A stretch of 64,000 nucleotides of DNA from an uncultured Dechloromonas sp. (GTDB lineage: Bacteria > Pseudomonadota > Gammaproteobacteria > Burkholderiales > Rhodocyclaceae). Below, in pieces: positions 1-64,000 of the stretch. Location: assembly GCF_945957265.1 (NCBI RefSeq), contig NZ_CAMFKO010000013.1, positions 35,467 through 99,466 on the forward strand, written 5' to 3'. Below the pieces are notes generated by a model. The model saw only the letters and a list, made by a program, of their open reading frames with translations, was not told where the DNA came from and did not search any database. The translations under genes were made by a program, and so were the position numbers. The first letter of the stretch is position 1, and every line of letters starts with the position of its first letter.

Positions 1-769
1 CCCGGCGCTGGCGCACCAGATGGTCCTTGATGGCCATGTTTTCCAGGGCGCCGGCGGTTTGCCGCCAGACGCGTTTGAGGTGGGTTTGCAGGTCCCTCAA
101 TTTCCAGAGCGACAGGGGTGTGAATGACCAGGAGGCTTTCGGCACGACTGCGATGCGCGCAGGTGTCCACGGGTATCTGGCCGGATCGAAATTGAAATTG
201 ATGACCGCGCCGATCAAGGAGTCGACACGATAGAGCCCCATCGGTAAGTGAAATTTCCGCCGGCGGATCTGGTTCATGGCCGATTCGGCGAGAACGAAAA
301 GATTGCCATGTAGTCCGCCGGATGTCTGCATGGCCAGATGTTGCTGTTCGGCCGAGCGGCCTACCGAGGGAACACCAGTTGCTGCCAATGCGCCCGAATC
401 ATCAGTCAAGGCTCGCTCAAGCAAGGCAAGGGCGTCATGATTCGGCCGGGCATACCCGTCGACGAAGTAGAACAAATGGGCGTTTCGTCTCAGGGTATGG
501 AAGATGACGTTCAAGGTCTGTGCCTTGTCGCCGAATGCCAGGTACCAGACATTCAATGCAATACCCGATGCTGTTTCCGGCGGGTTCTTCTCGAGTGCGG
601 CGGCAAGGCCGGCTGCCAGTGCGTGATTGCCATTGACCAGGACGTCGATGCAGCTGTTGGCGCCGGCGGCAATGACGGTGGCCCGGACGACCTCGTTCAA
701 CGTGGCCACGGACTCCCGCGCTGCCGTGATGGCGATTGCGCGGTGAGTGAAGTGGCTAGTTGTTTCCAT
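1..769 (-). CDS. Family 2-type glycosyltransferase, partial (3' end outside window)
   Basis: An open frame of 256 codons runs from ATG at 769 to the left edge without a stop. The translation starts METTSHFTHRAIAI and contains a beta-strand followed by an acidic motif, FYFVDGYARP, typical of nucleotide-sugar binding in GT-A glycosyltransferases. A later stretch rich in Arg and aromatics (MNQIRRRKFHLPMGLYRVDS) resembles the acceptor region. It starts 4 nt after the stop of the upstream deacetylase gene, so it is the next gene of the exopolysaccharide operon. The expected role is addition of one sugar to the lipid-linked repeat unit at the inner membrane. The sugar and linkage cannot be told. 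The GT2 assignment rests on fold-like motifs only. Confidence 0.7.
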   Translation of the reverse strand, partial: METTSHFTHRAIAITAARESVATLNEVVRATVIAAGANSCIDVLVNGNHALAAGLAAALEKNPPETASGIALNVWYLAFGDKAQTLNVIFHTLRRNAHLFYFVDGYARPNHDALALLERALTDDSGALAATGVPSVGRSAEQQHLAMQTSGGLHGNLFVLAESAMNQIRRRKFHLPMGLYRVDSLIGAVINFNFDPARYPWTPARIAVVPKASWSFTPLSLWKLRDLQTHLKRVWRQTAGALENMAIKDHLVRQRR

Positions 770-773
770 CGGA

Positions 774-1745
774 TCAGGGAGCTAGCACGGGGACTGCCTG
801 CGGTTTGGTCAGGGATAGTGCGCAGCGCAGGGCAAAGCGGTTCGGTGTGCGATCCCAGGGGGTAAAGCGGGGGATCAGGTAGGGATCGGTATTTGCCGTC
901 GCAACTCCCCAGTCGGTTGTTGCCGCAGCCTGAAAGCCGGCCTTCTCGATCATCCGGAGATGGACTTGCCGCATGTCGGTACGGGTATTTCCGTTTGGAT
1001 AGGCAAAGGAAACCACCGGCTGGTCCAATAGTGCTTCCAATTCGGCTTTCCCGTGCACGATTTCGTATTCGGCTTCTTCGTCGGGGAGCGAGAGCAATAT
1101 CGGATGGGTATGGGTGTGGGCGCCGATTTCCATGCCGCCCTCGGCCAACATCCGTATATCTTGCCGGCTCATCATGAGGTTCGGATGATCAGACAAACCG
1201 GATGACCTGGCAATTTCGGCGGCAGTGATTTGGCGTTCGGCATGCGGGCGATATTTGAGGGATTGCAGGATATTCTGGATCGTTTGTTTGCGTTCGGCGG
1301 TCGTGCCGGTCGGATGGGTACCCAGACCAAAGCGTTCAAGATCAAGGGTGTCTGTTCCGATATGGCGTACCGTTTCAATGATATTGTCATTCCACATCCG
1401 GCCGCCACCGGTAAATGACGTAGCGATGAAGAAGGTGGCTGGAGCCCCGTATTTTTTCAGGATAGGGTAGGCGACCGTCGCGTTGTCCAGATAACCGTCG
1501 TCGAAGGTGATGCAAGCGCTGGCCGGCGGCAAAGTCCCGGATCGGAGTCGTGACGTGGCCTCACCGAAAGTCATGACTTTGTAGTTACGCGAGATGAACG
1601 AAACCATCCAGTCGAATTGTTTCGCACAGGGCTCGCCCGGGAGCAGTTCATCGGCTCGGTTCGGTATTCTGTGGAAAATGAACACCTGGAGTCTTGGTTG
1701 CGTTCCGTGACCGGAAAGGAGTCTTAGTAAGGGTTTCCAGAGCAT
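774..1745 (-). CDS. Polysaccharide deacetylase family protein (NodB-type), exosortase A locus
   Basis: This is a predicted metal-dependent N- or O-deacetylase of 323 aa acting on the exopolysaccharide or its precursor. The NodB motif 1 is visible as ITFDDGYLDNATVAYP, motif 2 as GAHTHTHPILLS with the metal-binding His residues, and a later conserved segment as FAYPNGNTRTDM. An in-frame extension to 1931 exists, but the chosen ATG (MLWKPLLRLLSG) begins where the family-like sequence begins and avoids overlap with the TPR gene that ends at 1787. The gene sits between the TPR protein and the terminal glycosyltransferase. A second deacetylase lies at 13.0-13.9 kb, so the operon carries two different members of the family. 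Confidence 0.85.
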   Translation of the reverse strand: MLWKPLLRLLSGHGTQPRLQVFIFHRIPNRADELLPGEPCAKQFDWMVSFISRNYKVMTFGEATSRLRSGTLPPASACITFDDGYLDNATVAYPILKKYGAPATFFIATSFTGGGRMWNDNIIETVRHIGTDTLDLERFGLGTHPTGTTAERKQTIQNILQSLKYRPHAERQITAAEIARSSGLSDHPNLMMSRQDIRMLAEGGMEIGAHTHTHPILLSLPDEEAEYEIVHGKAELEALLDQPVVSFAYPNGNTRTDMRQVHLRMIEKAGFQAAATTDWGVATANTDPYLIPRFTPWDRTPNRFALRCALSLTKPQAVPVLAP

Positions 1746-1786
1746 ATGGCGATTGGGGGCTGGATATCGGGCGAGCGGAGCGCTCG

Positions 1787-2401
1787 TTATTTTTTCTCGA
1801 TGCTCGTCTTTTGTTTCAGGTCTTTCGCCAAGTCTTTCAGGGCGCGAGATTCCGGAACCTGCTCCAGTCCTTCGTTGACCAGCTTTATGGCCTCCTGCCG
1901 TCTTCCAGTTTGGTTCAAATGCAGCGCCCAATAGAGATAGGCTCGCCAGGAGGCAGGATCGATACGGATGGATTCCTGCAGCGACTCTTCAGCTGCTCGG
2001 GTATTGCCGACTCGAAGCAGGACTTGCCCTTTGACTGCCAGGATTTCACTAAGGAGAGGCATCTCCGGCTGAGAGCGCTCAATGACATAGTTGAGGTCGT
2101 TGACGGCTGTGTTGAGCTCGCTTGCTCGTAATTCGCGGGAGATGCCGTAGCGATAGGAGCGAGCGATACGAACCTGCGCCCAGCAGTAGTGGTGTATTGC
2201 CCAGTATCCCTTGCCCAGTTCGTTTTCCCAGTGTTTGGATGGCGTAGGTTGGTGCCGGGCTGATACCGCCGCCTTATGCTTGCAGTAGTCCGGAAGCATG
2301 GCGTATTCAGCGTCGGTCATTTGCATTTCTGCAGAGACGGGCGTTGAGAAGCCCAAAGCGACGAAGGCTGTCAGAATGATGGCGCTAGCTGTTGATGCCA
2401 T
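1787..2401 (-). CDS. Secreted TPR-repeat protein of the exopolysaccharide locus
   Basis: This protein of 204 aa has an N-terminal signal peptide (hydrophobic residues about 4-21, ending PVSA before EMQMTD). Helical repeats with TPR character follow in the C-terminal half, for example GQVLLRVGNTRAAEESLQES and the following WRAYLYWALHLNQTGRRQEA. The ATG at 2401 is chosen because it starts the signal peptide; an upstream in-frame start would lie deep inside the preceding ligase gene. It overlaps the O-antigen-ligase-like gene by 17 nt, so the two are translationally linked. A periplasmic scaffold for polymerisation or export is a reasonable inference, but no enzymatic motif is seen. Confidence 0.7.
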   Translation of the reverse strand: MASTASAIILTAFVALGFSTPVSAEMQMTDAEYAMLPDYCKHKAAVSARHQPTPSKHWENELGKGYWAIHHYCWAQVRIARSYRYGISRELRASELNTAVNDLNYVIERSQPEMPLLSEILAVKGQVLLRVGNTRAAEESLQESIRIDPASWRAYLYWALHLNQTGRRQEAIKLVNEGLEQVPESRALKDLAKDLKQKTSIEKK

Positions 2402-3710
2402 GGGGTGGCTTTCTGATCCGAATGCTGGGTGGATTTGATGGTGCAATGGTAAGCGGGTTCGCTATTTTCTTGTCTTCATCGATGGTGGCTTTGACGAGTA
2501 CCACGAGTGCCGCCAGATAATAAGGGAAGTCGAAATGCAGCAGTCCGAGGAAGGCGCCGCCGGTGGCGAAGCCGACGATACTGACCTGGATCATCGACAT
2601 CAGCAGAGGCACCCAGGTCTCGTATTCGGTGCCTTTGGCACGACGCGCAAGCCGCGTGGCCGATCGCCAGGTGACTATGCCCAGGGCCAGATACATGAAC
2701 AAGCCGGGGAAGCCATGCTCGCCCAGGGCCTGGAAATAGATGCTGTGGGAGTCGAATGACTTGATCCAGGGGCCGGGCGAGTAGAGGTAATACAGAACGT
2801 CGCTGCCGATCCGGAATCCGCCGCCGATGATGGGGCGGTCAAGCGCCATGTTCCAGATGGTCGCCCAGGTATTGAGCCGGCTTTGTGCAGAGCCGTCTTC
2901 CTCGTAGGTGGAGATGGTGTTCATCCGGCTATACCATTCTTCCGGCATGAACAGCAGGGCAGTGGCCAGCAGGGCTGAAAAGCCGAGCCCCATCAAGATT
3001 TTCCGGTCGCTTTTCAGAATGAAGAAAGTTCCCATTCCGAAAATGGCGATGAGGGCACCACGGGAGTGGCTACCGAGAATAGAAAAAACGCAGAAGGCCA
3101 TCGATGCCCAGAGACCTCGCCGCAGCCATGGGTTGGCCGATATTCTGATCAGGTAGTACATGAGCGGGATCAGGGTGACCAGGGCGAGCGCCAACTCATT
3201 GTTCCCTTCGATGAAGGTATCGGCGGGACCCCAGACACGGAAGGAGCCACCGTTGATCAGAGTGAAGATACCCCCCTTGGTTCCGTAGAACCCGATAGAA
3301 ACAACCATGACCCAGACCAACGCGACGATTTGTTCGCGGCCGCGTAGAAGCATCAAGGAGACGAGCAGCATGAGCTGGGTTTTGAGGACCTGTTTCCAGG
3401 TCCAAAATACCGCATCTGCATCCGGGTTGATCGCTGTTTGTGCGGTGATCGACATCCAGATCACGAACGCAATGAGCAGTACCGTAATGGAATTGACCGG
3501 AAACGGCTTGCGTTGCGAACTGAACGGAGTGACCAGCAAGACGGATACGGCGGTGAGCATGGCGAAGGGAATATCGAATGCGATCCCGTAGGCAAGACGA
3601 TGGGGCGACATCATGCTGACCCATGCCCAGGCCAGGGCGCCGATATAGGGCCGGCGAAAGATGGTCGGAATGAGTACGGCGAATATCGCAATGAGCGCAA
3701 TGTCACGCAT
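2385..3710 (-). CDS. Putative O-antigen ligase/polymerase, exosortase A system-associated
   Basis: This multi-spanning inner-membrane protein of 441 aa has about ten to twelve hydrophobic segments. It carries the long periplasmic loop with the Wzy_C-type signature FDSHSIYFQALGEHGFPGLF in the C-terminal third. The sequence matches the family of O-glycosylation ligases/polymerases found beside XrtA (PEP_O_lig_1), from memory of that family. It would polymerise repeat units or transfer glycan to an acceptor on the periplasmic face. It overlaps the upstream glycosyltransferase by 8 nt and the downstream TPR gene by 17 nt, consistent with one operon. Confidence 0.85.
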   Translation of the reverse strand: MRDIALIAIFAVLIPTIFRRPYIGALAWAWVSMMSPHRLAYGIAFDIPFAMLTAVSVLLVTPFSSQRKPFPVNSITVLLIAFVIWMSITAQTAINPDADAVFWTWKQVLKTQLMLLVSLMLLRGREQIVALVWVMVVSIGFYGTKGGIFTLINGGSFRVWGPADTFIEGNNELALALVTLIPLMYYLIRISANPWLRRGLWASMAFCVFSILGSHSRGALIAIFGMGTFFILKSDRKILMGLGFSALLATALLFMPEEWYSRMNTISTYEEDGSAQSRLNTWATIWNMALDRPIIGGGFRIGSDVLYYLYSPGPWIKSFDSHSIYFQALGEHGFPGLFMYLALGIVTWRSATRLARRAKGTEYETWVPLLMSMIQVSIVGFATGGAFLGLLHFDFPYYLAALVVLVKATIDEDKKIANPLTIAPSNPPSIRIRKPPHGINS

Positions 3711-4926
3711 GAGAGGCGGCTTCCGGTCGGGGGGCGCATTGTGAAGCCATGATGCGACGAAATAGCGCGACCTGGCGGTTTGATGTGTCGGCCCAGGAGT
3801 ATTGTTCGGCGTATTGGCGAATCGCCGCGCGGTCGGGGTAGTTGTTCATCAGGCCGAGGAGCGCCTCGACAAGGGCTGCCGAATCTCGTGTATGCATCAG
3901 GCGGCCTACCTGTGGATTGGTCACAATCTCTGGCGTTCCACCGACCGCGGTTGAAATCACCGGGGTTCCGCAAGCCATGGACTCGAGCAGGACATTGGCC
4001 CAGCCTTCGCGGCTGGAGCAGAGCACCAATACGTCCGCCGCGCTGTACCACCAGCGCAGGTCGGTATTCGGTATCGAGCCGGCAAAGACAATGCGGTCAC
4101 TGACCCGCAGGCGGTCTGCAAGGCTCTTCAGTTCCGATTCGAGCGGACCTTTGCCGACGATAACCAGGTTTGTATCGGCAGGGAGAGCGGGCATTGCCGA
4201 AATGGCGATGGCGTGCCCCTTGAGTTCCACCAGGTTGCCGACGGAAAGGATGATTTTCCCCCCCGGCAGACCTAAAAGGCGACGCGCTTCTGGCATGGGT
4301 TCCGGGTGGAAACGCTCGAGATCTACCCCGTTGCGGAAGACATCCAGCTTTTCAGGTGCCGCCCCCAGGCTGGAAAGCCTTTCCATCAACGCATTGCAGA
4401 CGCCGATCGAGGCGTCGGCTAGGGATGCCGTTTCCAGAATGCGTCGGCGAGGCTCGCGGTAGTTCGGAATGAGATTGAGATCGCTACCCCGCGCCGTCAC
4501 GATGAAGGGCTTGCCGATGGCTCGGGCAATGATGCCGGCGGCGACGCCGTCGGGGTAATAGTAGTGGGCATCGATCAGGTCGAAGTCGAACCCTTCGGCG
4601 ATGAGCTTGCGTATGGTCGGTATGGCACCATTGGCGAGAGCCTGCGGTGCCAAGTTCATGCCGATTTTGGGCAAGAGGTAATAACGCGGATGGTGCACGG
4701 CGATGCCGTTCCAGCGTTCGAATTTCGGTGTGGCGGCAAAGCGCCCGTATTCGCCGAAGACGGTGCTGGAGAACGGAAACCAGGGGACCGGAGCGACTAC
4801 CTGGGTTTCGACCTTGCCCGTTTTCAGCAGCTCGCGTAACCGGGTCTCAACAAAGATACCGTGTCCCGGGCGTACGGAACTTGGGTATAGTGAGGAAAAC
4901 AGTAGTGTCTTGATGGGGCGAGGCAT
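3703..4926 (-). CDS. GT4-type glycosyltransferase
   Basis: This cytoplasmic glycosyltransferase of 407 aa has the GT-B layout. The N-terminal acceptor domain starts TLLFSSLYPSSVRPGHGIFV, and the C-terminal nucleotide-sugar domain has GNLVELKGHAIAISAM and the E-x7-E region SSREGWANVLLESMACGTPV. It would extend the lipid-linked sugar of the exopolysaccharide repeat unit. ATG 4926 is preferred over an in-frame start at 4956, because the conserved first strand begins right after it. The donor sugar is unknown. It lies 36 nt downstream of another GT4 gene and overlaps the ligase gene. Confidence 0.85.
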   Translation of the reverse strand: MPRPIKTLLFSSLYPSSVRPGHGIFVETRLRELLKTGKVETQVVAPVPWFPFSSTVFGEYGRFAATPKFERWNGIAVHHPRYYLLPKIGMNLAPQALANGAIPTIRKLIAEGFDFDLIDAHYYYPDGVAAGIIARAIGKPFIVTARGSDLNLIPNYREPRRRILETASLADASIGVCNALMERLSSLGAAPEKLDVFRNGVDLERFHPEPMPEARRLLGLPGGKIILSVGNLVELKGHAIAISAMPALPADTNLVIVGKGPLESELKSLADRLRVSDRIVFAGSIPNTDLRWWYSAADVLVLCSSREGWANVLLESMACGTPVISTAVGGTPEIVTNPQVGRLMHTRDSAALVEALLGLMNNYPDRAAIRQYAEQYSWADTSNRQVALFRRIMASQCAPRPEAASHA

Positions 4927-4962
4927 AAGAAGTCGTCGAGATAGGCGTCTATGCACCGAAGC

Positions 4963-6180
4963 TCAAATCGGTTTCTTGCTGGTCAGCCGGGTGTACGGCG
5001 CGATATAGTTTGCGACACTGTTGCGCCAGTTGCGAACGTCCTCGACGAAACGACGGCCGTTGGCATGAAGTTGTGGCCAATGCCCGCGGGAGGAAATCAG
5101 TTCGCGAATGCTGGTTGCCAAAGCTCCTGGATTACCCGCCTTGAACAGGATTCCGTTGTAGCGGTCTGTGATGAGTTCCTGATGGCCGCCAACGTCCGAT
5201 GCCACGAAGAGTTTGCCTTGTGCCATTGCTTCCAGAGGTTTGAGCGGCGTCACCAGTTCGGTCAGGCGCATCGAATGGCGGGGATAGGCAAGGACGTCGA
5301 TCAGGTCGTAATAGCGGTTAACTTCCTTGTGCGGCACCCGGCCCGTGAAAATGACCTTGTCGGCGATGCCGAGGGCTTGGGCTTGCCGCTTCAGATTGTT
5401 TTCCTGCGGCCCGCCGCCGACCAGAAGAAGGCGGGTGTCGGGGGCCGTTTCGAGGATCATCGGGAAGCTGTCGAGCAATAGATCGAGCCCTTCGTAGGCA
5501 TAGAAGGAACCGATAAAACCGATCACCGTTTTTCCGCTCAATCCCCATTGTTGCTGGAGTTTCGGGTCGGGCGGGCTGGCCAGCTGGAAAGACTCGATAT
5601 CGACGGCATTCGGAATGACGGTGACTTTTTCGGCGGCAATGCCGCGTCCCACGATATCGGCCCGCAGGCCTTCGCAAATGGTGAATACGTGGTCGACCTG
5701 CCGGATGGCACGGGTCTCGAGGGCGCGCGTGGCCCGATAGCGCAGGCTGCCTTCGTGGGTGCTGCCATGGTCTACGGCGGCATCCTCCCAGAAGGCGCGG
5801 ATTTCGTAGACGACCGGAATGCCCAGTTTGCGAGCCACCTTGATGGCGGGCAGGGCATTGAGTACAGGGGAGTGGGCGTGGATGATGTCCGGACGGATTT
5901 CGCGAGCGACTTCTTCAAGACGTTTTTCCAACTGCCGCATCAAGGCGAATTCCTTGACGATGGGCAGCCTGGAGGCGATGCCGCAGGGCAGGGGGGTACG
6001 GTAAAACTGCAGGCCATCGACTTCTTCGACGGTTAGCTTGCAGGCACCTTGTTTGGGGGAGGTTACATGGAAGGTCTGCCACCCCAAGGCACGTTGCTCG
6101 CGGAGCAGGGCAGCCGTGCGGAAGGTGTAGCCGCTATGCAGCGGGATGGAGTGATCGAGGACGTGGAGCGTGCGGGTCAT
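4963..6180 (-). CDS. GT4 glycosyltransferase, exosortase A-associated (Daro_2439-like)
   Basis: This glycosyltransferase of 405 aa has the N-terminal signature TLHVLDHSIPLHSGYTFRT seen in the exosortase A-associated family typified, from memory, by Daro_2439 of Dechloromonas aromatica. It also has a GT4 C-terminal domain (VIGFIGSFYAYEGLDLLLDS, and YPRHSMRLTELVTPLKPLEA in place of the usual E-x7-E). It overlaps the amidotransferase gene by 4 nt. It should transfer a sugar to the growing repeat unit at the cytoplasmic face. Confidence 0.88.
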   Translation of the reverse strand: MTRTLHVLDHSIPLHSGYTFRTAALLREQRALGWQTFHVTSPKQGACKLTVEEVDGLQFYRTPLPCGIASRLPIVKEFALMRQLEKRLEEVAREIRPDIIHAHSPVLNALPAIKVARKLGIPVVYEIRAFWEDAAVDHGSTHEGSLRYRATRALETRAIRQVDHVFTICEGLRADIVGRGIAAEKVTVIPNAVDIESFQLASPPDPKLQQQWGLSGKTVIGFIGSFYAYEGLDLLLDSFPMILETAPDTRLLLVGGGPQENNLKRQAQALGIADKVIFTGRVPHKEVNRYYDLIDVLAYPRHSMRLTELVTPLKPLEAMAQGKLFVASDVGGHQELITDRYNGILFKAGNPGALATSIRELISSRGHWPQLHANGRRFVEDVRNWRNSVANYIAPYTRLTSKKPI

Positions 6181-8084
6181 GCCTGTAACTCCGGCTCCAT
6201 AACGTTGCGCAGAAAGGCCTCGAACATCAGCAAGGTCCAGATCGAAGCGCTGTAATCACGGGCGCCGTTGTTGTGGTCGGTGACCAGCTGCTGCAGGTAG
6301 TCCCGGTTGAACCAGCCGGTATCGGCCAGACGGGAACCGAGAATGGCGTCCTCGACGCGTTGCTTGAGCGGACCGCGGAACCAGCGGGCGAGCGGCACCG
6401 AGAAACCCATTTTGGGTCGGTAGAGCACGTCGTTCGGCAGATAGGGTTCCATCGACTTCTTGAGGATGTGCTTGCCCTCCTGGCCGCGGATCTTTTCAGA
6501 TGAGCGCAGCGTCGCCAGCCATTCGACCAGTTGGTGATCCATCAGCGGTTCGCGGACTTCCAGCGAATGGGCCATGCTGGCGCGATCGACCTTGGTGTTG
6601 ATGTCGCCGACCAGGTAGGTTTTCAGGTCGAGATACTGGATCAGGGCGAGAGGGTCGTCGGTGTTCGCCTGGCCGGCATGGCGTTGGAACACCTGCTGGG
6701 CATCGTAGCCGCCCAGGGCGGACTTGAAGCTGTCGCTGAACAGCTGCCGGCGCATCGGCGCACGGAGGATGGAAATCGAGTGGAAGTAGCCTTCGACCGA
6801 CGAGCGGGCGATGCCTTCGAAGGTCGTCTTGGCGCGGAAGACGCGTGGTGCCCAGTCGGCTTTCGGATACAGTTTGCCCAGGGTGCCGAAGAGGGGGCGG
6901 CGCAGGGCCAGCGGCAACGCCGAGCGCATCTTTTCTTCCATCAGGTGCAGGCGATAGCGGCGATAGCCGCCAAAGCTCTCGTCGCCGCCATCGCCGGAGA
7001 GGGCAACGGTGACATGCTTGCGGGCGAGCTGGCAGACGCGATAGGTGGGAATCGCCGAACTGTCGGCGTAGGGTTCGTCGTAGAGCTTGGCCAGGGTGTC
7101 GATCAGGTCGAAATCGTCGCTTTCGACGATATCGAGATAGTGATTCGTGCGGTAGCGGTCGGCCACCATCTTGGCGAATTCAGATTCGTTGAAAGCCGGA
7201 TCGGAGAAGCCGATTGAGCAGGTGTTGACCGGATCGGCGGAGAGTCCGGCCATGATGGCGACCACGGCGCTGGAATCGACGCCGCCGGAGAGGAAGGCGC
7301 CGAGCGGTACTTCCGAGACCATGCGCAGTTTGATCGACTCTTCCAGGCGGTGGGTCAGTTCGGCGCGTGCGTCCTGCTCGCTGATCGGATTGTCGAGGGT
7401 GAAACGGACATCCCAGTATTCACGGGGTTCGCCGACCGGCTGGCCGCGGCGCAACAATAGGGTGCAGGCGGGCGGCAGTTTCTTTGCCTGCTTGAAAATG
7501 GCGCGCGGCTCGGCCACGTAACCCAGGGCGAAATATTCCTCGACGGCGCAGGGATCGATGTCGCGCTTCAGGCCGCCGTGGGCGAGCAGCGATTTCAGTT
7601 CGGAGCCGAACAAAAAGCTGCCGTCATCGAGCAGCGCGTAGAACAGCGGTTTGACGCCAAGACGGTCGCGGGCGAGGAAGAGGATTTCGCGATTGCGGTC
7701 CCACAGAGCAAAGGCGAACATGCCACGAAAGCGGTCGACGCAGCGCTCGCCCCAGGCTTCCCAGGCGTGCACGATGACTTCCGTGTCGCTCCGGGTGTGG
7801 AAAGTGTGGCCGAGTGCCTGAAGTTCGGGAATCAGTTCCTGGTAGTTGTAGATTTCCCCGTTGAAGACCACGCAAACGCTGTTGTCCTCGTTGTAAAGCG
7901 GCTGTTGGCCGGTGGACAGGTCGATGATCGACAGGCGGCGATGGCCCAGTCCGACACCGGGCTCAAGGTGCAGCCCCCCCTCGTCGGGTCCGCGGTGGAA
8001 CTGCGATTCGTTCATGCGATGGAGGATGGCGCGGTCGATGTCGCGCTTGCCCCGGGTGTCGAAGATCCCTGTGATTCCGCACAT
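6177..8084 (-). CDS. Exosortase A system-associated amidotransferase (asparagine synthase-like)
   Basis: This 635-aa protein has the two-domain layout of glutamine-dependent asparagine synthases. The N-terminal class II glutamine amidotransferase domain has the nucleophile Cys2 (MCGITGIFDT), RLSIIDLSTGQQPLYN and the FNGEIYNYQEL loop. The C-terminal ATP-pyrophosphatase domain has the PP-loop FLSGGVDSSAVVAIM and VALSGDGGDESFGGYRRY. In this context it probably amidates a uronic acid or another sugar carboxylate of the exopolysaccharide rather than making asparagine (inference from the XrtA-associated family eps_aminotran_1). It starts 12 nt after the preceding sugar transferase. Confidence 0.9.
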   Translation of the reverse strand: MCGITGIFDTRGKRDIDRAILHRMNESQFHRGPDEGGLHLEPGVGLGHRRLSIIDLSTGQQPLYNEDNSVCVVFNGEIYNYQELIPELQALGHTFHTRSDTEVIVHAWEAWGERCVDRFRGMFAFALWDRNREILFLARDRLGVKPLFYALLDDGSFLFGSELKSLLAHGGLKRDIDPCAVEEYFALGYVAEPRAIFKQAKKLPPACTLLLRRGQPVGEPREYWDVRFTLDNPISEQDARAELTHRLEESIKLRMVSEVPLGAFLSGGVDSSAVVAIMAGLSADPVNTCSIGFSDPAFNESEFAKMVADRYRTNHYLDIVESDDFDLIDTLAKLYDEPYADSSAIPTYRVCQLARKHVTVALSGDGGDESFGGYRRYRLHLMEEKMRSALPLALRRPLFGTLGKLYPKADWAPRVFRAKTTFEGIARSSVEGYFHSISILRAPMRRQLFSDSFKSALGGYDAQQVFQRHAGQANTDDPLALIQYLDLKTYLVGDINTKVDRASMAHSLEVREPLMDHQLVEWLATLRSSEKIRGQEGKHILKKSMEPYLPNDVLYRPKMGFSVPLARWFRGPLKQRVEDAILGSRLADTGWFNRDYLQQLVTDHNNGARDYSASIWTLLMFEAFLRNVMEPELQA

Positions 8085-8096
8085 GCTTTGCTACTC

Positions 8097-9260
8097 TCAG
8101 TTGGTGTTGAGTTGCCGCATCTTCCCGTAGAAAAGGCGGTCGTAGAGTTGTTGGTAGTTGCGAACCATGGCATCCATGCTGTAGTTCCGTTCGACGAGTT
8201 GCCGGCCATGTTGGCCCATCGATCGAGCCATCCCGGGTTGCCGTGCAAGATAGATGAGAGCGCCCGCCAAACAGGACGGGTTGGAAGCGGGAACCAGGCA
8301 ACCACTTCGCCCTTCTTCGACGAGTTCGAGGTTGCCGCCGACTGCCGTTGCGATGACCGGCAATCCGCTCGCCATCGCTTCGAGGATTGTATTGGATATT
8401 CCCTCGGCGATTGAAGGCAGGACGAAACAATCGAGTCCCTGCATGATTGTCGGGACGTCTGTTCGCTCGCCAGGCAACCAGGCCAGATCGCCGAGGCCTG
8501 CATTGTGCAATATGGTTTCCGACTCCTGGCGCAGCGGGCCTTCGCCAACCATGATCAGGCGCAGGCTTTGCCGCAACTCGGGGGTGCGCTGGATCGCCAG
8601 AACGAAAGCCTTCGCCAGGTTGGTTTGATCCTTGACGGTTTGCATGCGTCCGGCAGTACCGACAATCCATCCTTCATGAGCATTGAAGGGGGAACCGGGA
8701 ATTGGCTGCCGGTGTTCGACAGGATGGAAGCGGATGGCGTCAACGCCGTTGTAGATCTGAGTCACGCGCTTGGATGAAATGCCGACGGGATGGACCAGAT
8801 ATTCGGCCAGATCTTGCGAGAGCGCTATGTAATGCTTCACGAACGGGCTGTAAATCCGCCGAATCCATTGGCATTTCTTGTTGGTGCCATCGTAGTCGCC
8901 GACATCCCGCCCATGTTCGCCGTGCACTCGGGCTGCCACGCCGGACAGCCAAGCCGGAACCTGGGCTTCCAGGGCGGCAAGATTCCGGGTGTGAACGATG
9001 GCGGGACGTAACTCACGGAAAATTCGATAGAGTTGCGGATATATCCAGAAGACATGCCCTGGTGCCTTGTTCATGGCAATGAACTCGACGTCGGTGCGTT
9101 TGATGCGTTGCCTGAAATCGGTAATGTCGGTCAGTGCGATGACGGCATGCCGATAGGCGGATTCCGGCATGTGGTTGATCAGGTTGACGATGCCGTTTTC
9201 GAGGCCGCCTGTGTCGAAGCGGTGCATGACATGGGCGACGAGAGGGCGTTGGTCGGTCAT
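8097..9260 (-). CDS. Sugar transferase, PEP-CTERM/EpsH1 system-associated (stp2 family)
   Basis: This GT4-type transferase has 387 aa. Its N-terminal signature VAHVMHRFDTGGLENGIVNL and the HGEHGRDVGDYDGTNKKC segment are characteristic of the stp2 family found next to exosortase genes. The C-terminal donor domain contains VGTAGRMQTVKDQTNLAKAF and the E-x7-E motif PSIAEGISNTILEAMASGLP. It follows the xrtA-epsI fusion gene with a 4-nt overlap, and the amidotransferase follows 12 nt later. It is expected to act at the cytoplasmic face of the inner membrane. Confidence 0.9.
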   Translation of the reverse strand: MTDQRPLVAHVMHRFDTGGLENGIVNLINHMPESAYRHAVIALTDITDFRQRIKRTDVEFIAMNKAPGHVFWIYPQLYRIFRELRPAIVHTRNLAALEAQVPAWLSGVAARVHGEHGRDVGDYDGTNKKCQWIRRIYSPFVKHYIALSQDLAEYLVHPVGISSKRVTQIYNGVDAIRFHPVEHRQPIPGSPFNAHEGWIVGTAGRMQTVKDQTNLAKAFVLAIQRTPELRQSLRLIMVGEGPLRQESETILHNAGLGDLAWLPGERTDVPTIMQGLDCFVLPSIAEGISNTILEAMASGLPVIATAVGGNLELVEEGRSGCLVPASNPSCLAGALIYLARQPGMARSMGQHGRQLVERNYSMDAMVRNYQQLYDRLFYGKMRQLNTN

Positions 9261-10789
9261 CGCGACTGGGTACGTGCCAGCGACGCATGAATGACCTCGG
9301 TCATGTCATGGCTGAATGCGGTGAGTGCTTGTGCGGCGACGGCTTTGGGGGCGTAGATGATCACCGCGGCGGAGTCGTCGCCAAGACCCGAAAGCATCGA
9401 CCACGCGGTTAGCCATTTCGCCTCGATCTCGCTGCTCGTGAAACGACCGTTGACCCAGTACCACTGCCAGGCGACATAGCGATCATCGATTGCCCCGGAT
9501 TTGTGAACCAGCTCGAAGGTTTTTACGCGGGTAATCCGGGCGTTTCCTTCCAGCGTTTGAGTTCCGCTGGCGGCCAACTGCCAAGCCGGATTCGTGGTGG
9601 TCACGATAGCATTGGTTGAGGTGACGAGCTTTCGATCGAAGTCTTGATTTCGGTAGTAGGCGATGTAGAAGCCAACCTGCTGGTTTCCTGACTTGAACGT
9701 TTCGTGTTTTTCCACCGACGGATTATCGAAGTGAGGCTGCAAGTCGACCAGGCGTGAAGTAGATTGCCAAGCGCCCGCGGCTTGCGGGGTCTCAAGAGAT
9801 GGGGGCAGGCTGTTGATGCCACCTTGAATCCTGTCTTTGGCGATCGGCCCGGCAACCAGCATCAATATGATGATGAAGGTCGAAAGGAATATCGGTCGGG
9901 TTTCATGCCCGCTGCTTGGCATCGCGTCGGGTACCGAGACAGGGTCGTCATGGGATTCCGGTTCAGACCAGCGCATGCCGATGGCAAACATGATGGCGAT
10001 GACTACGCCAAAGAAAATCCAGCCGTAGATCAAGTGATCCACTCCGACCGCCAGTTTGTTGCCGGACAGGTGCCCGAGCATGACGATCATGTAGGCGCGT
10101 AGCCAGTTGGCGAAAATCGGCACCAGGATGGAGACGCCTATGAAGATCATTCGGCGCTTCAGCGATGTGTATGTCAGGTAAGCGTATAGCGTGCCGATCG
10201 TCAGGGAAGCGATCAGGTAGCGGATGCCGCTACATGCCTCGACCACCGACCAATTTCCGCTGGGGATGACGAAATTCTGACCTTCACGGTAGACGGGGAT
10301 TCCGCTGAGTCGAACGGCAATGACGGTGAAGTCCGCTGTCCACTCCATCAGCCTCGGCATCAGAAAATCCCCGATTGGTACAGCGAAAAACAGGAAAACG
10401 AAAGGGAATGCGAGTTCCTTGCTGATTGTCTTTCCAAGCAGTGTCATGCAGGAAACGACGACGATTGCCACGATGGAGAACTGTGTCAGCGCATTGACCG
10501 CTGTTATTTCCCCCAGCAACCAGGCAAATACCGATATCCCCAGCAGAACAAGCGGCCATAACCACGCCTGAGGCATCAGGCGAGTTATCCGGTGACGTGA
10601 CCGCCACACAAGCCATCCTGATATGAAGGGAACCAAAAGCCCATGGGTATAGGTTTCCGAGCGCCACCAGATTTCGGCCATCGCCATGAAGGTTTCACGA
10701 TAGCAGTAGCCAAGCACGGCCAGCGTCAGCGCAATCAACGCCAGCGTGTCGCGCCACATTCGCATGGGTGATTCCGCGCGGGAGTTCAC
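9257..10789 (-). CDS. xrtA: Exosortase A fused to EpsI domain
   Basis: This inner-membrane cysteine transpeptidase of 510 aa sorts PEP-CTERM proteins. The N-terminal exosortase part has about eight membrane segments. Its catalytic triad is visible as Cys186 in SVVEACSGIRYLIASL, Arg231 in PIFANWLRAYMIVMLGH and His252 in AVGVDHLIYGWIFF. From about residue 300 a periplasmic EpsI/DUF3485 domain follows (YIAYYRNQDFDRKLV, YVAWQWYWVNG). The start is a GTG overlapping the upstream stop as GTGA; ATG codons at residues 9 and 11 are alternatives. A target protein with the matching PEP-CTERM tail is encoded at 25.7-26.4 kb. Confidence 0.93.
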   Translation of the reverse strand: MNSRAESPMRMWRDTLALIALTLAVLGYCYRETFMAMAEIWWRSETYTHGLLVPFISGWLVWRSRHRITRLMPQAWLWPLVLLGISVFAWLLGEITAVNALTQFSIVAIVVVSCMTLLGKTISKELAFPFVFLFFAVPIGDFLMPRLMEWTADFTVIAVRLSGIPVYREGQNFVIPSGNWSVVEACSGIRYLIASLTIGTLYAYLTYTSLKRRMIFIGVSILVPIFANWLRAYMIVMLGHLSGNKLAVGVDHLIYGWIFFGVVIAIMFAIGMRWSEPESHDDPVSVPDAMPSSGHETRPIFLSTFIIILMLVAGPIAKDRIQGGINSLPPSLETPQAAGAWQSTSRLVDLQPHFDNPSVEKHETFKSGNQQVGFYIAYYRNQDFDRKLVTSTNAIVTTTNPAWQLAASGTQTLEGNARITRVKTFELVHKSGAIDDRYVAWQWYWVNGRFTSSEIEAKWLTAWSMLSGLGDDSAAVIIYAPKAVAAQALTAFSHDMTEVIHASLARTQSR

Positions 10790-12000
10790 AATACCCCCTG
10801 GTTTACCGTCGCAGGCAGATACTGGTCTATCCCGGATAGGTGGGCCTCCCAGCTATAACGGGCCAAGACGCGCGCCCGAGCCTTGCGACCAATATTGGCG
10901 GCCTCGTCAGGAGTGCTCAGCAAGCGATCGATCTGGGCCGAATACTGTTCGGGTGTTGATGCAGTTAGCAGTTCTTCATCGTGTATCGCGTCAACTGCAC
11001 TCGCACATTCCGCCGAGGCGACGACCGGGCGAGACATGGCCATGGCTTCCAGTATCTTGTTTTGTATGCCGCGAGCAATACGCAAGGGCGCCACAACGAC
11101 TGCCGCATGTTGCAGATAAGGACGGACGTCGGGAACGGTACCGGTTACCGTGATGTGTGCGCCTGCCAGAGCCATGACTTCTGCCGTCGGGCTACGGCCG
11201 ACGATGTAAAAACGAAGTCGTGGCCAGCGCTCAAGCAACTTGGGCAACACGGCGGAGCAAAACCAGGTTACCGCATCGATATTTGGGTGGTAGTCCATTG
11301 CGCCGGTGAATACGACCGGTATCTCATCGGCTGCATATGGCATGCATAACTGGCTGTCTGGCGTGAAGTAACCCGCATCGACACCGTTGCAAATGGCTCC
11401 GACCCGGACGGAGCACTCGGGGGCGAGTGTGTTGAATAACCCCGCTTCTGCTTCGGTAACGAAGAACGATCGCGCTGCCTTGGCGGCGATCTGCCTTTCA
11501 TAATTCAGCAGGCTTTTCCCTTCACGGCGATACAGCCATGACATGGGCCAACGATGATTGGGGGCGTACTGAGTCCATTTCGCCGAATCTACATCGACAA
11601 AGTCGATCACTCTGGGCAGCCGTTGCAGATGATCGATGTATTGGGCCATGGCGGAGCAGAAAACGACTGCAGCATCGATTTTTTCCGAAGCGCAGACTTG
11701 ATTGACCCAGTGCTGTAACCCGGCATCGCGGTAGTAGCGAAGCGTGAGGGGATCGCCTGCCAACAATCCATTGAGGCTGCGAATCTTGGCGGTACGCGGA
11801 TTCAGATGGGCGACGTGGATCTTGCTGCAGTATTGCCTGACCGTCTCGATGTGTTGAATGTCATCGGGATCGTCAACAAACGTTCCCAGAAAGACTTGAT
11901 GCCTTGCTGCCAAATGTTTCAGCAAATGGAACGATCGGACTTTGTCGCCTTTATTGGGAGGGTAGGGAAGGCGATGTACGAGATAAAGAATGTTTGCCAT
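10786..12000 (-). CDS. Sugar transferase, PEP-CTERM/EpsH1 system-associated (stp1 family)
   Basis: This GT4-type glycosyltransferase of 404 aa begins ILYLVHRLPYPPNKGDKVRS, the hallmark of the stp1 family that accompanies XrtA. The donor-binding half has VVFTGAMDYHPNIDAVTWF and the segment PLRIARGIQNKILEAMAMSR. It starts 2 nt after the FemAB-like gene and ends overlapping the exosortase start by 4 nt. It probably adds a sugar of the repeat unit; the exact donor is not predictable. Confidence 0.9.
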   Translation of the reverse strand: MANILYLVHRLPYPPNKGDKVRSFHLLKHLAARHQVFLGTFVDDPDDIQHIETVRQYCSKIHVAHLNPRTAKIRSLNGLLAGDPLTLRYYRDAGLQHWVNQVCASEKIDAAVVFCSAMAQYIDHLQRLPRVIDFVDVDSAKWTQYAPNHRWPMSWLYRREGKSLLNYERQIAAKAARSFFVTEAEAGLFNTLAPECSVRVGAICNGVDAGYFTPDSQLCMPYAADEIPVVFTGAMDYHPNIDAVTWFCSAVLPKLLERWPRLRFYIVGRSPTAEVMALAGAHITVTGTVPDVRPYLQHAAVVVAPLRIARGIQNKILEAMAMSRPVVASAECASAVDAIHDEELLTASTPEQYSAQIDRLLSTPDEAANIGRKARARVLARYSWEAHLSGIDQYLPATVNQGVL

Positions 12001-12002
12001 GA

Positions 12003-13037
12003 CTAACCCAGGTTCCGCACGATGTGTGGCCCAATTGCATTGGCCAGCGAGATCGGCATGCGGCGCCAGGCTTCAATGAATATTTTGTACTTTGCGTTGG
12101 AAGGATTGTTTTGCGGAATGCTTTCGCGCTTGTACAGGCAGTATTCATAGAAGAGCGACTGGGGTTCAAATCCCCAGTTTTTCTTGAAGGCGTAAGGACC
12201 TGTCCCGACCTTGCTGCGGCCGTAGTCGAATATTTTTATGCCCCGTTCGGAACTGCGGCGCATCAACTCCCAATATTTGAAATCATTGGCTGCCAGATGG
12301 CGGGCATCTTCGTCGTCGCCGGCATAATAAGGCAACACCTCGTCGCGGAAATAGAACGACAGGACGCTGCTTAAGGGCTTCCCTTCAGCAGAGCAGACGG
12401 TCAGGATTTCGCAGTCGTTTCCAAACAGCCGCAACAGCGTATCGAAATACTTTTTGGGCAAGGCCGGTGTGCCGTGACGATGGACGTTGCTCGCAAACAA
12501 GGAAAAGAAGCGATCGCTGCTTGGGTCAACCTGGCTGATCAGCCCATTGTTTATTCCCTTGCGAACCATGGCGCGCTGTTTGCGAGGAATTGCCTTCATG
12601 TTGGCATCAGCGTCTGGGAGTATCTGCTTCCGAAAAGTGACGTACAAATCCTGCGTGGGCCACTCGGCATGCCTTGGTGCGAGGTTGCGGAACTCCAGAT
12701 GTTCAACGCCAAGTTCTCGTGCGAGATCCTGTGCAGCCTCTTCCAGTGCGCTGACTGCCTCCGTGCTCGTGGCTGCTATCCCCGCATAAACGGTGAAGGG
12801 AAGGGAAACCAGCGCGTTTCCGAAAAGAATGCTCTTTACGTGGGCGAGCGGAAGAATGCCCGAGATTTCGCCGTCCTGTTCAACGTAGAGGAAATAGGTG
12901 TCATGGCGAAAAACATCCCGCAGGATGGTCTGCCACTCGGGGCGATGAAAAAAAGTCGCCTCGGGGCAATTTGCGACAAAAGCGTTCCAGCGGCTGAAAC
13001 CTTTTGTATCTGAGGGAAGAAGCCGATTGATTTTCAA
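12003..13037 (-). CDS. FemAB-like acyl/aminoacyltransferase, PEP-CTERM locus
   Basis: This 344-aa protein has two GNAT-like folds, matching the FemAB-related family of exosortase loci. Visible segments are FFHRPEWQTILRDVF near the N-terminus, KAIPRKQRAMVRKGINNG in the middle and IKIFDYGRSKVGTGPYAFKK with WGFEPQSLFYEYCL near the C-terminus. FemAB proteins of Gram-positive bacteria add amino acids to peptidoglycan. Here the likely role is amino-acyl or acyl decoration of the polysaccharide (inference). It lies 6 nt after the deacetylase and 2 nt before the stp1 gene. Confidence 0.88.
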   Translation of the reverse strand: MKINRLLPSDTKGFSRWNAFVANCPEATFFHRPEWQTILRDVFRHDTYFLYVEQDGEISGILPLAHVKSILFGNALVSLPFTVYAGIAATSTEAVSALEEAAQDLARELGVEHLEFRNLAPRHAEWPTQDLYVTFRKQILPDADANMKAIPRKQRAMVRKGINNGLISQVDPSSDRFFSLFASNVHRHGTPALPKKYFDTLLRLFGNDCEILTVCSAEGKPLSSVLSFYFRDEVLPYYAGDDEDARHLAANDFKYWELMRRSSERGIKIFDYGRSKVGTGPYAFKKNWGFEPQSLFYEYCLYKRESIPQNNPSNAKYKIFIEAWRRMPISLANAIGPHIVRNLG

Positions 13038-13043
13038 ATGATT

Positions 13044-13883
13044 TCAGGCTTTGTTGAGGAACAGCTTGTCCATTCGAGTCCAGGAAAAGTCGCCCAGGAG
13101 ACGATGCAGCCGTTGTTCCATTCGATGGATATTCAGATAGTGGCGGAAACGGGTTTTTGCACTGACTCCCTCGACTCGTGGTTGCTCGACATCGATTTCC
13201 CACGGATGAAAATAGAAGACAGCGGGGAGTTGATCAACGTGATTGATGCGTTGGATCATCCAGCGCGAAAGGCCATAGGGTAGCAAACGGAAGTACCCGC
13301 CACCGCTGGCAGGCCAGTTCCGGCTGAAGAATCGAAGCGTGGTTGCCGGTATCTCCAGCAGATTGCCGATCGAGTGGGCGTGGCGTGGCGCATTCGGCAT
13401 GCCATAGTGATCATGGCGGATGGGATATATGCTCGAACTGTACAGGTAACCCGCTTTTTCCAGACATTCAAACGCCCAGAGGTTTTTCTCGCCGATGGAA
13501 AAGCTGGGGGCGCGATAGCCCTTGATTTCCGTGCCAGCAATATCTTCCAGGATCAGTTTTGCAACATTGACATCAGCAAAGAAGCTGTCAGGGCTCTGAT
13601 CGGTAGCGCGTTCGTGTCCATAGCCATGACTGGCAATTTCGTGGCCGTTGGCAACTATTTGTCGAACGATATGGGGGTAACGTTCAGCAATCCATCCGAG
13701 CGTGAAAAACGTGGCTTTTGTATCGTGCTGATCCAGCATCGAGAGAATAATATCCACATTTCTTTCAACCCTGCATTCCCTGAGCGGCCATTCGGACCTC
13801 GGGATATGCGGGGCAAAGGCCGATACCTGAAAATAGTCCTCGACATCAATTGTCAGGGCGTTGCGTGTACCGGAAACCGTCAT
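13044..13883 (-). CDS. Polysaccharide deacetylase, PEP-CTERM locus subfamily
   Basis: This 279-aa NodB-type deacetylase has the subfamily-specific N-terminus NALTIDVEDYFQVSAFAP carrying the catalytic Asp-Glu pair. Further metal-site motifs are NGHEIASHGYGHERATDQ and GYRAPSFSIGEKNLWAFE, and HPWEID lies near the C-terminus. ATG 13883 is chosen because the conserved core starts a few residues later; the longer in-frame frame to 14051 would overlap wecB. It probably N-deacetylates HexNAc residues of the exopolysaccharide in the periplasm or at the membrane. Confidence 0.92.
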   Translation of the reverse strand: MTVSGTRNALTIDVEDYFQVSAFAPHIPRSEWPLRECRVERNVDIILSMLDQHDTKATFFTLGWIAERYPHIVRQIVANGHEIASHGYGHERATDQSPDSFFADVNVAKLILEDIAGTEIKGYRAPSFSIGEKNLWAFECLEKAGYLYSSSIYPIRHDHYGMPNAPRHAHSIGNLLEIPATTLRFFSRNWPASGGGYFRLLPYGLSRWMIQRINHVDQLPAVFYFHPWEIDVEQPRVEGVSAKTRFRHYLNIHRMEQRLHRLLGDFSWTRMDKLFLNKA

Positions 13884-13899
13884 GGCAACCTGTCCTGTG

Positions 13900-15054
13900 T
13901 CAGCCGTTCTTTTCTGTGAGCCAAGATGCCAGGTCGGCGGCAATCCGTTCTGCCGCGTGGCCGTCCCAATATTCCGGAGTCCGGCCGCTTTTCCCTTTGC
14001 CAGCAAGAATTTCCTGCGCGTGGCATCGAATTGAACTGACATCGCGACCAACCATCGTGTTTGTGCCTTGCTCGATAGTGATGGGGCGTTCCGTATTTTC
14101 TCGCATGGTCAGGCAAGGAATACCCAATGCCGTCGTTTCCTCCTGGAGACCACCTGAATCGGTAAGCACGATTTTGGACTTCGCCATCAAGCCCAGCATT
14201 TCCAGATAACCTTGAGGTGGAAGTACGATCATTCTGTTGCGATCGATAAGTGCTTCCAGGCCGAAGCGTTCGATGTTCGCCTTTGTGCGAGGGTGGAGAG
14301 CGAAGATCAAGGGCAGTTCGACCGAAATATCGCGCAAGACCGTTAGCAGCGATTGCAAGATATCGGGGTCGTCGACGTTGGCGGGGCGGTGCATCGTCAC
14401 CACGCCGTAATCTTGGATGCTCTGGATGATGCTTTCAGGGACTCCGTTCTCCTTCAGCGTATCGCGCGTGGCGCGAGCAACGTCCAGGTTGCTGAGCAGG
14501 GAGTCAATCATGACGTTGCCTACAAAACGAATGCGTTCGTTGGAAATGCCTTCTCGCGACAGATTGTCGGCGGCACTTCTTTCCGTCGTGTAAAGAAGGT
14601 CGGCAATCTGGTCGGTGAGAACCCGATTGATTTCTTCCGGCATGGTTCTGTCGTAACTTCGCAATCCGGCCTCGACGTGTACAACCGGAACCCCCTTCTT
14701 GGCCGCAACCAGGGCGCAGGCGAGCGTTGAGTTGACATCACCGACAACCAGCACGCAGGAGGGGGAATGCTGATCGATGACCGGCTCAAAACGGCGCATC
14801 ACTTCTGCTGTTTGAACGGCATGGGTGCCAGAGCCGACTTCCAGGTTGATGTCTGGCCGCGGCAGGCGAAGATCCTCAAACAACTTGTCGCTCATGTCCC
14901 GGTCATAATGCTGGCCGGTATGGACCAATAGCGTGGGAATGACTGGATCGTTTGCAAGGAATGCACGCAAAATCGGCGCCATCTTCATGAAGTTTGGGCG
15001 TGCGCCGACAACGCATATGACCGGGCCGAGCGTTTTGGGCCAGCATTTAGACAT
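13900..15054 (-). CDS. wecB: UDP-N-acetylglucosamine 2-epimerase (non-hydrolysing)
   Basis: This 384-aa cytosolic enzyme interconverts UDP-GlcNAc and UDP-ManNAc. Typical segments are VVGARPNFMKMAPILRAF, VHTGQHYDRDMSDKLFEDL, VVGDVNSTLACALVAAKK, VHVEAGLRSYDRTMPEEINR and LTDSGGLQEETTALGIPC. ATG 15054 gives the family length and overlaps the secretion ATPase gene by 8 nt; an in-frame extension to 15216 is not supported by family-like sequence. It supplies ManNAc-type precursor for the polysaccharide encoded around it. Confidence 0.93.
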   Translation of the reverse strand: MSKCWPKTLGPVICVVGARPNFMKMAPILRAFLANDPVIPTLLVHTGQHYDRDMSDKLFEDLRLPRPDINLEVGSGTHAVQTAEVMRRFEPVIDQHSPSCVLVVGDVNSTLACALVAAKKGVPVVHVEAGLRSYDRTMPEEINRVLTDQIADLLYTTERSAADNLSREGISNERIRFVGNVMIDSLLSNLDVARATRDTLKENGVPESIIQSIQDYGVVTMHRPANVDDPDILQSLLTVLRDISVELPLIFALHPRTKANIERFGLEALIDRNRMIVLPPQGYLEMLGLMAKSKIVLTDSGGLQEETTALGIPCLTMRENTERPITIEQGTNTMVGRDVSSIRCHAQEILAGKGKSGRTPEYWDGHAAERIAADLASWLTEKNG

Positions 15055-16144
15055 CGGTATTTTCCTTGCTGAGTGATTGTTGCGGCGAAGCGGGGTTTTG
15101 CTTGAAAATTTGTTGCAGCAAGGCAAGCGTGGTGCTGTTAATGCGTTCCAGTTGCGCCAAACTGCTTTCAAGCCGTGCCAGGCGCGCGGAAACATGTTCT
15201 GCATTAAGGGTGGCAATCAGCTCATGTGGGTTGTTTTGATAGCTGATCGATGCGGCCAGCGGATTCAGGCCGGTACTCCCGTCTGGGCTCTCCAGGAGTT
15301 GCTGGGCGCTGATCTGCGTCGTGCCGCCAATGGTCTCTTCGAATATTTCCTTGGCAACTTCGTCGACATCGTGAGCATCGAACGATTTCTGATTGTTGAG
15401 GAAGCCAAAGAGCAACAAACGATCGCAAACCGAATTAATGCGCCGCGGGATGCCACTGCTGGCCTTGAATATCGATTCGAAGGCGGCAGCGGAGAGTTCG
15501 GGTAAGCCCGCTCGCGCCCCTGCCATCTTTAAGCGATGTTCGATATATCCCTGCGTTTCCGTCATATCCAACGGGCCGATATGGCAGGCCGCAATGACCC
15601 TCTGGCGAAACTGCATCATGTGAGGGCTTTGCAGAATTTGCCTGAATTCGGGCTGGCCGATCAGGAAACTCTGCAACAACGCCTGATTTCCGTATTGGAA
15701 ATTGGATAGCATGCGCAACTCTTCGACAGCACGGGCCGTCAGATTCTGTGCTTCGTCCACCACCAGCAGGCAACGCTTGCCCTTGGTCGCCATGCTGATC
15801 AGGAAGGCTTCAAGAGACATCAGTACATCGGACTTGGCTACATCTTTCGTGCGCAAGCCAAACGCAGCCCCAACGAGACGCAAGGTGTCGTCGGCATCGA
15901 GTTGAGTGCTCACCAACTGAGCAGCAATGACCTTTTCCGCATCAAGACCTTCCAGAAGGCCGCGAACGATGGTCGTCTTTCCCGCGCCTACTTCACCCGT
16001 AATGACAATAAACCCTTCATTCTGGTGCATGCCATATTCGAGATAGGCTTGCGCTCGGCGATGCTGCTTGCTGCTGAAATAGAACGTTGGGTCCGGGTTT
16101 AGCTGGAAGGGTTTGCTCTTTAGTTCAAAAAAAGACTCGTACAT
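15047..16144 (-). CDS. XrtA/PEP-CTERM locus-associated secretion ATPase (ExeA-like)
   Basis: This 365-aa AAA+ ATPase starts MYESFFELKSKPFQLNPDP, the classical N-terminus of ExeA/MshM-like ATPases. It has Walker A VITGEVGAGKTTIVRGLL at about residue 50 and Walker B CLLVVDEAQNLTARAVEEL at about 125. A C-terminal extension (from about residue 300, HVSARLARLESSLAQLERIN) looks coiled-coil. The family is constant in exosortase A loci and is thought to power or regulate assembly of the export apparatus; the exact role is unknown. It follows the outer-membrane-like protein gene by 4 nt. Confidence 0.9.
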   Translation of the reverse strand: MYESFFELKSKPFQLNPDPTFYFSSKQHRRAQAYLEYGMHQNEGFIVITGEVGAGKTTIVRGLLEGLDAEKVIAAQLVSTQLDADDTLRLVGAAFGLRTKDVAKSDVLMSLEAFLISMATKGKRCLLVVDEAQNLTARAVEELRMLSNFQYGNQALLQSFLIGQPEFRQILQSPHMMQFRQRVIAACHIGPLDMTETQGYIEHRLKMAGARAGLPELSAAAFESIFKASSGIPRRINSVCDRLLLFGFLNNQKSFDAHDVDEVAKEIFEETIGGTTQISAQQLLESPDGSTGLNPLAASISYQNNPHELIATLNAEHVSARLARLESSLAQLERINSTTLALLQQIFKQNPASPQQSLSKENTDV

Positions 16145-16148
16145 ACCG

Positions 16149-17789
16149 TTAGTAAATGAACGAAATTGTGCCGATCAGGGCGTTTTCGGTATAAGGATTG
16201 GTTGGTGTGTCGAATTTCGTATGGCGTACCGATATCGAACCGGATGTTCGCGGCCCGAGCTTCGACATCAAGCTTCCCTGATACATGGTGGTCGTGACTT
16301 TCTGAATCGTGGTGCCGGCACCGATGCTTTCCTGACGGGATGCCATCAATGTGGCATTTGATTCACCGGTGAGTTGATGAGAAAAGTTTACGATTACTCC
16401 CCGTTGCTTGATGCTGTTGGTATTGTTGATGGAGAAGTCATCGCTAACGGTGTCGTTGGCAAGAATGGTTTGGTTCTCGTTCCGGTTAAACATAACCGTG
16501 AGCGTGTTTCTGGCCCCTTGCATGGCCAATGTAAGCTGTTGCCGGCGCTGAATCGTGGCTCGCGAGGTCAGGAAACTGCTCGTAGCTTGTGTGTTGCCCG
16601 GAATGCCAAATGCCGAAAGAAATGCATTCGCAAGCTTGGTGGCTTCTATGTCCAATTGGACGGGGTTGGGGTATTGGCTGGCGAGCAGTTGGCTGAATAA
16701 CTGCTTCCATTGATCAAACACGGTTCCACGTCCGACCGTCGCGAACTGATTCGGCAATACGGACACGTCTTTGGAGTCGGAAAAACTGATCGTACTTAAA
16801 GGGAAACGATGGCTGAAAGTGTAGCGGTGTCCGTCTCCGAAGAAGCGCCGTTCCTTGAATCCGGAAATCTGGGTGCGTTCTGTGGGGTTCCAGTCAAAGC
16901 CATAGCCATGGGTCGTGTGATTCTCTTTTTCTGCGGAAGCGAAGTTATTGGCCTCCTGACCACCACTAAGCGTTAGCCTGAGTTGGGGAATTACCGTATA
17001 GGTGGCGGATGCAGATAGTCGTTCCGAGTCTGTTTGACGTCCTCGACTGTAGTCCGCAGTCTGCTGGGAAGCATCCAGTGACCAGCGGAGGCTCTGAAAC
17101 GGCGTGCTTCCTCGTAACTGCCCGGTCCACTCGGAGATATCAATATCCGAGGTATTGGATACGCTCGTCTGCGTTGTCGAGTAGTTGTAACGAACGATAT
17201 ATTCGGCGAGGCCAGCCAATTGGCCGCGTATATACGGAGACAGTCTGTAGCTCGAGGTTTCGGTCGCGTTGCTGTTCAGATTGGCTGAGCTGGGAGACTG
17301 GGTCCCAAAGGCAGAAATGGACTGCTGGGCAATAATGCCGCTGAAGTCGAGGTACAGCCAGTTGGATACCGCTTCAAGTGTGCCGAATGTATTCAGTTGG
17401 TTCTGGGTTCGGCTGTATCCGGAAGGCGTCGTATAGAACTGTCCGCGCAAGGTGTAATCGAAGTACCCCTTCAAGCGGGCTGTTCGTGCATCTATCTGCA
17501 CACCCGGGGCGACTTCGGTAATGAAACCGCTATCCTTCGTACCGTTTATGCGGGCGAGCGAAACATTGTCGCTCCAGGTCTCCGATAGCGAAAGTCGTGG
17601 TTTGATCGAGAAGGCACGTCCGTCGCCACCGCCCAAATTGCCTTGGGAAAGAAAACCCGGTTGCATTGCCGATGAGGGGAGCGACGCTTCAGGGGAGGGG
17701 CTTTGTGCATGGAGTTGTGCCGAACATATCGACGTTGTTACCAGCAGCCACCGGCAATATTGCGAGGTGGATGTGCGATCAAGCTTCAT
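16149..17789 (-). CDS. TIGR03016-like PEP-CTERM system-associated outer-membrane beta-barrel protein
   Basis: This 546-aa protein has an N-terminal signal peptide (CRWLLVTTSICSAQLHAQ). A long series of alternating amphipathic strands follows, such as FDYTLRGQFYTTPSGYSRT and LRLTLSGGQEANNFA. The C-terminus is aromatic, ENALIGTISFIY, as in outer-membrane barrels. This fits the uncharacterised PEP-CTERM system-associated family (pepcterm_hypo_1), which by position may be the outer-membrane porin for the polysaccharide (inference). ATG 17789 overlaps the kinase 3' end by 11 nt and places the signal peptide correctly. Confidence 0.82.
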   Translation of the reverse strand: MKLDRTSTSQYCRWLLVTTSICSAQLHAQSPSPEASLPSSAMQPGFLSQGNLGGGDGRAFSIKPRLSLSETWSDNVSLARINGTKDSGFITEVAPGVQIDARTARLKGYFDYTLRGQFYTTPSGYSRTQNQLNTFGTLEAVSNWLYLDFSGIIAQQSISAFGTQSPSSANLNSNATETSSYRLSPYIRGQLAGLAEYIVRYNYSTTQTSVSNTSDIDISEWTGQLRGSTPFQSLRWSLDASQQTADYSRGRQTDSERLSASATYTVIPQLRLTLSGGQEANNFASAEKENHTTHGYGFDWNPTERTQISGFKERRFFGDGHRYTFSHRFPLSTISFSDSKDVSVLPNQFATVGRGTVFDQWKQLFSQLLASQYPNPVQLDIEATKLANAFLSAFGIPGNTQATSSFLTSRATIQRRQQLTLAMQGARNTLTVMFNRNENQTILANDTVSDDFSINNTNSIKQRGVIVNFSHQLTGESNATLMASRQESIGAGTTIQKVTTTMYQGSLMSKLGPRTSGSISVRHTKFDTPTNPYTENALIGTISFIY

Positions 17790-18738
17790 GTTTCTGCCCA
17801 TATCCATAGCCATATCCGTAGCCATAGCCGTCTGCTTTATCAGCGCGAACCTGATTCAGTACCATCATCTTTACCGGGCAGGCATCGATTGTTGTAATGG
17901 CTTGTTTCACTGCAGCTTGCGCAGTGTTTTCAGCGTTCACGACGATCACGACCTGTCCCATATGTGTTGCGAGCACACGGGCCTCGGTGGTCAACAAGAG
18001 CGGCGGCGAGTCAAAGATGATGATTCGATCGCTGTAACGACTGGACATGTCCTCAAGCAGGCGAATCATGGTGTCGCTGGCTAGCAATTCCGTGGCACGA
18101 GGGTGCGGGGTTCCGCTGGGAAGAATGGATAGCTTTTCGATGTTGGTGCGTAGCAGGGCACCGGAAATATCCAGCGAGTTTTCCTTCAGGACGTCGAGAA
18201 GGCCTGCGCTTTGGGGGAGACCAAGCATGTTGAGCACCGATGGCCTCGCTACGTCCGCGTCGACAAGCATGACGGTATTGTCGAGTTCCATTGCGATGCT
18301 GATCGCCAAATTGATCGCGGTAAAACTTTTGCCTTCGCCGGGCAGAGCGCTGGTAACCATGATGAGGTTGCCGTTTGGTACGGCAGAACCACTGCGCCCC
18401 ATGGCATTTGCAATCAGGGGGCGCTTGATTACGCGGAATTCGTCGGCCAATTGATTGCGTGCGGCATGGGGTACTAGCAAGCCCGATGCCGCAATGGTCT
18501 CGAGATTCAGAACGATTGATTTGCTGGCGCGTGTTTCGACCTCGGCGGGCTTCTCCTCGGGTTGGCGGACAACGGCTTTTTCCCGTGTTTCGGATGCATC
18601 GGCGGGGAGAGGAGGCTTGAATATCGATTTATCTGTCTGGCCCAGCTTGGGTTCGAGTTTTGCTTCGTCCGACGGCAATTCGACGCCCGCTTGGCGTAGC
18701 TGTTCAAGGCGCTTGGCGGCTTGTTCTATTAGACTCAT
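17779..18738 (-). CDS. Exopolysaccharide/PEP-CTERM locus tyrosine autokinase
   Basis: This 319-aa bacterial tyrosine kinase has the separate-domain architecture, with chain-length partner and kinase as two genes. It has Walker A VTSALPGEGKSFTAINLA, Walker A' VMLVDADVARPSVLNML and Walker B IIIFDSPPLLLTTEA. The C-terminal tail is a pure Tyr-Gly run (residues 304-314), the likely autophosphorylation cluster. Phosphorylation cycles of such kinases control polymer length with the adjacent chain-length determinant. It begins 9 nt after that gene. The tail is encoded by a 6-nt repeat that could vary in copy number. Confidence 0.93.
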   Translation of the reverse strand: MSLIEQAAKRLEQLRQAGVELPSDEAKLEPKLGQTDKSIFKPPLPADASETREKAVVRQPEEKPAEVETRASKSIVLNLETIAASGLLVPHAARNQLADEFRVIKRPLIANAMGRSGSAVPNGNLIMVTSALPGEGKSFTAINLAISIAMELDNTVMLVDADVARPSVLNMLGLPQSAGLLDVLKENSLDISGALLRTNIEKLSILPSGTPHPRATELLASDTMIRLLEDMSSRYSDRIIIFDSPPLLLTTEARVLATHMGQVVIVVNAENTAQAAVKQAITTIDACPVKMMVLNQVRADKADGYGYGYGYGYGQKHEA

Positions 18739-18747
18739 TTTTCAACC

Positions 18748-20307
18748 TCAGTTAGCGCGTTGGGCAAGGAAGACAAGTGATCCAATTCCCGCCAAATACG
18801 CCAAGAAGAGCCCGGACAGAGCCATCAGGAAACGACGAAGGCTGGCACGTTCCTTCAGTTTTCTTGCATCATTTGGAATAAGGGAGACGGAGCCGATAAT
18901 CGGAAGGTCGACGGCATCCCGCAAGGTCTTGCTGTCAAAAAAGACAGGACGAACCTGACTTGCTGCAAAAGCCACAAACAGTCCGCCGGCAACAGCCAGG
19001 AGCAAACCGAGAGGAAGGAGCATCAGACGGTTTGGCGCAACAGGTTTGTTCGATGAGCGCGGTGGATCTATCAAGCGAAAGTCGGCCATCGACCCCGCAG
19101 TATCGAGATCCACGGTCAACTCGGCAGAGTCACGCCTGGCAACCAGTTGTTCATAGTTGCGCTTGTCGAGCTCATAGTCACGATTCAGTTGAGTCAGTTC
19201 GGCTTCCAACTGCGGTTGATTTTTCATCAATCCAGTTGTGCGCTTGTATCGTTCTTCGTACTCGCTGACACGGGCTCGCAGCGAGGCCGCGCTTGCTTCT
19301 GCTTCGGCAAGGGAAACCTTGAGCTGCTGGTAAACGGGATTGTTGCTGACCGACGCACCGGGATTGGCTGCCGCATACTTTTTCCGAGCTTGTATTTCCT
19401 GGCGTTTCTGTTCCTCCAGGTCTTTGATCAAGCGACGAGTACCCACGACATCGGGGTGTTGTTCCGTGTAGCGTTGAAGGAGGGTGTCGAGGCTGCGTTT
19501 TTGCGTGTCGATCCGCCCGTCAATCTCGGGAAGCGAGATGGTCGAATCGCCCACCGAAGAGTCCGGGAGCAATACCGGTTCTTCCCCGGCAATCTGACGG
19601 CGCAGCGCATCTCTTGATTGCTCCGCTTCCCTCAGTTGAAGGCGGGCGGCACTGAGTTGAGTGGAGAGTTCACCGAGACGATCAACGCCGCTTCTGCCCT
19701 CGGCTGTGGCGAGTTCAATATTGCGTAGCTTGAACTCTTTCAATCGATTTTCAGCGCTCTCCAGCTTTTTTTCATAATTCCGGATTTGTTCCTCAAGAAA
19801 CTTGCGGGCGGAGTCCGTGTCTTGACGCTTATCCCCCAGGCTGGATTCAATAAAAATCGAAACGAGTGCCTGTACCACGCGCTGAGCCTTGGCAGGGTCG
19901 GGGTCGCGAAAGGAAATCGTGTAAAGATTGTCGCGGCCGATACCTTGTATTTTCAAGGTGGTCGTCAATTCCTCGATCAACGCTTCTTGTTGAGTCTTGT
20001 TTTTGATATTTAAATCCAAATCCGCCATCCGGATCAGTTTTTCGATGTTCGGGCGACTGATCAGCGTGCGGCTCAGCATCATGATTTGTTGTTCGATGTT
20101 TGGCTGAACGGCGAGGCCAGACATCAGAGGCCGCAATATTGATTGCGTATCTACATAGATTCGGGCCGAGGCTTCAAATTGGTTGGGGATGCGCAAAATC
20201 ACCCCTGCGGCAATGATCCCAATGATCCATGCTGTCAGCATGCCGAGGCGCCTGTGCTTCCAGGTTGCGCGAAGGACCGTTAATGCCTGTCGAAGAATTT
20301 CTTCCAT
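18748..20307 (-). CDS. Polysaccharide chain-length determinant, PEP-CTERM locus subfamily
   Basis: This 519-aa polysaccharide co-polymerase of Wzz/GumC type has membrane segments near residues 23-40 and 425-450. A large periplasmic coiled-coil region lies between them (for example NYEKKLESAENRLKEFKLRN and SLAEAEASAASLRARVSEYE). A third hydrophobic stretch at the very C-terminus (MALSGLFLAYLAGIGSLVFL) is usual for this subfamily. It spans the inner membrane and periplasm and links polymerase, kinase and export channel. It is separated from the upstream export gene by a terminator-like hairpin. Confidence 0.92.
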   Translation of the reverse strand: MEEILRQALTVLRATWKHRRLGMLTAWIIGIIAAGVILRIPNQFEASARIYVDTQSILRPLMSGLAVQPNIEQQIMMLSRTLISRPNIEKLIRMADLDLNIKNKTQQEALIEELTTTLKIQGIGRDNLYTISFRDPDPAKAQRVVQALVSIFIESSLGDKRQDTDSARKFLEEQIRNYEKKLESAENRLKEFKLRNIELATAEGRSGVDRLGELSTQLSAARLQLREAEQSRDALRRQIAGEEPVLLPDSSVGDSTISLPEIDGRIDTQKRSLDTLLQRYTEQHPDVVGTRRLIKDLEEQKRQEIQARKKYAAANPGASVSNNPVYQQLKVSLAEAEASAASLRARVSEYEERYKRTTGLMKNQPQLEAELTQLNRDYELDKRNYEQLVARRDSAELTVDLDTAGSMADFRLIDPPRSSNKPVAPNRLMLLPLGLLLAVAGGLFVAFAASQVRPVFFDSKTLRDAVDLPIIGSVSLIPNDARKLKERASLRRFLMALSGLFLAYLAGIGSLVFLAQRAN

Positions 20308-20312
20308 CTAAA

Positions 20313-20346
20313 GCTCAAAATTAAAGCCCCTGTACGAAACAGGGGC
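20313..20346 (-). terminator. Intercistronic intrinsic terminator/attenuator-like hairpin
   Basis: On the minus strand an 8-bp perfect stem (GCCCCTGT/ACAGGGGC, arms 20326-20333 and 20339-20346) with a 5-nt loop is followed by the U-rich tract TTTAATTTT. It lies between the export gene stop (20369) and the chain-length gene start (20307). It would let a fraction of transcripts stop after the export gene, giving that gene excess expression over the rest of the operon. Confidence 0.65.
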
Positions 20347-20368
20347 GGATTGAACGACCTGAGGGATC

Positions 20369-20989
20369 TTAGAACCAGCTCTGGGGAATGATGACCACGT
20401 CTCCAGGCTTCATTTCCACGTTCGCGGATACATCGCCGTTTTTAACAAGATCTTTCAGGCGAACGCGATATTGCGCGTTGTTTTCCGATGTGCGCAAAAT
20501 GGTGGCTCGATTTCCATCTGCGAAATCAGTAATGCCACCCACGGCAATCATCACATCAAGAATGGTCATCTTTTGCTTGTAGGCCAAAATTTGCGGTTTC
20601 GCAGCTTGGCCTACAACGCGAATCTGCTCGCTGTACGGTCCGACGAAGCCCGTGACAATGACCGTCACAACAGGGTCGCGTATGAACTTCGCCAGTTCTT
20701 TTTCGATGTCACGGGCAAGTGCGGTCGAGTCCTTTCCCATTGCAGGAAGGTCGTCAATGAGTGGCGACGAAATTTTTCCGTCCGGACGAACTGGAACGGT
20801 CATGGAAAGTTCCGGATTGCGCCACACGACAATATTGAGGGAGTCTCCCGGGCCGATCTTGTAGCTATAGTCCGAAGTGGCGGCATTCATCGGGGCATTC
20901 GGGTGCGAAGAGCATGCTCCCAAAGCGAACGCCAAAGCAACTACGAGCCACTTTGTCAGAGACGTTTGTTGTGTGAGGAAACGGATCAT
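20369..20989 (-). CDS. Polysaccharide export lipoprotein, PEP-CTERM system-associated (Wza-like, short)
   Basis: This 206-aa outer-membrane export protein has a lipoprotein signal with lipobox LGAC (Cys26). A Poly_export/SLBB core follows: SYKIGPGDSLNIVVWRNPEL near residue 42, then VIVTGFVGPYSEQIRVVGQA, and the C-terminal KPGDVVIIPQSWF. It is shorter than Wza, as usual for exosortase A loci, where a separate barrel may form the outer-membrane pore. The second of two ATGs (20989) has AAGGA at 6 nt spacing; the first ATG would abut that sequence. It is the first gene of the exopolysaccharide operon. Confidence 0.92.
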   Translation of the reverse strand: MIRFLTQQTSLTKWLVVALAFALGACSSHPNAPMNAATSDYSYKIGPGDSLNIVVWRNPELSMTVPVRPDGKISSPLIDDLPAMGKDSTALARDIEKELAKFIRDPVVTVIVTGFVGPYSEQIRVVGQAAKPQILAYKQKMTILDVMIAVGGITDFADGNRATILRTSENNAQYRVRLKDLVKNGDVSANVEMKPGDVVIIPQSWF

Positions 20990-21114
20990 GATCATTCCTT
21001 GGTTGTGTCGCGAACAGGTATGAAGGTTAAGCGCTGGACATAATCATAGCGGATTATGGGTGAGGATGCCTTCTGAAGCGGAATTGCGGGTGGAAGTATT
21101 TCACACCTGGTTGC

Positions 21115-22347
21115 TCAAATACCGGAGCGCAGCGCCTCTCCGATGTCCAGTCGAGATGCTCTTAGCGCCGGGATGATCGCCGCAAGGACACAGGCAAAGA
21201 AGCCAATGGTGCCTGCCGTGGCGATGGATGACGGTTCGAGTTGTATTTGCGCGATATAGCCAATGTTGGAATTGGGGGGAGGCGGCATTGGGATGCCGAT
21301 CGACGAAATCGCCAGCGCGGCCGCCATGCCGGCAAGCATTCCGACGAGCGATCCCAATAGGCCCAAGCACAAGTTTTCGATCAGGATGAGGCGAAAAACG
21401 GTTCCCTTTGTATCGCCTATCGCGAGCATGGTTCCAAATTCACGTGTACGTTCAAAAACGGTCATGTTTACGCTGTTTGCTACGCTCAGCAACACCATGA
21501 CGAGAATGATGAGTCGCAAAACTCCAAATTGACGATCGTAAAGTTCGACAGTTTTTTCGTAAAAGTCAGAAAGCTCATTCCAGGCAGTTACGGAATAGCC
21601 TTTCTTTGCGTATTCCTTCCGTAGTGCGTCGGCGATTTGCGCGGTAGCTTCCGTATTCGTCAGGCTAATGACCAGGATGTGCGCATCCGTTGTGTCCATG
21701 AGTGTCTGTGCGCTACTCAGGGGTATTCTGACTGCCCTGGCGTCGAACTCTTTCGAGAAGCTTTGGAAAATTCCCACGACTTCAAAATCGAGGGTGTTCA
21801 CCGCACCCTGGGGTAAGGTGGCCAACAGGGTGACGTGATCCCCCAATCCGAGACCTAACGCCTTGGCGACGCCATGGCCGACGACTATTTGGTCTCCGTC
21901 CGAGTCTCTGAGTGCTCGGCCTTCGACAAAGCTCAAGTGAGTACCAAGCTTGTTTTCGCTATCCGGCTCAACGCCTTCGCCGATGATCCCAAGGTCGCGC
22001 CGGCCATTATTTAGTGTGCCGCTAAAGGTCAAGCGGGAAGATGCGCCCTCAATCTGCGGTGTCAGTTGCTGAATTGCAGATTTGAGCTCCCTGGGATTCT
22101 TTATCAGGTATCGTTCTGGAGCGCGGTTCTTCCCTTCGGCATAGCCTTCTTGCGTGATTTGAATATGGCCGGTTTGCGAGTGGATAATGGCTTCGCCAAG
22201 TTGCTTGAAAATATCTTGAATGAACCCGCCCGCGAGGATCAGGCTGGCGACCCCAAAGCTGATGGCAGCCAGCGTAGCGGCTGATCGGGCACGATGGCGA
22301 AATACGTTTCGAACTGCAAACAGGAGTTGTGGAAGGAGGGTTCTCAC
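21115..22347 (-). CDS. FtsX/LolE-family ABC transporter permease (second of a pair)
   Basis: This 410-aa permease has the MacB/LolCE layout. It has one N-terminal membrane segment (about 28-50), a periplasmic core domain, and three C-terminal membrane segments with the FtsX core (ILVMVLLSVANSVNMTVFER, EFGTMLAIGDTKGTVFRLIL). The GTG at 22347 is chosen because it overlaps the upstream stop as GTGA, has GAGGA 8 nt upstream and gives the same length as the partner. The ATG at 22395 would overlap by 52 nt. It shares the motif GIPMPPPP with the partner, so the two are paralogues forming a heterodimer. No ATPase is adjacent; the best candidate is at 28.0-28.8 kb. Confidence 0.88.
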   Translation of the reverse strand: MRTLLPQLLFAVRNVFRHRARSAATLAAISFGVASLILAGGFIQDIFKQLGEAIIHSQTGHIQITQEGYAEGKNRAPERYLIKNPRELKSAIQQLTPQIEGASSRLTFSGTLNNGRRDLGIIGEGVEPDSENKLGTHLSFVEGRALRDSDGDQIVVGHGVAKALGLGLGDHVTLLATLPQGAVNTLDFEVVGIFQSFSKEFDARAVRIPLSSAQTLMDTTDAHILVISLTNTEATAQIADALRKEYAKKGYSVTAWNELSDFYEKTVELYDRQFGVLRLIILVMVLLSVANSVNMTVFERTREFGTMLAIGDTKGTVFRLILIENLCLGLLGSLVGMLAGMAAALAISSIGIPMPPPPNSNIGYIAQIQLEPSSIATAGTIGFFACVLAAIIPALRASRLDIGEALRSGI

Positions 22348-23573
22348 TGATTGGTCCTCAGTGCGTCCACAATATTCATTCGGCTTGCTTTCCATGCTGG
22401 CATCAGGCTTGCTAGCAGTGTGGTGAAGAAGGCCAGTAGCAGACTGTCAACGACCAGCCCAGCATTGATTATTATCTGCCCTGTATATCCGCGGATCATG
22501 CCTGGGGGAGGTGGCATTGGAATGCCAACGGCGGAAATGAGCAAGGAGAGGGCATAGCCGGATCCCAGTCCGAGCAGTCCGCCAACGATGCCGATCATGC
22601 ATCCCTCAAGAATAAACAAGCGGAGGATTTCCGAGCGGCGAACCCCTATGGCCAGACTGGTGCCGATTTCGGTTGTTCGCTCAAGAACGCTCATTGTCTG
22701 CGTGTTGGAGATGGTCAGTACGATAATCAGGCCAATGATGAACTTGACGACACTGACTTGCTTTGAAAACAGGGTGACGGTCTTGTTGTAGAACTCCGCC
22801 AGGTCCTGCCAGGTGACCAATTCAAAATCGCTTGCCGGTAGCTTTTCCTTGAGCGATCTGGCGACACCTGCTGTAGCGTTGGTATTGTTCAGCAGCGCTA
22901 CCCAACTTGTTGAACCTTCGACGCGCATCAATTTCCGGGCGACGAAAATGGGGACCCTGAGGGTGTTGTCGTCATACTCTTTCGAGATCGTGGCGAATGT
23001 CCCGGCGATCTTGAGCTCCACCGCATTGGGACTGCCGTTTGCTGAGGTGGTGAGAAGTACGACGGTGTCGCCGGGTTTTGCGCCAACGCTCTTGGCCAAA
23101 CCTTCTCCCAGCAGTGCCGAAAGATCGTTTGCGCTTCCCAGGTCATCGCCCTCAATGATGCTAAGCCGGGTGCTGATCGGGCGCTCGCCTGCCGGGTCGA
23201 TACCTTCCCCAATGAATGGAACAGTCGTTTCTCCACGGCTGACTAAGCCGCTAAACGAAAGGCGAGGGGTAAGTACGCTGACACCGGGTTCTTTTCCGGT
23301 AGTCGCTTGCTCGACAGATCGTGCAGGAAGTAAATAGTTGTACGGATCGGCCACGCCTTTGCTGAAGTAGCCGGGACGTACAATTTGGAGGTGACCCAGT
23401 TGGGAGTGGATCGTGGCTTCGCGCATGTCCTGGAATATCCAGGCGATGAATCCTCCCGCCAGTAGAAAGGCAACAACCCCGCCTGCAACGCTGATGGTGG
23501 CAACCAGTGTCCTGCGTTTGTTGCGCTGCAGGTTAAGTATGGCAATCCTGATATCGGCCCAAAACTTCGTCAT
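22344..23573 (-). CDS. FtsX/LolC-family ABC transporter permease (first of a pair)
   Basis: This 409-aa inner-membrane permease has one N-terminal and three C-terminal membrane segments flanking a periplasmic MacB-like domain (SQLGHLQIVRPGYFSKG, RLSIIEGDDLGSANDLS). FtsX-type sequence TISNTQTMSVLERTTEIGTS and GIPMPPPPGMIRGYTGQI are close to the downstream permease. LolCDE/MacB relatives extract lipoproteins or other substrates from the outer leaflet of the inner membrane rather than moving them across it. It is transcribed divergently from the E1-like gene, with about 70 nt between starts. Confidence 0.88.
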   Translation of the reverse strand: MTKFWADIRIAILNLQRNKRRTLVATISVAGGVVAFLLAGGFIAWIFQDMREATIHSQLGHLQIVRPGYFSKGVADPYNYLLPARSVEQATTGKEPGVSVLTPRLSFSGLVSRGETTVPFIGEGIDPAGERPISTRLSIIEGDDLGSANDLSALLGEGLAKSVGAKPGDTVVLLTTSANGSPNAVELKIAGTFATISKEYDDNTLRVPIFVARKLMRVEGSTSWVALLNNTNATAGVARSLKEKLPASDFELVTWQDLAEFYNKTVTLFSKQVSVVKFIIGLIIVLTISNTQTMSVLERTTEIGTSLAIGVRRSEILRLFILEGCMIGIVGGLLGLGSGYALSLLISAVGIPMPPPPGMIRGYTGQIIINAGLVVDSLLLAFFTTLLASLMPAWKASRMNIVDALRTNQ

Positions 23574-23643
23574 TGGCGCGTTTACTTGGTTCAGGTAATG
23601 TGTGTGCCATCATAAATCGCATTTCGGCAGAGCGGAGAAAATT

Positions 23644-24501
23644 GTGGCGAATTTCGACTATGGCAGCGCGTTCTCTCGCAATATCGGTTGGGTGACTGAG
23701 TCCGAGCAGCTTCGGCTAAAGAATGCTCGTGTGGCTATAGGAGGGCTGGGGGGGGTTGGTGGAGTCCACTTGTTGACCTTGGCGCGACTTGGTATTGGAA
23801 AGTTTTCAATTGCGGATTTTGATAAATTCGATATTGTGAATTTCAACCGCCAGGTTGGTGCAACAGTCAGTTCGCTTGGTAAGCCCAAGCTTGATGTTTT
23901 GCGGGATATGGTCAGGGATATAAATCCAGAAGTGGATTTGAGGCTTTTCCCGGATGGTGTGAACGATGACAATCTGGAAGATTTTCTAACCGACGTCGAT
24001 GTTTATGTTGATGGATTGGATTTTTTCGCATTTGATGCGCGTAGAAAAACATTTGCGGCATGTGAAAGAAAAGGTATACCAGTGGTTACCGCCGCGCCAC
24101 TTGGGCTTGGAGTCGCGTTACTGGTGTTTGGGCCTGGTGGCATGCCATTCGAGGAGTATTTTGGTTTTGAAGGCGGAGATGAAATGGAAATGGCTATCCG
24201 TTTCCTGGTTGGTCTTTCGCCTGCGATGCTGCAACGGGGCTATGTGGCCGATATGAGCAGGGTCAATCTTGCCGAGCGTAAAGGGCCGTCTTGTATTGCC
24301 GCATGTCAGCTCTGTGCCGGAGTTGCGGCCATTGAAACCCTGAAGCTTGTATTGGGACGCAAGGGCGTGAGGTTGGCGCCTTTGGGAACTCAATTTGATG
24401 CGTACCGGATGCAATATGCGCTGACTTGGCGTCCCTGGGGGCATCGAAATCCAATGCAGCGCCTGATGCGTTATCTTGTGCGTCGCCAGCTTGGGCTTTA
24501 G
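23644..24501 (+). CDS. ThiF/MoeB/HesA-family E1-like adenylyltransferase
   Basis: This 285-aa protein has a Rossmann-type nucleotide-binding start, VAIGGLGGVGGVHLLTLARL. The Mg/ATP motif DFDKFDIVNFNRQVGA has the Asp and Arg of E1 enzymes. The family adenylates a C-terminal carboxylate of a small protein or peptide. The C-terminal Cys-rich segment PSCIAACQLCAG is not the usual pair of CxxC zinc motifs. GTG 23644 has GGAG 6 nt upstream; an in-frame ATG at 23602 lacks this. No ubiquitin-like or sulfur-carrier gene is beside it. It converges with a nitroreductase-like gene, 7 nt between stops. Substrate unknown. Confidence 0.82.
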   Translation: MANFDYGSAFSRNIGWVTESEQLRLKNARVAIGGLGGVGGVHLLTLARLGIGKFSIADFDKFDIVNFNRQVGATVSSLGKPKLDVLRDMVRDINPEVDLRLFPDGVNDDNLEDFLTDVDVYVDGLDFFAFDARRKTFAACERKGIPVVTAAPLGLGVALLVFGPGGMPFEEYFGFEGGDEMEMAIRFLVGLSPAMLQRGYVADMSRVNLAERKGPSCIAACQLCAGVAAIETLKLVLGRKGVRLAPLGTQFDAYRMQYALTWRPWGHRNPMQRLMRYLVRRQLGL

Positions 24502-24508
24502 CGTTGGC

Positions 24509-25564
24509 TCAAGTATTGCCGTCGGTCAATAACACTTGATCAACGGGGCGTCTCAGTGATGGAGGTGGGGATTTTGTCGGTTTTCCCACCCGCAACGCCA
24601 TGTGTATGCGTTCCCCCTCCTTTAAATTAATTAGCGCTCTGGCTTTGTCGATCGCCTGTTTGACGGGGGAGGTCCAATCTTTGGGAATTTTTCCGGTTTG
24701 AAGCCTGCTCTCCTGGTCGGTGACGACATAATAGGGATGTACAGCCCAGCCTAATTGATTGAGCAGAATCCATGTTCTTTCCATCAACATGCCGGCGGAA
24801 AAAGCGCCATGGGGAGAGTCTTCTCCGGTGATCAAAACAATCAAGGGAGCGCTTCGGAGGAGGCTTGCCTCGGTTTTTGCCATGAATTTGAACGCCCCCA
24901 GTTTGTTTAGTGCGGCCATCCGTTTCCAGGGCCGTATCCATTGCATGAATAGATTTCCCCCCGGTGGGAGATTGATGGTGTTGATTGCAAGGCCATCTCC
25001 TTGTTTGATTTCGTTTTCCGAGAAGCGCAGGCTACCCATCAGCCATTCGTGCAGGTCGCGGTTGCAAAATCGTGCTTTGCAGCAAATTTCGGTGATGTCC
25101 GAAAATATTTGACGATCTTTTGGGGTGAGTAGTAACTGCGTTTGTGCCAAGGGCTCTCGTTGTTGAGATATCTTCTCAAGAAGTTCTGCGTCGGGTGGCG
25201 TCTTGGTGTAACGGAAACGATTGGTGTTGCGCGAAAAAAGCGCAAAGTCGGCTTTGGAGACTACGCTGTCCTGAAGTGGAAGCGCTAGAGTAAAGTACGG
25301 GGCACCCAACTCCAGATCGACTATCTTGATTGCCTGCAGGGGGTTGGAAAATATTTGGCTAAGGTTTTCCGCCATTGCACCGATGCCAAGCAGCGTGGCA
25401 TGGCCACTGGGCCCGAATGGATCTTCTCCACCGGATGGGCGGTGGTGGACGGAAAGCATTTGATCGCGCAAGCGAATATGCCAAGGCTGGGAATTATCAG
25501 CGCTAGGCGCCATGCGGGCAGCTTCGATGGCTAATTCCAGTAGGCTTGGGTTGAGCTTGGGCAT
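24509..25564 (-). CDS. Nitroreductase-like flavoprotein
   Basis: This 351-aa protein starts LLELAIEAARMAPSADNSQP, the FMN-binding Arg/Ser-Asn-Gln-Pro segment of the nitroreductase fold. It also has the C-terminal half features GAFSAGMLMERTWILLNQLG and LRVGKPTKSPPPSLRRP. It is longer than classical nitroreductases (about 200-220 aa) and resembles the large Tp-type or E1-associated members. ATG 25564 is preferred to an in-frame TTG at 25582. With the convergent E1-like gene it may form a peptide- or cofactor-modifying pair, since ThiF and nitroreductase domains are known to occur fused. The actual reaction is unknown. Confidence 0.75.
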   Translation of the reverse strand: MPKLNPSLLELAIEAARMAPSADNSQPWHIRLRDQMLSVHHRPSGGEDPFGPSGHATLLGIGAMAENLSQIFSNPLQAIKIVDLELGAPYFTLALPLQDSVVSKADFALFSRNTNRFRYTKTPPDAELLEKISQQREPLAQTQLLLTPKDRQIFSDITEICCKARFCNRDLHEWLMGSLRFSENEIKQGDGLAINTINLPPGGNLFMQWIRPWKRMAALNKLGAFKFMAKTEASLLRSAPLIVLITGEDSPHGAFSAGMLMERTWILLNQLGWAVHPYYVVTDQESRLQTGKIPKDWTSPVKQAIDKARALINLKEGERIHMALRVGKPTKSPPPSLRRPVDQVLLTDGNT

Positions 25565-25605
25565 TTCGGTTGTGCGAAACAATATTGGTGAGGCTTATTT
25601 TAGAC

Positions 25606-25633
25606 AAAAAAAGACCCCGCCGTGGCGGGGTCT
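25606..25633 (-). terminator. Rho-independent terminator of the PEP-CTERM gene
   Basis: On the minus strand a 9-10 bp GC-rich stem (AGACCCCGCC pairing with GGCGGGGTCT, 25612-25633) is followed directly by a run of seven T (25606-25612). It stands 20 nt after the PEP-CTERM protein stop and should end that transcript before the nitroreductase-like gene. Confidence 0.88.
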
Positions 25634-25653
25634 CTGGATAGCGACTTGCAGTC

Positions 25654-26448
25654 TTACTTGCTGCGGCGGCGGGCGGCGCCCAGGCCCAGAAGTCCGAGAC
25701 CTGCGAGGGCCAGGGAGCCCGGTTCGGGCAGTACGGTGCCGCGAATGTCGGCAGAGCCGGCAACACACCATTGACCCACGGTCGGGTTGGTTCTGCAACC
25801 GGCGGTGTTGTCATTTTTGTTCAGCACCAGATTGTTGCCGGAGGTGGTGATCAGGGCATCGGCTTTTCCACCAACGAAATCGTCGATGTCGTTGCCGTTC
25901 AGCGCGGCGGCGACGGCGGCAAGGCCAAAGGCGCCGGACAGGTCGACATTAAGCAAGCCGGAGCCGAAGAAAGAAATCGTTTGGCCGGTCAGCGTGCCCT
26001 GGGAGAACAGTTCATATGCCGGGTTAACCGCGCTGCTGCCGGTGTGGCCGGTAAAGCGAACCCACTGGGAGTAGCCATTGATCATGGCCCAGTTGGTGGC
26101 CGACGATTGGGTCAGCAAGTTGACATTGGCGCCCTTGAAAACATTCACCACGCCATTGACGAAGCCGGACGACGCTGCAGAAAAGTCCTTGGTGGTGTAG
26201 TCAAAGGTGAAGTAAAGCTTGTCGCCATTGCTGGTGTAGGCATTGGAGCCATTGACGGTATTGATCACACCGTAACCAAGCAGATGCTGGCCGTCGCCAT
26301 TGACGTAGGTTTCAGCGATGGTAGTGGTTTCGAGGTGAGACCCGGGGGCTCCGAAGTCGACACCGCCTACCACGAAGGCTGCTTGAGCTGCACCGGATGC
26401 GGCAATACCGGCTGCGGCAAGCATCGAAGCGATAATTTTGCGGTTCAT
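25654..26448 (-). CDS. PEP-CTERM sorting domain-containing secreted protein
   Basis: This 264-aa exported protein has a signal peptide (KIIASMLAAAGIAASG, cleavage likely after AQA at 23). The middle region is beta-rich and low in charge, with many Gly, Asn, Ser and Thr. The C-terminal sorting tripartite signal is VLPEPGSLALAGLGLLGLGA followed by ARRRSK (PEP at 241-243, hydrophobic helix, Arg cluster). It should be cut and processed by the XrtA encoded at 9.3-10.8 kb and end at the cell surface or in the matrix. AGGAG lies 7 nt before ATG. It has its own sigma-54-like promoter and terminator, so it is monocistronic. The function of the core is unknown; in floc-forming relatives such proteins bind exopolysaccharide. 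Confidence 0.93.
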   Translation of the reverse strand: MNRKIIASMLAAAGIAASGAAQAAFVVGGVDFGAPGSHLETTTIAETYVNGDGQHLLGYGVINTVNGSNAYTSNGDKLYFTFDYTTKDFSAASSGFVNGVVNVFKGANVNLLTQSSATNWAMINGYSQWVRFTGHTGSSAVNPAYELFSQGTLTGQTISFFGSGLLNVDLSGAFGLAAVAAALNGNDIDDFVGGKADALITTSGNNLVLNKNDNTAGCRTNPTVGQWCVAGSADIRGTVLPEPGSLALAGLGLLGLGAARRRSK

Positions 26449-26496
26449 TTTATTACTCCTGAATTAATGAGCCGTTGGCCGGCACGCTCGTTAATA

Positions 26497-26512
26497 AGCA
26501 GGTTGCATGCCA
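26497..26512 (-). promoter_or_regulatory. Sigma-54 (RpoN) -24/-12 promoter of the PEP-CTERM gene
   Basis: On the minus strand TGGCATGCAACCTGCT matches the RpoN consensus TGGCACG-N4-TTGCW, with the required GG-N10-GC spacing (GG at 26511-26510, GC at 26499-26498). The ATG is about 50 nt downstream with a good ribosome site. An AT-rich stretch lies just upstream. PEP-CTERM genes under RpoN and the PrsK/PrsR two-component system are known from floc-forming betaproteobacteria. Confidence 0.7.
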
Positions 26513-26653
26513 TGTGTTTTTTGTTCTTATAAAACAATTGGTTGGTTGTGTTTGCTATTTTTCTTTGTAGGGCTGTGTAAAGAAACCCGACAGCCGTTCG
26601 ATGGTTTGTTGTTTGCATTTTGCATGCTGGAGCGCGCTCTCCATTTCAGGGAG

Positions 26654-28024
26654 TTAAAAACTGTATCGAACTTCGGAATACAGGCGGTCCATTGAGTCGT
26701 AACGGCCAAACATGCCGGTTTGCGGGCCGTGGAAGACGTCGGCACCGAGCACCCAGCGCCAGTTTCGTTGGAAGTTCCAGGCAAGCTTGGGACGGAATAG
26801 CCAGTCAGAGCGATTCATGCTGGAAATGAAGAGTGCTTGTGCTTCCCAGTTGGCGAAATATTTTGAATTGAGGAGCAGGCTGTAGCCGTTTTCATTCTTG
26901 TCGGGAATGATATGGCTGTCGTGATTCATGAACTGCCGTTGGAAAACCTGGGCATTGAATCGCGTTTCCGCAGGCAGGGTGAAATCGAGGCCGGCGGCCC
27001 AGTCCAGCGTGTTTTGGCGAACCACGCCATCGCTGTCGGTGAAGTCCAGCGTGGTGAAGTTGCGGCCGCGCGTATATACGCCTTCTGCCTTGAGGACGAC
27101 ATCGCCGAAGTCTTTGGAAATCGTGCCGCCGTATTGGTGGATGCGGTCGTGTTTTGCCTGGTAAACGAAGGTGTTGGTCAGTGCTTCGTAATTGCGGTAG
27201 AACGTTTGGCTGATGTCTGACGAGCGATAGTAAAAGCCGGATACGTCCCATCCATTTTTTAGGGTGGACAGGCGGAGGCCGTAGTTCATGTTGTCGGCGT
27301 TGTGTTCCGGCCTGAGTTCTGGCGTGTAGCGAACGTTGAAGCCGCTGGGTACCGGTTGGTAAGGGTAAAAATCTGATCCTGGCTTGCCGATGTTGTCGTA
27401 GCTGGCAACCGGGATCCAAAGGATTTCCGCGTGCAGGTCGTCATTGAAATATTCGGCGCGCGCCGCCCATTGCGGGGTGCGCATCTGGTCGAATTCGGGC
27501 AGGATGAACTCGCGGAGATCTCGGGCCGAAACAACGTCGGCAAAGAAGAGGCCAACCATTTCGCCCCATACCACGTGTTGTTTTCCCAGGCGGAAATCCC
27601 AGTTCCCCGAGCTGAAGTCGAGGTAGTTCTCGCGTAGTTCGAAGTTGGTACGCTGATTCTGGCGAACTTCTGCCGGGTAGTAGTCGTTGATGCCGTAGGC
27701 AAAGTCGTAATCGAAACGGGCACCAAGCTTCCATTTGAGCCCATCGCCGAGTGCGCCGGAACTGCCGAATTCGGTCCGGCTTCTCAACTTGGACCAATGC
27801 TCGGGCGAAGCGGTCGTGCGGGCTGCTTCAAATTGGGTAAACCCCTTGATGCCTGACCCACTGCTTGCCTTTTTGCTGACGGGTTCTCCGAAGAGATCGT
27901 CGCGTTCCGTGCGGGGCTCTTCCGAAGCCATTGCCACTGTCGCAAAACATGCTGCAACGAGAGCGGCTAGCGAGTGGGGGAAGGAGACTGGGCGATTAGG
28001 GTGGGTTTTTTTGGAGGAGGTCAT
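26654..28024 (-). CDS. DUF1302-like outer-membrane beta-barrel protein
   Basis: This 456-aa protein has a signal peptide (SLAALVAACFATVAMA) and a porin-like barrel. It shows many alternating strands, such as FELRENYLDFSSGNWDFRLG and QHVVWGEMVGLFFADVVSAR, and the C-terminal Phe motif LYSEVRYSF needed for insertion by BAM. The sequence resembles DUF1302-type outer-membrane proteins, a family without a settled function. The ATG overlaps the upstream ATPase stop by 4 nt (28021-28024), so barrel and ATPase are co-expressed. With the LolA-like gene on the other strand this suggests an envelope-crossing lipid or lipoprotein route. Confidence 0.78.
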   Translation of the reverse strand: MTSSKKTHPNRPVSFPHSLAALVAACFATVAMASEEPRTERDDLFGEPVSKKASSGSGIKGFTQFEAARTTASPEHWSKLRSRTEFGSSGALGDGLKWKLGARFDYDFAYGINDYYPAEVRQNQRTNFELRENYLDFSSGNWDFRLGKQHVVWGEMVGLFFADVVSARDLREFILPEFDQMRTPQWAARAEYFNDDLHAEILWIPVASYDNIGKPGSDFYPYQPVPSGFNVRYTPELRPEHNADNMNYGLRLSTLKNGWDVSGFYYRSSDISQTFYRNYEALTNTFVYQAKHDRIHQYGGTISKDFGDVVLKAEGVYTRGRNFTTLDFTDSDGVVRQNTLDWAAGLDFTLPAETRFNAQVFQRQFMNHDSHIIPDKNENGYSLLLNSKYFANWEAQALFISSMNRSDWLFRPKLAWNFQRNWRWVLGADVFHGPQTGMFGRYDSMDRLYSEVRYSF

Positions 28025-28770
28025 TCTTCGTCTGATTCCGGTAGGGTGCGGATACGTGCAAGATTCCAGGTTCTTTCGCCTTCGTTGCGCACTCCGAAGG
28101 CCGTGATATATCCATCCTCCATCTGGACAAGGCGATCCGCACGGTCGATGACCTTTTGGTCGTGGGTGGAGAAGATGAAAGTTGTTTTCAGGTAACGGTT
28201 GATCTGTTTCATCAGGCTCAGGATTTCGCGCCCCGTTGCTTTGTCGAGGTTGGCCGTGGGCTCGTCGGCGAGAACGATGCTGGGTTTGATGGCGAGTGCG
28301 CGAGCGATGGCAACCCGTTGTCTTTGCCCTCCGCTCAACTGGTTGGGGCGGTGGCCGGCAAATTTGCCGAGGCCGACGATGTCGAGAAAATAGGCGACGC
28401 GCTGTTTGCGCTCTTCAGGAGAAATATCGGCGCGACGGAGCAGCGGATATTCGACGTTTTCGGCGGCAGTAAGTACCGGGAACAGATTGAATGTCTGGAA
28501 GATGAAGCCGATGGAGTGCGCCCTGAGATCGGCAAGTTCGTTTGGCGTTTTTTCCGAAATGTCTTCTTCGTTGATGAAGATCTTGCCGCGCGTCGGTTTG
28601 TCGATGCAGCCAATCAGATTCAGCAGGGTGGTTTTGCCGCTGCCTGACGGCCCGGAAATGGCTAGAAACACACCGGGTTCAATTGACCATGTAATATCAT
28701 GGAGCGCCTGGACGGTCTGTTCGCCGAGCTGATAGTCCTTGTAGACGCGTTCGACGCGGACGACGCTCAT
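28021..28770 (-). CDS. LolD/MacB-type ABC transporter ATP-binding protein
   Basis: This 249-aa ATPase has Walker [22 protein letters not shown]-loop [18 protein letters not shown], signature [16 protein letters not shown] and Walker [17 protein letters not shown]. It belongs to the LolD/MacB subfamily, whose partners are FtsX-type permeases. No permease is adjacent; the two orphan FtsX-type permeases at 21.1-23.6 kb are the natural partners. It is divergent from the LolA-like gene, with about 63 nt between starts, and is followed by the barrel gene with a 4-nt overlap. Confidence 0.93.
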
Positions 28771-28833
28771 GATTGCGATCCGTCAGGAAAAATGGAGCAG
28801 GAAGTGGAGAAGAGCAAGCACAGGAGATCATTC

Positions 28834-29625
28834 ATGAAAACAAATGACGACGTTGCAAGGCGGTGTGTGTTTTCTCTCGTGTTCAGCATCTTCCTTGCAC
28901 TCCAGTGGCAACTCGCTTGGGGGCAAGGAAGCGCAGTGCCCGGTGGGGATGACGCGCTTGCCCGCTCCATTGTTGATAAGGCGGACAAGGTCCGCTTCCC
29001 GGCAGAAGGATTTCAGGTTGACATTGTAATTAGTTCTGCGCGTCCTGATAAAGAGGTGGATACGCGGAAATACCGTGTTTTATCCAAGGGGAACGAGAAC
29101 ACGGTGGTCATGGTTACGGAGCCGGCATCGGAACGCGGACAGATCATTCTGATGAAGGGGCGCGATCTGTGGATATTCATGCCCGAGGTTTCGCAGCCGG
29201 TTCGAATTTCGCTGGCGCAGCGTCTGACCGGGCAGGTTGCCAACGGGGATTTGGCCAGGGCCAATTTTGCCGGCGACTACAATCCGAAAATCGTCGGCAT
29301 GGAAAAGATCGGCAACGATACTTATCACGTGCTCGAACTGGTGGCGGTCGACCGCAGCGTCACCTATCAACGCGTCATGTATTGGGTGAACGAAAAGTCG
29401 GGCTGGCCGCTCAAGGCGGAGTTTTATTCGTTGTCCAACCGCTTGTTGAAGAAATGCAGTTACGAAAACTTCCAGACGCTGGCCGGTCGTGTGCGACCGA
29501 CCCGGCTGATCATGGAGGATGCGCTGAAAGCGGGTGAAAAATCGATTCTCGAATATAGTGAAATGCGGCTGCGGGACCTGCCGGACAAGGTATTCACCAA
29601 GGAGTACCTGAAGAAGCTCGAGTAG
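28834..29625 (+). CDS. LolA-like outer membrane lipoprotein-sorting protein
   Basis: This periplasmic protein of 263 aa has a signal peptide (CVFSLVFSIFLALQWQLAWG). A LolA/LppX-like half-barrel follows: FQVDIVISSARPDKEVDTRK, then GRDLWIFMPEVSQPVRI, LTGQVANGDLARANFAGDY and VDRSVTYQRVMYWVNEKSG. The family (outer membrane lipoprotein-sorting, PF17131-like) carries lipids or lipoproteins across the periplasm. ATG 28834 has AGGAG about 8 nt upstream and places the signal peptide properly; in-frame starts upstream overlap the divergent ATPase gene. It is probably the shuttle between the FtsX permease pair and the barrel protein. Confidence 0.85.
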   Translation: MKTNDDVARRCVFSLVFSIFLALQWQLAWGQGSAVPGGDDALARSIVDKADKVRFPAEGFQVDIVISSARPDKEVDTRKYRVLSKGNENTVVMVTEPASERGQIILMKGRDLWIFMPEVSQPVRISLAQRLTGQVANGDLARANFAGDYNPKIVGMEKIGNDTYHVLELVAVDRSVTYQRVMYWVNEKSGWPLKAEFYSLSNRLLKKCSYENFQTLAGRVRPTRLIMEDALKAGEKSILEYSEMRLRDLPDKVFTKEYLKKLE

Positions 29626-29649
29626 GTCGTTTGTTCGTCGATTAAGAAA

Positions 29650-31092
29650 ATGTCCATGTCAATTATCCCCGTCGTTCTTTCCGGTGGCTCCGGAACCCGC
29701 CTCTGGCCTTTGTCCCGCGAGAAGTATCCGAAGCAGTTGTTGCCGCTGGTGGGCGACAATACCCTGCTGCAGGAAACCGTTGCCCGCCTGGGGGGGCTGG
29801 AGGGGTTGGGCGAGCCTTTTCTCGTCTGCAACGAAGAGCATCGCTTCGCCGTGGCGGAGCAATTGCGCCTGTTGGGAAAGCGGGGGCAGATACTGCTCGA
29901 GCCTTGCGGGCGCAATACGGCGCCTGCCTTGACGCTGGCTGCCCTGTGGGCGCAGCGCGATGGGGATGATCCGGTGTTGGTTGTCATGCCGGCCGATCAC
30001 GTCATTCTCGAGGGCGAGGTTTTCCGTAAAGCCGTGGCGCGCGCAGTCGGACTTGCCGAACAGGGATTGGCCGTGACCTTCGGCATCACGCCGGACTGTC
30101 CCGAAACCGGCTATGGCTATATCCAGCGCGGCGACAGGAGCGGGCTCGACGACGGTGCCTACGCCCTGGCGCGTTTTGTCGAAAAACCGGATCGCGAGAC
30201 GGCGCAGGCTTATCTCGATGCCGGCGATTACCTCTGGAACAGCGGCATCTTCGTGATGAAGGCCTCCACCTGGCTGTCGGCGCTGTCGGTGTGCCGTCCG
30301 GATATTCTGCTGGCGTGCCGGACGGCCTTGGGCGCGGTCAGTCAGGATGGCGATTTCGTACGTGTCGATCGTCGGGAGTTCGAGCAATGCCCGTCCGACT
30401 CGATCGACTATGCGGTGATGGAGCGCCTGTCGGCCGGGCTGCCGGGGCTTCCCGGGGCGGCGGTGATTCCGTTGTCGGCAGGGTGGTCCGATGTCGGGGC
30501 GTGGGACGCCTTGTGGAAAGTGCTTCCCAAATGCGCGGCGGGAAATGCGACGCGCGGGGACGTGATGCTCGAGTCTTGCCGCAATACGCTGGCTCTTTCG
30601 GAGGGCCGCCTGGTGACCTGTATCGGCCTGAGCGACGTGGTGGTGATCGAAACGAACGATGCGGTACTGGTGGCGCGCCATGATGCGACGCAGGACGTGA
30701 AAAAGATTGTCGATCGCCTGAAGGCGGAGAAGCGCTCCGTGGCGCAGTGGCACCGCAAGGTGCATCGGCCCTGGGGATGGTACGACGGGGTCGATTCCGG
30801 CGAGCGTTTCCAGGTCAAGCGAATCTGCGTCAAGCCGGGGGCCTCGCTGTCGCTGCAGATGCATCACCACCGCGCCGAGCACTGGATCGTGGTGACCGGT
30901 ACGGCCAGGGTCACCCGGGGCGAAGAGGCCTTCCTGGTGTCGGAGAACCAGTCGACCTACATTCCGCTCGGCGTGAAGCATCGCCTGGAAAATCCGGGCA
31001 TCGTCCCTCTCGAGATGATCGAGGTGCAGTCCGGGAGCTACCTGGGCGAGGACGACATCGTGCGTTTCGAGGATACCTACGGGCGCGGCTGA
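29650..31092 (+). CDS. manC: Mannose-1-phosphate guanylyltransferase/mannose-6-phosphate isomerase
   Basis: This 480-aa bifunctional enzyme forms GDP-mannose from mannose-1-phosphate and GTP, and isomerises fructose-6-P and mannose-6-P. The N-terminal nucleotidyltransferase has VVLSGGSGTRLWPLSREKYP, VMPADHVILEGEVFRKAV and FVEKPDRETAQAYL. The C-terminal type II PMI cupin has KPGASLSLQMHHHRAEHWIV and YIPLGVKHRLENPG. It starts 24 nt after the LolA-like gene and supplies sugar nucleotide for exopolysaccharide or LPS. It could equally be named cpsB or algA. Confidence 0.93.
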   Translation: MSMSIIPVVLSGGSGTRLWPLSREKYPKQLLPLVGDNTLLQETVARLGGLEGLGEPFLVCNEEHRFAVAEQLRLLGKRGQILLEPCGRNTAPALTLAALWAQRDGDDPVLVVMPADHVILEGEVFRKAVARAVGLAEQGLAVTFGITPDCPETGYGYIQRGDRSGLDDGAYALARFVEKPDRETAQAYLDAGDYLWNSGIFVMKASTWLSALSVCRPDILLACRTALGAVSQDGDFVRVDRREFEQCPSDSIDYAVMERLSAGLPGLPGAAVIPLSAGWSDVGAWDALWKVLPKCAAGNATRGDVMLESCRNTLALSEGRLVTCIGLSDVVVIETNDAVLVARHDATQDVKKIVDRLKAEKRSVAQWHRKVHRPWGWYDGVDSGERFQVKRICVKPGASLSLQMHHHRAEHWIVVTGTARVTRGEEAFLVSENQSTYIPLGVKHRLENPGIVPLEMIEVQSGSYLGEDDIVRFEDTYGRG

Positions 31093-31464
31093 TCAGTCGA
31101 AGAGGAGGGCTGCGGCAACCTTGCGGCCCTCGGCTGCCAGGATGTTGTAGGTGCGGCAGGCAGCTTTCAGGTCCATCACGTCGAGACCGATGCCGGCCGG
31201 GGCAAAGGCGCGGAGCAAGGCGCCCGCTGGGAAGCGCAGGCGGCTTCCGGTCCCGAGCAGGATGATTTCCGTTTGCAGTGCCAGGAGCTTTTCCATGTCG
31301 GCCTCCGTCAGGGTGGCGACGGTCGCCGAGGTCCAGGCTGGAATGACGGCATCGGGCAGCAGGATCAGGTTCTCGAAATACTTGTCCTGGTTGACGGTCA
31401 CGAAATCGTCGCCATAGGCAGAGAACAGGTTGAGTCCGTCGGTGTTCGATGTGTGAAGTTTCAC
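31093..31464 (-). CDS. Mth938-like domain (DUF498) protein
   Basis: This 123-aa protein starts MKLHTSNTDGLNLFSAYGD and has the DUF498/Mth938 core EIILLGTGSRLRFPAGALLR with the C-terminal TYNILAAEGRKVAAALLFD. The fold is shared with mitochondrial NDUFAF3, a complex I assembly factor, but the bacterial function is not settled. It converges with manC with no gap and is divergent from the alanine aminotransferase gene, an arrangement common in betaproteobacteria. Confidence 0.88.
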   Translation of the reverse strand: MKLHTSNTDGLNLFSAYGDDFVTVNQDKYFENLILLPDAVIPAWTSATVATLTEADMEKLLALQTEIILLGTGSRLRFPAGALLRAFAPAGIGLDVMDLKAACRTYNILAAEGRKVAAALLFD

Positions 31465-31493
31465 TGTGCTGTGTTCCTGAAAGCCCGCTCAAA

Positions 31494-31522
31494 TTGCGGT
31501 GCACCATGCGATAAAGTAGGAT
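31494..31522 (+). promoter_or_regulatory. Possible sigma-70 promoter of alaA-hom
   Basis: TTGCGG (31494-31499) and TAGGAT (31517-31522) are separated by 17 nt, 50 nt before the aminotransferase ATG. Both hexamers are partial matches, so the call is tentative. Confidence 0.35.
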
Positions 31523-31571
31523 TATACCTTTGGCCTGAATGGCCTATACGCCGCTACGCGGGAACCCACTC

Positions 31572-32801
31572 ATGAAACACGTCAAGAAGTCCGCCAAACT
31601 CGCCAACGTCTGCTACGACATTCGCGGCCCCGTGCTGCAGAAAGCCAAGCAGATGGAGGAAGAGGGTCACAAGATCATCAAGCTGAACATCGGCAACCTG
31701 GCCGCGTTCGGTTTCGATTCGCCCGAGGAAATCCAGCAGGACATGATCCGCAACCTGCCGAACGCGGCCGGTTACACGGACTCGAAGGGGATTTTCGCGG
31801 CGCGCAAGGCGATCATGCACTACACCCAGCAAAAGGGTATCAAGGGCGTGACGCTGGACGACATCTACGTCGGCAATGGCGTATCCGAACTGATCGTCAT
31901 GGCGATGAACGCGCTGCTCGATGCCGGCGACGAAGTGCTCGTGCCGGCGCCGGACTATCCGTTGTGGACGGCGGCGATCAGCCTCTCCGGCGGCACGCCC
32001 AGGCACTACCTGTGCAACGAGGAAAAGGGTTGGCTGCCCGATCTGGACGATATCCGCAGCAAGATCAACGCCCATACCAAGGCGATCGTGCTGATCAACC
32101 CGAACAATCCGACCGGCGCGCTGTATCCGGACGATCTGCTGTGCGAGATTATCGATATCGCCCGCAAGCATCACCTGACCATCTACGCCGACGAGGTGTA
32201 CGACAAGGTGCTGTACGAGGGCGAAAAGCACACCTCGATCGCTTCGCTGTCGGAAGACGTGCTGACGATCACCTTCAACGGCCTGTCGAAGAACTACCGT
32301 TCCTGCGGCTACCGCGCCGGCTGGATGGTCGTTTCCGGCGACAAGCGCCACGCCAAGGATTACATCGAAGGCCTCGACATGCTGGCTTCGATGCGCCTGT
32401 GCGCCAATGCGCCGGGTCAGCACGGCATCCAGACCGCGCTCGGCGGCTACCAGAGCATCGACGACCTGATCAGGGAGGGCGGCCGCCTGCGCCGTCAGCG
32501 CGATATCGCGCACGAGCTGATCACGGCCATTCCCGGGGTCAGCTGCGTCAAGCCGAAGGCGGCGCTCTACATGTTCCCGAAGCTCGACCCGAAGATCTAC
32601 CCGATCAAGAACGACCAGCAGTTCATCTCCGAACTCCTGCAGGAGGAAAAGGTGCTGCTGGTTCAGGGGACGGGTTTCAATTGGCCGCATCCGGATCACT
32701 TCCGCCTGGTTTTCCTGCCGCATGAGGACGACCTGCGCGAGGCGGTCGGACGCCTGGCCCGCTTCCTGGAAAACTATCGCAAGCGTCACGGCACGAATTA
32801 G
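31572..32801 (+). CDS. alaA: Pyridoxal phosphate-dependent aminotransferase, AlaA-like
   Basis: This class I/II aminotransferase of 409 aa probably makes alanine from pyruvate and glutamate. The N-terminus KSAKLANVCYDIRGPVL is typical of AlaA. The active site shows VGNGVSELIVMAMNALLDAG, INPNNPTGALYPDDLLCEI, YADEVYDKVLYEGEKH and the PLP-Lys segment FNGLSKNYRSCGYRAGW. ATG 31572 is chosen over an in-frame start 33 nt upstream because the family N-terminus begins here. It is followed 67 nt later by hom, a conserved pairing in betaproteobacteria. Confidence 0.93.
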   Translation: MKHVKKSAKLANVCYDIRGPVLQKAKQMEEEGHKIIKLNIGNLAAFGFDSPEEIQQDMIRNLPNAAGYTDSKGIFAARKAIMHYTQQKGIKGVTLDDIYVGNGVSELIVMAMNALLDAGDEVLVPAPDYPLWTAAISLSGGTPRHYLCNEEKGWLPDLDDIRSKINAHTKAIVLINPNNPTGALYPDDLLCEIIDIARKHHLTIYADEVYDKVLYEGEKHTSIASLSEDVLTITFNGLSKNYRSCGYRAGWMVVSGDKRHAKDYIEGLDMLASMRLCANAPGQHGIQTALGGYQSIDDLIREGGRLRRQRDIAHELITAIPGVSCVKPKAALYMFPKLDPKIYPIKNDQQFISELLQEEKVLLVQGTGFNWPHPDHFRLVFLPHEDDLREAVGRLARFLENYRKRHGTN

Positions 32802-32806
32802 TCGCT

Positions 32807-32854
32807 AGTTGCTAGTCATTGGTCGCTAGCAACTTCTACCAACTAACAACTAAC
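32807..32854. repeat. CTAG-rich inverted and direct repeats between alaA and hom
   Basis: The 67-nt spacer holds a 9-bp inverted repeat, AGTTGCTAG (32807-32815) and CTAGCAACT (32826-32834), with a 10-nt loop. A tandem 7-nt repeat AACTAAC lies at 32841-32854. CTAG, normally rare in such genomes, occurs three times within 26 nt. There is no U-run after the stem, so it is not an intrinsic terminator. No ribosome-binding site is visible before hom, so the element may affect hom translation (inference). Confidence 0.6.
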
Positions 32855-32868
32855 TACTAAGCACTCAA

Positions 32869-34179
32869 ATGAAACCTATCAATGTTGGCCTTATCGGCAT
32901 CGGCACCGTCGGCGGTGGCACCTGGACCGTTCTCAATCGCAACGCGGAAGAAATTACCCGTCGCGCCGGCCGCCCGATTCGCATCACGGCCGTGGCCGAC
33001 AAGAATGTGGAGCTGGCCAAACAGGTGACCGGCGGTGCCGCCCGCGTCACCGACGATGCCTTCTCGCTGGTCAACGACCCGGAAATCGACATCATCGTCG
33101 AGCTGATCGGCGGCTATGGCGTGGCCAAGGAAGTGGTCATGCAGTCCATCGCCAACGGCAAGCATGTCGTCACCGCCAACAAGGCGCTGCTCGCCGTGCA
33201 TGGCACCGAGATCTTCACCGCCGCCCAGCAGAAGGGCGTCATGGTCGCCTTCGAGGCGGCTGTCGCAGGCGGCATCCCCATCATCAAGGCGCTGCGCGAA
33301 GGTCTGACCGCCAACCGCATCGAATGGGCGGCCGGCATCATCAACGGCACGACCAACTTCATCCTGTCCGAAATGCGCGACAAGGGCTTGTCCTTCGACG
33401 ACGTGCTGAAGGAAGCCCAGCGCCTGGGTTATGCCGAAGCCGATCCGACCTTCGACATCGAAGGCGTCGATGCCGCCCACAAGGCCACGCTGATCGCCTC
33501 CATCGCCTACGGCATCCCTGTGCAGTTCGACAAGGCCTACGTCGAGGGCATCACCAAGCTCGAAGCCTCCGACATCAAGTACGCCGAGCAGCTGGGCTAC
33601 CGCATCAAGCTGCTGGGCATCGCCAAGCGCCGCGAGAAGGGCATCGAACTGCGCGTCCATCCGACGCTGATCCCGGCCAAGCGCCTGATCGCCAATGTCG
33701 AAGGCGCCATGAACGCCGTCGTCGTCAAGGGCGATGCCGTGGGCACCACGCTGTATTACGGCAAGGGCGCCGGCGCCGAGCCGACCGCGTCGGCCGTGAT
33801 CGCCGACCTGGTCGACGTCACCCGCCTGGCCACCGCCGATGCCGAGCATCGCGTGCCGCATCTGGCTTTCCAGCCGGATGCCATGTCCAGCCTGCCGGTC
33901 CTGCCGATGAGCGAAATCGAGACCGGTTACTACCTGCGCCTGCGCGTCGAGGACAAGCCGGGCGTGCTGGCCGACATCACCCGCATCCTGGCCGACCAGG
34001 GCATCTCCATCGACGCGCTGCTGCAGCGCGAGCCGGAAGAGGGCGAGGGCGAGACCGACATCATCATCCTCACCCATGTCTGCCAGGAAAGTGCGGCCGA
34101 CGCGGCGATCGCCAGGATCGAAGGCTTGCCGGCACAGAAGGGCAAGGTCAAGCGCATTCGTCTGGAAGAGTTGCAGTAA
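32869..34179 (+). CDS. hom: Homoserine dehydrogenase
   Basis: This 436-aa NAD(P)-dependent enzyme reduces aspartate semialdehyde to homoserine for threonine and methionine synthesis. It has Rossmann motif NVGLIGIGTVGGGTWTVL, ANKALLAVHGTEIFTAAQQK, the catalytic core AAGIINGTTNFILSEMRDKG with DPTFDIEGVDAAHKATL, and a C-terminal ACT domain (YYLRLRVEDKPGVLADITRI) for feedback by threonine. The ATG has no clear Shine-Dalgarno sequence. A terminator follows, so thrC is not in the same transcript unless read-through occurs. Confidence 0.97.
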   Translation: MKPINVGLIGIGTVGGGTWTVLNRNAEEITRRAGRPIRITAVADKNVELAKQVTGGAARVTDDAFSLVNDPEIDIIVELIGGYGVAKEVVMQSIANGKHVVTANKALLAVHGTEIFTAAQQKGVMVAFEAAVAGGIPIIKALREGLTANRIEWAAGIINGTTNFILSEMRDKGLSFDDVLKEAQRLGYAEADPTFDIEGVDAAHKATLIASIAYGIPVQFDKAYVEGITKLEASDIKYAEQLGYRIKLLGIAKRREKGIELRVHPTLIPAKRLIANVEGAMNAVVVKGDAVGTTLYYGKGAGAEPTASAVIADLVDVTRLATADAEHRVPHLAFQPDAMSSLPVLPMSEIETGYYLRLRVEDKPGVLADITRILADQGISIDALLQREPEEGEGETDIIILTHVCQESAADAAIARIEGLPAQKGKVKRIRLEELQ

Positions 34180-34201
34180 GCGCATCGCTTCCGGTCGATC
34201 G

Positions 34202-34226
34202 AACGGGCGCTGCGGCGCCCGTTTTT
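34202..34226 (+). terminator. Rho-independent terminator of hom
   Basis: A 9-bp stem AACGGGCGC/GCGCCCGTT with a TGCG tetraloop (34202-34223) runs into a T-run (34222-34226), 22 nt after the hom stop. The T-run is on the plus side only, so it serves hom rather than the convergent regulator gene. Confidence 0.88.
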
Positions 34227-34245
34227 GTTGGGGGGCGGCTGAGTT

Positions 34246-35688
34246 TCAACCGTCCGCCAGCAGCGCGCACAGTTCGCCGAGACGCTTGATCGCCGCGTCG
34301 ATCCCGGGGCTGTGAGGCCAGCCGCAATTCAGGCGCACGAAATGTTCGTAGCGGTTCGAGTTGGAAAACATCAGCCCCGGCGCCAGCAGGATGCCTTCGG
34401 GCAGGGCCGCGTCGAACAGGCGTTGCGATGACAGGCGATCGGGTAATTCGACCCACAGCGCCATGCCGCCATCGGGACTGTTCATCCGGGTGCCGGCCGG
34501 AAAATAGGCGGTGATCGCTTCGCTCATCTGCTGGCGTTGCACTCTCAGCGCGCTGCGCAGGCGGCGCAGGTGGCGGTCGTAGGCGCTGGAGCCGACGATC
34601 TCGGCGACGGCCAGTTGCGGCAGTTCCTCGTTGTAGTGGGTTTGGGCGTGCTTGAACATCTCGACCCGCGCCTGCCAGCGCCCGCCGGAAATCCAGCCCA
34701 GGCGCAGGCCGGGCGCCAGAACCTTGTGGAATGAGGCGCAATGGATGACGTTGCCGCTCTGGTCCCAGGATTTGAGCGCCCGCTGCGGGGTATCGCCCTC
34801 GCACAGTGCGCTGTAGGTATCGTCCTCGATCAGCGGGATGGCCTGCTGCTCGCAGAAGGCCACCAGGCGGGCCTTGTGGGCGTCGGGCATGATGCTGCCC
34901 AGGGGATTCTGGAGATGGGGGACGACGATCATCGCCTTGATGCCGGGATGGGTTTGAACGGCCAGCTCCAGCGCCTCCAGCGAGATGCCGGTATGCGGGC
35001 TGGTCGGGATTTCCAGCGCCCGCAGGCCCAGGCTTTCGAGGATCTGCAGGATGCCGAAGAAGGTCGGCGATTCGACGGCGACCACGTCGCCGGCCTGGGT
35101 CACCGCCCGCAAGGCAAGGTTCAGTGCTTCGATGCAGCCCTGGGTGACGACGATATCGTCCGGCGAGATCAGCATGCCGGCAGCCAGCGCGCGCCTGGCC
35201 AGAATGCCGCGAAAGCCGGCATTGCCTTTGTGCGGGCCGCTATTGACCAGCACCTCCGGATTGCGGCGCAAGGCCCGGGTGGCGGCGTTCTTCAAGGCCT
35301 CGCCGGGGTACAGGCCGGGCGCGCCCCGCGCCCGGGAAAAGTTGGCCTTGACCGGACCCTGCCGGGTACGGGCGATGAATTCCGAGACCCGGGTATGGAC
35401 GCCGACATACTGGGCCGGATCGATCGGCTGGTTGGCCGGCGGCTCGGCAAGCGGCCGGCTGGCCGTGCGTTGCGGCTGGCGAACGAAGTTGCCGGAGCGC
35501 GGGCGGGATTCGAGCCAGCCTTCGCTTTCCAGCTGCCGGCAGACTTGCAGCGCCGTGCTCAGGCTGACCGAATGGCGCTCCATCAGGGTACGCACGGCGG
35601 GGAAGCGGTCGCCCTGGGCGAGCGTCCGGCTCTCGATTGCGTCGCGATAGTGGTTTGCCAGGCGGCGGTAGAGCGGTAGCGGGTCCAT
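34246..35688 (-). CDS. MocR/PdxR-type GntR-family regulator with aminotransferase domain
   Basis: This 480-aa fusion starts with an N-terminal GntR winged helix (LPLYRRLANHYRDAIESRTL, TLMERHSVSLSTALQVCRQL). A fold-type I aminotransferase domain follows (VTQGCIEALNLALRAVTQAG, VPHLQNPLGSIMP, and the PLP-Lys segment ASFHKVLAPGLRLGWISGG). Members bind DNA and use PLP as effector; targets are often divergent genes. Here the divergent neighbour, 189 nt away, is a DUF2917 gene, a pairing seen in betaproteobacteria. It is probably a transcription factor rather than an enzyme. It converges on hom. Confidence 0.88.
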   Translation of the reverse strand: MDPLPLYRRLANHYRDAIESRTLAQGDRFPAVRTLMERHSVSLSTALQVCRQLESEGWLESRPRSGNFVRQPQRTASRPLAEPPANQPIDPAQYVGVHTRVSEFIARTRQGPVKANFSRARGAPGLYPGEALKNAATRALRRNPEVLVNSGPHKGNAGFRGILARRALAAGMLISPDDIVVTQGCIEALNLALRAVTQAGDVVAVESPTFFGILQILESLGLRALEIPTSPHTGISLEALELAVQTHPGIKAMIVVPHLQNPLGSIMPDAHKARLVAFCEQQAIPLIEDDTYSALCEGDTPQRALKSWDQSGNVIHCASFHKVLAPGLRLGWISGGRWQARVEMFKHAQTHYNEELPQLAVAEIVGSSAYDRHLRRLRSALRVQRQQMSEAITAYFPAGTRMNSPDGGMALWVELPDRLSSQRLFDAALPEGILLAPGLMFSNSNRYEHFVRLNCGWPHSPGIDAAIKRLGELCALLADG

Positions 35689-35877
35689 GTCTCATCTTCC
35701 TCCGGCCAGGCTCTCGCCGGCAGATATAGATTCGGGAAAAACGAACCATAACAGATGGTGAATATAGTTAATTGCTTCGGTTCAGATTGTTCATTCCTGT
35801 GGCTGTTCCGGTCCACTTGTCCCGCCTACGATAGGCCTGTCTCCCGAGGTTTCGGGAATCTGGAAAGGAGAGCGGAA

Positions 35878-36213
35878 ATGGACGACAGGCGGACAATCGG
35901 ATTATCGGTCGGCAGGGGCGAGACAAGGCAATTCCTGCTCGAGGCCGGCAGCATGGTGCTGGTCGTATCCGGGGATGTGAACATCGGGCAGACGACGGAC
36001 TGGGTGTGCGGTCAGGCGCTGCGGGTGACGCAGCGTCTTGTCGGCGAGGAGGTGTGGGTTGCCGAAGTGGGCGGCTGGATCGATATCGTCGGAAATCGCA
36101 GCGCGCAACTGGCTGTCATCCCGCAGGACCGCATTTCGTTCTGGCGCAAGGTCGGAGGCTGCCTTGAGTCGTGGATTGCCAGCGCCACGACGCGGCGCGG
36201 GGCGGCGGGATAA
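35878..36213 (+). CDS. DUF2917 domain-containing protein
   Basis: This small soluble protein of 111 aa has a beta-rich cupin-like core (RQFLLEAGSMVLVVSGDVNI, DIVGNRSAQLAVIPQDRIS). The start has AAAGGAGAGCGGAA upstream, a strong ribosome-binding site. The family has no known function and is usually beside a MocR regulator, as here, which suggests that the regulator controls it. A -10-like TACGAT at 35827-35832 lies upstream, but no matching -35 is clear. Confidence 0.8.
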   Translation: MDDRRTIGLSVGRGETRQFLLEAGSMVLVVSGDVNIGQTTDWVCGQALRVTQRLVGEEVWVAEVGGWIDIVGNRSAQLAVIPQDRISFWRKVGGCLESWIASATTRRGAAG

Positions 36214-36319
36214 CCTCTGCCGCGGTAAGCCTATTGCGATACGGATCAAGGAATTGCGCCGCGACCCCGGGCAGAATCGATTCCGATTGCCATTCCGGCA
36301 AGCCACTCAAGGAGTTATG

Positions 36320-36595
36320 ATGCAAACCATTCATCCCGTTCATTCCTGTGACCGCCCCACTGCCGAAGCCCTCTATCCGTTCGACGCGCGCGGTATCGCC
36401 AAGCGCTTCCGCCATGCCGCCATCTTCGGCGCCCTGGATGCGCTGATGCCGGGCGAAACCATGCGCTTCTGCAACGATCACGATCCGCTGCCGCTGCTCG
36501 CCCAATTGCAGCAGCGTTATGGCCAGCACCTGAGCATCGAGTACCAGCAGCGCGAGCCGGGCGCCATCGTCATCGACTTCAAAGTCATTGCCTGA
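36320..36595 (+). CDS. DUF2249 domain-containing protein
   Basis: This 91-aa protein has the DUF2249 pattern: HAAIFGALDALMPGETMRFC near the middle, NDHDPLPLLAQLQQRYG, then the C-terminal strands SIEYQQREPGAIVIDFKV. The domain resembles SirA/TusA-like small folds and is common near nitrogen-oxide and anaerobic-respiration genes. Of two consecutive ATGs the second (36320) has GGAG at 5 nt spacing. The next gene starts directly at the stop (TGA then GTG), so they are translationally coupled. Confidence 0.82.
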   Translation: MQTIHPVHSCDRPTAEALYPFDARGIAKRFRHAAIFGALDALMPGETMRFCNDHDPLPLLAQLQQRYGQHLSIEYQQREPGAIVIDFKVIA

Positions 36596-37720
36596 GTGAT
36601 ACGGACAGCGAGCCTCAGCCTTCTTGCCCTGATCGCCAGCGTCGCGCTGGCACTGAGCGGCTGGGGTTCGCCTCTGGCGGTGGCGCATCTGGCGTTCGCC
36701 GTCGGCATCGTGCCGCTGATCTTCGCGGCGATGATGCATTTCGTGCCGGTGCTTACGCGTACCGGCGACACCGATTCCCGCATGGCCCTGCTGCCCAACG
36801 TGGTGCAGCTTTTCGGACTGCTTGCCGTCAGCGGCATGCAGGGCTGGCTCCCCTTCGCGGCGGTTTATGTCGCGGCGGCGTGCGATGTGGCGGCAGCGGG
36901 CGTATTGATCAACTGGATCGCCTTGCGGGTCAGGGCGACGCTGGGTACCCCGCATCCCGGCTGGCGCTGGTACGGCGTGGCCATCGGCTGCCTGATCCTG
37001 GCGCTGCTGAGCATCCTGCTGATCCCGTTCTGGCCCAACTACTGGCGTGCCCTGCGGCTGTTCCACCTTCATCTCAATACCCTGGGCCTGATCGGCCTGG
37101 CGGCGCTGGGAACCTTGCCGGTATTGCTGCCGACCGCCTTGGGCAAGCCCGATCCGGAGGCCGCCGGCTGGTTGCGCCGGCGCCTGTGGCTGGTTGCCTC
37201 GGGCGCCCTGGTGGTCGCCACCGGCGCCGTGATCGCCTGGCCTTTCTCGGCACCCGGCGCCATGCTGATCTTTGTCAGCGTGCTGGGGCTGGCCGGCCAG
37301 TGGATTCGACGCTTCGGCATACGACCCTTGTTGAACGACGGGGCTGCCGCCTCCTTGCTGGCATCCCTGTGCGGCTTGTTGCTGGCGCTGCTGGCCGGGC
37401 TGCTGCATGGTGCCGGCTTCCTGTCGGCGCGCGCGTCCTTGTCGGCCTGGGCCGCTGGCTTCCTGTTGCCGCTGGTCAGCGGGGCCCTCAGCCAGTTGCT
37501 GCCGGTCTGGCGCTGGCCGGGGCCGGCGACCCCGGAGCGCCTGGCCATGCGGCAGCGCCTGGTGGCCACCGGCGCGCTGCGCGGCGCCTTGTTCGTCGCG
37601 TCGGCGCTGGCCTTGCTGGCCGGATTCCAGGCCTTGGGTGGCGGCTTGCTGCTGGCTGCCGTCGGCCTGTTTGTGATCGCGCTGGCGCAAGCCGTGCGCG
37701 TGCGGCGTCCAACGCGGTAA
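36596..37720 (+). CDS. Multi-spanning membrane protein, NnrS-like
   Basis: This 374-aa protein is almost wholly made of hydrophobic helices (about ten to twelve). It has conserved-looking His residues within membrane segments (LIFAAMMHFVPVLTRTGD, RLFHLHLNTLGLIGLAALGT, GLLHGAGFLSARA), as in heme/copper proteins of the NnrS type linked to nitric oxide metabolism. The start is GTG immediately after the DUF2249 stop. The family call is tentative, since the classical NnrS consensus cannot be confirmed by eye. The upstream DUF2249 gene fits a nitrogen-oxide or redox role. Confidence 0.6.
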   Translation: MIRTASLSLLALIASVALALSGWGSPLAVAHLAFAVGIVPLIFAAMMHFVPVLTRTGDTDSRMALLPNVVQLFGLLAVSGMQGWLPFAAVYVAAACDVAAAGVLINWIALRVRATLGTPHPGWRWYGVAIGCLILALLSILLIPFWPNYWRALRLFHLHLNTLGLIGLAALGTLPVLLPTALGKPDPEAAGWLRRRLWLVASGALVVATGAVIAWPFSAPGAMLIFVSVLGLAGQWIRRFGIRPLLNDGAAASLLASLCGLLLALLAGLLHGAGFLSARASLSAWAAGFLLPLVSGALSQLLPVWRWPGPATPERLAMRQRLVATGALRGALFVASALALLAGFQALGGGLLLAAVGLFVIALAQAVRVRRPTR

Positions 37721-37752
37721 AATCGCAGTTTTTCGCTTTCCAGGTCTTCGCC

Positions 37753-39180
37753 ATGCGCTATCTCTCGACTCGCGGTCACGCCGCGCCCCAGGCTTTCTGC
37801 GACATCCTCCTCGGTGGCCTGGCCCCGGATGGCGGCCTCTACCTGCCGGAGGCCTACCCGCAGATCACCCGTGCCGAGCTCGACGCCTGGCGCCAGCTGT
37901 CGTATGCCGACCTGGCCTATGAAATCCTCTCCAAGTTCATCACCGACATTCCGCCCGCCGATCTCAAGGCACTGGTCGCCAGGACCTACACCGGCGAGGT
38001 CTATTGCCACGCCCGTAACGGCGGTGACGCAGCCCAGATCACGCCGCTGACCAAGCTGGAAGATGGCCTGTACACGCAGGAGCTGTCGAACGGCCCGACG
38101 CTGGCCTTCAAGGACATGGCGATGCAGTTGCTCGGCAACCTGTTCGAGTACGTGCTTGACAAGCGCGGCGAGGCCATCAACATCCTCGGCGCCACCTCAG
38201 GCGATACCGGCTCGGCTGCCGAGTACGCGATGCGCGGCAAGCACAACGTCAAGGTCTTCATGCTGTCGCCGGACGGCAAGATGAGCGCCTTCCAGCGCGC
38301 CCAGATGTATTCGCTGCAGGATGCCAACATCTTCAACATCGCCGTGACCGGCATGTTCGACGACGCGCAGGACATCGTGAAGGCGGTTTCCAACGACGCC
38401 GAATTCAAGGCCAAATACAAGATCGGCGCCGTCAATTCGATCAACTGGGCGCGTGTCGCGGCACAGATCGTCTATTACTTCCAGGGCTATTTCCTGGCCA
38501 CCAAGTCCAATGACGAGCAGGTCGCGTTTACCGTGCCCTCCGGCAATTTCGGCAACATCTGCGCCGGCCACATCGCCCGCATGATGGGCCTGCCGATCGC
38601 CCAGCTGGTGCTGGCCACCAACGAAAACGACGTGCTCGACGAGTTCTTCCGCACCGGCGTCTATCGTCCGCGCACCTCGGTCGAGACCAGCGTCACTTCC
38701 AGCCCGTCGATGGACATCTCCAAGGCGTCGAACTTCGAGCGCTTCGTGTTCGACCTGGTCGGGCGCGATCCTGCCGTCGTCCGCGAACTGTGGGCCAAGG
38801 TCGACAAGGGCGAGGCCTTCGACCTGTCGGCGACGCCGCATTGGGCCAGGATGCCGCAATTCGCCTTCGTGTCCGGCAAGAGCACGCACAACGACCGTAT
38901 CAAGACCATCCGCTTCGCCCAGGGCCGCTACAACGTCATGCTCGACACCCACACGGCCGACGGCCTGAAGGTGGCGCTGGAACATCGCCAGGCGGGTATC
39001 CCGATGATCGTTCTCGAAACCGCCCAGCCGGCCAAGTTCGAGGAAACCATCCGCGAGGCGCTGGGCACCGAGCCGGTGCGTCCGGCCGACCTCAAGGGCA
39101 TCGAGAACCTGCCGCAGCGCGTCGTCGTCATGGCGCCGGACGTCGTGGCCATCAAGCAGTTCGTCGTCGAGCGCGTTTGA
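37753..39180 (+). CDS. thrC: Threonine synthase
   Basis: This 475-aa PLP enzyme converts O-phosphohomoserine to threonine. It is of the long class found in Gram-negatives and yeast: N-terminus MRYLSTRGHAAPQAFCDILL, PLP-Lys motif NGPTLAFKDMAMQLLGNLFE, ATSGDTGSAAEYAMRGK, and FTVPSGNFGNICAGHIARMM for phosphate binding. It lies 32 nt after the membrane-protein gene and 3.5 kb from hom, to which it is usually adjacent in this group. Confidence 0.97.
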   Translation: MRYLSTRGHAAPQAFCDILLGGLAPDGGLYLPEAYPQITRAELDAWRQLSYADLAYEILSKFITDIPPADLKALVARTYTGEVYCHARNGGDAAQITPLTKLEDGLYTQELSNGPTLAFKDMAMQLLGNLFEYVLDKRGEAINILGATSGDTGSAAEYAMRGKHNVKVFMLSPDGKMSAFQRAQMYSLQDANIFNIAVTGMFDDAQDIVKAVSNDAEFKAKYKIGAVNSINWARVAAQIVYYFQGYFLATKSNDEQVAFTVPSGNFGNICAGHIARMMGLPIAQLVLATNENDVLDEFFRTGVYRPRTSVETSVTSSPSMDISKASNFERFVFDLVGRDPAVVRELWAKVDKGEAFDLSATPHWARMPQFAFVSGKSTHNDRIKTIRFAQGRYNVMLDTHTADGLKVALEHRQAGIPMIVLETAQPAKFEETIREALGTEPVRPADLKGIENLPQRVVVMAPDVVAIKQFVVERV

Positions 39181-39806
39181 GCGTCGACCACGAGGCGTTC
39201 TGGTCGGCCCGCTATCGCGACGCGGGCGACGATTTCCTGTTCGGCACGGCGCCGAACGGTTTCCTTGCCTCGCAGGCAGAACGCTTCGCAGCCGGCATGT
39301 CGGTGCTGTCGGTGGCCGATGGCGAAGGTCGCAATGCCGTCTGGCTGGCCGGGCAGGGTTGCCGGGTGACGGCCACCGAAATCTCCCCGGTCGCCCTGGG
39401 CAAGGCCGAAAAGCTGGCCGGGGCAAGGCGGGTGGCGGTGGACTGGCAGCAGGCCGATATCCTGAACTGGACCTGGCCGGAAGACGCCTACGATGCCGTG
39501 GTCGGCATCTTCATCCAGTTCGCGACGCCGGAGGAGCGCCCCCGGCAGATCGCCGGCATGAAGCAGGCGGTCAGGCCCGGCGGTTTCCTGCTATTGCAGG
39601 GTTATACCCCCAGGCAACTGGACTATCGCACCGGTGGGCCGTCGGCGGTGGAGAACCTGTATACCGAGGCGCTGCTGCGCGGCTTGTTCGCCGATTGGGA
39701 AATCGTGCTGCTGCGCGAGCACGAGGATGTTCTGGAGGAGGGAACGGCGCATTGCGGCCGTTCGGCGCTGATCGATCTCGTGGCGCGCAAGCCTACAGGT
39801 AGATGA
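39177..39806 (+). CDS. Class I SAM-dependent methyltransferase (TehB-like)
   Basis: This 209-aa protein begins FWSARYRDAGDDFLFGTAPN with motif I VLSVADGEGRNAVWLAGQG, motif II region VTATEISPVALGKAEKLAGA and YDAVVGIFIQFATPEERPRQ. This is the pattern of TehB/thiopurine-type small-molecule methyltransferases common in betaproteobacteria. No ATG or GTG is available near the domain start; TTG at 39177 overlaps the thrC stop as TTGA, a typical coupling, and is taken as the start. The substrate is unknown. Confidence 0.82.
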   Translation: MSVDHEAFWSARYRDAGDDFLFGTAPNGFLASQAERFAAGMSVLSVADGEGRNAVWLAGQGCRVTATEISPVALGKAEKLAGARRVAVDWQQADILNWTWPEDAYDAVVGIFIQFATPEERPRQIAGMKQAVRPGGFLLLQGYTPRQLDYRTGGPSAVENLYTEALLRGLFADWEIVLLREHEDVLEEGTAHCGRSALIDLVARKPTGR

Positions 39807-39930
39807 CGGCGGGGAAGACGGCCACGGCGAGTACCAGCACCAGCCATTCGAGGTTGTGACGGGCCAGGAAGCCCGTGAAGTGCAACACCAGAATCGAGAT
39901 CGCGACGACGTAGAACAACGCGAACAGCAT
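39793..39930 (-). CDS. Small membrane protein, 45 aa
   Basis: This short ORF encodes two hydrophobic helices (ALFYVVAISILVLHFTGFLA and LEWLVLVLAVAVFPAVIYL) joined by the polar turn RHN. CAGGGG precedes the ATG by 7-8 nt. The start at 39930 rather than 39975 puts the first helix at the N-terminus. It overlaps the methyltransferase 3' end on the other strand by 14 nt. It could be a real small protein or a chance frame; the ribosome site and clean helices favour the former. Confidence 0.5.
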   Translation of the reverse strand: MLFALFYVVAISILVLHFTGFLARHNLEWLVLVLAVAVFPAVIYL

Positions 39931-40000
39931 GTGGGTACCCCTGAGTTTTATTGTAATCGACCGTCTGTCCGGCAATTATGACGATTATCTGCCGAAATGC

Positions 40001-40864
40001 CTAGCCAACGAAGCGCATGGACAGGTCGAGCGCCTTGACGTCCTTGGTCAGGGCGCCAACCGAGATGCGATCCACCCCGGTCTCGGCGATGCCGCGGATC
40101 GTTTCCAGCGTGACGTTGCCCGAGGCCTCCAGGATGGCGCGGCCGGCGTTGATTCGCGAGGCTTCGCGCATCGTGTCGAGGCCGAAATTGTCGAGCAGGA
40201 TCATCGTCGCGCCGGCATTCAAGGCTTGATGCAGTTCGTCGAGGCTTTCGACTTCGATCTGGATGAACTTGCAGCGCTCCCCGGCCTGCCCGGCAACCTG
40301 CTGGGCGGCGGCCATGGCCTGGGCGATGCCGCCGGCGGCGTGGATATGGTTTTCCTTGATCAGGATGGCATCCCACAGCGCGAGGCGATGGTTGCCGCCG
40401 CCACCGGCGCGGACAGCGTATTTCTGGGCGATGCGCAGGCCGGGCAGGGTCTTGCGGGTGTCGACGACCTGCGCCCCGGTGCCGGCGATGGCATCGGCGT
40501 AGATGCGCGCCTTGCTGGCGACGGCGGAAAGCAGTTGCAGGAAGTTCAGCGCGCTGCGCTCGGCGGTCAGCAAGGCGCGGCCGTTGCCTTCGATTTCGCA
40601 CAGCAGCTGGTTCGGCGCGATGCGATCGCCATCGGCGCCGTGCCAGGTCACCGTGGCCGTCGGGTCGCAGCGGCGCACGCATTCGTCGAACCAGGCGGTG
40701 CCGCAGAGGACGCCGGCTTCGCGGGAAATGACGGTGGCCTTGACGCGGCGTTCGCCGGGGACGAGGCTGGCGGTCAGGTCGCCGGCGCCGACATCCTCGG
40801 TCAGGGCGGCAGCCACGTTGCGGTTGATTTCGGCGGTCAGCGGGTAGTCGAATTCGATGGTCAT
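40001..40864 (-). CDS. nadC: Nicotinate-nucleotide pyrophosphorylase (quinolinate phosphoribosyltransferase)
   Basis: This 287-aa enzyme makes nicotinate mononucleotide from quinolinate and PRPP in NAD synthesis. Motifs seen are ALTEDVGAGDLTASLVPGER, ERSALNFLQLLSAVASKAR, VVDTRKTLPGLRIAQKYAVR, GGNHRLALWDAILIKENHI and the C-terminal GVDRISVGALTKDVKALD. The length is typical. It follows nnr by 32 nt on the same strand and is the last gene of this minus-strand run. No terminator is evident after it. Confidence 0.96.
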   Translation of the reverse strand: MTIEFDYPLTAEINRNVAAALTEDVGAGDLTASLVPGERRVKATVISREAGVLCGTAWFDECVRRCDPTATVTWHGADGDRIAPNQLLCEIEGNGRALLTAERSALNFLQLLSAVASKARIYADAIAGTGAQVVDTRKTLPGLRIAQKYAVRAGGGGNHRLALWDAILIKENHIHAAGGIAQAMAAAQQVAGQAGERCKFIQIEVESLDELHQALNAGATMILLDNFGLDTMREASRINAGRAILEASGNVTLETIRGIAETGVDRISVGALTKDVKALDLSMRFVG

Positions 40865-40896
40865 GTCAGGCGTCGGGCAGCGGTGGAGGGCGCATT

Positions 40897-42393
40897 TTAC
40901 AGGCTGTTGCCCGGGCTGACCCAGGCGTTGTAGAGATGGCGGGCGGCGTCGACGATTTCGCCGGCGGTCAGGCCGACCGGGCCGACGCCCTGCGCCACCA
41001 GGCGGTCGGCCGCCGCGCCGTGCAGATGGACGGCCGCCAGCAAGGCGGCTGGCGCAGGCCAGTTCTGGGCGAGCAGCGCGACGATCAGGCCGCACAGGAC
41101 GTCGCCCATGCCGGCGGAGGCCATGCCGGGATTGCCGGTGGTGTTGATCCACCAGCGGCCTTCCGGCGTGGCGATGACCGTGCCGCAGCCCTTGAGGGCG
41201 ACATAGCTGCGATAGCGCTCGGCCAGCTCGAGGGCGGATCGGATGCGGTCGCTTTGCACGTCGCGCACCGAGCAGCCGAGCAGGCGGCCGGCTTCGGCCG
41301 GGTGCGGGGTCAGGATGGCCGGCCCGACGCGGTTGGTGAGGTTGCCCTCGAGACGGCCGTCTTCGGCCAGCAGGTTGAGCGCGTCGGCATCGAGCACCAG
41401 TTGCACCGGTGCCTTGAGCGATTGTTCGAGCAGGCGCAGCGCCTCGGATGAGCGGCCGAGGCCCGGGCCGCAGGCCAGGGCCTGGAGATCGGCCTGCAGC
41501 AAGGTATCGGCCCGGCGCAGCATGAGCTCGGGCTGCTCCAGGTCGACCGCCGGGGCGTCGGAGTCGAGCATGCCGAGATAGACGCGACCGGCGCCCAGCT
41601 TGAGGGCTGCCCGGCCGGCCAGGAAGGCGGCGCCGACCATGGACTTGCTGCCGCCGAGAATGCCGGCGCTGCCGAAACTGCCTTTGTGGGTATTCAGCCG
41701 GCGCGGCCGGAGGCGGTCGGCGAAATGCGCGCGAAACAGCAGGTGGCCATCCGGATTCGCTGCGGAGGAGACGTCGAGTTCGAGGTTGGCAATGCGTATC
41801 TCGCCGCAATGGTCCGGGCCGTCGCCGGTATGCAGGCCGGGCTTGTCGGCGATGAAGCTCAGGGTATGGCTGGCGCCGATGCAGGGAGCATGGCTGACGC
41901 CGGTGTCGGCATTCAGCCCGGAGGGGCAGTCGAGCGCCAGCAGGGGGCAGGCGTCGCGGTCGGCCAGCTTGTTGGCGCAGACGATCCAGCGGGCATGGAT
42001 GCCTTCCGGGGCGCGCCTGAGGCCGATGCCGAAGAGCCCATCGACGACCAGCGACCAGCGTTCATCTTCCGGTATGTCGGCATGGGTCGTGCCGCCCTCG
42101 GCCGTGAAGCGCCGGTAGGCGGCCAGGGCGTCGGCCGGGAGGCTGTCGGGGGCGGCGGCGAGGACGACGCACACCGCGAAAAAGCGTTGGCGGAGCAGGC
42201 GGGCCATTTCCAGCGCATCGCCGCCGTTGTTGCCGGGGCCGGCGAGGACCAGGATGGGCCGCCCGTTGGCGCCGGCCAGTTGCGCGGCCCAGTCGGCCGC
42301 CGCGGCGCCGGCGCGCTGCATCAGCGGCTGGTCGGCATGCTTGGCCTCGAGCTGGCGCAGCGCTGGCGAGCGGTAGAGGGCATTGGAAATCAT
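40897..42393 (-). CDS. nnr: Bifunctional NAD(P)H-hydrate epimerase/ADP-dependent dehydratase
   Basis: This 498-aa repair enzyme has an N-terminal YjeF epimerase domain (VLAGPGNNGGDALEMARLLR, LDCPSGLNADTGVSHAPC). The C-terminal ribokinase-like dehydratase domain has THKGSFGSAGILGGSKSMVG, LDADALNLLAEDGRLEGNLT, ILTPHPAEAGRLLG and GNPGMASAGMGDVLCGLIVA. It restores damaged hydrated NADH and NADPH. It starts 9 nt after the histone-deacetylase-like gene. Complete. Confidence 0.95.
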   Translation of the reverse strand: MISNALYRSPALRQLEAKHADQPLMQRAGAAAADWAAQLAGANGRPILVLAGPGNNGGDALEMARLLRQRFFAVCVVLAAAPDSLPADALAAYRRFTAEGGTTHADIPEDERWSLVVDGLFGIGLRRAPEGIHARWIVCANKLADRDACPLLALDCPSGLNADTGVSHAPCIGASHTLSFIADKPGLHTGDGPDHCGEIRIANLELDVSSAANPDGHLLFRAHFADRLRPRRLNTHKGSFGSAGILGGSKSMVGAAFLAGRAALKLGAGRVYLGMLDSDAPAVDLEQPELMLRRADTLLQADLQALACGPGLGRSSEALRLLEQSLKAPVQLVLDADALNLLAEDGRLEGNLTNRVGPAILTPHPAEAGRLLGCSVRDVQSDRIRSALELAERYRSYVALKGCGTVIATPEGRWWINTTGNPGMASAGMGDVLCGLIVALLAQNWPAPAALLAAVHLHGAAADRLVAQGVGPVGLTAGEIVDAARHLYNAWVSPGNSL

Positions 42394-42402
42394 CGTCGGA
42401 TT

Positions 42403-43302
42403 CTATCCCCAAGTGCGTTTGGCATGGCGGATGGTCGTCGCGTGAATGCGCACCGTATCGTCGATCTGGCGGGCATAGCCGCCGGCCATGGCGATGGCCA
42501 CGGGAATGTGGGCGTCGCGGCAACGCGAGAAGACGCGGTTGTCGCGCTCGGCCAGCCCGTCGAAGCTCAGGCCCAGCCGCCCCAGCCGGTCGTCATGGTA
42601 AGGATCGGCGCCGGCCAGGTAGATGACCAGGTCGGGGCGGGCGAGGTCGAAAGCCGTATTCAGACCTTCGTCGAGGCGTAGCAGGTAGGCGGCGTCGGAG
42701 CAGCCGTCGGGCAGTTCGATGTCGAGGTCGCTTGCCTCCTTGTCGAACGGGAAGTTGCGGGCGCCGTGCATCGAGAAGGTGAAGATGCTGTCGTCGCCGC
42801 GCAGGATGCTGGCCGTGCCGTTGCCCTGGTGAACGTCGCAATCGACGATCAGGATGCGCCTGGCCCGGCCTTCGGCCTGCATGGCGCGGGCGGCGACGGC
42901 GGCGTCGTTGAAGACGCAGAAGCCTTCGCCGCGGTCGCGAAAGGCATGGTGCGTGCCGCCGGCCAGGTTGGCGCCGACGCCATGCGCCAGTGCCGCCCGG
43001 CAGGCGCAGATGGTGGCGCCGGCCGAGCGGCGGGAGCGTTCGACCATGCCGGCGCTCCACGGAAAACCGATGGCTTTCTGGGCTTTTTCCGGCAGCAGCC
43101 CCTGGCTGACGGCGGCGATATAGGCGGCATCGTGGGCGCGCCCCAGCTCTTCGTCGCTGGCCGCGTGCGGCAGATGGAAGTCGCTCTCGCTGAATTCGCC
43201 GCTGGCGAGCAGGCTTTCGCGCAGCCGGGAATACTTTTCCATCGGGAAACGATGGCCGGCCGGCAGCGGCAGGACGAAGACATCGGTGTAGAACAGCTGC
43301 AC
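42403..43302 (-). CDS. Histone deacetylase-family protein (class II-like/acetoin utilisation type)
   Basis: This 299-aa zinc-dependent amidohydrolase has the active-site His pair in NLAGGTHHAFRDRGEGFCVF. Zinc ligands lie in ILIVDCDVHQGNGTASILRG and VIYLAGADPYHDDRLGRLGL. Bacterial members act on acetylated polyamines or other small amides, so histone is not implied. It begins after a 24-nt gap from the thioredoxin gene and is followed 9 nt later by nnr. The length is typical of small bacterial members. Confidence 0.92.
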   Translation of the reverse strand: MQLFYTDVFVLPLPAGHRFPMEKYSRLRESLLASGEFSESDFHLPHAASDEELGRAHDAAYIAAVSQGLLPEKAQKAIGFPWSAGMVERSRRSAGATICACRAALAHGVGANLAGGTHHAFRDRGEGFCVFNDAAVAARAMQAEGRARRILIVDCDVHQGNGTASILRGDDSIFTFSMHGARNFPFDKEASDLDIELPDGCSDAAYLLRLDEGLNTAFDLARPDLVIYLAGADPYHDDRLGRLGLSFDGLAERDNRVFSRCRDAHIPVAIAMAGGYARQIDDTVRIHATTIRHAKRTWG

Positions 43303-43326
43303 GGCCGATGCCTTCGCCGGGTGAAC

Positions 43327-44184
43327 TCAGTTCAGGGTGGCGGACAGCTTGCGGCGGAATTCGCGGACGAGATCGTCGTACTGCTCGCCGGAAAGCGCCT
43401 CGAACAGCGCCAGGATGGCCTTGCGGGCCGCACCCTCGTTGAAGAAGCGGTCGCGGCGGGCGACTTCGAGGGCAGCCTCGAGCGCTTCACGGAAGCGGCT
43501 TTGCGCGGCGTAGGCCTTGGAGAGTTCGAGGCGGGTGGCGTGATCGTCCGGGTCGGCCACCAGCCTGGCTTCCAGCGGGGCGGTATCGGCGGCGCCGTCG
43601 AGCAGGGCCAGGCGCGCGCGCAGGGTGTTGGCGCGGTCCGGCTCGTTGGCGTAGTCGCCGGCCAGCAACTGCTTGGCTTCGTCGTTGCGGCCCAGTTGCA
43701 TCAGCACATCGACGGCGTCGAGCTGGATCGCCTGATCCTGCGGGTTGGCCTGGCTGGCCTGGACCAGCGCGGCGAGCGCTTCTTCCAGCTTGCCCTCGGC
43801 AACCAGGGCGGCGGCCTGCTCGCGCAGGTTGGCCTGCTCCGGCCCGGCGGGCAGCGCGATGCGCTCGAGGAATTCGCGGATCTGCCCTTCCGGCAGGGCG
43901 CCGTTGAATTCGTCGACCAGCTGGCCCTGGAACAGCACCTTGACCGACGGAATGCTGCGCACGCCGAAATGCTGGGCGAGTTCCGGGTTTTCGTCGGAAT
44001 TGACCTTGGCCAGGATGAAGCGGCCCTTGAACTCCTCGGCCAGCTTCTCCAGCATCGGCTTGAGGACCTTGCACGGTTCGCACCACGGCGCCCAGAAATC
44101 GACGACGACCGGCACGGTCTCGGCCGGGATCAGGACTTTGGCTTCGAATTCTTCGATGGAAACGTCAAATGCAAATTCGGACAT
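43327..44184 (-). CDS. cnoX: Thioredoxin-domain co-chaperone with TPR region (CnoX/YbbN-like)
   Basis: This 285-aa protein has an N-terminal thioredoxin fold with active site DFWAPWCEPCKVLKPMLEKL (CEPC instead of CGPC) and the cis-Pro loop FGVRSIPSVKVLFQGQLVDE. From about residue 120 a TPR-like helical domain follows (LVAEGKLEEALAALVQASQA, ALEAALEVARRDRFFNEGAA). YbbN/CnoX acts as a redox-dependent holdase that passes clients to chaperones. It starts 17 nt after the ketosynthase-like gene of the lipid cluster, so it may be read from the same transcript. Confidence 0.88.
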   Translation of the reverse strand: MSEFAFDVSIEEFEAKVLIPAETVPVVVDFWAPWCEPCKVLKPMLEKLAEEFKGRFILAKVNSDENPELAQHFGVRSIPSVKVLFQGQLVDEFNGALPEGQIREFLERIALPAGPEQANLREQAAALVAEGKLEEALAALVQASQANPQDQAIQLDAVDVLMQLGRNDEAKQLLAGDYANEPDRANTLRARLALLDGAADTAPLEARLVADPDDHATRLELSKAYAAQSRFREALEAALEVARRDRFFNEGAARKAILALFEALSGEQYDDLVREFRRKLSATLN

Positions 44185-44201
44185 GATGAGGGCCTGAAAA
44201 A

Positions 44202-44876
44202 TTAAAGTCGGGCGAATTCTACCGCCAGTCGCGGGCTGGTGGCGGCGTGCAGGTAAAAGGATGACGCGCGGCCGGTATCCAGCCATTCGCGCAGGTGTGC
44301 CGGGAAGTCCGGCGTATCCGCTTGCCCCGCCGGTGCCGGCAGGCTTGCCGGCTGCAGGCGGCCCAGCGCCGTGGCCGCCGGCCCGGTGCCGAGGGCCAGC
44401 CAGCGGCCGCTTGCCGCATCGGGCCAATGGTCGAGCTGGGCGCACAGCACCTGCGCGCAGCGGCCCTGATCCAGCCACCGGCAGGCCAGGGCGAGCAGCA
44501 TGCTCCAGTTGGCGCTGTTTTCGCCGTCCAGCGGCAGGTGCGTGGCCGAGCGCAGGCCGGGCAGGAAGGGCTGGATCTGCGCCGCGGCCAGGGCCGGCTG
44601 GGTGGCCAGGAAGTCGTAGGGCATCGGTTCGCCGCCGCCCAGGCAGACCTCGTCGAGCAGGTTCAGGGTTTCCAGGCGCGGGCCGCTGGTCGATTGCCAG
44701 AGCAGAATGGTCGGCTGCCGGCGTTGTTCTTCGGTGAGGCAGGCGCAGGCGCCGGTCAGCGCCAGTTGGGTCAGCGCCGCCGCCCGGCGCAGGGGTTTGC
44801 CGATGGCTGACCGAACCGCGTTCGGCAAGGCATCCGGTGCGAAATCCTGGCTGACGACAGCGTTGAGGAAAACCAT
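44202..44876 (-). CDS. Ketosynthase-like protein without active-site Cys (Ketoacyl-synt_2/chain-length-factor type)
   Basis: This 224-aa protein matches only the N-terminal thiolase half. It has PTILLWQSTSGPRLETLNLL, then PYDFLATQPALAAAQIQPFL and ENSANWSMLLALACRWLDQG, where a nucleophile-bearing elbow would be expected; no Cys is at that place. Such short proteins are annotated as beta-ketoacyl synthase chain-length factors in aryl-polyene and resorcinol clusters. Its start codon shares one base with the stop of the full ketosynthase gene, implying a stoichiometric partner. It is the last gene of the putative lipid operon. Confidence 0.7.
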   Translation of the reverse strand: MVFLNAVVSQDFAPDALPNAVRSAIGKPLRRAAALTQLALTGACACLTEEQRRQPTILLWQSTSGPRLETLNLLDEVCLGGGEPMPYDFLATQPALAAAQIQPFLPGLRSATHLPLDGENSANWSMLLALACRWLDQGRCAQVLCAQLDHWPDAASGRWLALGTGPAATALGRLQPASLPAPAGQADTPDFPAHLREWLDTGRASSFYLHAATSPRLAVEFARL

Positions 44877-45955
44877 CAGCTGCGCTCCACGAGCAGGCTG
44901 GCCAGGCCGCCGCCGAAGCCGACCAGGTTAAGCAGGGCGCGGCGGACGACAGCCTGCGAACGCACGGTGAGCGGGGCCAGGCCGATGTCGGCATCCGGTT
45001 CGCCGTAGTTGGCGGTGGCCGGAATCTGCCCGGCGTCGAGGCTGGCGATCAGGGCGGCCAGTTCGGCGATGCCGCTGGCGCCCAGCGTGTGGCCGAGGGC
45101 CGGTTTCAGCGACAGCAGGGGCGGCATGACCTCGGCGAAGACCTGGCGCAGGGCGTTGGCTTCGGCCAGGTCGCTGCCCGGCGAACCGGCGGCCTGCAGC
45201 TTGACCAGGTCGATGGCGGCGGGCGGAGTGTCGGCCGCCTGCAGGGCCTCGCGCATCACGCCGGCAATCGGCCCGCCGTCCGGATCGGGGCCGGTCGTCG
45301 AATAGGCATCCAGACCGCTGGCGATGCCGGCGATTTGCCACGGGCCGGGCGCGGCGGACAGCCTGACGGCGGCGACCGCTTCGCCCAGCACCAGGCCGTC
45401 GCGGCGGGCGTCGAACGGCCGGCAGGCGGAGCGGGAGAGCAGTTCCATGGCGGCGAAGCCGGCCAGCGTGCTGGCGTTGGCCAGTTCGACGCCGACGACG
45501 ATGGCTTCGTCGATCAGCCCCGCCGAAATCAGCGTGGTGGCCGCGTCGATGGCCGAGAAGCCGGAGGTGCAGGCCGTCGAGAAACTGCTGCGCGGACCGG
45601 TGAGGGTCAGCCAGTCGGCGATCTGCCGGCTGAACGAGGCGCTGCCGACGGGCATGTCGAATGGGGCGCCGCGTTGCTCGAAGAGGCCGACCTGGAAGGA
45701 CGACGAGGCGACGAACAGCGGCGTTTCCGGCGCGTACGGCCCGAGTTGCGCGCCGACATGGCGCACCGCCCTTTCGGCGCGCAGGAGCCAGTCGGGCTCG
45801 GCCAGCGGTAGGGCGAAATAGGGGAAGTACCGCTCGCCCAGGAGGCGCTCACCGGCAGTGCATTCGCCCGCCCACAGCGCATCGCCGACGGCGGCAGGGG
45901 AGTCGCCGCGGGCGCAGAGCAGGCCGCTGGCGACGATATGGAGCGGTCGCTGCAT
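44876..45955 (-). CDS. Beta-ketoacyl-ACP synthase (FabB/FabF-like) with first catalytic His replaced by Ala
   Basis: This 359-aa thiolase-fold enzyme has the nucleophile elbow SSFSTACTSGFSAIDAA (Cys129) and the second His in LKPALGHTLGASGIAEL (His289). The first His, normally in a SHGTST-like loop, is Ala256 in VKLQAAGSPGSDLAEANAL; this was checked at the base level. A C-terminal NLVGFGGGLASLLVE loop is intact. ATG 45955 starts 8 nt after the ACP gene; a longer in-frame extension is low-complexity and unlikely. Decarboxylating condensation normally needs both His, so it may be a decarboxylation-impaired or transferase-like synthase. Confidence 0.85.
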   Translation of the reverse strand: MQRPLHIVASGLLCARGDSPAAVGDALWAGECTAGERLLGERYFPYFALPLAEPDWLLRAERAVRHVGAQLGPYAPETPLFVASSSFQVGLFEQRGAPFDMPVGSASFSRQIADWLTLTGPRSSFSTACTSGFSAIDAATTLISAGLIDEAIVVGVELANASTLAGFAAMELLSRSACRPFDARRDGLVLGEAVAAVRLSAAPGPWQIAGIASGLDAYSTTGPDPDGGPIAGVMREALQAADTPPAAIDLVKLQAAGSPGSDLAEANALRQVFAEVMPPLLSLKPALGHTLGASGIAELAALIASLDAGQIPATANYGEPDADIGLAPLTVRSQAVVRRALLNLVGFGGGLASLLVERS

Positions 45956-45963
45956 CGCTGCGC

Positions 45964-46233
45964 TCAGCCCCGGCTGGCCAGCCAGCCTTCCAGGTGCTCG
46001 GCCAGGTTGGCGACGTTGCTCAGGATGCGCCGGGTTTCCTTGCTGTCCGGCAGGCGCAGGCCGTATTGCTTCTTGATCGCCATCGAGACTTGCAGCGCGT
46101 CGAGCGAATCGAGCTGGAGCGGGGCTTCCGGGCCGAACAGCACGTCGTCGTCGGCGATGCTGGCCGGGTCGCAATCCTTGTCGCAGGCTTCGACGATCAG
46201 GGCTTTCAGGGCAAGACGGAGTTCGGCGCTCAT
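45964..46233 (-). CDS. Acyl carrier protein
   Basis: This 89-aa four-helix carrier has the phosphopantetheine attachment motif PLQLDSLDALQVSMAI (Ser43) in an acidic context. It resembles the carriers of secondary lipid clusters more than FabC-type AcpP, with Lys/Arg-rich helix III (KKQYGLRLPDSKETRR). The ATG overlaps the permease stop by 4 nt. It would hold the beta-ketoacyl chains for the adjacent ketosynthases and for the DarB-like enzyme. A separate ACP points to a dedicated pathway rather than normal fatty-acid synthesis. Confidence 0.9.
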   Translation of the reverse strand: MSAELRLALKALIVEACDKDCDPASIADDDVLFGPEAPLQLDSLDALQVSMAIKKQYGLRLPDSKETRRILSNVANLAEHLEGWLASRG

Positions 46234-47444
46234 GCGGATTGACGGTGGTTGAGCCAGATCGCGGCAGCCAGGGCGGCGACCGCGAAGGCGAGCAGTTGGA
46301 GAAGGACGGGCAGGATAGCGGCGAACCCGTCGTGGCGCAGCATGACCGTGTGGAAACCCTGCAGCCCCCAGGCCATGGGCGAAAACTCGGCCAGCGTCTG
46401 CATGGCGGCCGGCATCATGAACTTGGGGACCATGATGCCGCCGATGGCGCCCATCAGGATGTTGCCGACGCCGCCGACGATGGTCGCCTGCTGCGTCGTC
46501 CTGGCCAGGCTGGCGACGAGCAGGGCGCAGGCGACGGCGGCCAGGCTGACCGCCATCGACACCAGCCACCAGTGCACCAGGCCCATCCCCTGGGGCATGA
46601 CCAGGGCTTCGCCGCCGAACAGCGGCACGACGAACAGGCCGACGCCGACCATCAGCACGGCCTGGATCTGGTTGACGATGAAAAAGGGCAGCAGCTTGCC
46701 CAGCAGCACCAGCCGGAAAGGCAGGCCCATGGCGGCGAGGCGGCTCAGCGTGCCCTGCTGGCGCTCGACGATCAGGATGGCGGAAATCGGGATGACCACG
46801 AAGAACATGGCGAAGACCAGCCAGGCCGGCACGTTCTGCTGCACGGACGAGGGCGGGCGGATGCTGCGGTCGTTCTGCACGGCGACGGTGACGATCTCGT
46901 CGGGCCACTCGCGGTCCGGCGCGTTGGCGGCCACCGGCAGGCCGAACAGCTTGCCGGCCTGGCGCGTCAGTTCGTCGGCGCGCAGGGTGCCCAGCGCGGC
47001 GCTGGTCTGGGTGCGGAAAGCCAGTTGCAGCGCGGGGTTCAGGGTCGGATCGACGAACAGGCCGAGCGGTTCGGTCGGCTGGCCGTCGGCGCCGCCGGGA
47101 GCGAGCAGGCGTTCGCCGAAGCCCTTGGGCAGCACCAGGACCAGCGCGTAGCGGCCGTCTCGGATGGCTTGCCGGGCGGTGTCGGGATTGTCTGCGCTGG
47201 CGACGTGGCGGAAACTGCCGGCCTTGTTCAGCCGGCGGACCAGGGATTGCGAATGCGGGCTGTGGTCGAGATCGACGATGGCATAGCCGACGTCGATCGC
47301 CGCGCCGGGCATGAAGGCGTCGTGCAGCGCCATGGTCATGACCAGGATGAAGATGATCGGCATCGCGAACAGGGCGGCCAGGCCGTGCCGGTCGCGGAGC
47401 AGGGCCAGGGTTTCCTTGCGCCACAGGGCAATGAGTCGGGTCAT
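46230..47444 (-). CDS. ABC-2 type transporter permease
   Basis: This 404-aa membrane protein has one N-terminal helix (HGLAALFAMPIIFILVMTMA), a long periplasmic domain (about residues 45-195) and then five or six helices (WLVFAMFFVVIPISAILIVE through LPVLLQLLAFAVAALAAAIW). This is the layout of YhhJ/YbhS-like exporters of lipids or drugs. The sequence VERQQGTLSRLAAMGLPFRL is the typical cytoplasmic coupling segment. It starts 3 nt after the ATPase gene and overlaps the ACP gene by 4 nt. Placed between ACP and acyltransferase genes, it probably exports the cluster product. Confidence 0.9.
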   Translation of the reverse strand: MTRLIALWRKETLALLRDRHGLAALFAMPIIFILVMTMALHDAFMPGAAIDVGYAIVDLDHSPHSQSLVRRLNKAGSFRHVASADNPDTARQAIRDGRYALVLVLPKGFGERLLAPGGADGQPTEPLGLFVDPTLNPALQLAFRTQTSAALGTLRADELTRQAGKLFGLPVAANAPDREWPDEIVTVAVQNDRSIRPPSSVQQNVPAWLVFAMFFVVIPISAILIVERQQGTLSRLAAMGLPFRLVLLGKLLPFFIVNQIQAVLMVGVGLFVVPLFGGEALVMPQGMGLVHWWLVSMAVSLAAVACALLVASLARTTQQATIVGGVGNILMGAIGGIMVPKFMMPAAMQTLAEFSPMAWGLQGFHTVMLRHDGFAAILPVLLQLLAFAVAALAAAIWLNHRQSA

Positions 47445-47447
47445 GGC

Positions 47448-48359
47448 TCAGTCCCGCAGCGAGCGCCGGGTCAGGCGCATGAAGAGGTGTTCGAGGTTTT
47501 CGCGGCCGACCTTCAGTTGCTGCACGGCGCAGCCGGCGGCGGCCAGGTCGTCGAGCAGGCGGGGCAGGGCGGCCGGCGTCGCCAGCTTGAGGCGGTAGTG
47601 CAGGCCGCCTTCGCCGACGGCCGCGTGGCGGGCGGCCAGTTCGGCCGGCAGTTCGGCGCCCAGCTCCAGTTCGACGACCGACTCGTCGCAGCGCAGCAGG
47701 GCATCCAGGGCGCCTTCGCTCAGCACCTTGCCCTGGTCGACGATGGCGACGCGCTGGCAGATGGCCTCGACCTCTTCCATGTAGTGGCTGGTGTAGATGA
47801 CGGAGGTGCCGCTGGCCGGCAGGCCGGCGATGGCGTCGAGCAGGAAGCGGCGCGATTGCGGGTCGACGCCGACGGTGGGTTCGTCGAGGAGCAGCAGTCG
47901 CGGACGGCCGAGCAGGCCGATGGCCAGGTTCAGGCGCCGGCGCAGGCCGCCGGAGAGCTGTTCGGCCGGCTTGCGCGTGACCTGCTCGAGGCGGGCGAAG
48001 GCAATGGCCGACTCGATCTGCGCCTGCCGCTCGCGTCGCTCTAGGCCGAGCGCGCCACCGAAGAAATCGAGGTTTTCGGCGACGGTCAGCATCGGGTAGA
48101 AGGCGTAGTCCTGCGGTACCAGCGCGATGGCGCGCGGCTCGGCGGCGCGGGCCTCGGCCAGCGGGCGGCCGTTGAAGGTGATGCGGCCGCCGGTTGCCGT
48201 CTGCAGGCCGGCGAGGATGGAGATCAGCGTCGTCTTGCCGGCGCCGTTGGGGCCGAGCAGGCCGTAGACGCCGCCGGCCGGGATGTCCAGCGTGACACCG
48301 TCGAGCGCCGGGGTGCCGGCATCCCGGTAGCGAAAGGAAACGCCGTCGATGCGCAGCAT
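47448..48359 (-). CDS. ABC transporter ATP-binding protein (ABC-2 exporter)
   Basis: This 303-aa ATPase has Walker A GLLGPNGAGKTTLISILAGL, Q-loop VPQDYAFYPMLTVAENLDFF, signature LSGGLRRRLNLAIGLLGRPR, Walker B LLLLDEPTVGVDPQSRRFLL and the H-loop SVIYTSHYMEEVEA. The C-terminal about 80 residues form the accessory domain of drug- and lipid-exporting ABC-2 ATPases. ATG 48359 shares a base with the BtrH-like gene stop; an in-frame extension upstream has no family-like sequence. It is the partner of the next permease. Confidence 0.93.
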   Translation of the reverse strand: MLRIDGVSFRYRDAGTPALDGVTLDIPAGGVYGLLGPNGAGKTTLISILAGLQTATGGRITFNGRPLAEARAAEPRAIALVPQDYAFYPMLTVAENLDFFGGALGLERRERQAQIESAIAFARLEQVTRKPAEQLSGGLRRRLNLAIGLLGRPRLLLLDEPTVGVDPQSRRFLLDAIAGLPASGTSVIYTSHYMEEVEAICQRVAIVDQGKVLSEGALDALLRCDESVVELELGAELPAELAARHAAVGEGGLHYRLKLATPAALPRLLDDLAAAGCAVQQLKVGRENLEHLFMRLTRRSLRD

Positions 48360-49348
48360 CAGGCGGCGCGGCGCAGGTCGCGGAAGAAGGCCTGCTCGCG
48401 GTCGGCGATGGCGCGCAGCTTGTCGGCCAGCTTCGGCGGCTGCAGCGGGTCGCGGTCGCGGATCATGCGCGCCGTGGCCAGCGCGAATTCCCGCCATTCG
48501 TCGCCGATGTCGATCAGTTGCTCGGCCAGTTCGCCCAGCGCCGGGCGCTTGAGCAGGTCGGCCGCCTCCTGCAGGAAGCTGGCGTAGATGAAGCGGAAAC
48601 CGCCGCCGCCGGTGCCGATTTCCTCCTGCATGCGCACGACCTGGCCGATGAACATCTTGCTGTGCGCAGCGCCGTCGCCGGCATCCAGCTTCTCGATGGC
48701 CTTGGCCAGCCAGCGGATGCCGCGCACGCCGATGATCGGCAGCGGGGCATCGAGCATGATGCGCGTCGTCTTCCTGATGGCGGCGGGCAGGACCTTGTGC
48801 CAGTCCGGCGTCTGCGGCGTGCCGACCGGGTAGTAGAGCAGGCCCTTGGGAGCGAGCGCGCCCTTGGCGAAACGGGCGCGCTGCAGGTCGGCCGGCGGGC
48901 AGGTGACGAGCGTTTCGGCCACCGGGTCGGACAGCCGGTAGTCGCCCGACGCTTCACGGCCGCAGGCCAGCACGTTGTGGGCGTTGAAGTGGAAGCGCAG
49001 GTCTTCCGGCAGGTAGGGCAGCCAGAAGACGGAGGTCTGCAGGCCGACCAGCTTGCCCTGGTCGAGCAGTTCGTTCAGGCGGGCGACGCCGGCGGCCGGA
49101 TTGCCGAAGGTCTCGAAGCGCATCTTCAGGCCGAGCGGTTTCTGCAGGCCCTTGATGATGGCCTTGGGCGGCATCCGGTAGGCGACCAGCGGCAGGCCGT
49201 TGATCTTGATGATCGGCAGGTAGGCGAAGGAGAGCGCCGACGACAGGCCGAAGGTCATCGGCTCGGAGAGCGGCAGCCCGTGGTGGCGCAGCAGCGTCGA
49301 CATGACGCCGCTTTCGCAGTGGGAAGCCTGGCTGTGCTGGAAGTCCAT
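48359..49348 (-). CDS. BtrH-like acyltransferase (BtrH N-terminal and DUF4872 domains)
   Basis: This 329-aa protein has a papain-like C39 fold. The N-terminal nucleophile is Cys11 in QASHCESGVMSTLLRHHG, with a probable His124/Asp141 pair in RFHFNAHNVLACGREASG and YRLSDPV. The second half is helical (FRFIYASFLQEAADLLKRPA), matching DUF4872. BtrH of butirosin synthesis transfers an acyl chain from an ACP to an aminoglycoside amine, so this enzyme may move the lipid chain from the nearby ACP to an acceptor. ATG 49348 overlaps the upstream stop by one base (TGATG). The acceptor is unknown. Confidence 0.82.
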   Translation of the reverse strand: MDFQHSQASHCESGVMSTLLRHHGLPLSEPMTFGLSSALSFAYLPIIKINGLPLVAYRMPPKAIIKGLQKPLGLKMRFETFGNPAAGVARLNELLDQGKLVGLQTSVFWLPYLPEDLRFHFNAHNVLACGREASGDYRLSDPVAETLVTCPPADLQRARFAKGALAPKGLLYYPVGTPQTPDWHKVLPAAIRKTTRIMLDAPLPIIGVRGIRWLAKAIEKLDAGDGAAHSKMFIGQVVRMQEEIGTGGGGFRFIYASFLQEAADLLKRPALGELAEQLIDIGDEWREFALATARMIRDRDPLQPPKLADKLRAIADREQAFFRDLRRAA

Positions 49349-49743
49349 CAGTCGGTCTTTTTCAGTTGCTCGACGCTGAGGCCCATGGCGTCGGCGTAGG
49401 TCGCCAGCAGGGCCGGCGACAGCCGGGCGAAAACGGCCGGCCGGAAATGCCGGCGGATGCGCCATTGCCAGATGCCGCTGGCCTGCGCCAGCAGCGGCAC
49501 GTCCATGCGCACCCGGTACATGTGGTATTCGAGCGCCGAGGTCTGGCCGGCGAGCACGCGTTGACGGGCGTCTTCGGTCAGGCGAAGGAGGTCGTCGACG
49601 GCCTGCTTGGTGACGATTTCCTCGACCTCCCAGCCGGCCGACTGGACGATGTGCAGCTTGCCGTCGGCGCCGCGCGCGTACATCGCCTTGCGATGGCCGC
49701 CCAGCGTGCTGTTGCCTTCCTGCGGGACTTCGCTATCCAGCAT
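49348..49743 (-). CDS. Uncharacterised 131-aa protein of the resorcinol/BtrH operon
   Basis: I do not recognise a family. The protein is soluble and has a short beta-rich start (RKAMYARGADGKLHIVQSAG, WEVEEIVTKQAVDDLLRLTE). A helical second half follows, with LEYHMYRVRMDVPLLAQASG and many Arg/His (IWQWRIRRHFRPAVFARLSP). No signal peptide, Cys pair or catalytic motif is evident. It is locked between darB-like and btrH-like genes with overlaps on both sides (11 nt and 1 nt), so it is almost certainly part of the pathway, perhaps a subunit or adaptor. Confidence 0.75.
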   Translation of the reverse strand: MLDSEVPQEGNSTLGGHRKAMYARGADGKLHIVQSAGWEVEEIVTKQAVDDLLRLTEDARQRVLAGQTSALEYHMYRVRMDVPLLAQASGIWQWRIRRHFRPAVFARLSPALLATYADAMGLSVEQLKKTD

Positions 49744-50884
49744 GGTCGACGGCCGTCAGGTGCATCAGCGAGCCGGTGAAGCGGCCGCTTTCCGGCACGA
49801 AGCAGAGCAGGCGGTCGCCAGCCTGCAGGCGGCCGCTGCGGAAGAGTTCGTCGAGGATGATGAAGATTGACGCCGAGCCGGTATTGCCCTTGGTCTGCAG
49901 GTTGGTGAACCACTTTTCCGGGGCGATGGCGAAATCGGCACCGGCCATGTAGGCGGCCAGCGGCTGCCGGAAATATTCGGAGGACATGTGCGGCAGGAAC
50001 CAGTCGATCCCCTCGGCGGCCAGGCCGCGTTCGGCCCGCGCCTTGGCCAGCGGCTTGCCGAAGGTCTGCTCGACGATGGCCTCGTTGAGCAGGCGGACAT
50101 CCTGCTTGACCATGAAGATGGACTGCTCGGTCCATTCATTGGCGGCATATTCCTGCCAGCCGCGGAAGCGGCCGTCGGGTGCCTTGTCGCCGCCGGCGTA
50201 CATGCACACCGGCATGCTGTCGGCCTGCGACTGGATGTCGATCCAGTCGATGCGCAGCGACAGGCCGGCGCGGCGCGGCGCGTCCTCGACCAGGAAGGCG
50301 CCGGCGCCGTCGGACAGCATCCAGCGCAGGAAATCCTTCTCGAAGGCGATTTCCGGATTGTCTTCCAGTTCGCCGACGCGGTGCGCCGACTCCGGCTCGT
50401 AGTGGCGGGCGAGCAGGCCGCCCGAGGCGCGCTCCGAGCCGCTGGCCACGGCCTTGCCGGCCAACCCGGCCATCACGGCCATGGCGGCGTATTTCAGGGC
50501 GCTGATCCCGGCCGCGCAGATGCCGGCCGTCGACACCACCTCGCAGGGCGGGATGCGCAGTTCGCCGTGCACCATCACCGCATGGCTGGGCATCAGCTGG
50601 TCGGGACAGGAGGTGCCGCAGGCCAGCACGTCCGGCGCACCGGCATCCAGCCGGCGAATGGCCTCGGCGGCGAGCGCCGCGTTGGAGTGGGTGAAGGCGC
50701 CGGTGGCCGGGTCGATGGCGTAGTGCCGGCTGCGGATGCCATTGTTGCGCAGCACGACGCGCCGGGCGCGCGACGGTTTGCCGGCGATCATGCCGAGCAC
50801 CTGTTCGATATCGTCGTTGGCTACCGGCGCGTTGGGCAGAAAGGAAGAGGTGCCGGTGATGTAGGCACTACCGCGACTGGTCAT
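49733..50884 (-). CDS. darB: Beta-ketoacyl-ACP synthase III family, DarB-like
   Basis: This 383-aa ketosynthase has the KAS III triad: Cys123 in EVVSTAGICAAGISALKYAA, His299 in DWFLPHMSSEYFRQPLA and Asn334 in NLQTKGNTGSASIFIILDEL. The N-terminus AYITGTSSFLPNAPVANDDI and overall length fit DarB-type synthases, which join two beta-oxoacyl chains to a cyclohexanedione. Coupling to a DarA-like gene (17-nt overlap) supports that reading over fatty-acid initiation by FabH. In transcription order it is the second gene of the operon. Confidence 0.85.
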   Translation of the reverse strand: MTSRGSAYITGTSSFLPNAPVANDDIEQVLGMIAGKPSRARRVVLRNNGIRSRHYAIDPATGAFTHSNAALAAEAIRRLDAGAPDVLACGTSCPDQLMPSHAVMVHGELRIPPCEVVSTAGICAAGISALKYAAMAVMAGLAGKAVASGSERASGGLLARHYEPESAHRVGELEDNPEIAFEKDFLRWMLSDGAGAFLVEDAPRRAGLSLRIDWIDIQSQADSMPVCMYAGGDKAPDGRFRGWQEYAANEWTEQSIFMVKQDVRLLNEAIVEQTFGKPLAKARAERGLAAEGIDWFLPHMSSEYFRQPLAAYMAGADFAIAPEKWFTNLQTKGNTGSASIFIILDELFRSGRLQAGDRLLCFVPESGRFTGSLMHLTAVDHAG

Positions 50885-51818
50885 ATTTTTCTAGATTGAA
50901 TTCCTCGGACCCGCTCGGCAGTTCCAGCTGAGCGCGCAGCCCCTCCAGGCGCGATTTCAGCAGCGGGGAAAGCAGCCATTGTAACAATAGGCTGGTCGGA
51001 ACGACCGTCAATACCATCACAATCAGATAAACGGAAAATACCAGGAGGATGGGGCGCCGCCGCCAGCTGCCGCGTCGACCGCAGGCGCGGATCAGCCGCG
51101 ACCAGACGCCGAAGGCGCGGCGGCCGGCGCGTTCGCTGATCGCCAGGCGGGGATTGACGGTCACGGCACGCAGGCCGGTGAGCATGGGCTGGCCGGATTT
51201 TTCGGCATTGCGGTCCAAGGCATCGGCCAGGGCGCGGCCGAAGCGGCTGGCTCCGAGGATTTCCTCCGGGGCGACGCCGGCCGGCGGCAGGCCGAAAAAG
51301 CGGTCGCGCTGGCCGGTCAGCACCCAGCGCGGGGTGGTGATGAAGGTGGCCAGCGGATGGCCGCGGTCGGTGAAGGCCAGGTGGTCGCACAGCTTGCCGC
51401 CGGCCTCGGTGATCAACTTCTGCATGGTTTCCTGGGCCGACAGCCACATGTTGCGGCAGGCGACCAGGGTGACGACCGGCTTGCCGCGGATCAGGCGTTT
51501 TCCTTCATTACTGTGCAGGAAGGCGGTGATCGGCAGGGCGGGCGACAGGAACCAGACCTGGTAGCACAGGATGACCAGGTCGAAGTCGGCATCGGCGGCA
51601 AGGCTCAGCGGCTGGAGCGGCGGCGCGTCGCCTTGCACGCACTCGGGCATGGCGTCGACGAAATCGACGATGGGCCACGGGAACGGGTAGGGCGTGGCCG
51701 GGACCAGGGTTTCCACATGCACCCGATGGCCGGCTTCGCGCAGCGGACCGGTCACTTGCGCGGCGATGTCGGAAAGCTGCCCGGTTTGCGAGTAATTGAC
51801 GACGAGAACCTGCTTCAT
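50868..51818 (-). CDS. darA: Dialkylresorcinol condensing/aromatising enzyme, DarA-like flavodoxin protein
   Basis: This 316-aa protein has an N-terminal flavodoxin-like fold: MKQVLVVNYSQTGQLSDIAA contains the phosphate-binding loop, and DLVILCYQVWFLSPALPITA the second loop. A membrane-type helix lies near the C-terminus (ILLVFSVYLIVMVLTVVPTS). This combination is typical of DarA, which with DarB forms the resorcinol ring; it probably oxidises the cyclohexanedione using FMN. It is the first gene of the run and is divergent from pyrG, 157 nt apart, so the operon promoter should lie in that gap. Confidence 0.85.
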   Translation of the reverse strand: MKQVLVVNYSQTGQLSDIAAQVTGPLREAGHRVHVETLVPATPYPFPWPIVDFVDAMPECVQGDAPPLQPLSLAADADFDLVILCYQVWFLSPALPITAFLHSNEGKRLIRGKPVVTLVACRNMWLSAQETMQKLITEAGGKLCDHLAFTDRGHPLATFITTPRWVLTGQRDRFFGLPPAGVAPEEILGASRFGRALADALDRNAEKSGQPMLTGLRAVTVNPRLAISERAGRRAFGVWSRLIRACGRRGSWRRRPILLVFSVYLIVMVLTVVPTSLLLQWLLSPLLKSRLEGLRAQLELPSGSEEFNLEKYDQSR

Positions 51819-51919
51819 TTGGCTTCTGGCGGTGGATTCAGCGCGAATTCTAACAAAGGGGGAAGGGGCTTTGTCGCCGGTTCCTCATTCGATTTGAATG
51901 CCGCGCAAAGTCGACGCGC

Positions 51920-53613
<1,694 letters not shown>

Positions 53614-53632
53614 TGAAACTTTGCGGTTTCGA

Positions 53633-53656
53633 GGCTGGTCTTGACCAGCCTTTTTT
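53633..53656 (+). terminator. Terminator-like hairpin inside the kdsA fragment
   Basis: GGCTGGTC (53633-53640) pairs perfectly with GACCAGCC (53643-53650), leaving a very short loop, and is followed by six T (53651-53656). The same place in intact kdsA has mismatches, so the strong hairpin is special to the fragment. It could stop part of the pyrG transcripts. Confidence 0.6.
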
Positions 53657-53668
53657 CCTGATCGCCGG

Positions 53669-53727
53669 GACAGCCGGAGCGCAGAGCAGGGGCCCCGCTT
53701 TGCGGGGATGCGACCGCGCAGGCTGTC
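53669..53727 (+). repeat. Palindromic insert between pyrG and kdsA
   Basis: Outer inverted repeat GACAGCC (53669-53675)/GGCTGTC (53721-53727) encloses a 6-bp hairpin CCCCGC-TTT-GCGGGG (53693-53707) and the palindrome GGGGCCCC. The structure resembles a small REP- or MITE-like unit. GGAGGGG just after it (53737-53743) serves as ribosome site for the intact kdsA. No family can be assigned by eye. Confidence 0.5.
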
Positions 53728-53749
53728 ATAAGGCCCGGAGGGGATTGGC

Positions 53750-54586
53750 ATGAAACTTTGCGGTTTTGACGCGGGTCTTGATCAGCCGTTTTTTCTGATT
53801 GCAGGGCCTTGTACTGCTGAATCCGAGCAGTTGTGTCTTGATGTGGCTGGCTATATGAAGGAAGTCTGCGGGCGCCTAGGCATTCCGTACATTTTCAAGG
53901 CTTCCTACGACAAGGCCAACCGCAGTTCCGGCACCTCGGTACGTGGCCTTGGTCTGGATGAAGGCCTGCGCATTTTCTCCGAAGTGCAGCGCCAGATCGG
54001 CGTGCCGGTGCTGACCGACGTGCATACCGTCGAGGACATCCCCGCCGTTGCGGCCGTTGTTGATGTCCTGCAGACCCCGGCCTTCCTGTGCCGGCAGACC
54101 GATTTCATCCATGCCGTCGCCTCCTGCGGCAAGCCGGTGAACATCAAGAAGGGCCAGTTCCTGGCGCCGGGCGACATGAAGAACGTCGTCGCCAAGGCGC
54201 GCGAGGTGAACAACGGCGCCGACAACATCATGGTCTGCGAGCGCGGTGCTTCGTTCGGTTACAACAATCTGGTTTCCGACATGCGCAGCTTGGCCATCAT
54301 GCGTGAAACTGACTGCCCGGTGGTGTTCGACGCGACCCACAGCGTACAGCTGCCGGGTGGGCAGGGTACGGTTTCCGGCGGCCAACGCGAATTCGTGCCG
54401 GTGCTGGCGCGGGCCGCGGTGGCGGTCGGCATCTCCGGCCTGTTCATGGAAACCCATCCCTGTCCTGAAAAGGCCTGGTCGGATGGTCCGAACAGCTGGC
54501 CGCTGGATCGTATGGAAAGCCTGCTCGCCACGCTGGTGGCACTCGACAAGGCGGTGAAGTCGGCCGGCTTCGAGGAGTTGAAGTAA
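53750..54586 (+). CDS. kdsA: 3-deoxy-8-phosphooctulonate (KDO-8-P) synthase
   Basis: This 278-aa enzyme condenses arabinose-5-P and phosphoenolpyruvate for LPS inner core. Motifs seen are [80 protein letters not shown] and [27 protein letters not shown] lies 6 nt before the ATG. The first about 35 codons use more A/T-ending codons than the rest, unlike the duplicated fragment upstream. It overlaps the DUF1330 gene by one base. Confidence 0.97.
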
Positions 54587-54894
54587 TGCCGGGCAAGGGC
54601 TATATCGTTGCCGAGGTCAAGGTGCATGACGCCGAGGCCATCGTCCGCTATCGCCAGCTGTCCACGGTCGCGGTCGAACAATACGGCGGTCGTTTCCTCG
54701 TCCGGGGAGGCGCTTCCGAAATTCTCGAAGGCAAATGGTCGCCGCCCGAGCGGATGATCGTCATCGAGTTCGAGTCGGTCGAGCAAGCCAAGCGTTTCTA
54801 CGATTCGCCCGAGTACCAGGCGGCCCGCAAGGCCCGCGAAAATATTGCCGAAATGAACATGCTGGTCATTTCCGGTATTGATAATCAGGTTTAA
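54586..54894 (+). CDS. DUF1330 domain-containing protein
   Basis: This 102-aa ferredoxin-like (dimeric alpha-beta barrel) protein has the DUF1330 pattern: GYIVAEVKVHDAEAIVRYRQ, YGGRFLVRGGASEILEGKW and IVIEFESVEQAKRFYDSPEY. It starts on the last base of kdsA (TAATG) and precedes eno by 36 nt, so it travels with the pyrG-kdsA-eno block. No biochemical role is known for the family. Confidence 0.9.
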   Translation: MPGKGYIVAEVKVHDAEAIVRYRQLSTVAVEQYGGRFLVRGGASEILEGKWSPPERMIVIEFESVEQAKRFYDSPEYQAARKARENIAEMNMLVISGIDNQV

Positions 54895-54921
54895 TTTGTT
54901 CTTTCAACCTTCTGAAAATAA

Positions 54922-56214
<1,293 letters not shown>

Positions 56215-56220
56215 TCGCGC

Positions 56221-56505
56221 ATGCGTTGGCTGACGGTCGGCCTTCTCGCAGCCATTGGCCTGCTCCAGTACCCCCTATGGGTGGGTAAGGGGGGCTGGCT
56301 GAAGGTGTGGGAATACGACCGTCAGTTGCAGCAGCAAAAGGAAGTCACCCGCAAACTGGAAATCCGGAATGCGGGTCTCGATGCCGAAGTCCGAGACCTG
56401 AAGCAGGGTTACGACGCCATCGAGGAACGTGCCCGCTTCGAGCTGGGCATGGTCAAACAGGACGAAACCTTCGTCCAGATCCCGGAAAAAGTTCCCGGGA
56501 AATAA
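56221..56505 (+). CDS. ftsB: Cell division protein FtsB
   Basis: This 94-aa bitopic protein has one N-terminal membrane helix ([17 protein letters not shown]) followed by a periplasmic coiled coil ([20 protein letters not shown]) with the family tail [20 protein letters not shown]. It forms the FtsQBL complex of the divisome. It starts 6 nt after eno, the standard place for ftsB in proteobacteria. Confidence 0.95.
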
Positions 56506-56590
56506 TTCTCGAAATCCCGCCAGACGCAGTAGCCACTGATATTTGCCTCCGCTAGAATCGCTCCCAGCAGTCCCCCCCGAGGAGAACAAA

Positions 56591-57061
56591 ATGCTGCTCA
56601 AGGTTGGCGAACAAGCCCCTGTGTTTTCACTGCCGGATGCCGATATGGAGACGATCGATCTGGCCAGGTACCAAGGCAAGCACATCGTTATCTTCTTCTA
56701 TCCGAAGGATGGGACGCCTTGTTGCACAAAGGAAGTCACTGACTTCTCGGATCACGAGGACGACTTTCTTCGCCACGATTGCGTCCTGCTCGGCATCAGC
56801 CGGGACGATTGCCTGAAACATGCGGAGTTTCGCGACAAGGAAGGCATCGGCATCGAGTTGCTGTCGGATACCGAAGGCATCGTCTGCAAGCAGTACGGCG
56901 TCTGGCAGGCCAAGGAAGTCGATGGCCACCGGAAATTCGGCGTTTGCCGCTCCACCTTCGTGATTGATCGTACCGGGACCATTCGGCATGCGCTGTATAA
57001 CGTCAATTACAAGGGGCATGCCCTTGACGTGCTGCGTCTGGTCAAGGAACTCAACGCCTGA
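56591..57061 (+). CDS. bcp: Thiol peroxidase of the BCP/PrxQ family
   Basis: This 156-aa peroxiredoxin reduces hydroperoxides with thioredoxin. The core is VFSLPDADMETIDLARYQGK and FFYPKDGTPCCTKEVTDFSD. The peroxidatic Cys is Cys45, preceded by an extra Cys44, while the usual resolving Cys five residues later is a Thr. Other Cys at about residues 62, 72, 98 and 118 could take the resolving role. ATG 56591 has GGAG 6 nt upstream. It is separated from ftsB by 85 nt. Confidence 0.92.
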   Translation: MLLKVGEQAPVFSLPDADMETIDLARYQGKHIVIFFYPKDGTPCCTKEVTDFSDHEDDFLRHDCVLLGISRDDCLKHAEFRDKEGIGIELLSDTEGIVCKQYGVWQAKEVDGHRKFGVCRSTFVIDRTGTIRHALYNVNYKGHALDVLRLVKELNA

Positions 57062-57177
57062 GCTTTCGGGGCGCAATGTTAAAATCAGCCATTCGCGCAG
57101 ATTCAAGCTTTGCCGCAAACGCGTCGTGAGTTTGGTAAATCGCCGAGAATGCCCATCAATACTAGGAAATCCACAGA

Positions 57178-57678
57178 ATGAACATGCAGGTTGCCAAGAA
57201 CACCGTTATCACACTCGATTACCACGTCAAGGATCCGGATGGCGAAGTGGTCGACGAAGGCCGCGAGCCGCTGGTTTACCTGCATGGCGGCTACGACGAC
57301 ATTTTCCCGAAAATCGAGGAAGCGCTGCAGGGCAAGAAGGTCGGCGAGTCGGTCCAGGTCAAGCTGCAGCCGGATGAGGCCTTTGGCGAATACGATGCCG
57401 AAATGGTCCAGATCGAGCCGCGCAAGGATTTCCCGAAGGAACTCCAGGTCGGCATGCAGTTCGAGGGTGGCCCGGAAGATGGCGGCGAAGACGATTTCGT
57501 GATCTATCGGGTGACCGATATCGCCGACGACAAGGTCGTGCTTGACGGCAATCATCCCCTGGCCGGCATGGCGCTGGTGTTCACCTGCACCGTGACCTCG
57601 ATTCGCCCGGCCAGCGAGGAAGAAGTCGAACATGGCCACGTTCATCATCCGGATGAGGATGGCGAAACCTGCCACTAA
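57178..57678 (+). CDS. slyD: FKBP-type peptidyl-prolyl isomerase, SlyD-like
   Basis: This 166-aa cytosolic chaperone-isomerase has a split FKBP domain (AKNTVITLDYHVKDPDGEVV, YLHGGYDDIFPKIEEALQGK) with the insert-in-flap chaperone domain (PRKDFPKELQVGMQFEG). The C-terminal tail has metal-binding His and Asp/Glu (EHGHVHHPDEDGETCH), as in SlyD, which assists nickel delivery. Its own terminator follows at 57700. Confidence 0.94.
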   Translation: MNMQVAKNTVITLDYHVKDPDGEVVDEGREPLVYLHGGYDDIFPKIEEALQGKKVGESVQVKLQPDEAFGEYDAEMVQIEPRKDFPKELQVGMQFEGGPEDGGEDDFVIYRVTDIADDKVVLDGNHPLAGMALVFTCTVTSIRPASEEEVEHGHVHHPDEDGETCH

Positions 57679-57699
57679 GGCGAGCCCATCGCTGACCGG

Positions 57700-57725
57700 A
57701 ATACCCGCTGCGGCGGGTATTTTTT
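57700..57725 (+). terminator. Rho-independent terminator of slyD
   Basis: The 9-bp stem AATACCCGC/GCGGGTATT (57700-57708, 57713-57721) has a TGCG tetraloop and a T-run to 57725, 22 nt after the slyD stop. The loop is the same as in the hom terminator. Confidence 0.9.
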
Positions 57726-57773
57726 CATCAGCTGAAATCCTGCCCGGCGCGGCGCCCGCGTATGGGTGCCGTG

Positions 57774-58736
57774 CTAGTCGTGTCTTGCCGGCCAGGGATG
57801 GGTTTCGAAGCGGATCGCGGCGGGCGCGTCGGAGTCGATGATCCCCGTGGTCCACCCCATGAACGGCGAGCCGAAGGTTTCGACGCGAACGAAGTTGCTC
57901 AGCGGCCGGCCGGTTTGATCGCGCATCGGCTGATCGATGCGGTTCATGTGCGTATCGCCATGAACGGCTACCACCTGTCCCTGAAAGCGTAGCGTTTCTT
58001 CGCGCAGCGCATCGAGAAACTCGCGGTACGCCCGATGCGCCAGGCCTTGCGTGTAGTGCGTAAAGCCGGGGTTGGCCTGAAACAGCAGGACGATGCTGCG
58101 CATCTTCTCGCGGCGGGCAAGCGCGAAATTCTCCCTGAGCCAGGCGACGGTGACCGGATGGCGCGCCACGTATTCGGTACGCGGCGTGTCGGTCATTCCC
58201 CAGTTGTTGTTGCCTCCCGGCAAATTGAAGGTGACGAAGAGCGTCGGACCCAGGCGAAAGCGGGCGTGCTCGGGGTAGGTGCCGGGCTGCCGCTCGAGCG
58301 CCAGGGCCGCCTGGCCGAGCGCCTGATCCTTGCTCCAGAACAGGCCGCGCAGCTTGGCCAGTCGTTCCAGCGGGTCGTATCCCCCGTTGCTGAGACGCTC
58401 GCAGTCCGTCCATTCGTTATCCCCGGGAACGAAAACGAAGGGGGGACGACTGCTGTCGAACAGCTGGAAACGGTCCGCAAATACCTCGTCCGAGCACAGG
58501 TTCGAGCCGGACTTGAAATCGCCGACATGGACGATCACATCGACTTTGCTGTCGGCGATGGCTGACAGCATCTTCGGCAACTCCGTCCGCTCGTGGGCGT
58601 TGTAGGGGGTGTCGCCGATCAGCGCGAAGCGCCAGCTGTCGGCGCTCGCCGACAAGGACAGGGTGGCCAGCGCCAAGGCCGGCAGCAGTCGGCGGATGAT
58701 GAATCCGCCAGCCTTTGCCCGGCGCTTGCCGATCAA
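57774..58736 (-). CDS. Secreted metallophosphoesterase (calcineurin-like)
   Basis: This 320-aa protein has an N-terminal signal sequence ([16 protein letters not shown]) and a dimetal phosphoesterase core. Visible motifs are [60 protein letters not shown] and [17 protein letters not shown]. It is periplasmic or secreted and the substrate is unknown. The start overlaps the mutS stop by 4 nt, so the two are co-transcribed from the right. Confidence 0.88.
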
Positions 58737-61315
58737 CGCAACAGCCCTTTCAAGGCATACAGGGCGTCGAGCGCTTCGCGCGGGGTCAGGCTATCGGGGT
58801 CGATCGCCGCCAGCTCGTTGACGACCGGGTGCGGCTCGGGCTCCAGCGGCTCCGGTTCGCCCTGGGCAAAGAGGTCGGGCTGCAGCGGATCGACGGTGGC
58901 GCGCTGCTCGAATTCGCGCAGCTGCTTGCGGGCAGCGCGGACGACGCTGCCGGGGATGCCGGCCAGCGCGGCGACCTGGATACCGTAGCTCTGGTTGGCA
59001 GGGCCTTCCTCGACGGCATGCATGAAGACGATGCGGTCATTATGCTCGACGGCGCCGAGGTGGACGTTGGCCAGTTCCGAATACTCGTGCGACAGCCGGG
59101 TCAGCTCGAAATAGTGGGTGGCGAACAAGGTCAGGCTGCGGTTCTTCTCGATCAGGTGGCGCAGGATGGCGAAGGCCAGCGCCATGCCGTCGAAGGTCGA
59201 GGTGCCGCGGCCGATTTCGTCCATCAAGACCAGGCTCTGGTCGGTTGCGTGATGCAGGATGGCGGCGGCTTCGGTCATCTCGACCATGAAGGTCGAACGT
59301 CCGGAAGCCAGGTCGTCGGAAGCGCCGATGCGGGTGAAGATGCGGTCGAGTGGGCCGAGCACGCAGGATTCGGCAGGCACGTAGCTGCCGATGTGGGCGA
59401 GCAGGGCGATCAGCGCGACCTGCCGCATGTAGGTCGATTTACCGCCCATGTTCGGGCCGGTGATCAGCAGCAGGCGGCGGTTGTCGGCCAACAGGCAGTC
59501 GTTGGCGATGAAGGTTTCGGCCAGGTTGGCGAGTTCGCCTTCGACCACCGGGTGGCGGCCATTGACGATGTTGAGCTGCGTTTCGGCGGCGAATCCGGGT
59601 TTGCACCAGTTGCGTTTCAAGGCCGATTCGGCGAACCCGGCCAGCAGGTCGAGTTGGGCCACGGCGCGGGCGATACCCTGCAGGGTAGGGACGACCGGCA
59701 GCAGCGCATCGAGGATCGCTTCGTAGAGAAGCTTCTCGCGCGCCAGCGAACGCTCCTGGGCCGACAGCGCCTTGTCCTCGAAGGCCTTCAGCTCGGGGGT
59801 GATGTAGCGCTCGGCGTTCTTCAGCGTCTGCCGACGGCGGTAGTCGTCGGGAATCTTGTCGACGTTGGCGTGCGTGACTTCGATGTAGAAGCCATGCACC
59901 TTGTTGAACTCGACCTTGAGGCTGGAAATGCCGGTCCGCTCGCGTTCGCGGGCTTCCATGTCGATGAGGAAGGCGCCGCAGTTGTCGTTCAGCGAGCGCA
60001 GCTCATCCAGGTCGGGGTCGTAGCCCGGGGCGATGACGCCGCCGTCGCGGACCTGGGCGCCGGGCTCGGCGGCGATGGCGCGGACCAGCAATTCAAGGGC
60101 GGCGGCCGGGGTTTGCAGCTCGCCGAACAGTTGCACGATCAGCGGTGCCGCGTGTTCCATCAAGGGGGCGCGCAGTTCCGGCAGGCGGGCCAGCGATTCG
60201 CGCAGGCTGGCCAGGTCGCGCGGGCGGGCATTGCGCAGCGCGATGCGGCCGGCGATGCGCTCGATATCGGCGATGCCGCGCAGCGCTTTGCGCACGTCGC
60301 CGGCAAGCCGGCCATAGTCCTCGAGCAGCCCTTCGACGGCGCCGTGCCGCAGGGCGGGGATGTCCCGGTCGCGCAGCGGGTGGTGCAGGGTATGGCGTAA
60401 CAGGCGCGATCCCATGCTGGTCACGCAGTTGTCGAGCAGGGAATAGAGGGTCGGAGAAGGCTGCCCGCGCAGGGTTTCGGTCAACTCCAGGTTGCGCCGG
60501 GTAGCCAGGTCCAGCCCGAGGAAGGCGCCTTCCAGTTCGACCGTCAGCCCGCGCAAGTGCGGCAGCTTTCCCGATTGCGTCGCCTGGGCGTACTGCAAAA
60601 GGGCGCCGGCGGCAGCGATGGCCGGTTTCAGGCCTTCGGCGCCGAAGCCGGCCAGCGAGGCAACTTCGAACTGGTCGCAGAGCAGGCGTCGGGCGGAATC
60701 GAAATCGAAATACCAGTCCGGCTGTCGGGTCCGGGCTGCGTCGATGGTGAAATTCGGCGTCCAGCTTTCGGGATAGAGAATTTCAGCCGGACGGATGCGC
60801 TCCAGCGTCGCGGGTAGCTGCTCGGTTGCCACCTCGATCAGGATGAATTCGCCGCTGGCCAGGTTCAGCCGCGCAATCCCGGCCGTATTCCGGTGCGTGG
60901 CGACGGCGAGCAGCCAGATGTCCTGCTTGTCGTCGATCAGCGCGGCATCGGTCAGCGTACCGGGCGTCACGATGCGGGCGACCGCGCGTTCGACCGGTCC
61001 CTTGCTGGTGGCCGGGTCGCCGATCTGCTCGCAGATCACCGCCGATTCGCCCATCTTGACCAGGCGCGCCAGGTAGGGCTCCAGGGAGTGGAAGGGGATG
61101 CCGCACATCTTGATCGGCACGCCGGCCGACTGGCCGCGCGTGGTCAGCGTGATGTCGAGCAGTCGTGCGGCCTTCTCGGCATCTTCGTAGAACAATTCGT
61201 AGAAATCGCCCATCCGGTAGAAGAGCAGGGTGTTCGGGTGCTTCGCCTTGAGGGCGAGATATTGCACCATCATCGGGGTGTGCTTGGGCTGCTCGGTTTT
61301 TGCTTCTTTGGCCAT
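58733..61315 (-). CDS. mutS: DNA mismatch repair protein MutS
   Basis: This 860-aa protein has the mismatch-binding domain at the start ([40 protein letters not shown] with the Phe-x-Glu reading motif). The ATPase at the end has Walker [21 protein letters not shown] near residue 620, [40 protein letters not shown] and [20 protein letters not shown]. It is full length. It starts 16 nt after queF. A C-terminal MutS dimerisation helix pair ([19 protein letters not shown]) is present. Confidence 0.98.
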
Positions 61316-61331
61316 GTTCTTGTGATGTGGG

Positions 61332-62180
61332 TTACTGCCGGATTTCGCGGGTGTTGTCGGGGGCAGGGAAGTCGCCGGTGCTGCGGAAGGGATTGATGTC
61401 GAGCCCGCCGCGCCGCGTGTAGCGGGCGTGGACGGCCAGGGCTTCGGGCCGGCAGCGGGCCAGCAGATCGGTAAAGATGCGCTCCACGCACTGTTCGTGG
61501 AATTCGTTGTGATTGCGGAAGGAGACGATGTAGCGCAGCAGTCCGGCGCGCTCGATCGGCCGGCCGCGATAGCGGATGACGACCATGGCCCAGTCGGGCT
61601 GGCCGGTGACCAGGCAGTTGGATTTCAGCAGGTGCGAATACAGGGTTTCTTCAAGTATTGCGCCTGCTTGCGTCGTCAGCAGCTCGGGGGCCGGCTGGTA
61701 GCGGTCACAGGCGATGTCGAGGTCGTCGAGCGCGATGCCGGCCGGAATGCCGATGGCGGCAGTCGGTGCGCTGGCCAGGGGCTGCAGGGCGACAGCGATG
61801 GGGCGCCCGGCGGCGGCCGACAGGTCGCGGGTCATCGTTTGCGCTACGGACTCGGCGCTTTCGAAGCTGCTCTGATTGAAGGAGTTGAGGTACAGCTTGA
61901 AGGATTTCGACTCGATCAGATTCGGGCTGTCGGCCGGCACGCGGAAGGTGCCGACGGCAACGACCGGTTTTCCCCTGGCGTTCAGCCACGACAGTTCGTA
62001 GGCGTTCCACAGGTCTTCGCCGACAAAAGGAAGCGCCGAGTCGTCGATGCCGATTTCGCTGCGCTTGAGCTGGCGCGGAATCGGAAAAAGCAGTTCCGGC
62101 GCGTAGCGGCTCTGGTATTCGGTGGCCTTGCCCAGGGGCGAGGCATGGCTGGGGTCGTCGTGATGGGTGGTCGCGGTCAT
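61332..62180 (-). CDS. queF: NADPH-dependent 7-cyano-7-deazaguanine reductase
   Basis: This 282-aa bimodular QueF (long, YqcD-like) reduces preQ0 to preQ1 in queuosine synthesis. Segments seen are [20 protein letters not shown] at the start, [20 protein letters not shown] (E-S-K-S motif for NADPH), the active-site Cys in [20 protein letters not shown], and [20 protein letters not shown]. Queuosine is placed in the wobble position of tRNA-Asp, a copy of which lies at the right end of the window. Confidence 0.96.
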
Positions 62181-62220
62181 GGGGGCGGATTTTACCTGTT
62201 CGCCGGTTGCCGATTTCAGC

Positions 62221-63840
62221 TTAAGCCAGTTTCAGTTCGATCAGTTGCGGCCCGCCGCTCTCGACGGCGCCGCTCAGCCGGATAGCCAGGTCGTCCGCCG
62301 TGCCGACGGCGTGGTAGGTCAGGCCAAATGCCCTGGCCGCATGCTCGAAATCGACATGCTGCGGCGTTCGCCAGCCGCGGGAGAATTCGGGCAGCGAACG
62401 CTGCGGCAGGTGGTCGAAAATGCCGCCTCCGCCGTTATTGACCACGACGATGGCGATATCGAGGCCGCGCGTCTGGGCCAGGCCGCCGATGTCGTGCTGG
62501 CAGGTCAGGTCGCCGACCAGGGCGACCGTGCGGCCATGCGCGCTGGCGATGCCGGCGGCGGTCGATAGGTTGCCGTCGATGCCGCTGGCGCCGCGGTTGG
62601 CGTGGATGTGCAGCGTCTTGTCCGAATGGCCGGACAGCGAGTCCAGTTCCCGGATGGCGAGCGAGTTTCCGACGAACAGGGCGGTGCCGGCGGGCAGTGC
62701 ATTGACGATGGCCGGGATGTGATTGGGCGTGTTTCGCTCCGCCGCTTGCCGCTCGAGGGCGAGAAACTGCCCCAGCCAGCCGTCGTTCGCCGGCTTCAGG
62801 CGCTGGCGCAGCAGGGCGTTGCAGAACGATTCGGGGTCGGCGTGCAGCAGGTCGGTCAGTTTGCGTGCGGGGTCGCTCCAGCGTGGCCAGGGATCGACCA
62901 CGATTTGGGTGGCCGCGCTGCCCGAGAGGTAGTTCTGCAGATTGCGGGTGACCGGGAAGGCGCCGAAGCGGATGATCCATTCGGGGGGCGGAATGGCGGC
63001 GGCACCGGAAGTATCCAGCCAGCGGTTGTAGCCGACGCAAAGATGGGATCGGTCATGCGGACCGAAGCGCAGTCCGGACAGCGGTTCGGCCAGGATGGGG
63101 CAGGCCAGGGCGCTGGCCAGCCCGACCAGAGCGGAATTGCGTGTCGCGGCAATGGGCATTTCTCCGCACACCATGACGCCGGGGCGGCCCGAGAGGCGGT
63201 TTGCCAGGTCGCTCAGCGTCCGGTGATCGGGTTCGGCGACGGGATGGTGGCAGCGAACCGGTTCAAGCCTCGCCGCAGGGGGGCTATCCCCGGCCGGCAA
63301 CAGGGGTTCGCGGAAGGGCTGGTTGATGTGGACCGGGCCGGGATGGGGCCAGGTGGCCTGGTCCGCAACCTGGGCAGCCAGGCGATGCAGGTATCCCGGG
63401 TCGAAACCTTCGTCGGGCGTAGCCAGCGCGTGGCTTGCCCTGACGTAAGGCGCGAACATCGCCGCCTGGGGAACGGTCTGGTTGGCCCCGCAGCCATGCA
63501 GTTCAGGCGGGCGGTCGGCGGAAACGGCAATCAGCGGAACGCCGGCCTGGCTGGCTTCGACGATGGCCGGGAGCCAGTTGGCGGGCGCCGTTCCAGAGGT
63601 GGCCAGCAGCAGGACCGGACGGCGCTGCGCTTTTGCGATGCCGAGGCCAAAAAACGCGGCGCTGCGCTCGTCGATGGCGACATGGCTGCGCAAGCCCGGC
63701 TGCCGCAGTAGCGCGAGCGCCAGCGGCGTCGACCGCGATCCGGGGGAAATGACCGCATCGGTGATCCCGGCGGAGACGAACCCGGCAATCATGGCTTGCG
63801 ACCATGCGAGATTGAGGGAGCCGGTGTCGGTCATTGGCAT
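62221..63840 (-). CDS. menD: SEPHCHC synthase of menaquinone biosynthesis
   Basis: This ThDP-dependent enzyme of about 539 aa makes 2-succinyl-5-enolpyruvyl-6-hydroxy-3-cyclohexene-1-carboxylate from isochorismate and 2-oxoglutarate. It has the N-terminal ITDAVISPGSRSTPLALALL with HVAIDERSAAFFGLGIAKAQ, the ThDP/Mg segment VALVGDLTCQHDIGGLAQTR and VVVNNGGGGIFDHLP. The ATG at 63840 (MPMTD) or 63834 (MTD) is the likely start; a longer frame to 63987 runs into the tRNA region. It starts about 108 nt from the tRNA gene, divergently. No other men gene is in view. Confidence 0.92.
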   Translation of the reverse strand: MPMTDTGSLNLAWSQAMIAGFVSAGITDAVISPGSRSTPLALALLRQPGLRSHVAIDERSAAFFGLGIAKAQRRPVLLLATSGTAPANWLPAIVEASQAGVPLIAVSADRPPELHGCGANQTVPQAAMFAPYVRASHALATPDEGFDPGYLHRLAAQVADQATWPHPGPVHINQPFREPLLPAGDSPPAARLEPVRCHHPVAEPDHRTLSDLANRLSGRPGVMVCGEMPIAATRNSALVGLASALACPILAEPLSGLRFGPHDRSHLCVGYNRWLDTSGAAAIPPPEWIIRFGAFPVTRNLQNYLSGSAATQIVVDPWPRWSDPARKLTDLLHADPESFCNALLRQRLKPANDGWLGQFLALERQAAERNTPNHIPAIVNALPAGTALFVGNSLAIRELDSLSGHSDKTLHIHANRGASGIDGNLSTAAGIASAHGRTVALVGDLTCQHDIGGLAQTRGLDIAIVVVNNGGGGIFDHLPQRSLPEFSRGWRTPQHVDFEHAARAFGLTYHAVGTADDLAIRLSGAVESGGPQLIELKLA

Positions 63841-63900
63841 TGTCTGCTGGCGAAAAGTATCAATTGTAGTCGTTGTGATTCGTCCGGAAACACAGGACCA

Positions 63901-63909
63901 TGCTATTAT
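63901..63909 (+). promoter_or_regulatory. Extended -10 element upstream of tRNA-Asp
   Basis: TGCTATTAT forms an extended -10 (TG-N-TATTAT) followed by a GC-rich discriminator, as in stringently controlled stable-RNA promoters. It lies 40 nt before the tRNA start. No good -35 sits at 17 nt, which the extended -10 may compensate. Confidence 0.45.
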
Positions 63910-63948
63910 TCGCCCCGCTCGCCGCTGACCGGCGGACGAGCCCGACGC

Positions 63949-64000
63949 GGAGTGGTAGTTCAGTCGGTTAGAATACCGGCCTGTCACGCCGGGGGTCGCG
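63949..64000 (+). tRNA. tRNA-Asp (anticodon GTC), 5' part, cut by window edge
   Basis: The sequence starting GGAGTGGTAGTTCAGTCGGT matches the acceptor and D-arm of tRNA-Asp. The anticodon stem ACCGGCC-TGTCACGCCGG carries GTC at 63983-63985. The variable loop and start of the T-arm (GGTCGCG) reach the window end. The G34 of this tRNA is the target of queuosine modification, for which queF is nearby. Confidence 0.95.

What the first reader, a model, noticed from the sequence alone, without database searches (positions are those of the whole stretch)
44202..51818. Nine-gene operon for an unusual resorcinol-type lipid with its own ACP, BtrH-like acyltransferase and exporter
Seen: nine minus-strand genes from DarA-like to a ketosynthase-like protein overlap or lie within 8 nt of each other. 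The order is DarA-like, DarB-like, 131-aa orphan, BtrH-like/DUF4872, ABC ATPase, ABC-2 permease, ACP, ketosynthase, short ketosynthase-like protein. Known: DarA/DarB make dialkylresorcinols; BtrH moves acyl chains from ACP to an amine. Inference: a lipid chain is built on a dedicated ACP, cyclised to a resorcinol or cyclohexanedione, acyl-transferred by the BtrH-like enzyme and exported. I do not know this gene set as a described pathway. There is no ketoreductase or dehydratase, so chains must come from primary fatty-acid synthesis.
Basis: partly seen in the sequence, partly recalled or inferred. Interest (0 to 1): 0.8.

Follow-up and report, generated by a model that had tools for sequence, protein, structure and literature searches.

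The report
Arcuflavin-type pigment gene cluster, resorcinol half
Nine tightly packed genes in a Dechloromonas-like bacterium match, gene for gene and in the same order, a locus published in 2014 for a yellow polyene-resorcinol pigment of Azoarcus, so they likely make the resorcinol half of such a pigment, and one of them is predicted to be the enzyme that joins the two halves, a step I found no experiment for in the papers I searched.

Summary
In detail: nine minus-strand genes (44202-51818), each overlapping or within 8 nt of the next. The set is not undescribed: it matches, in order, darA-B-D-E-F-I-C-J-K of Azoarcus sp. BH72 (PMC3949708, which reports such clusters in Dechloromonas aromatica too). 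There it belongs with two polyene loci whose product, arcuflavin, is proposed to be an aryl polyene esterified to a dialkylresorcinol (DAR). The missing ketoreductase and dehydratase-type genes are in this same genome on another contig, with a XanB2-type chorismatase, a KS/chain-length-factor pair, an AMP ligase and an MMPL exporter. In one related genome polyene and dar genes form one cluster. New here: DarE (BtrH/DUF4872) has Cys, His and Asp identical in 69 of 69 aligned rows (67 distinct); over its cut-off it was found only in genomes with DarB, nearly always with polyene genes. DarK matches the ApeC chain-length factor by predicted fold and its Arg30-Arg31. DarJ has lost the HTGTG histidine (Gln in 27 of 42). 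DarD is predicted to be Xre/Cro-like. I propose that DarE makes the ester; against this, some genomes with DarB and polyene genes lack DarE. New member of a known kind, with a testable open step.

The parts
50868..51818 (-). darA, 316 aa, DAR aromatase/condensing protein by position and conservation
   Evidence: No NCBIfam, Pfam or PDB-sequence match; homologue at over 80% coverage in 75 of 87 loci examined, including Photorhabdus and Pseudomonas loci that lack darD/darE; named darA in PMC3949708 Table 1
49733..50884 (-). darB, 383 aa, StlD/DarB-family ketosynthase (DAR cyclase in the 2014 paper)
   Evidence: NCBIfam NF005293 578 bits over cut-off 450; resorcinol_DarB 'exception' model 473.7, under its cut-off of 550; nearest solved structure StlD 5gk0 457 bits
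49348..49743 (-). darD, 131 aa (NCBIfam 'DarG family'); C-terminal part predicted to have an Xre/Cro helix-turn-helix fold
48359..49348 (-). darE, 329 aa, BtrH_N + DUF4872 (NCBIfam 'DarH'), predicted ACP-dependent O-acyltransferase; Cys11, His120/His124, Asp141
   Evidence: NF053550 475 bits over cut-off 300; PF14399 154.9 and PF16169 189.5 bits; H5, H10, C11, E12, H120, N122, H124, S140, D141 identical in 69 of 69 aligned rows, 67 of them distinct
47448..48359 (-). darF, 303 aa, ABC transporter ATPase
   Evidence: PF00005 115 bits; not found in the cluster of G094
46230..47444 (-). darI, 404 aa, ABC-2 type permease
   Evidence: PF12698 129.9 bits; not found in the cluster of G094
45964..46233 (-). 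darC, 89 aa, acyl carrier protein
   Evidence: PF00550 22.9 bits over cut-off 20.8; NCBIfam PRK09184 45.5 bits, under its cut-off of 70; L39-x-L41-D42-S43-x-D45 invariant in 46 aligned sequences
44876..45955 (-). darJ, 359 aa, ketosynthase; Cys129 and His289 kept, HTGTG histidine replaced by Gln254
   Evidence: PF00109 72.6 and PF02801 81.1 bits; best PDB match ApeO 6qsp_A, E 9.6e-32; Cys 42 of 42, second His 42 of 42, first position Gln 27 and His 15 of 42
44202..44876 (-). darK, 224 aa, predicted single-thiolase-fold chain-length factor like ApeC, with Arg30-Arg31

Best explanation
The nine genes are the dar locus of an arcuflavin-type pigment pathway, which likely makes a dialkylresorcinol that the BtrH-like enzyme DarE is predicted to esterify with an aryl-polyene acid that would be made by a second gene set on another contig of the same genome. 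Shown: gene order and families; presence in the same genome of a polyene set (XanB2-type chorismatase, AMP ligase, KS plus chain-length-factor-type partner, ketoreductase, FabA-like protein, LolA and MMPL exporter). Known from the papers: DAR proteins of Azoarcus make a DAR in E. coli; arcuflavin of Azoarcus BH72 is a polyene-DAR hybrid proposed to be joined as an ester. Inferred: (1) DarB condenses two fatty-acid-type acyl intermediates and DarA aromatises the product to the DAR. (2) The finished polyenoyl chain is placed on the dedicated carrier DarC by DarJ-DarK, an ApeO/ApeC-like KS/chain-length-factor pair which in this lineage has lost the HTGTG histidine and would therefore transacylate rather than elongate. 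(3) DarE takes the chain from DarC onto Cys11, as BtrH-type enzymes use a carrier protein, and hands it to a phenolic OH of the DAR. (4) DarF-DarI would move the product or its lipid half across the inner membrane, with the polyene-side MMPL/LolA parts carrying it onward. DarD does not look like an enzyme by its predicted fold; it would be a regulator or a scaffold.
For: Same order as Azoarcus BH72 darA-B-D-E-F-I-C-J-K, which there differs only by a PilT/Phd-like pair between darF and darI. Polyene genes in the same genome: chorismatase PF21168, halogenase, MipA, acyltransferase, GT2, Na/H antiporter, ketoreductase, KS, Ketoacyl-synt_2 partner, AMP ligase 53% identical to that of G094, FabA-like, ACPs, polysaccharide deacetylase, LolA, MMPL. 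In G094 polyene and dar genes form one run of about 23 kb. DarE over cut-off in 18 of 369 class genomes, all 18 among the 21 with DarB over cut-off. Polyene-type MMPL exporter in 17 of 18 DarE genomes against 67 of 351 others (Fisher p 4e-11, not corrected for kinship); the 18th, G205, has an ArcJ-type KS and LolA_3. Among 120 relatives, 39 of 41 DarE genomes have the chorismatase, against 27 of 79 without DarE. Named genomes: exporter in 30 of 30 with DarE, 5 of 8 without. Active-site residues of DarE identical in 69 of 69 rows. BtrH_N proteins are papain-like and BtrH is an ACP:aminoglycoside acyltransferase (PMC10318531 passages).
Against: DarB plus polyene genes occur without DarE: G316, G223 and G339 all have the exporter and an ArcJ-type KS but no DarE, and so do Brenneria (G491) and two Pseudomonas (G492, G494). 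So having both halves does not predict DarE, and within DarB genomes the class sample gives no contrast (exporter in 17 of 18 with DarE and 3 of 3 without). Six of ten DarE-less genomes tested have the polyene KS; only the other four fit DAR alone, and all ten were picked for lacking darE. Some exporter matches in DarE genomes are weak (51 and 69 bits). The flexirubin paper proposes another enzyme, FlxW, a ligase-like protein, for the ester (PMC3992019 passages). Two DarE genomes lack the chorismatase (G009, 89% complete; G038, 83%). The relay role of DarJ is weak: 15 of 42 DarJ keep a His at that position, the Gln rows lie in one large clade with exceptions, and full-length DarK was recovered by similarity in only 14 of 87 loci, with partial matches in some others. 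No compound has been measured here.
Confidence: 0.72

Rival explanations
1. The locus makes a free dialkylresorcinol, or a different acylated resorcinol, exported by DarF-DarI, unconnected to the polyene; DarE acylates the DAR with an ordinary fatty acid from DarC.
For: DarB genomes without DarE and without a polyene KS exist, such as three Photorhabdus. The locus has its own ACP and exporter and lies on another contig than the polyene genes.
Against: DarE genomes carry the polyene-type exporter in 17 of 18 class genomes and in 30 of 30 named genomes searched, some weakly, and the XanB2 gene in 39 of 41 relatives; in G094 both sets are one cluster; the Azoarcus homologue belongs to a hybrid and no free DAR was detected there.
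Confidence: 0.12
2. The ester is made by a ligase-like enzyme encoded elsewhere, as proposed for FlxW in flexirubin, or by DarJ-DarK acting as a ketosynthase-like acyltransferase, and DarE does something else such as proof-reading or release.
For: FlxW proposal in PMC3992019 (passages); DarB plus polyene genomes without DarE; DarJ keeps its Cys but has lost the HTGTG His and hits the acyltransferase subunit AmcF model under its cut-off (126.7 against 325).
Against: DarE has Cys, His and Asp identical in 69 of 69 rows and belongs to an acyltransferase family, follows darB-darD in 67 of 80 loci, and over its cut-off was not found without DarB in the class sample.
Confidence: 0.2
3. DarJ-DarK-DarC build the acyl substrates that DarB condenses, rather than relaying the polyene.
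For: KS, chain-length factor and ACP genes are packed with darA-darE; 15 of 42 DarJ keep a His at the decarboxylation position.
Against: Heterologous expression of darA and darB of Chitinophaga was reported to give a DAR (PMC3992019 passages); the window's DarJ has Gln there, and several darA-darB loci have no darJ or darC nearby.
Confidence: 0.25

Closest known systems
dar locus of Azoarcus sp. BH72 (azo0283-azo0293), arcuflavin pathway, PMC3949708
   Same: Same nine genes in the same order; the genome also has XanB2-type chorismatase, AMP ligase, KS pair, ketoreductase and exporter genes
   Different: No PilT/Phd-like pair between darF and darI; the two polyene gene groups lie about 11 kb apart on one contig here, while the two arc loci of BH72 are unlinked; an HPP/CBS membrane protein stands where BH72 has arcF; product not measured
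Arcuflavin-like loci of Dechloromonas aromatica RCB, Variovorax paradoxus S110, Sideroxydans lithotrophicus ES-1 (PMC3949708)
   Same: Reported in the same paper as carrying both a polyene and a DAR cluster; the window's genome is close to Dechloromonas/Azonexus (DarB 95% identical)
   Different: Their gene tables are supplements that I did not read
Flexirubin clusters (Chitinophaga pinensis flx/dar, Flavobacterium johnsoniae)
   Same: DarA/DarB and a polyene esterified to a DAR; NCBIfam DarG_fam covers DarD
   Different: Tyrosine-derived starter there; here a XanB2-type chorismatase points to hydroxybenzoate; flexirubin_DarG model not reached (119.8 against 170); ester enzyme proposed there is FlxW
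ApeO-ApeC KS/chain-length factor of aryl polyene synthesis (6qsp, 7f28; PMC8358021)
   Same: DarJ best PDB match 6qsp_A; DarK model best matches 7f28_C and 6qsp_B; DarK profile aligns Arg30-Arg31 with ApeC of 7f28, residues described as conserved in ApeC (passages)
   Different: DarJ here lacks the HTGTG His; the elongating pair of this genome is more likely ArcK-ArcJ
BtrH of butirosin synthesis
   Same: BtrH_N domain, papain-like acyl transfer from a carrier protein (by family; passages)
   Different: Acceptor there is an aminoglycoside; here a phenol is inferred

Membership tests
Arcuflavin-type dar locus | darA-B-D-E-F-I-C-J-K in this order | tested here: met
   against Table 1 of PMC3949708
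Arcuflavin-type dar locus | Xanthomonadin-like polyene genes in the same genome (chorismatase, AMP ligase, KS, KR, DH, exporter) | tested here: met
   of the two dehydratase-type genes one is FabA-like (27.3 bits, cut-off 23), the other is assigned only by position and 47% identity to the G094 gene
Arcuflavin-type dar locus | Product is a polyene-DAR hybrid | not testable with these tools
   Needs extraction and mass spectrometry
StlD/DarB family ketosynthase | NF005293 over curated cut-off | tested here: met
   578 against 450 bits
NCBIfam resorcinol_DarB (exception-level model) | Score over its cut-off of 550 | tested here: not met
   473.7 bits; so I file the protein under StlD/DarB, not under this model
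FabH | TIGR00747 over cut-off | tested here: not met
   74.9 against 292.1 bits
DarH_acyl, BtrH-related acyltransferase | NF053550 over cut-off | tested here: met
   475.2 against 300 bits
BtrH-type papain-like acyltransferase | Conserved Cys, His, Asp | tested here: met
   C11, H120, H124, D141 in 69 of 69 rows; which His is catalytic, and whether they meet in space, was not determined
BtrH proper | Acyl transfer to an amine from an ACP | not testable with these tools
   Acceptor cannot be read from sequence
Flexirubin DarG | NF053545 over cut-off 170 | tested here: not met
   119.8 bits; the wider DarG_fam is met at 173.6 against 70
Elongating ketosynthase (DarJ) | Cys-His-His | tested here: not met
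   Cys129 and His289 present, first His is Gln254
ApeC-like chain-length factor (DarK) | Half-size single thiolase fold | tested here: met
   Predicted model only; two of five models score above 80, three near 50
ApeC-like chain-length factor (DarK) | Sequence relation to ApeC with Arg30-Arg31 | tested here: met
   Profile hit to 7f28_A, E 0.0017, Arg-Arg aligned; hhalign with this genome's own ArcJ and ArcK found nothing
Xre/Cro helix-turn-helix (DarD) | HTH fold in a predicted model | tested here: inconclusive

The most novel reading that the evidence does not exclude
DarC, DarJ-DarK and DarE are a dedicated joining machine: a ketosynthase/chain-length-factor pair that has lost the ability to condense ferries the finished polyene from the polyene carrier to DarC, and a papain-like BtrH enzyme esterifies a resorcinol with it. 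This would be a BtrH-family enzyme making an aryl ester of a polyene, and a KS-CLF pair turned into a shuttle.
Probability: 0.3. Interest if true: 0.6.

Novelty: new member of a known kind. Interest (0 to 1): 0.38.

Why it matters
The locus itself was described in a relative in 2014, so its existence is not a surprise. What remains open, in the papers I could search, is which enzyme forms the polyene-resorcinol ester and what darC, darD, darJ and darK do. The co-occurrence, active-site and fold results name DarE as the candidate ester enzyme and DarJ-DarK as an altered ApeO-ApeC pair, which makes these roles directly testable with single deletions in a strain already known to make the pigment.

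Tried and rejected
Rejected: FabH-like primary metabolism for DarB (score far under the FabH cut-off). Rejected: 'undescribed gene set'. Rejected as a clean test: LolA_3 as polyene marker, because it is weak and misses divergent clusters (15 of 18 DarE genomes against 52 of 351 others); the exporter profile A1 also gives weak matches (44 to 103 bits) in genomes where they may be other MMPL proteins, so I also used the ArcJ-type KS. A first count that L059 and L064 have darD but no darE was wrong at genome level: both genomes have DarE on another contig. The first family scans of darC (protein 7) used a start four bases off, so a wrong frame, and their 'no match' is void; repeat them in the right frame and find PF00550. 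hhalign of DarK with ArcJ, ArcK and DarJ found nothing (probabilities 0.1 to 2.5); the fold search and a PDB profile search found ApeC. No solved structure matches DarE by sequence (best E 0.18). DarE was not folded, because the two structure jobs went to DarK and DarD. The 14 papers on DAR, polyene and gene cluster since 2019 were seen as a listing with abstract starts only, as were those unless named as read; 'DUF4872' finds no paper; 'arcuflavin' finds 5. The library lacks most subscription papers, so an assignment of the ester enzyme may be in print elsewhere.
Full report
OBSERVATION. Nine minus-strand open frames fill 44202-51818 with overlaps of 17, 11, 1, 1, 4 and 1 nt and gaps of 3 and 8 nt. 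A codon-usage caller keeps these nine; five of them were in its training set, so it counts as independent only for the other four. The next gene downstream, a thioredoxin/TPR protein at 43327-44184, follows darK by 17 nt on the same strand, and CTP synthase lies upstream on the other strand.

WHAT THE GENES ARE. NCBIfam: DarB is StlD/DarB family (578 bits, cut-off 450); the 131-aa protein is DarG_fam (173.6, cut-off 70); the BtrH-like protein is DarH_acyl (475, cut-off 300). The stricter models resorcinol_DarB and flexirubin_DarG are not reached. Pfam adds BtrH_N, DUF4872, ABC ATPase, ABC-2 permease, ketosynthase and, for darC read in the right frame, the phosphopantetheine site PF00550 (22.9 bits, cut-off 20.8). 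DarA and DarK have no match in these two libraries. DarB's nearest solved structure is StlD, 457 bits. Names differ between sources: NCBIfam DarG and DarH are darD and darE of the 2014 paper, and I use the paper's names.

A DESCRIBED LOCUS. Table 1 of Schoner et al. 2014 (PMC3949708; I read the first part of the main text, most of Results, Discussion and the supplement list) lists darK, J, C, I, H, G, F, E, D, B, A of Azoarcus BH72 as hypothetical, ketosynthase, ACP, permease, PilT-domain, Prevent-host-death, ATPase, BtrH-like peptidase, hypothetical, DAR-cyclase and DAR-aromatase. Leaving out the PilT/Phd pair, this is the window's order. Insertion mutants in the two polyene loci lose a yellow pigment of m/z 608.386 whose fragments are a DAR and a polyene, proposed to be an ester. 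The paper also reports such pairs of clusters in Dechloromonas aromatica, Variovorax and Sideroxydans. It does not assign the ester-forming enzyme in the sections I read; the flexirubin paper suggests FlxW for that step (PMC3992019 passages).

LINKAGE. Nearest: Azonexus and Dechloromonas, 95% identity. B-D-E in order: 67 of 80; A-B-D-E-F-I-C-J: 35 of 80; all nine: 19 of 80. Twelve loci have at least 2.5 kb after darB and no darE in order there; two of these (L059, L064) have DarE elsewhere in the genome. The five Photorhabdus loci carry darB, and all but L066 a recognised darA, without darD/darE.

THE OTHER HALF IS IN THE SAME GENOME. A search for the chorismatase domain PF21168 found one match in the window's assembly, on contig C10. 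Around it: halogenase, chorismatase, MipA, acyltransferase, GT2, HPP/CBS protein, Na/H antiporter, then SDR ketoreductase, a 149-aa protein without a Pfam match, a Ketoacyl-synt_2 protein and a ketosynthase. About 11 kb further on begins a second group: polysaccharide deacetylase, MMPL exporter, LolA, lipid-A-type acyltransferase, FabA-like protein, AMP ligase, two ACPs and another ketosynthase. In genome G094, of another family of the order, polyene KS, KS partner, DH-position gene, KR, an ACP, darC-J-K-A-B-D-E, a methyltransferase, AMP ligase, exporter parts and halogenase-chorismatase-MipA-AT-GT form one run of about 23 kb in which no darF/darI was found.

CO-OCCURRENCE. 120 relatives, own genome included: DarE in 41, chorismatase in 66; both in 39; chorismatase without DarE in 27. 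The two DarE genomes without it are 89% and 83% complete. 369 class genomes: DarB over cut-off 21, DarE over cut-off 18, all 18 within the 21, with at most about 1.6 kb between the two genes; three further DarE matches lie under the cut-off. Exporter profile at E 1e-15: 84 of 369, including 17 of 18 DarE genomes; the eighteenth, G205, has an ArcJ-type KS and LolA_3. Named genomes, 38 searched of 40 given (of 80 loci): exporter at E 1e-10 in 35; in 30 of 30 with DarE, the weakest at 51 bits, and in 5 of 8 without; the three lacking it are Photorhabdus. By these calls DarE over its cut-off was not found without DarB, and hardly ever without polyene genes. Against: three class genomes (G316, G223, G339) and three named ones (G491, G492, G494) have DarB and polyene genes but no DarE, so both halves can be present without it. 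Of ten DarE-less genomes tested, six have the polyene KS and four do not; they had been picked for lacking darE. Fisher values ignore kinship.

VERDICT. The locus is a new member of a known kind: the resorcinol half of an arcuflavin-type pathway. The steps 'DarE forms the ester' and 'DarJ-DarK relay' are inference, the first moderately and the second weakly supported.

Noticed in passing
window 43327-44184: Thioredoxin/TPR gene starts 17 nt after darK on the same strand; a homologue follows the dar locus in 13 of 84 loci searched, many of them cut, so it may share the transcript.
   Followed up: partly
window 2385-20307: Lower-GC minus-strand exopolysaccharide-type region with exosortase EpsH, Wzz-like and O-antigen-ligase-like proteins, several glycosyltransferases and an asparagine synthase.
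   Followed up: no
L089 and L090 (G094 contig C14, 1-40000): One compact cluster holding both polyene and dar genes, with no darF/darI found; a possible minimal set for expression studies.
   Followed up: partly
L049, L053, L058, L062, L063, L065, L069, L070, L072, L081: Pseudomonas-type and Pseudomaricurvus loci have darA-B-D-E on one strand and darJ-C-I-F on the other; the eight of their DarJ that were aligned keep the histidine.
   Followed up: partly
L088:3486-4628: An HPP/CBS-domain membrane protein stands where Azoarcus BH72 has arcF (annotated N-acetyl-gamma-glutamyl-phosphate reductase).
   Followed up: no
G316, G223, G339: Genomes with DarB and polyene genes but no DarE: natural test cases for another joining enzyme or for separate products.
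   Followed up: partly
L087:16462-18030: A B12-binding radical SAM protein lies shortly before the polyene halogenase gene; role unknown.
   Followed up: no
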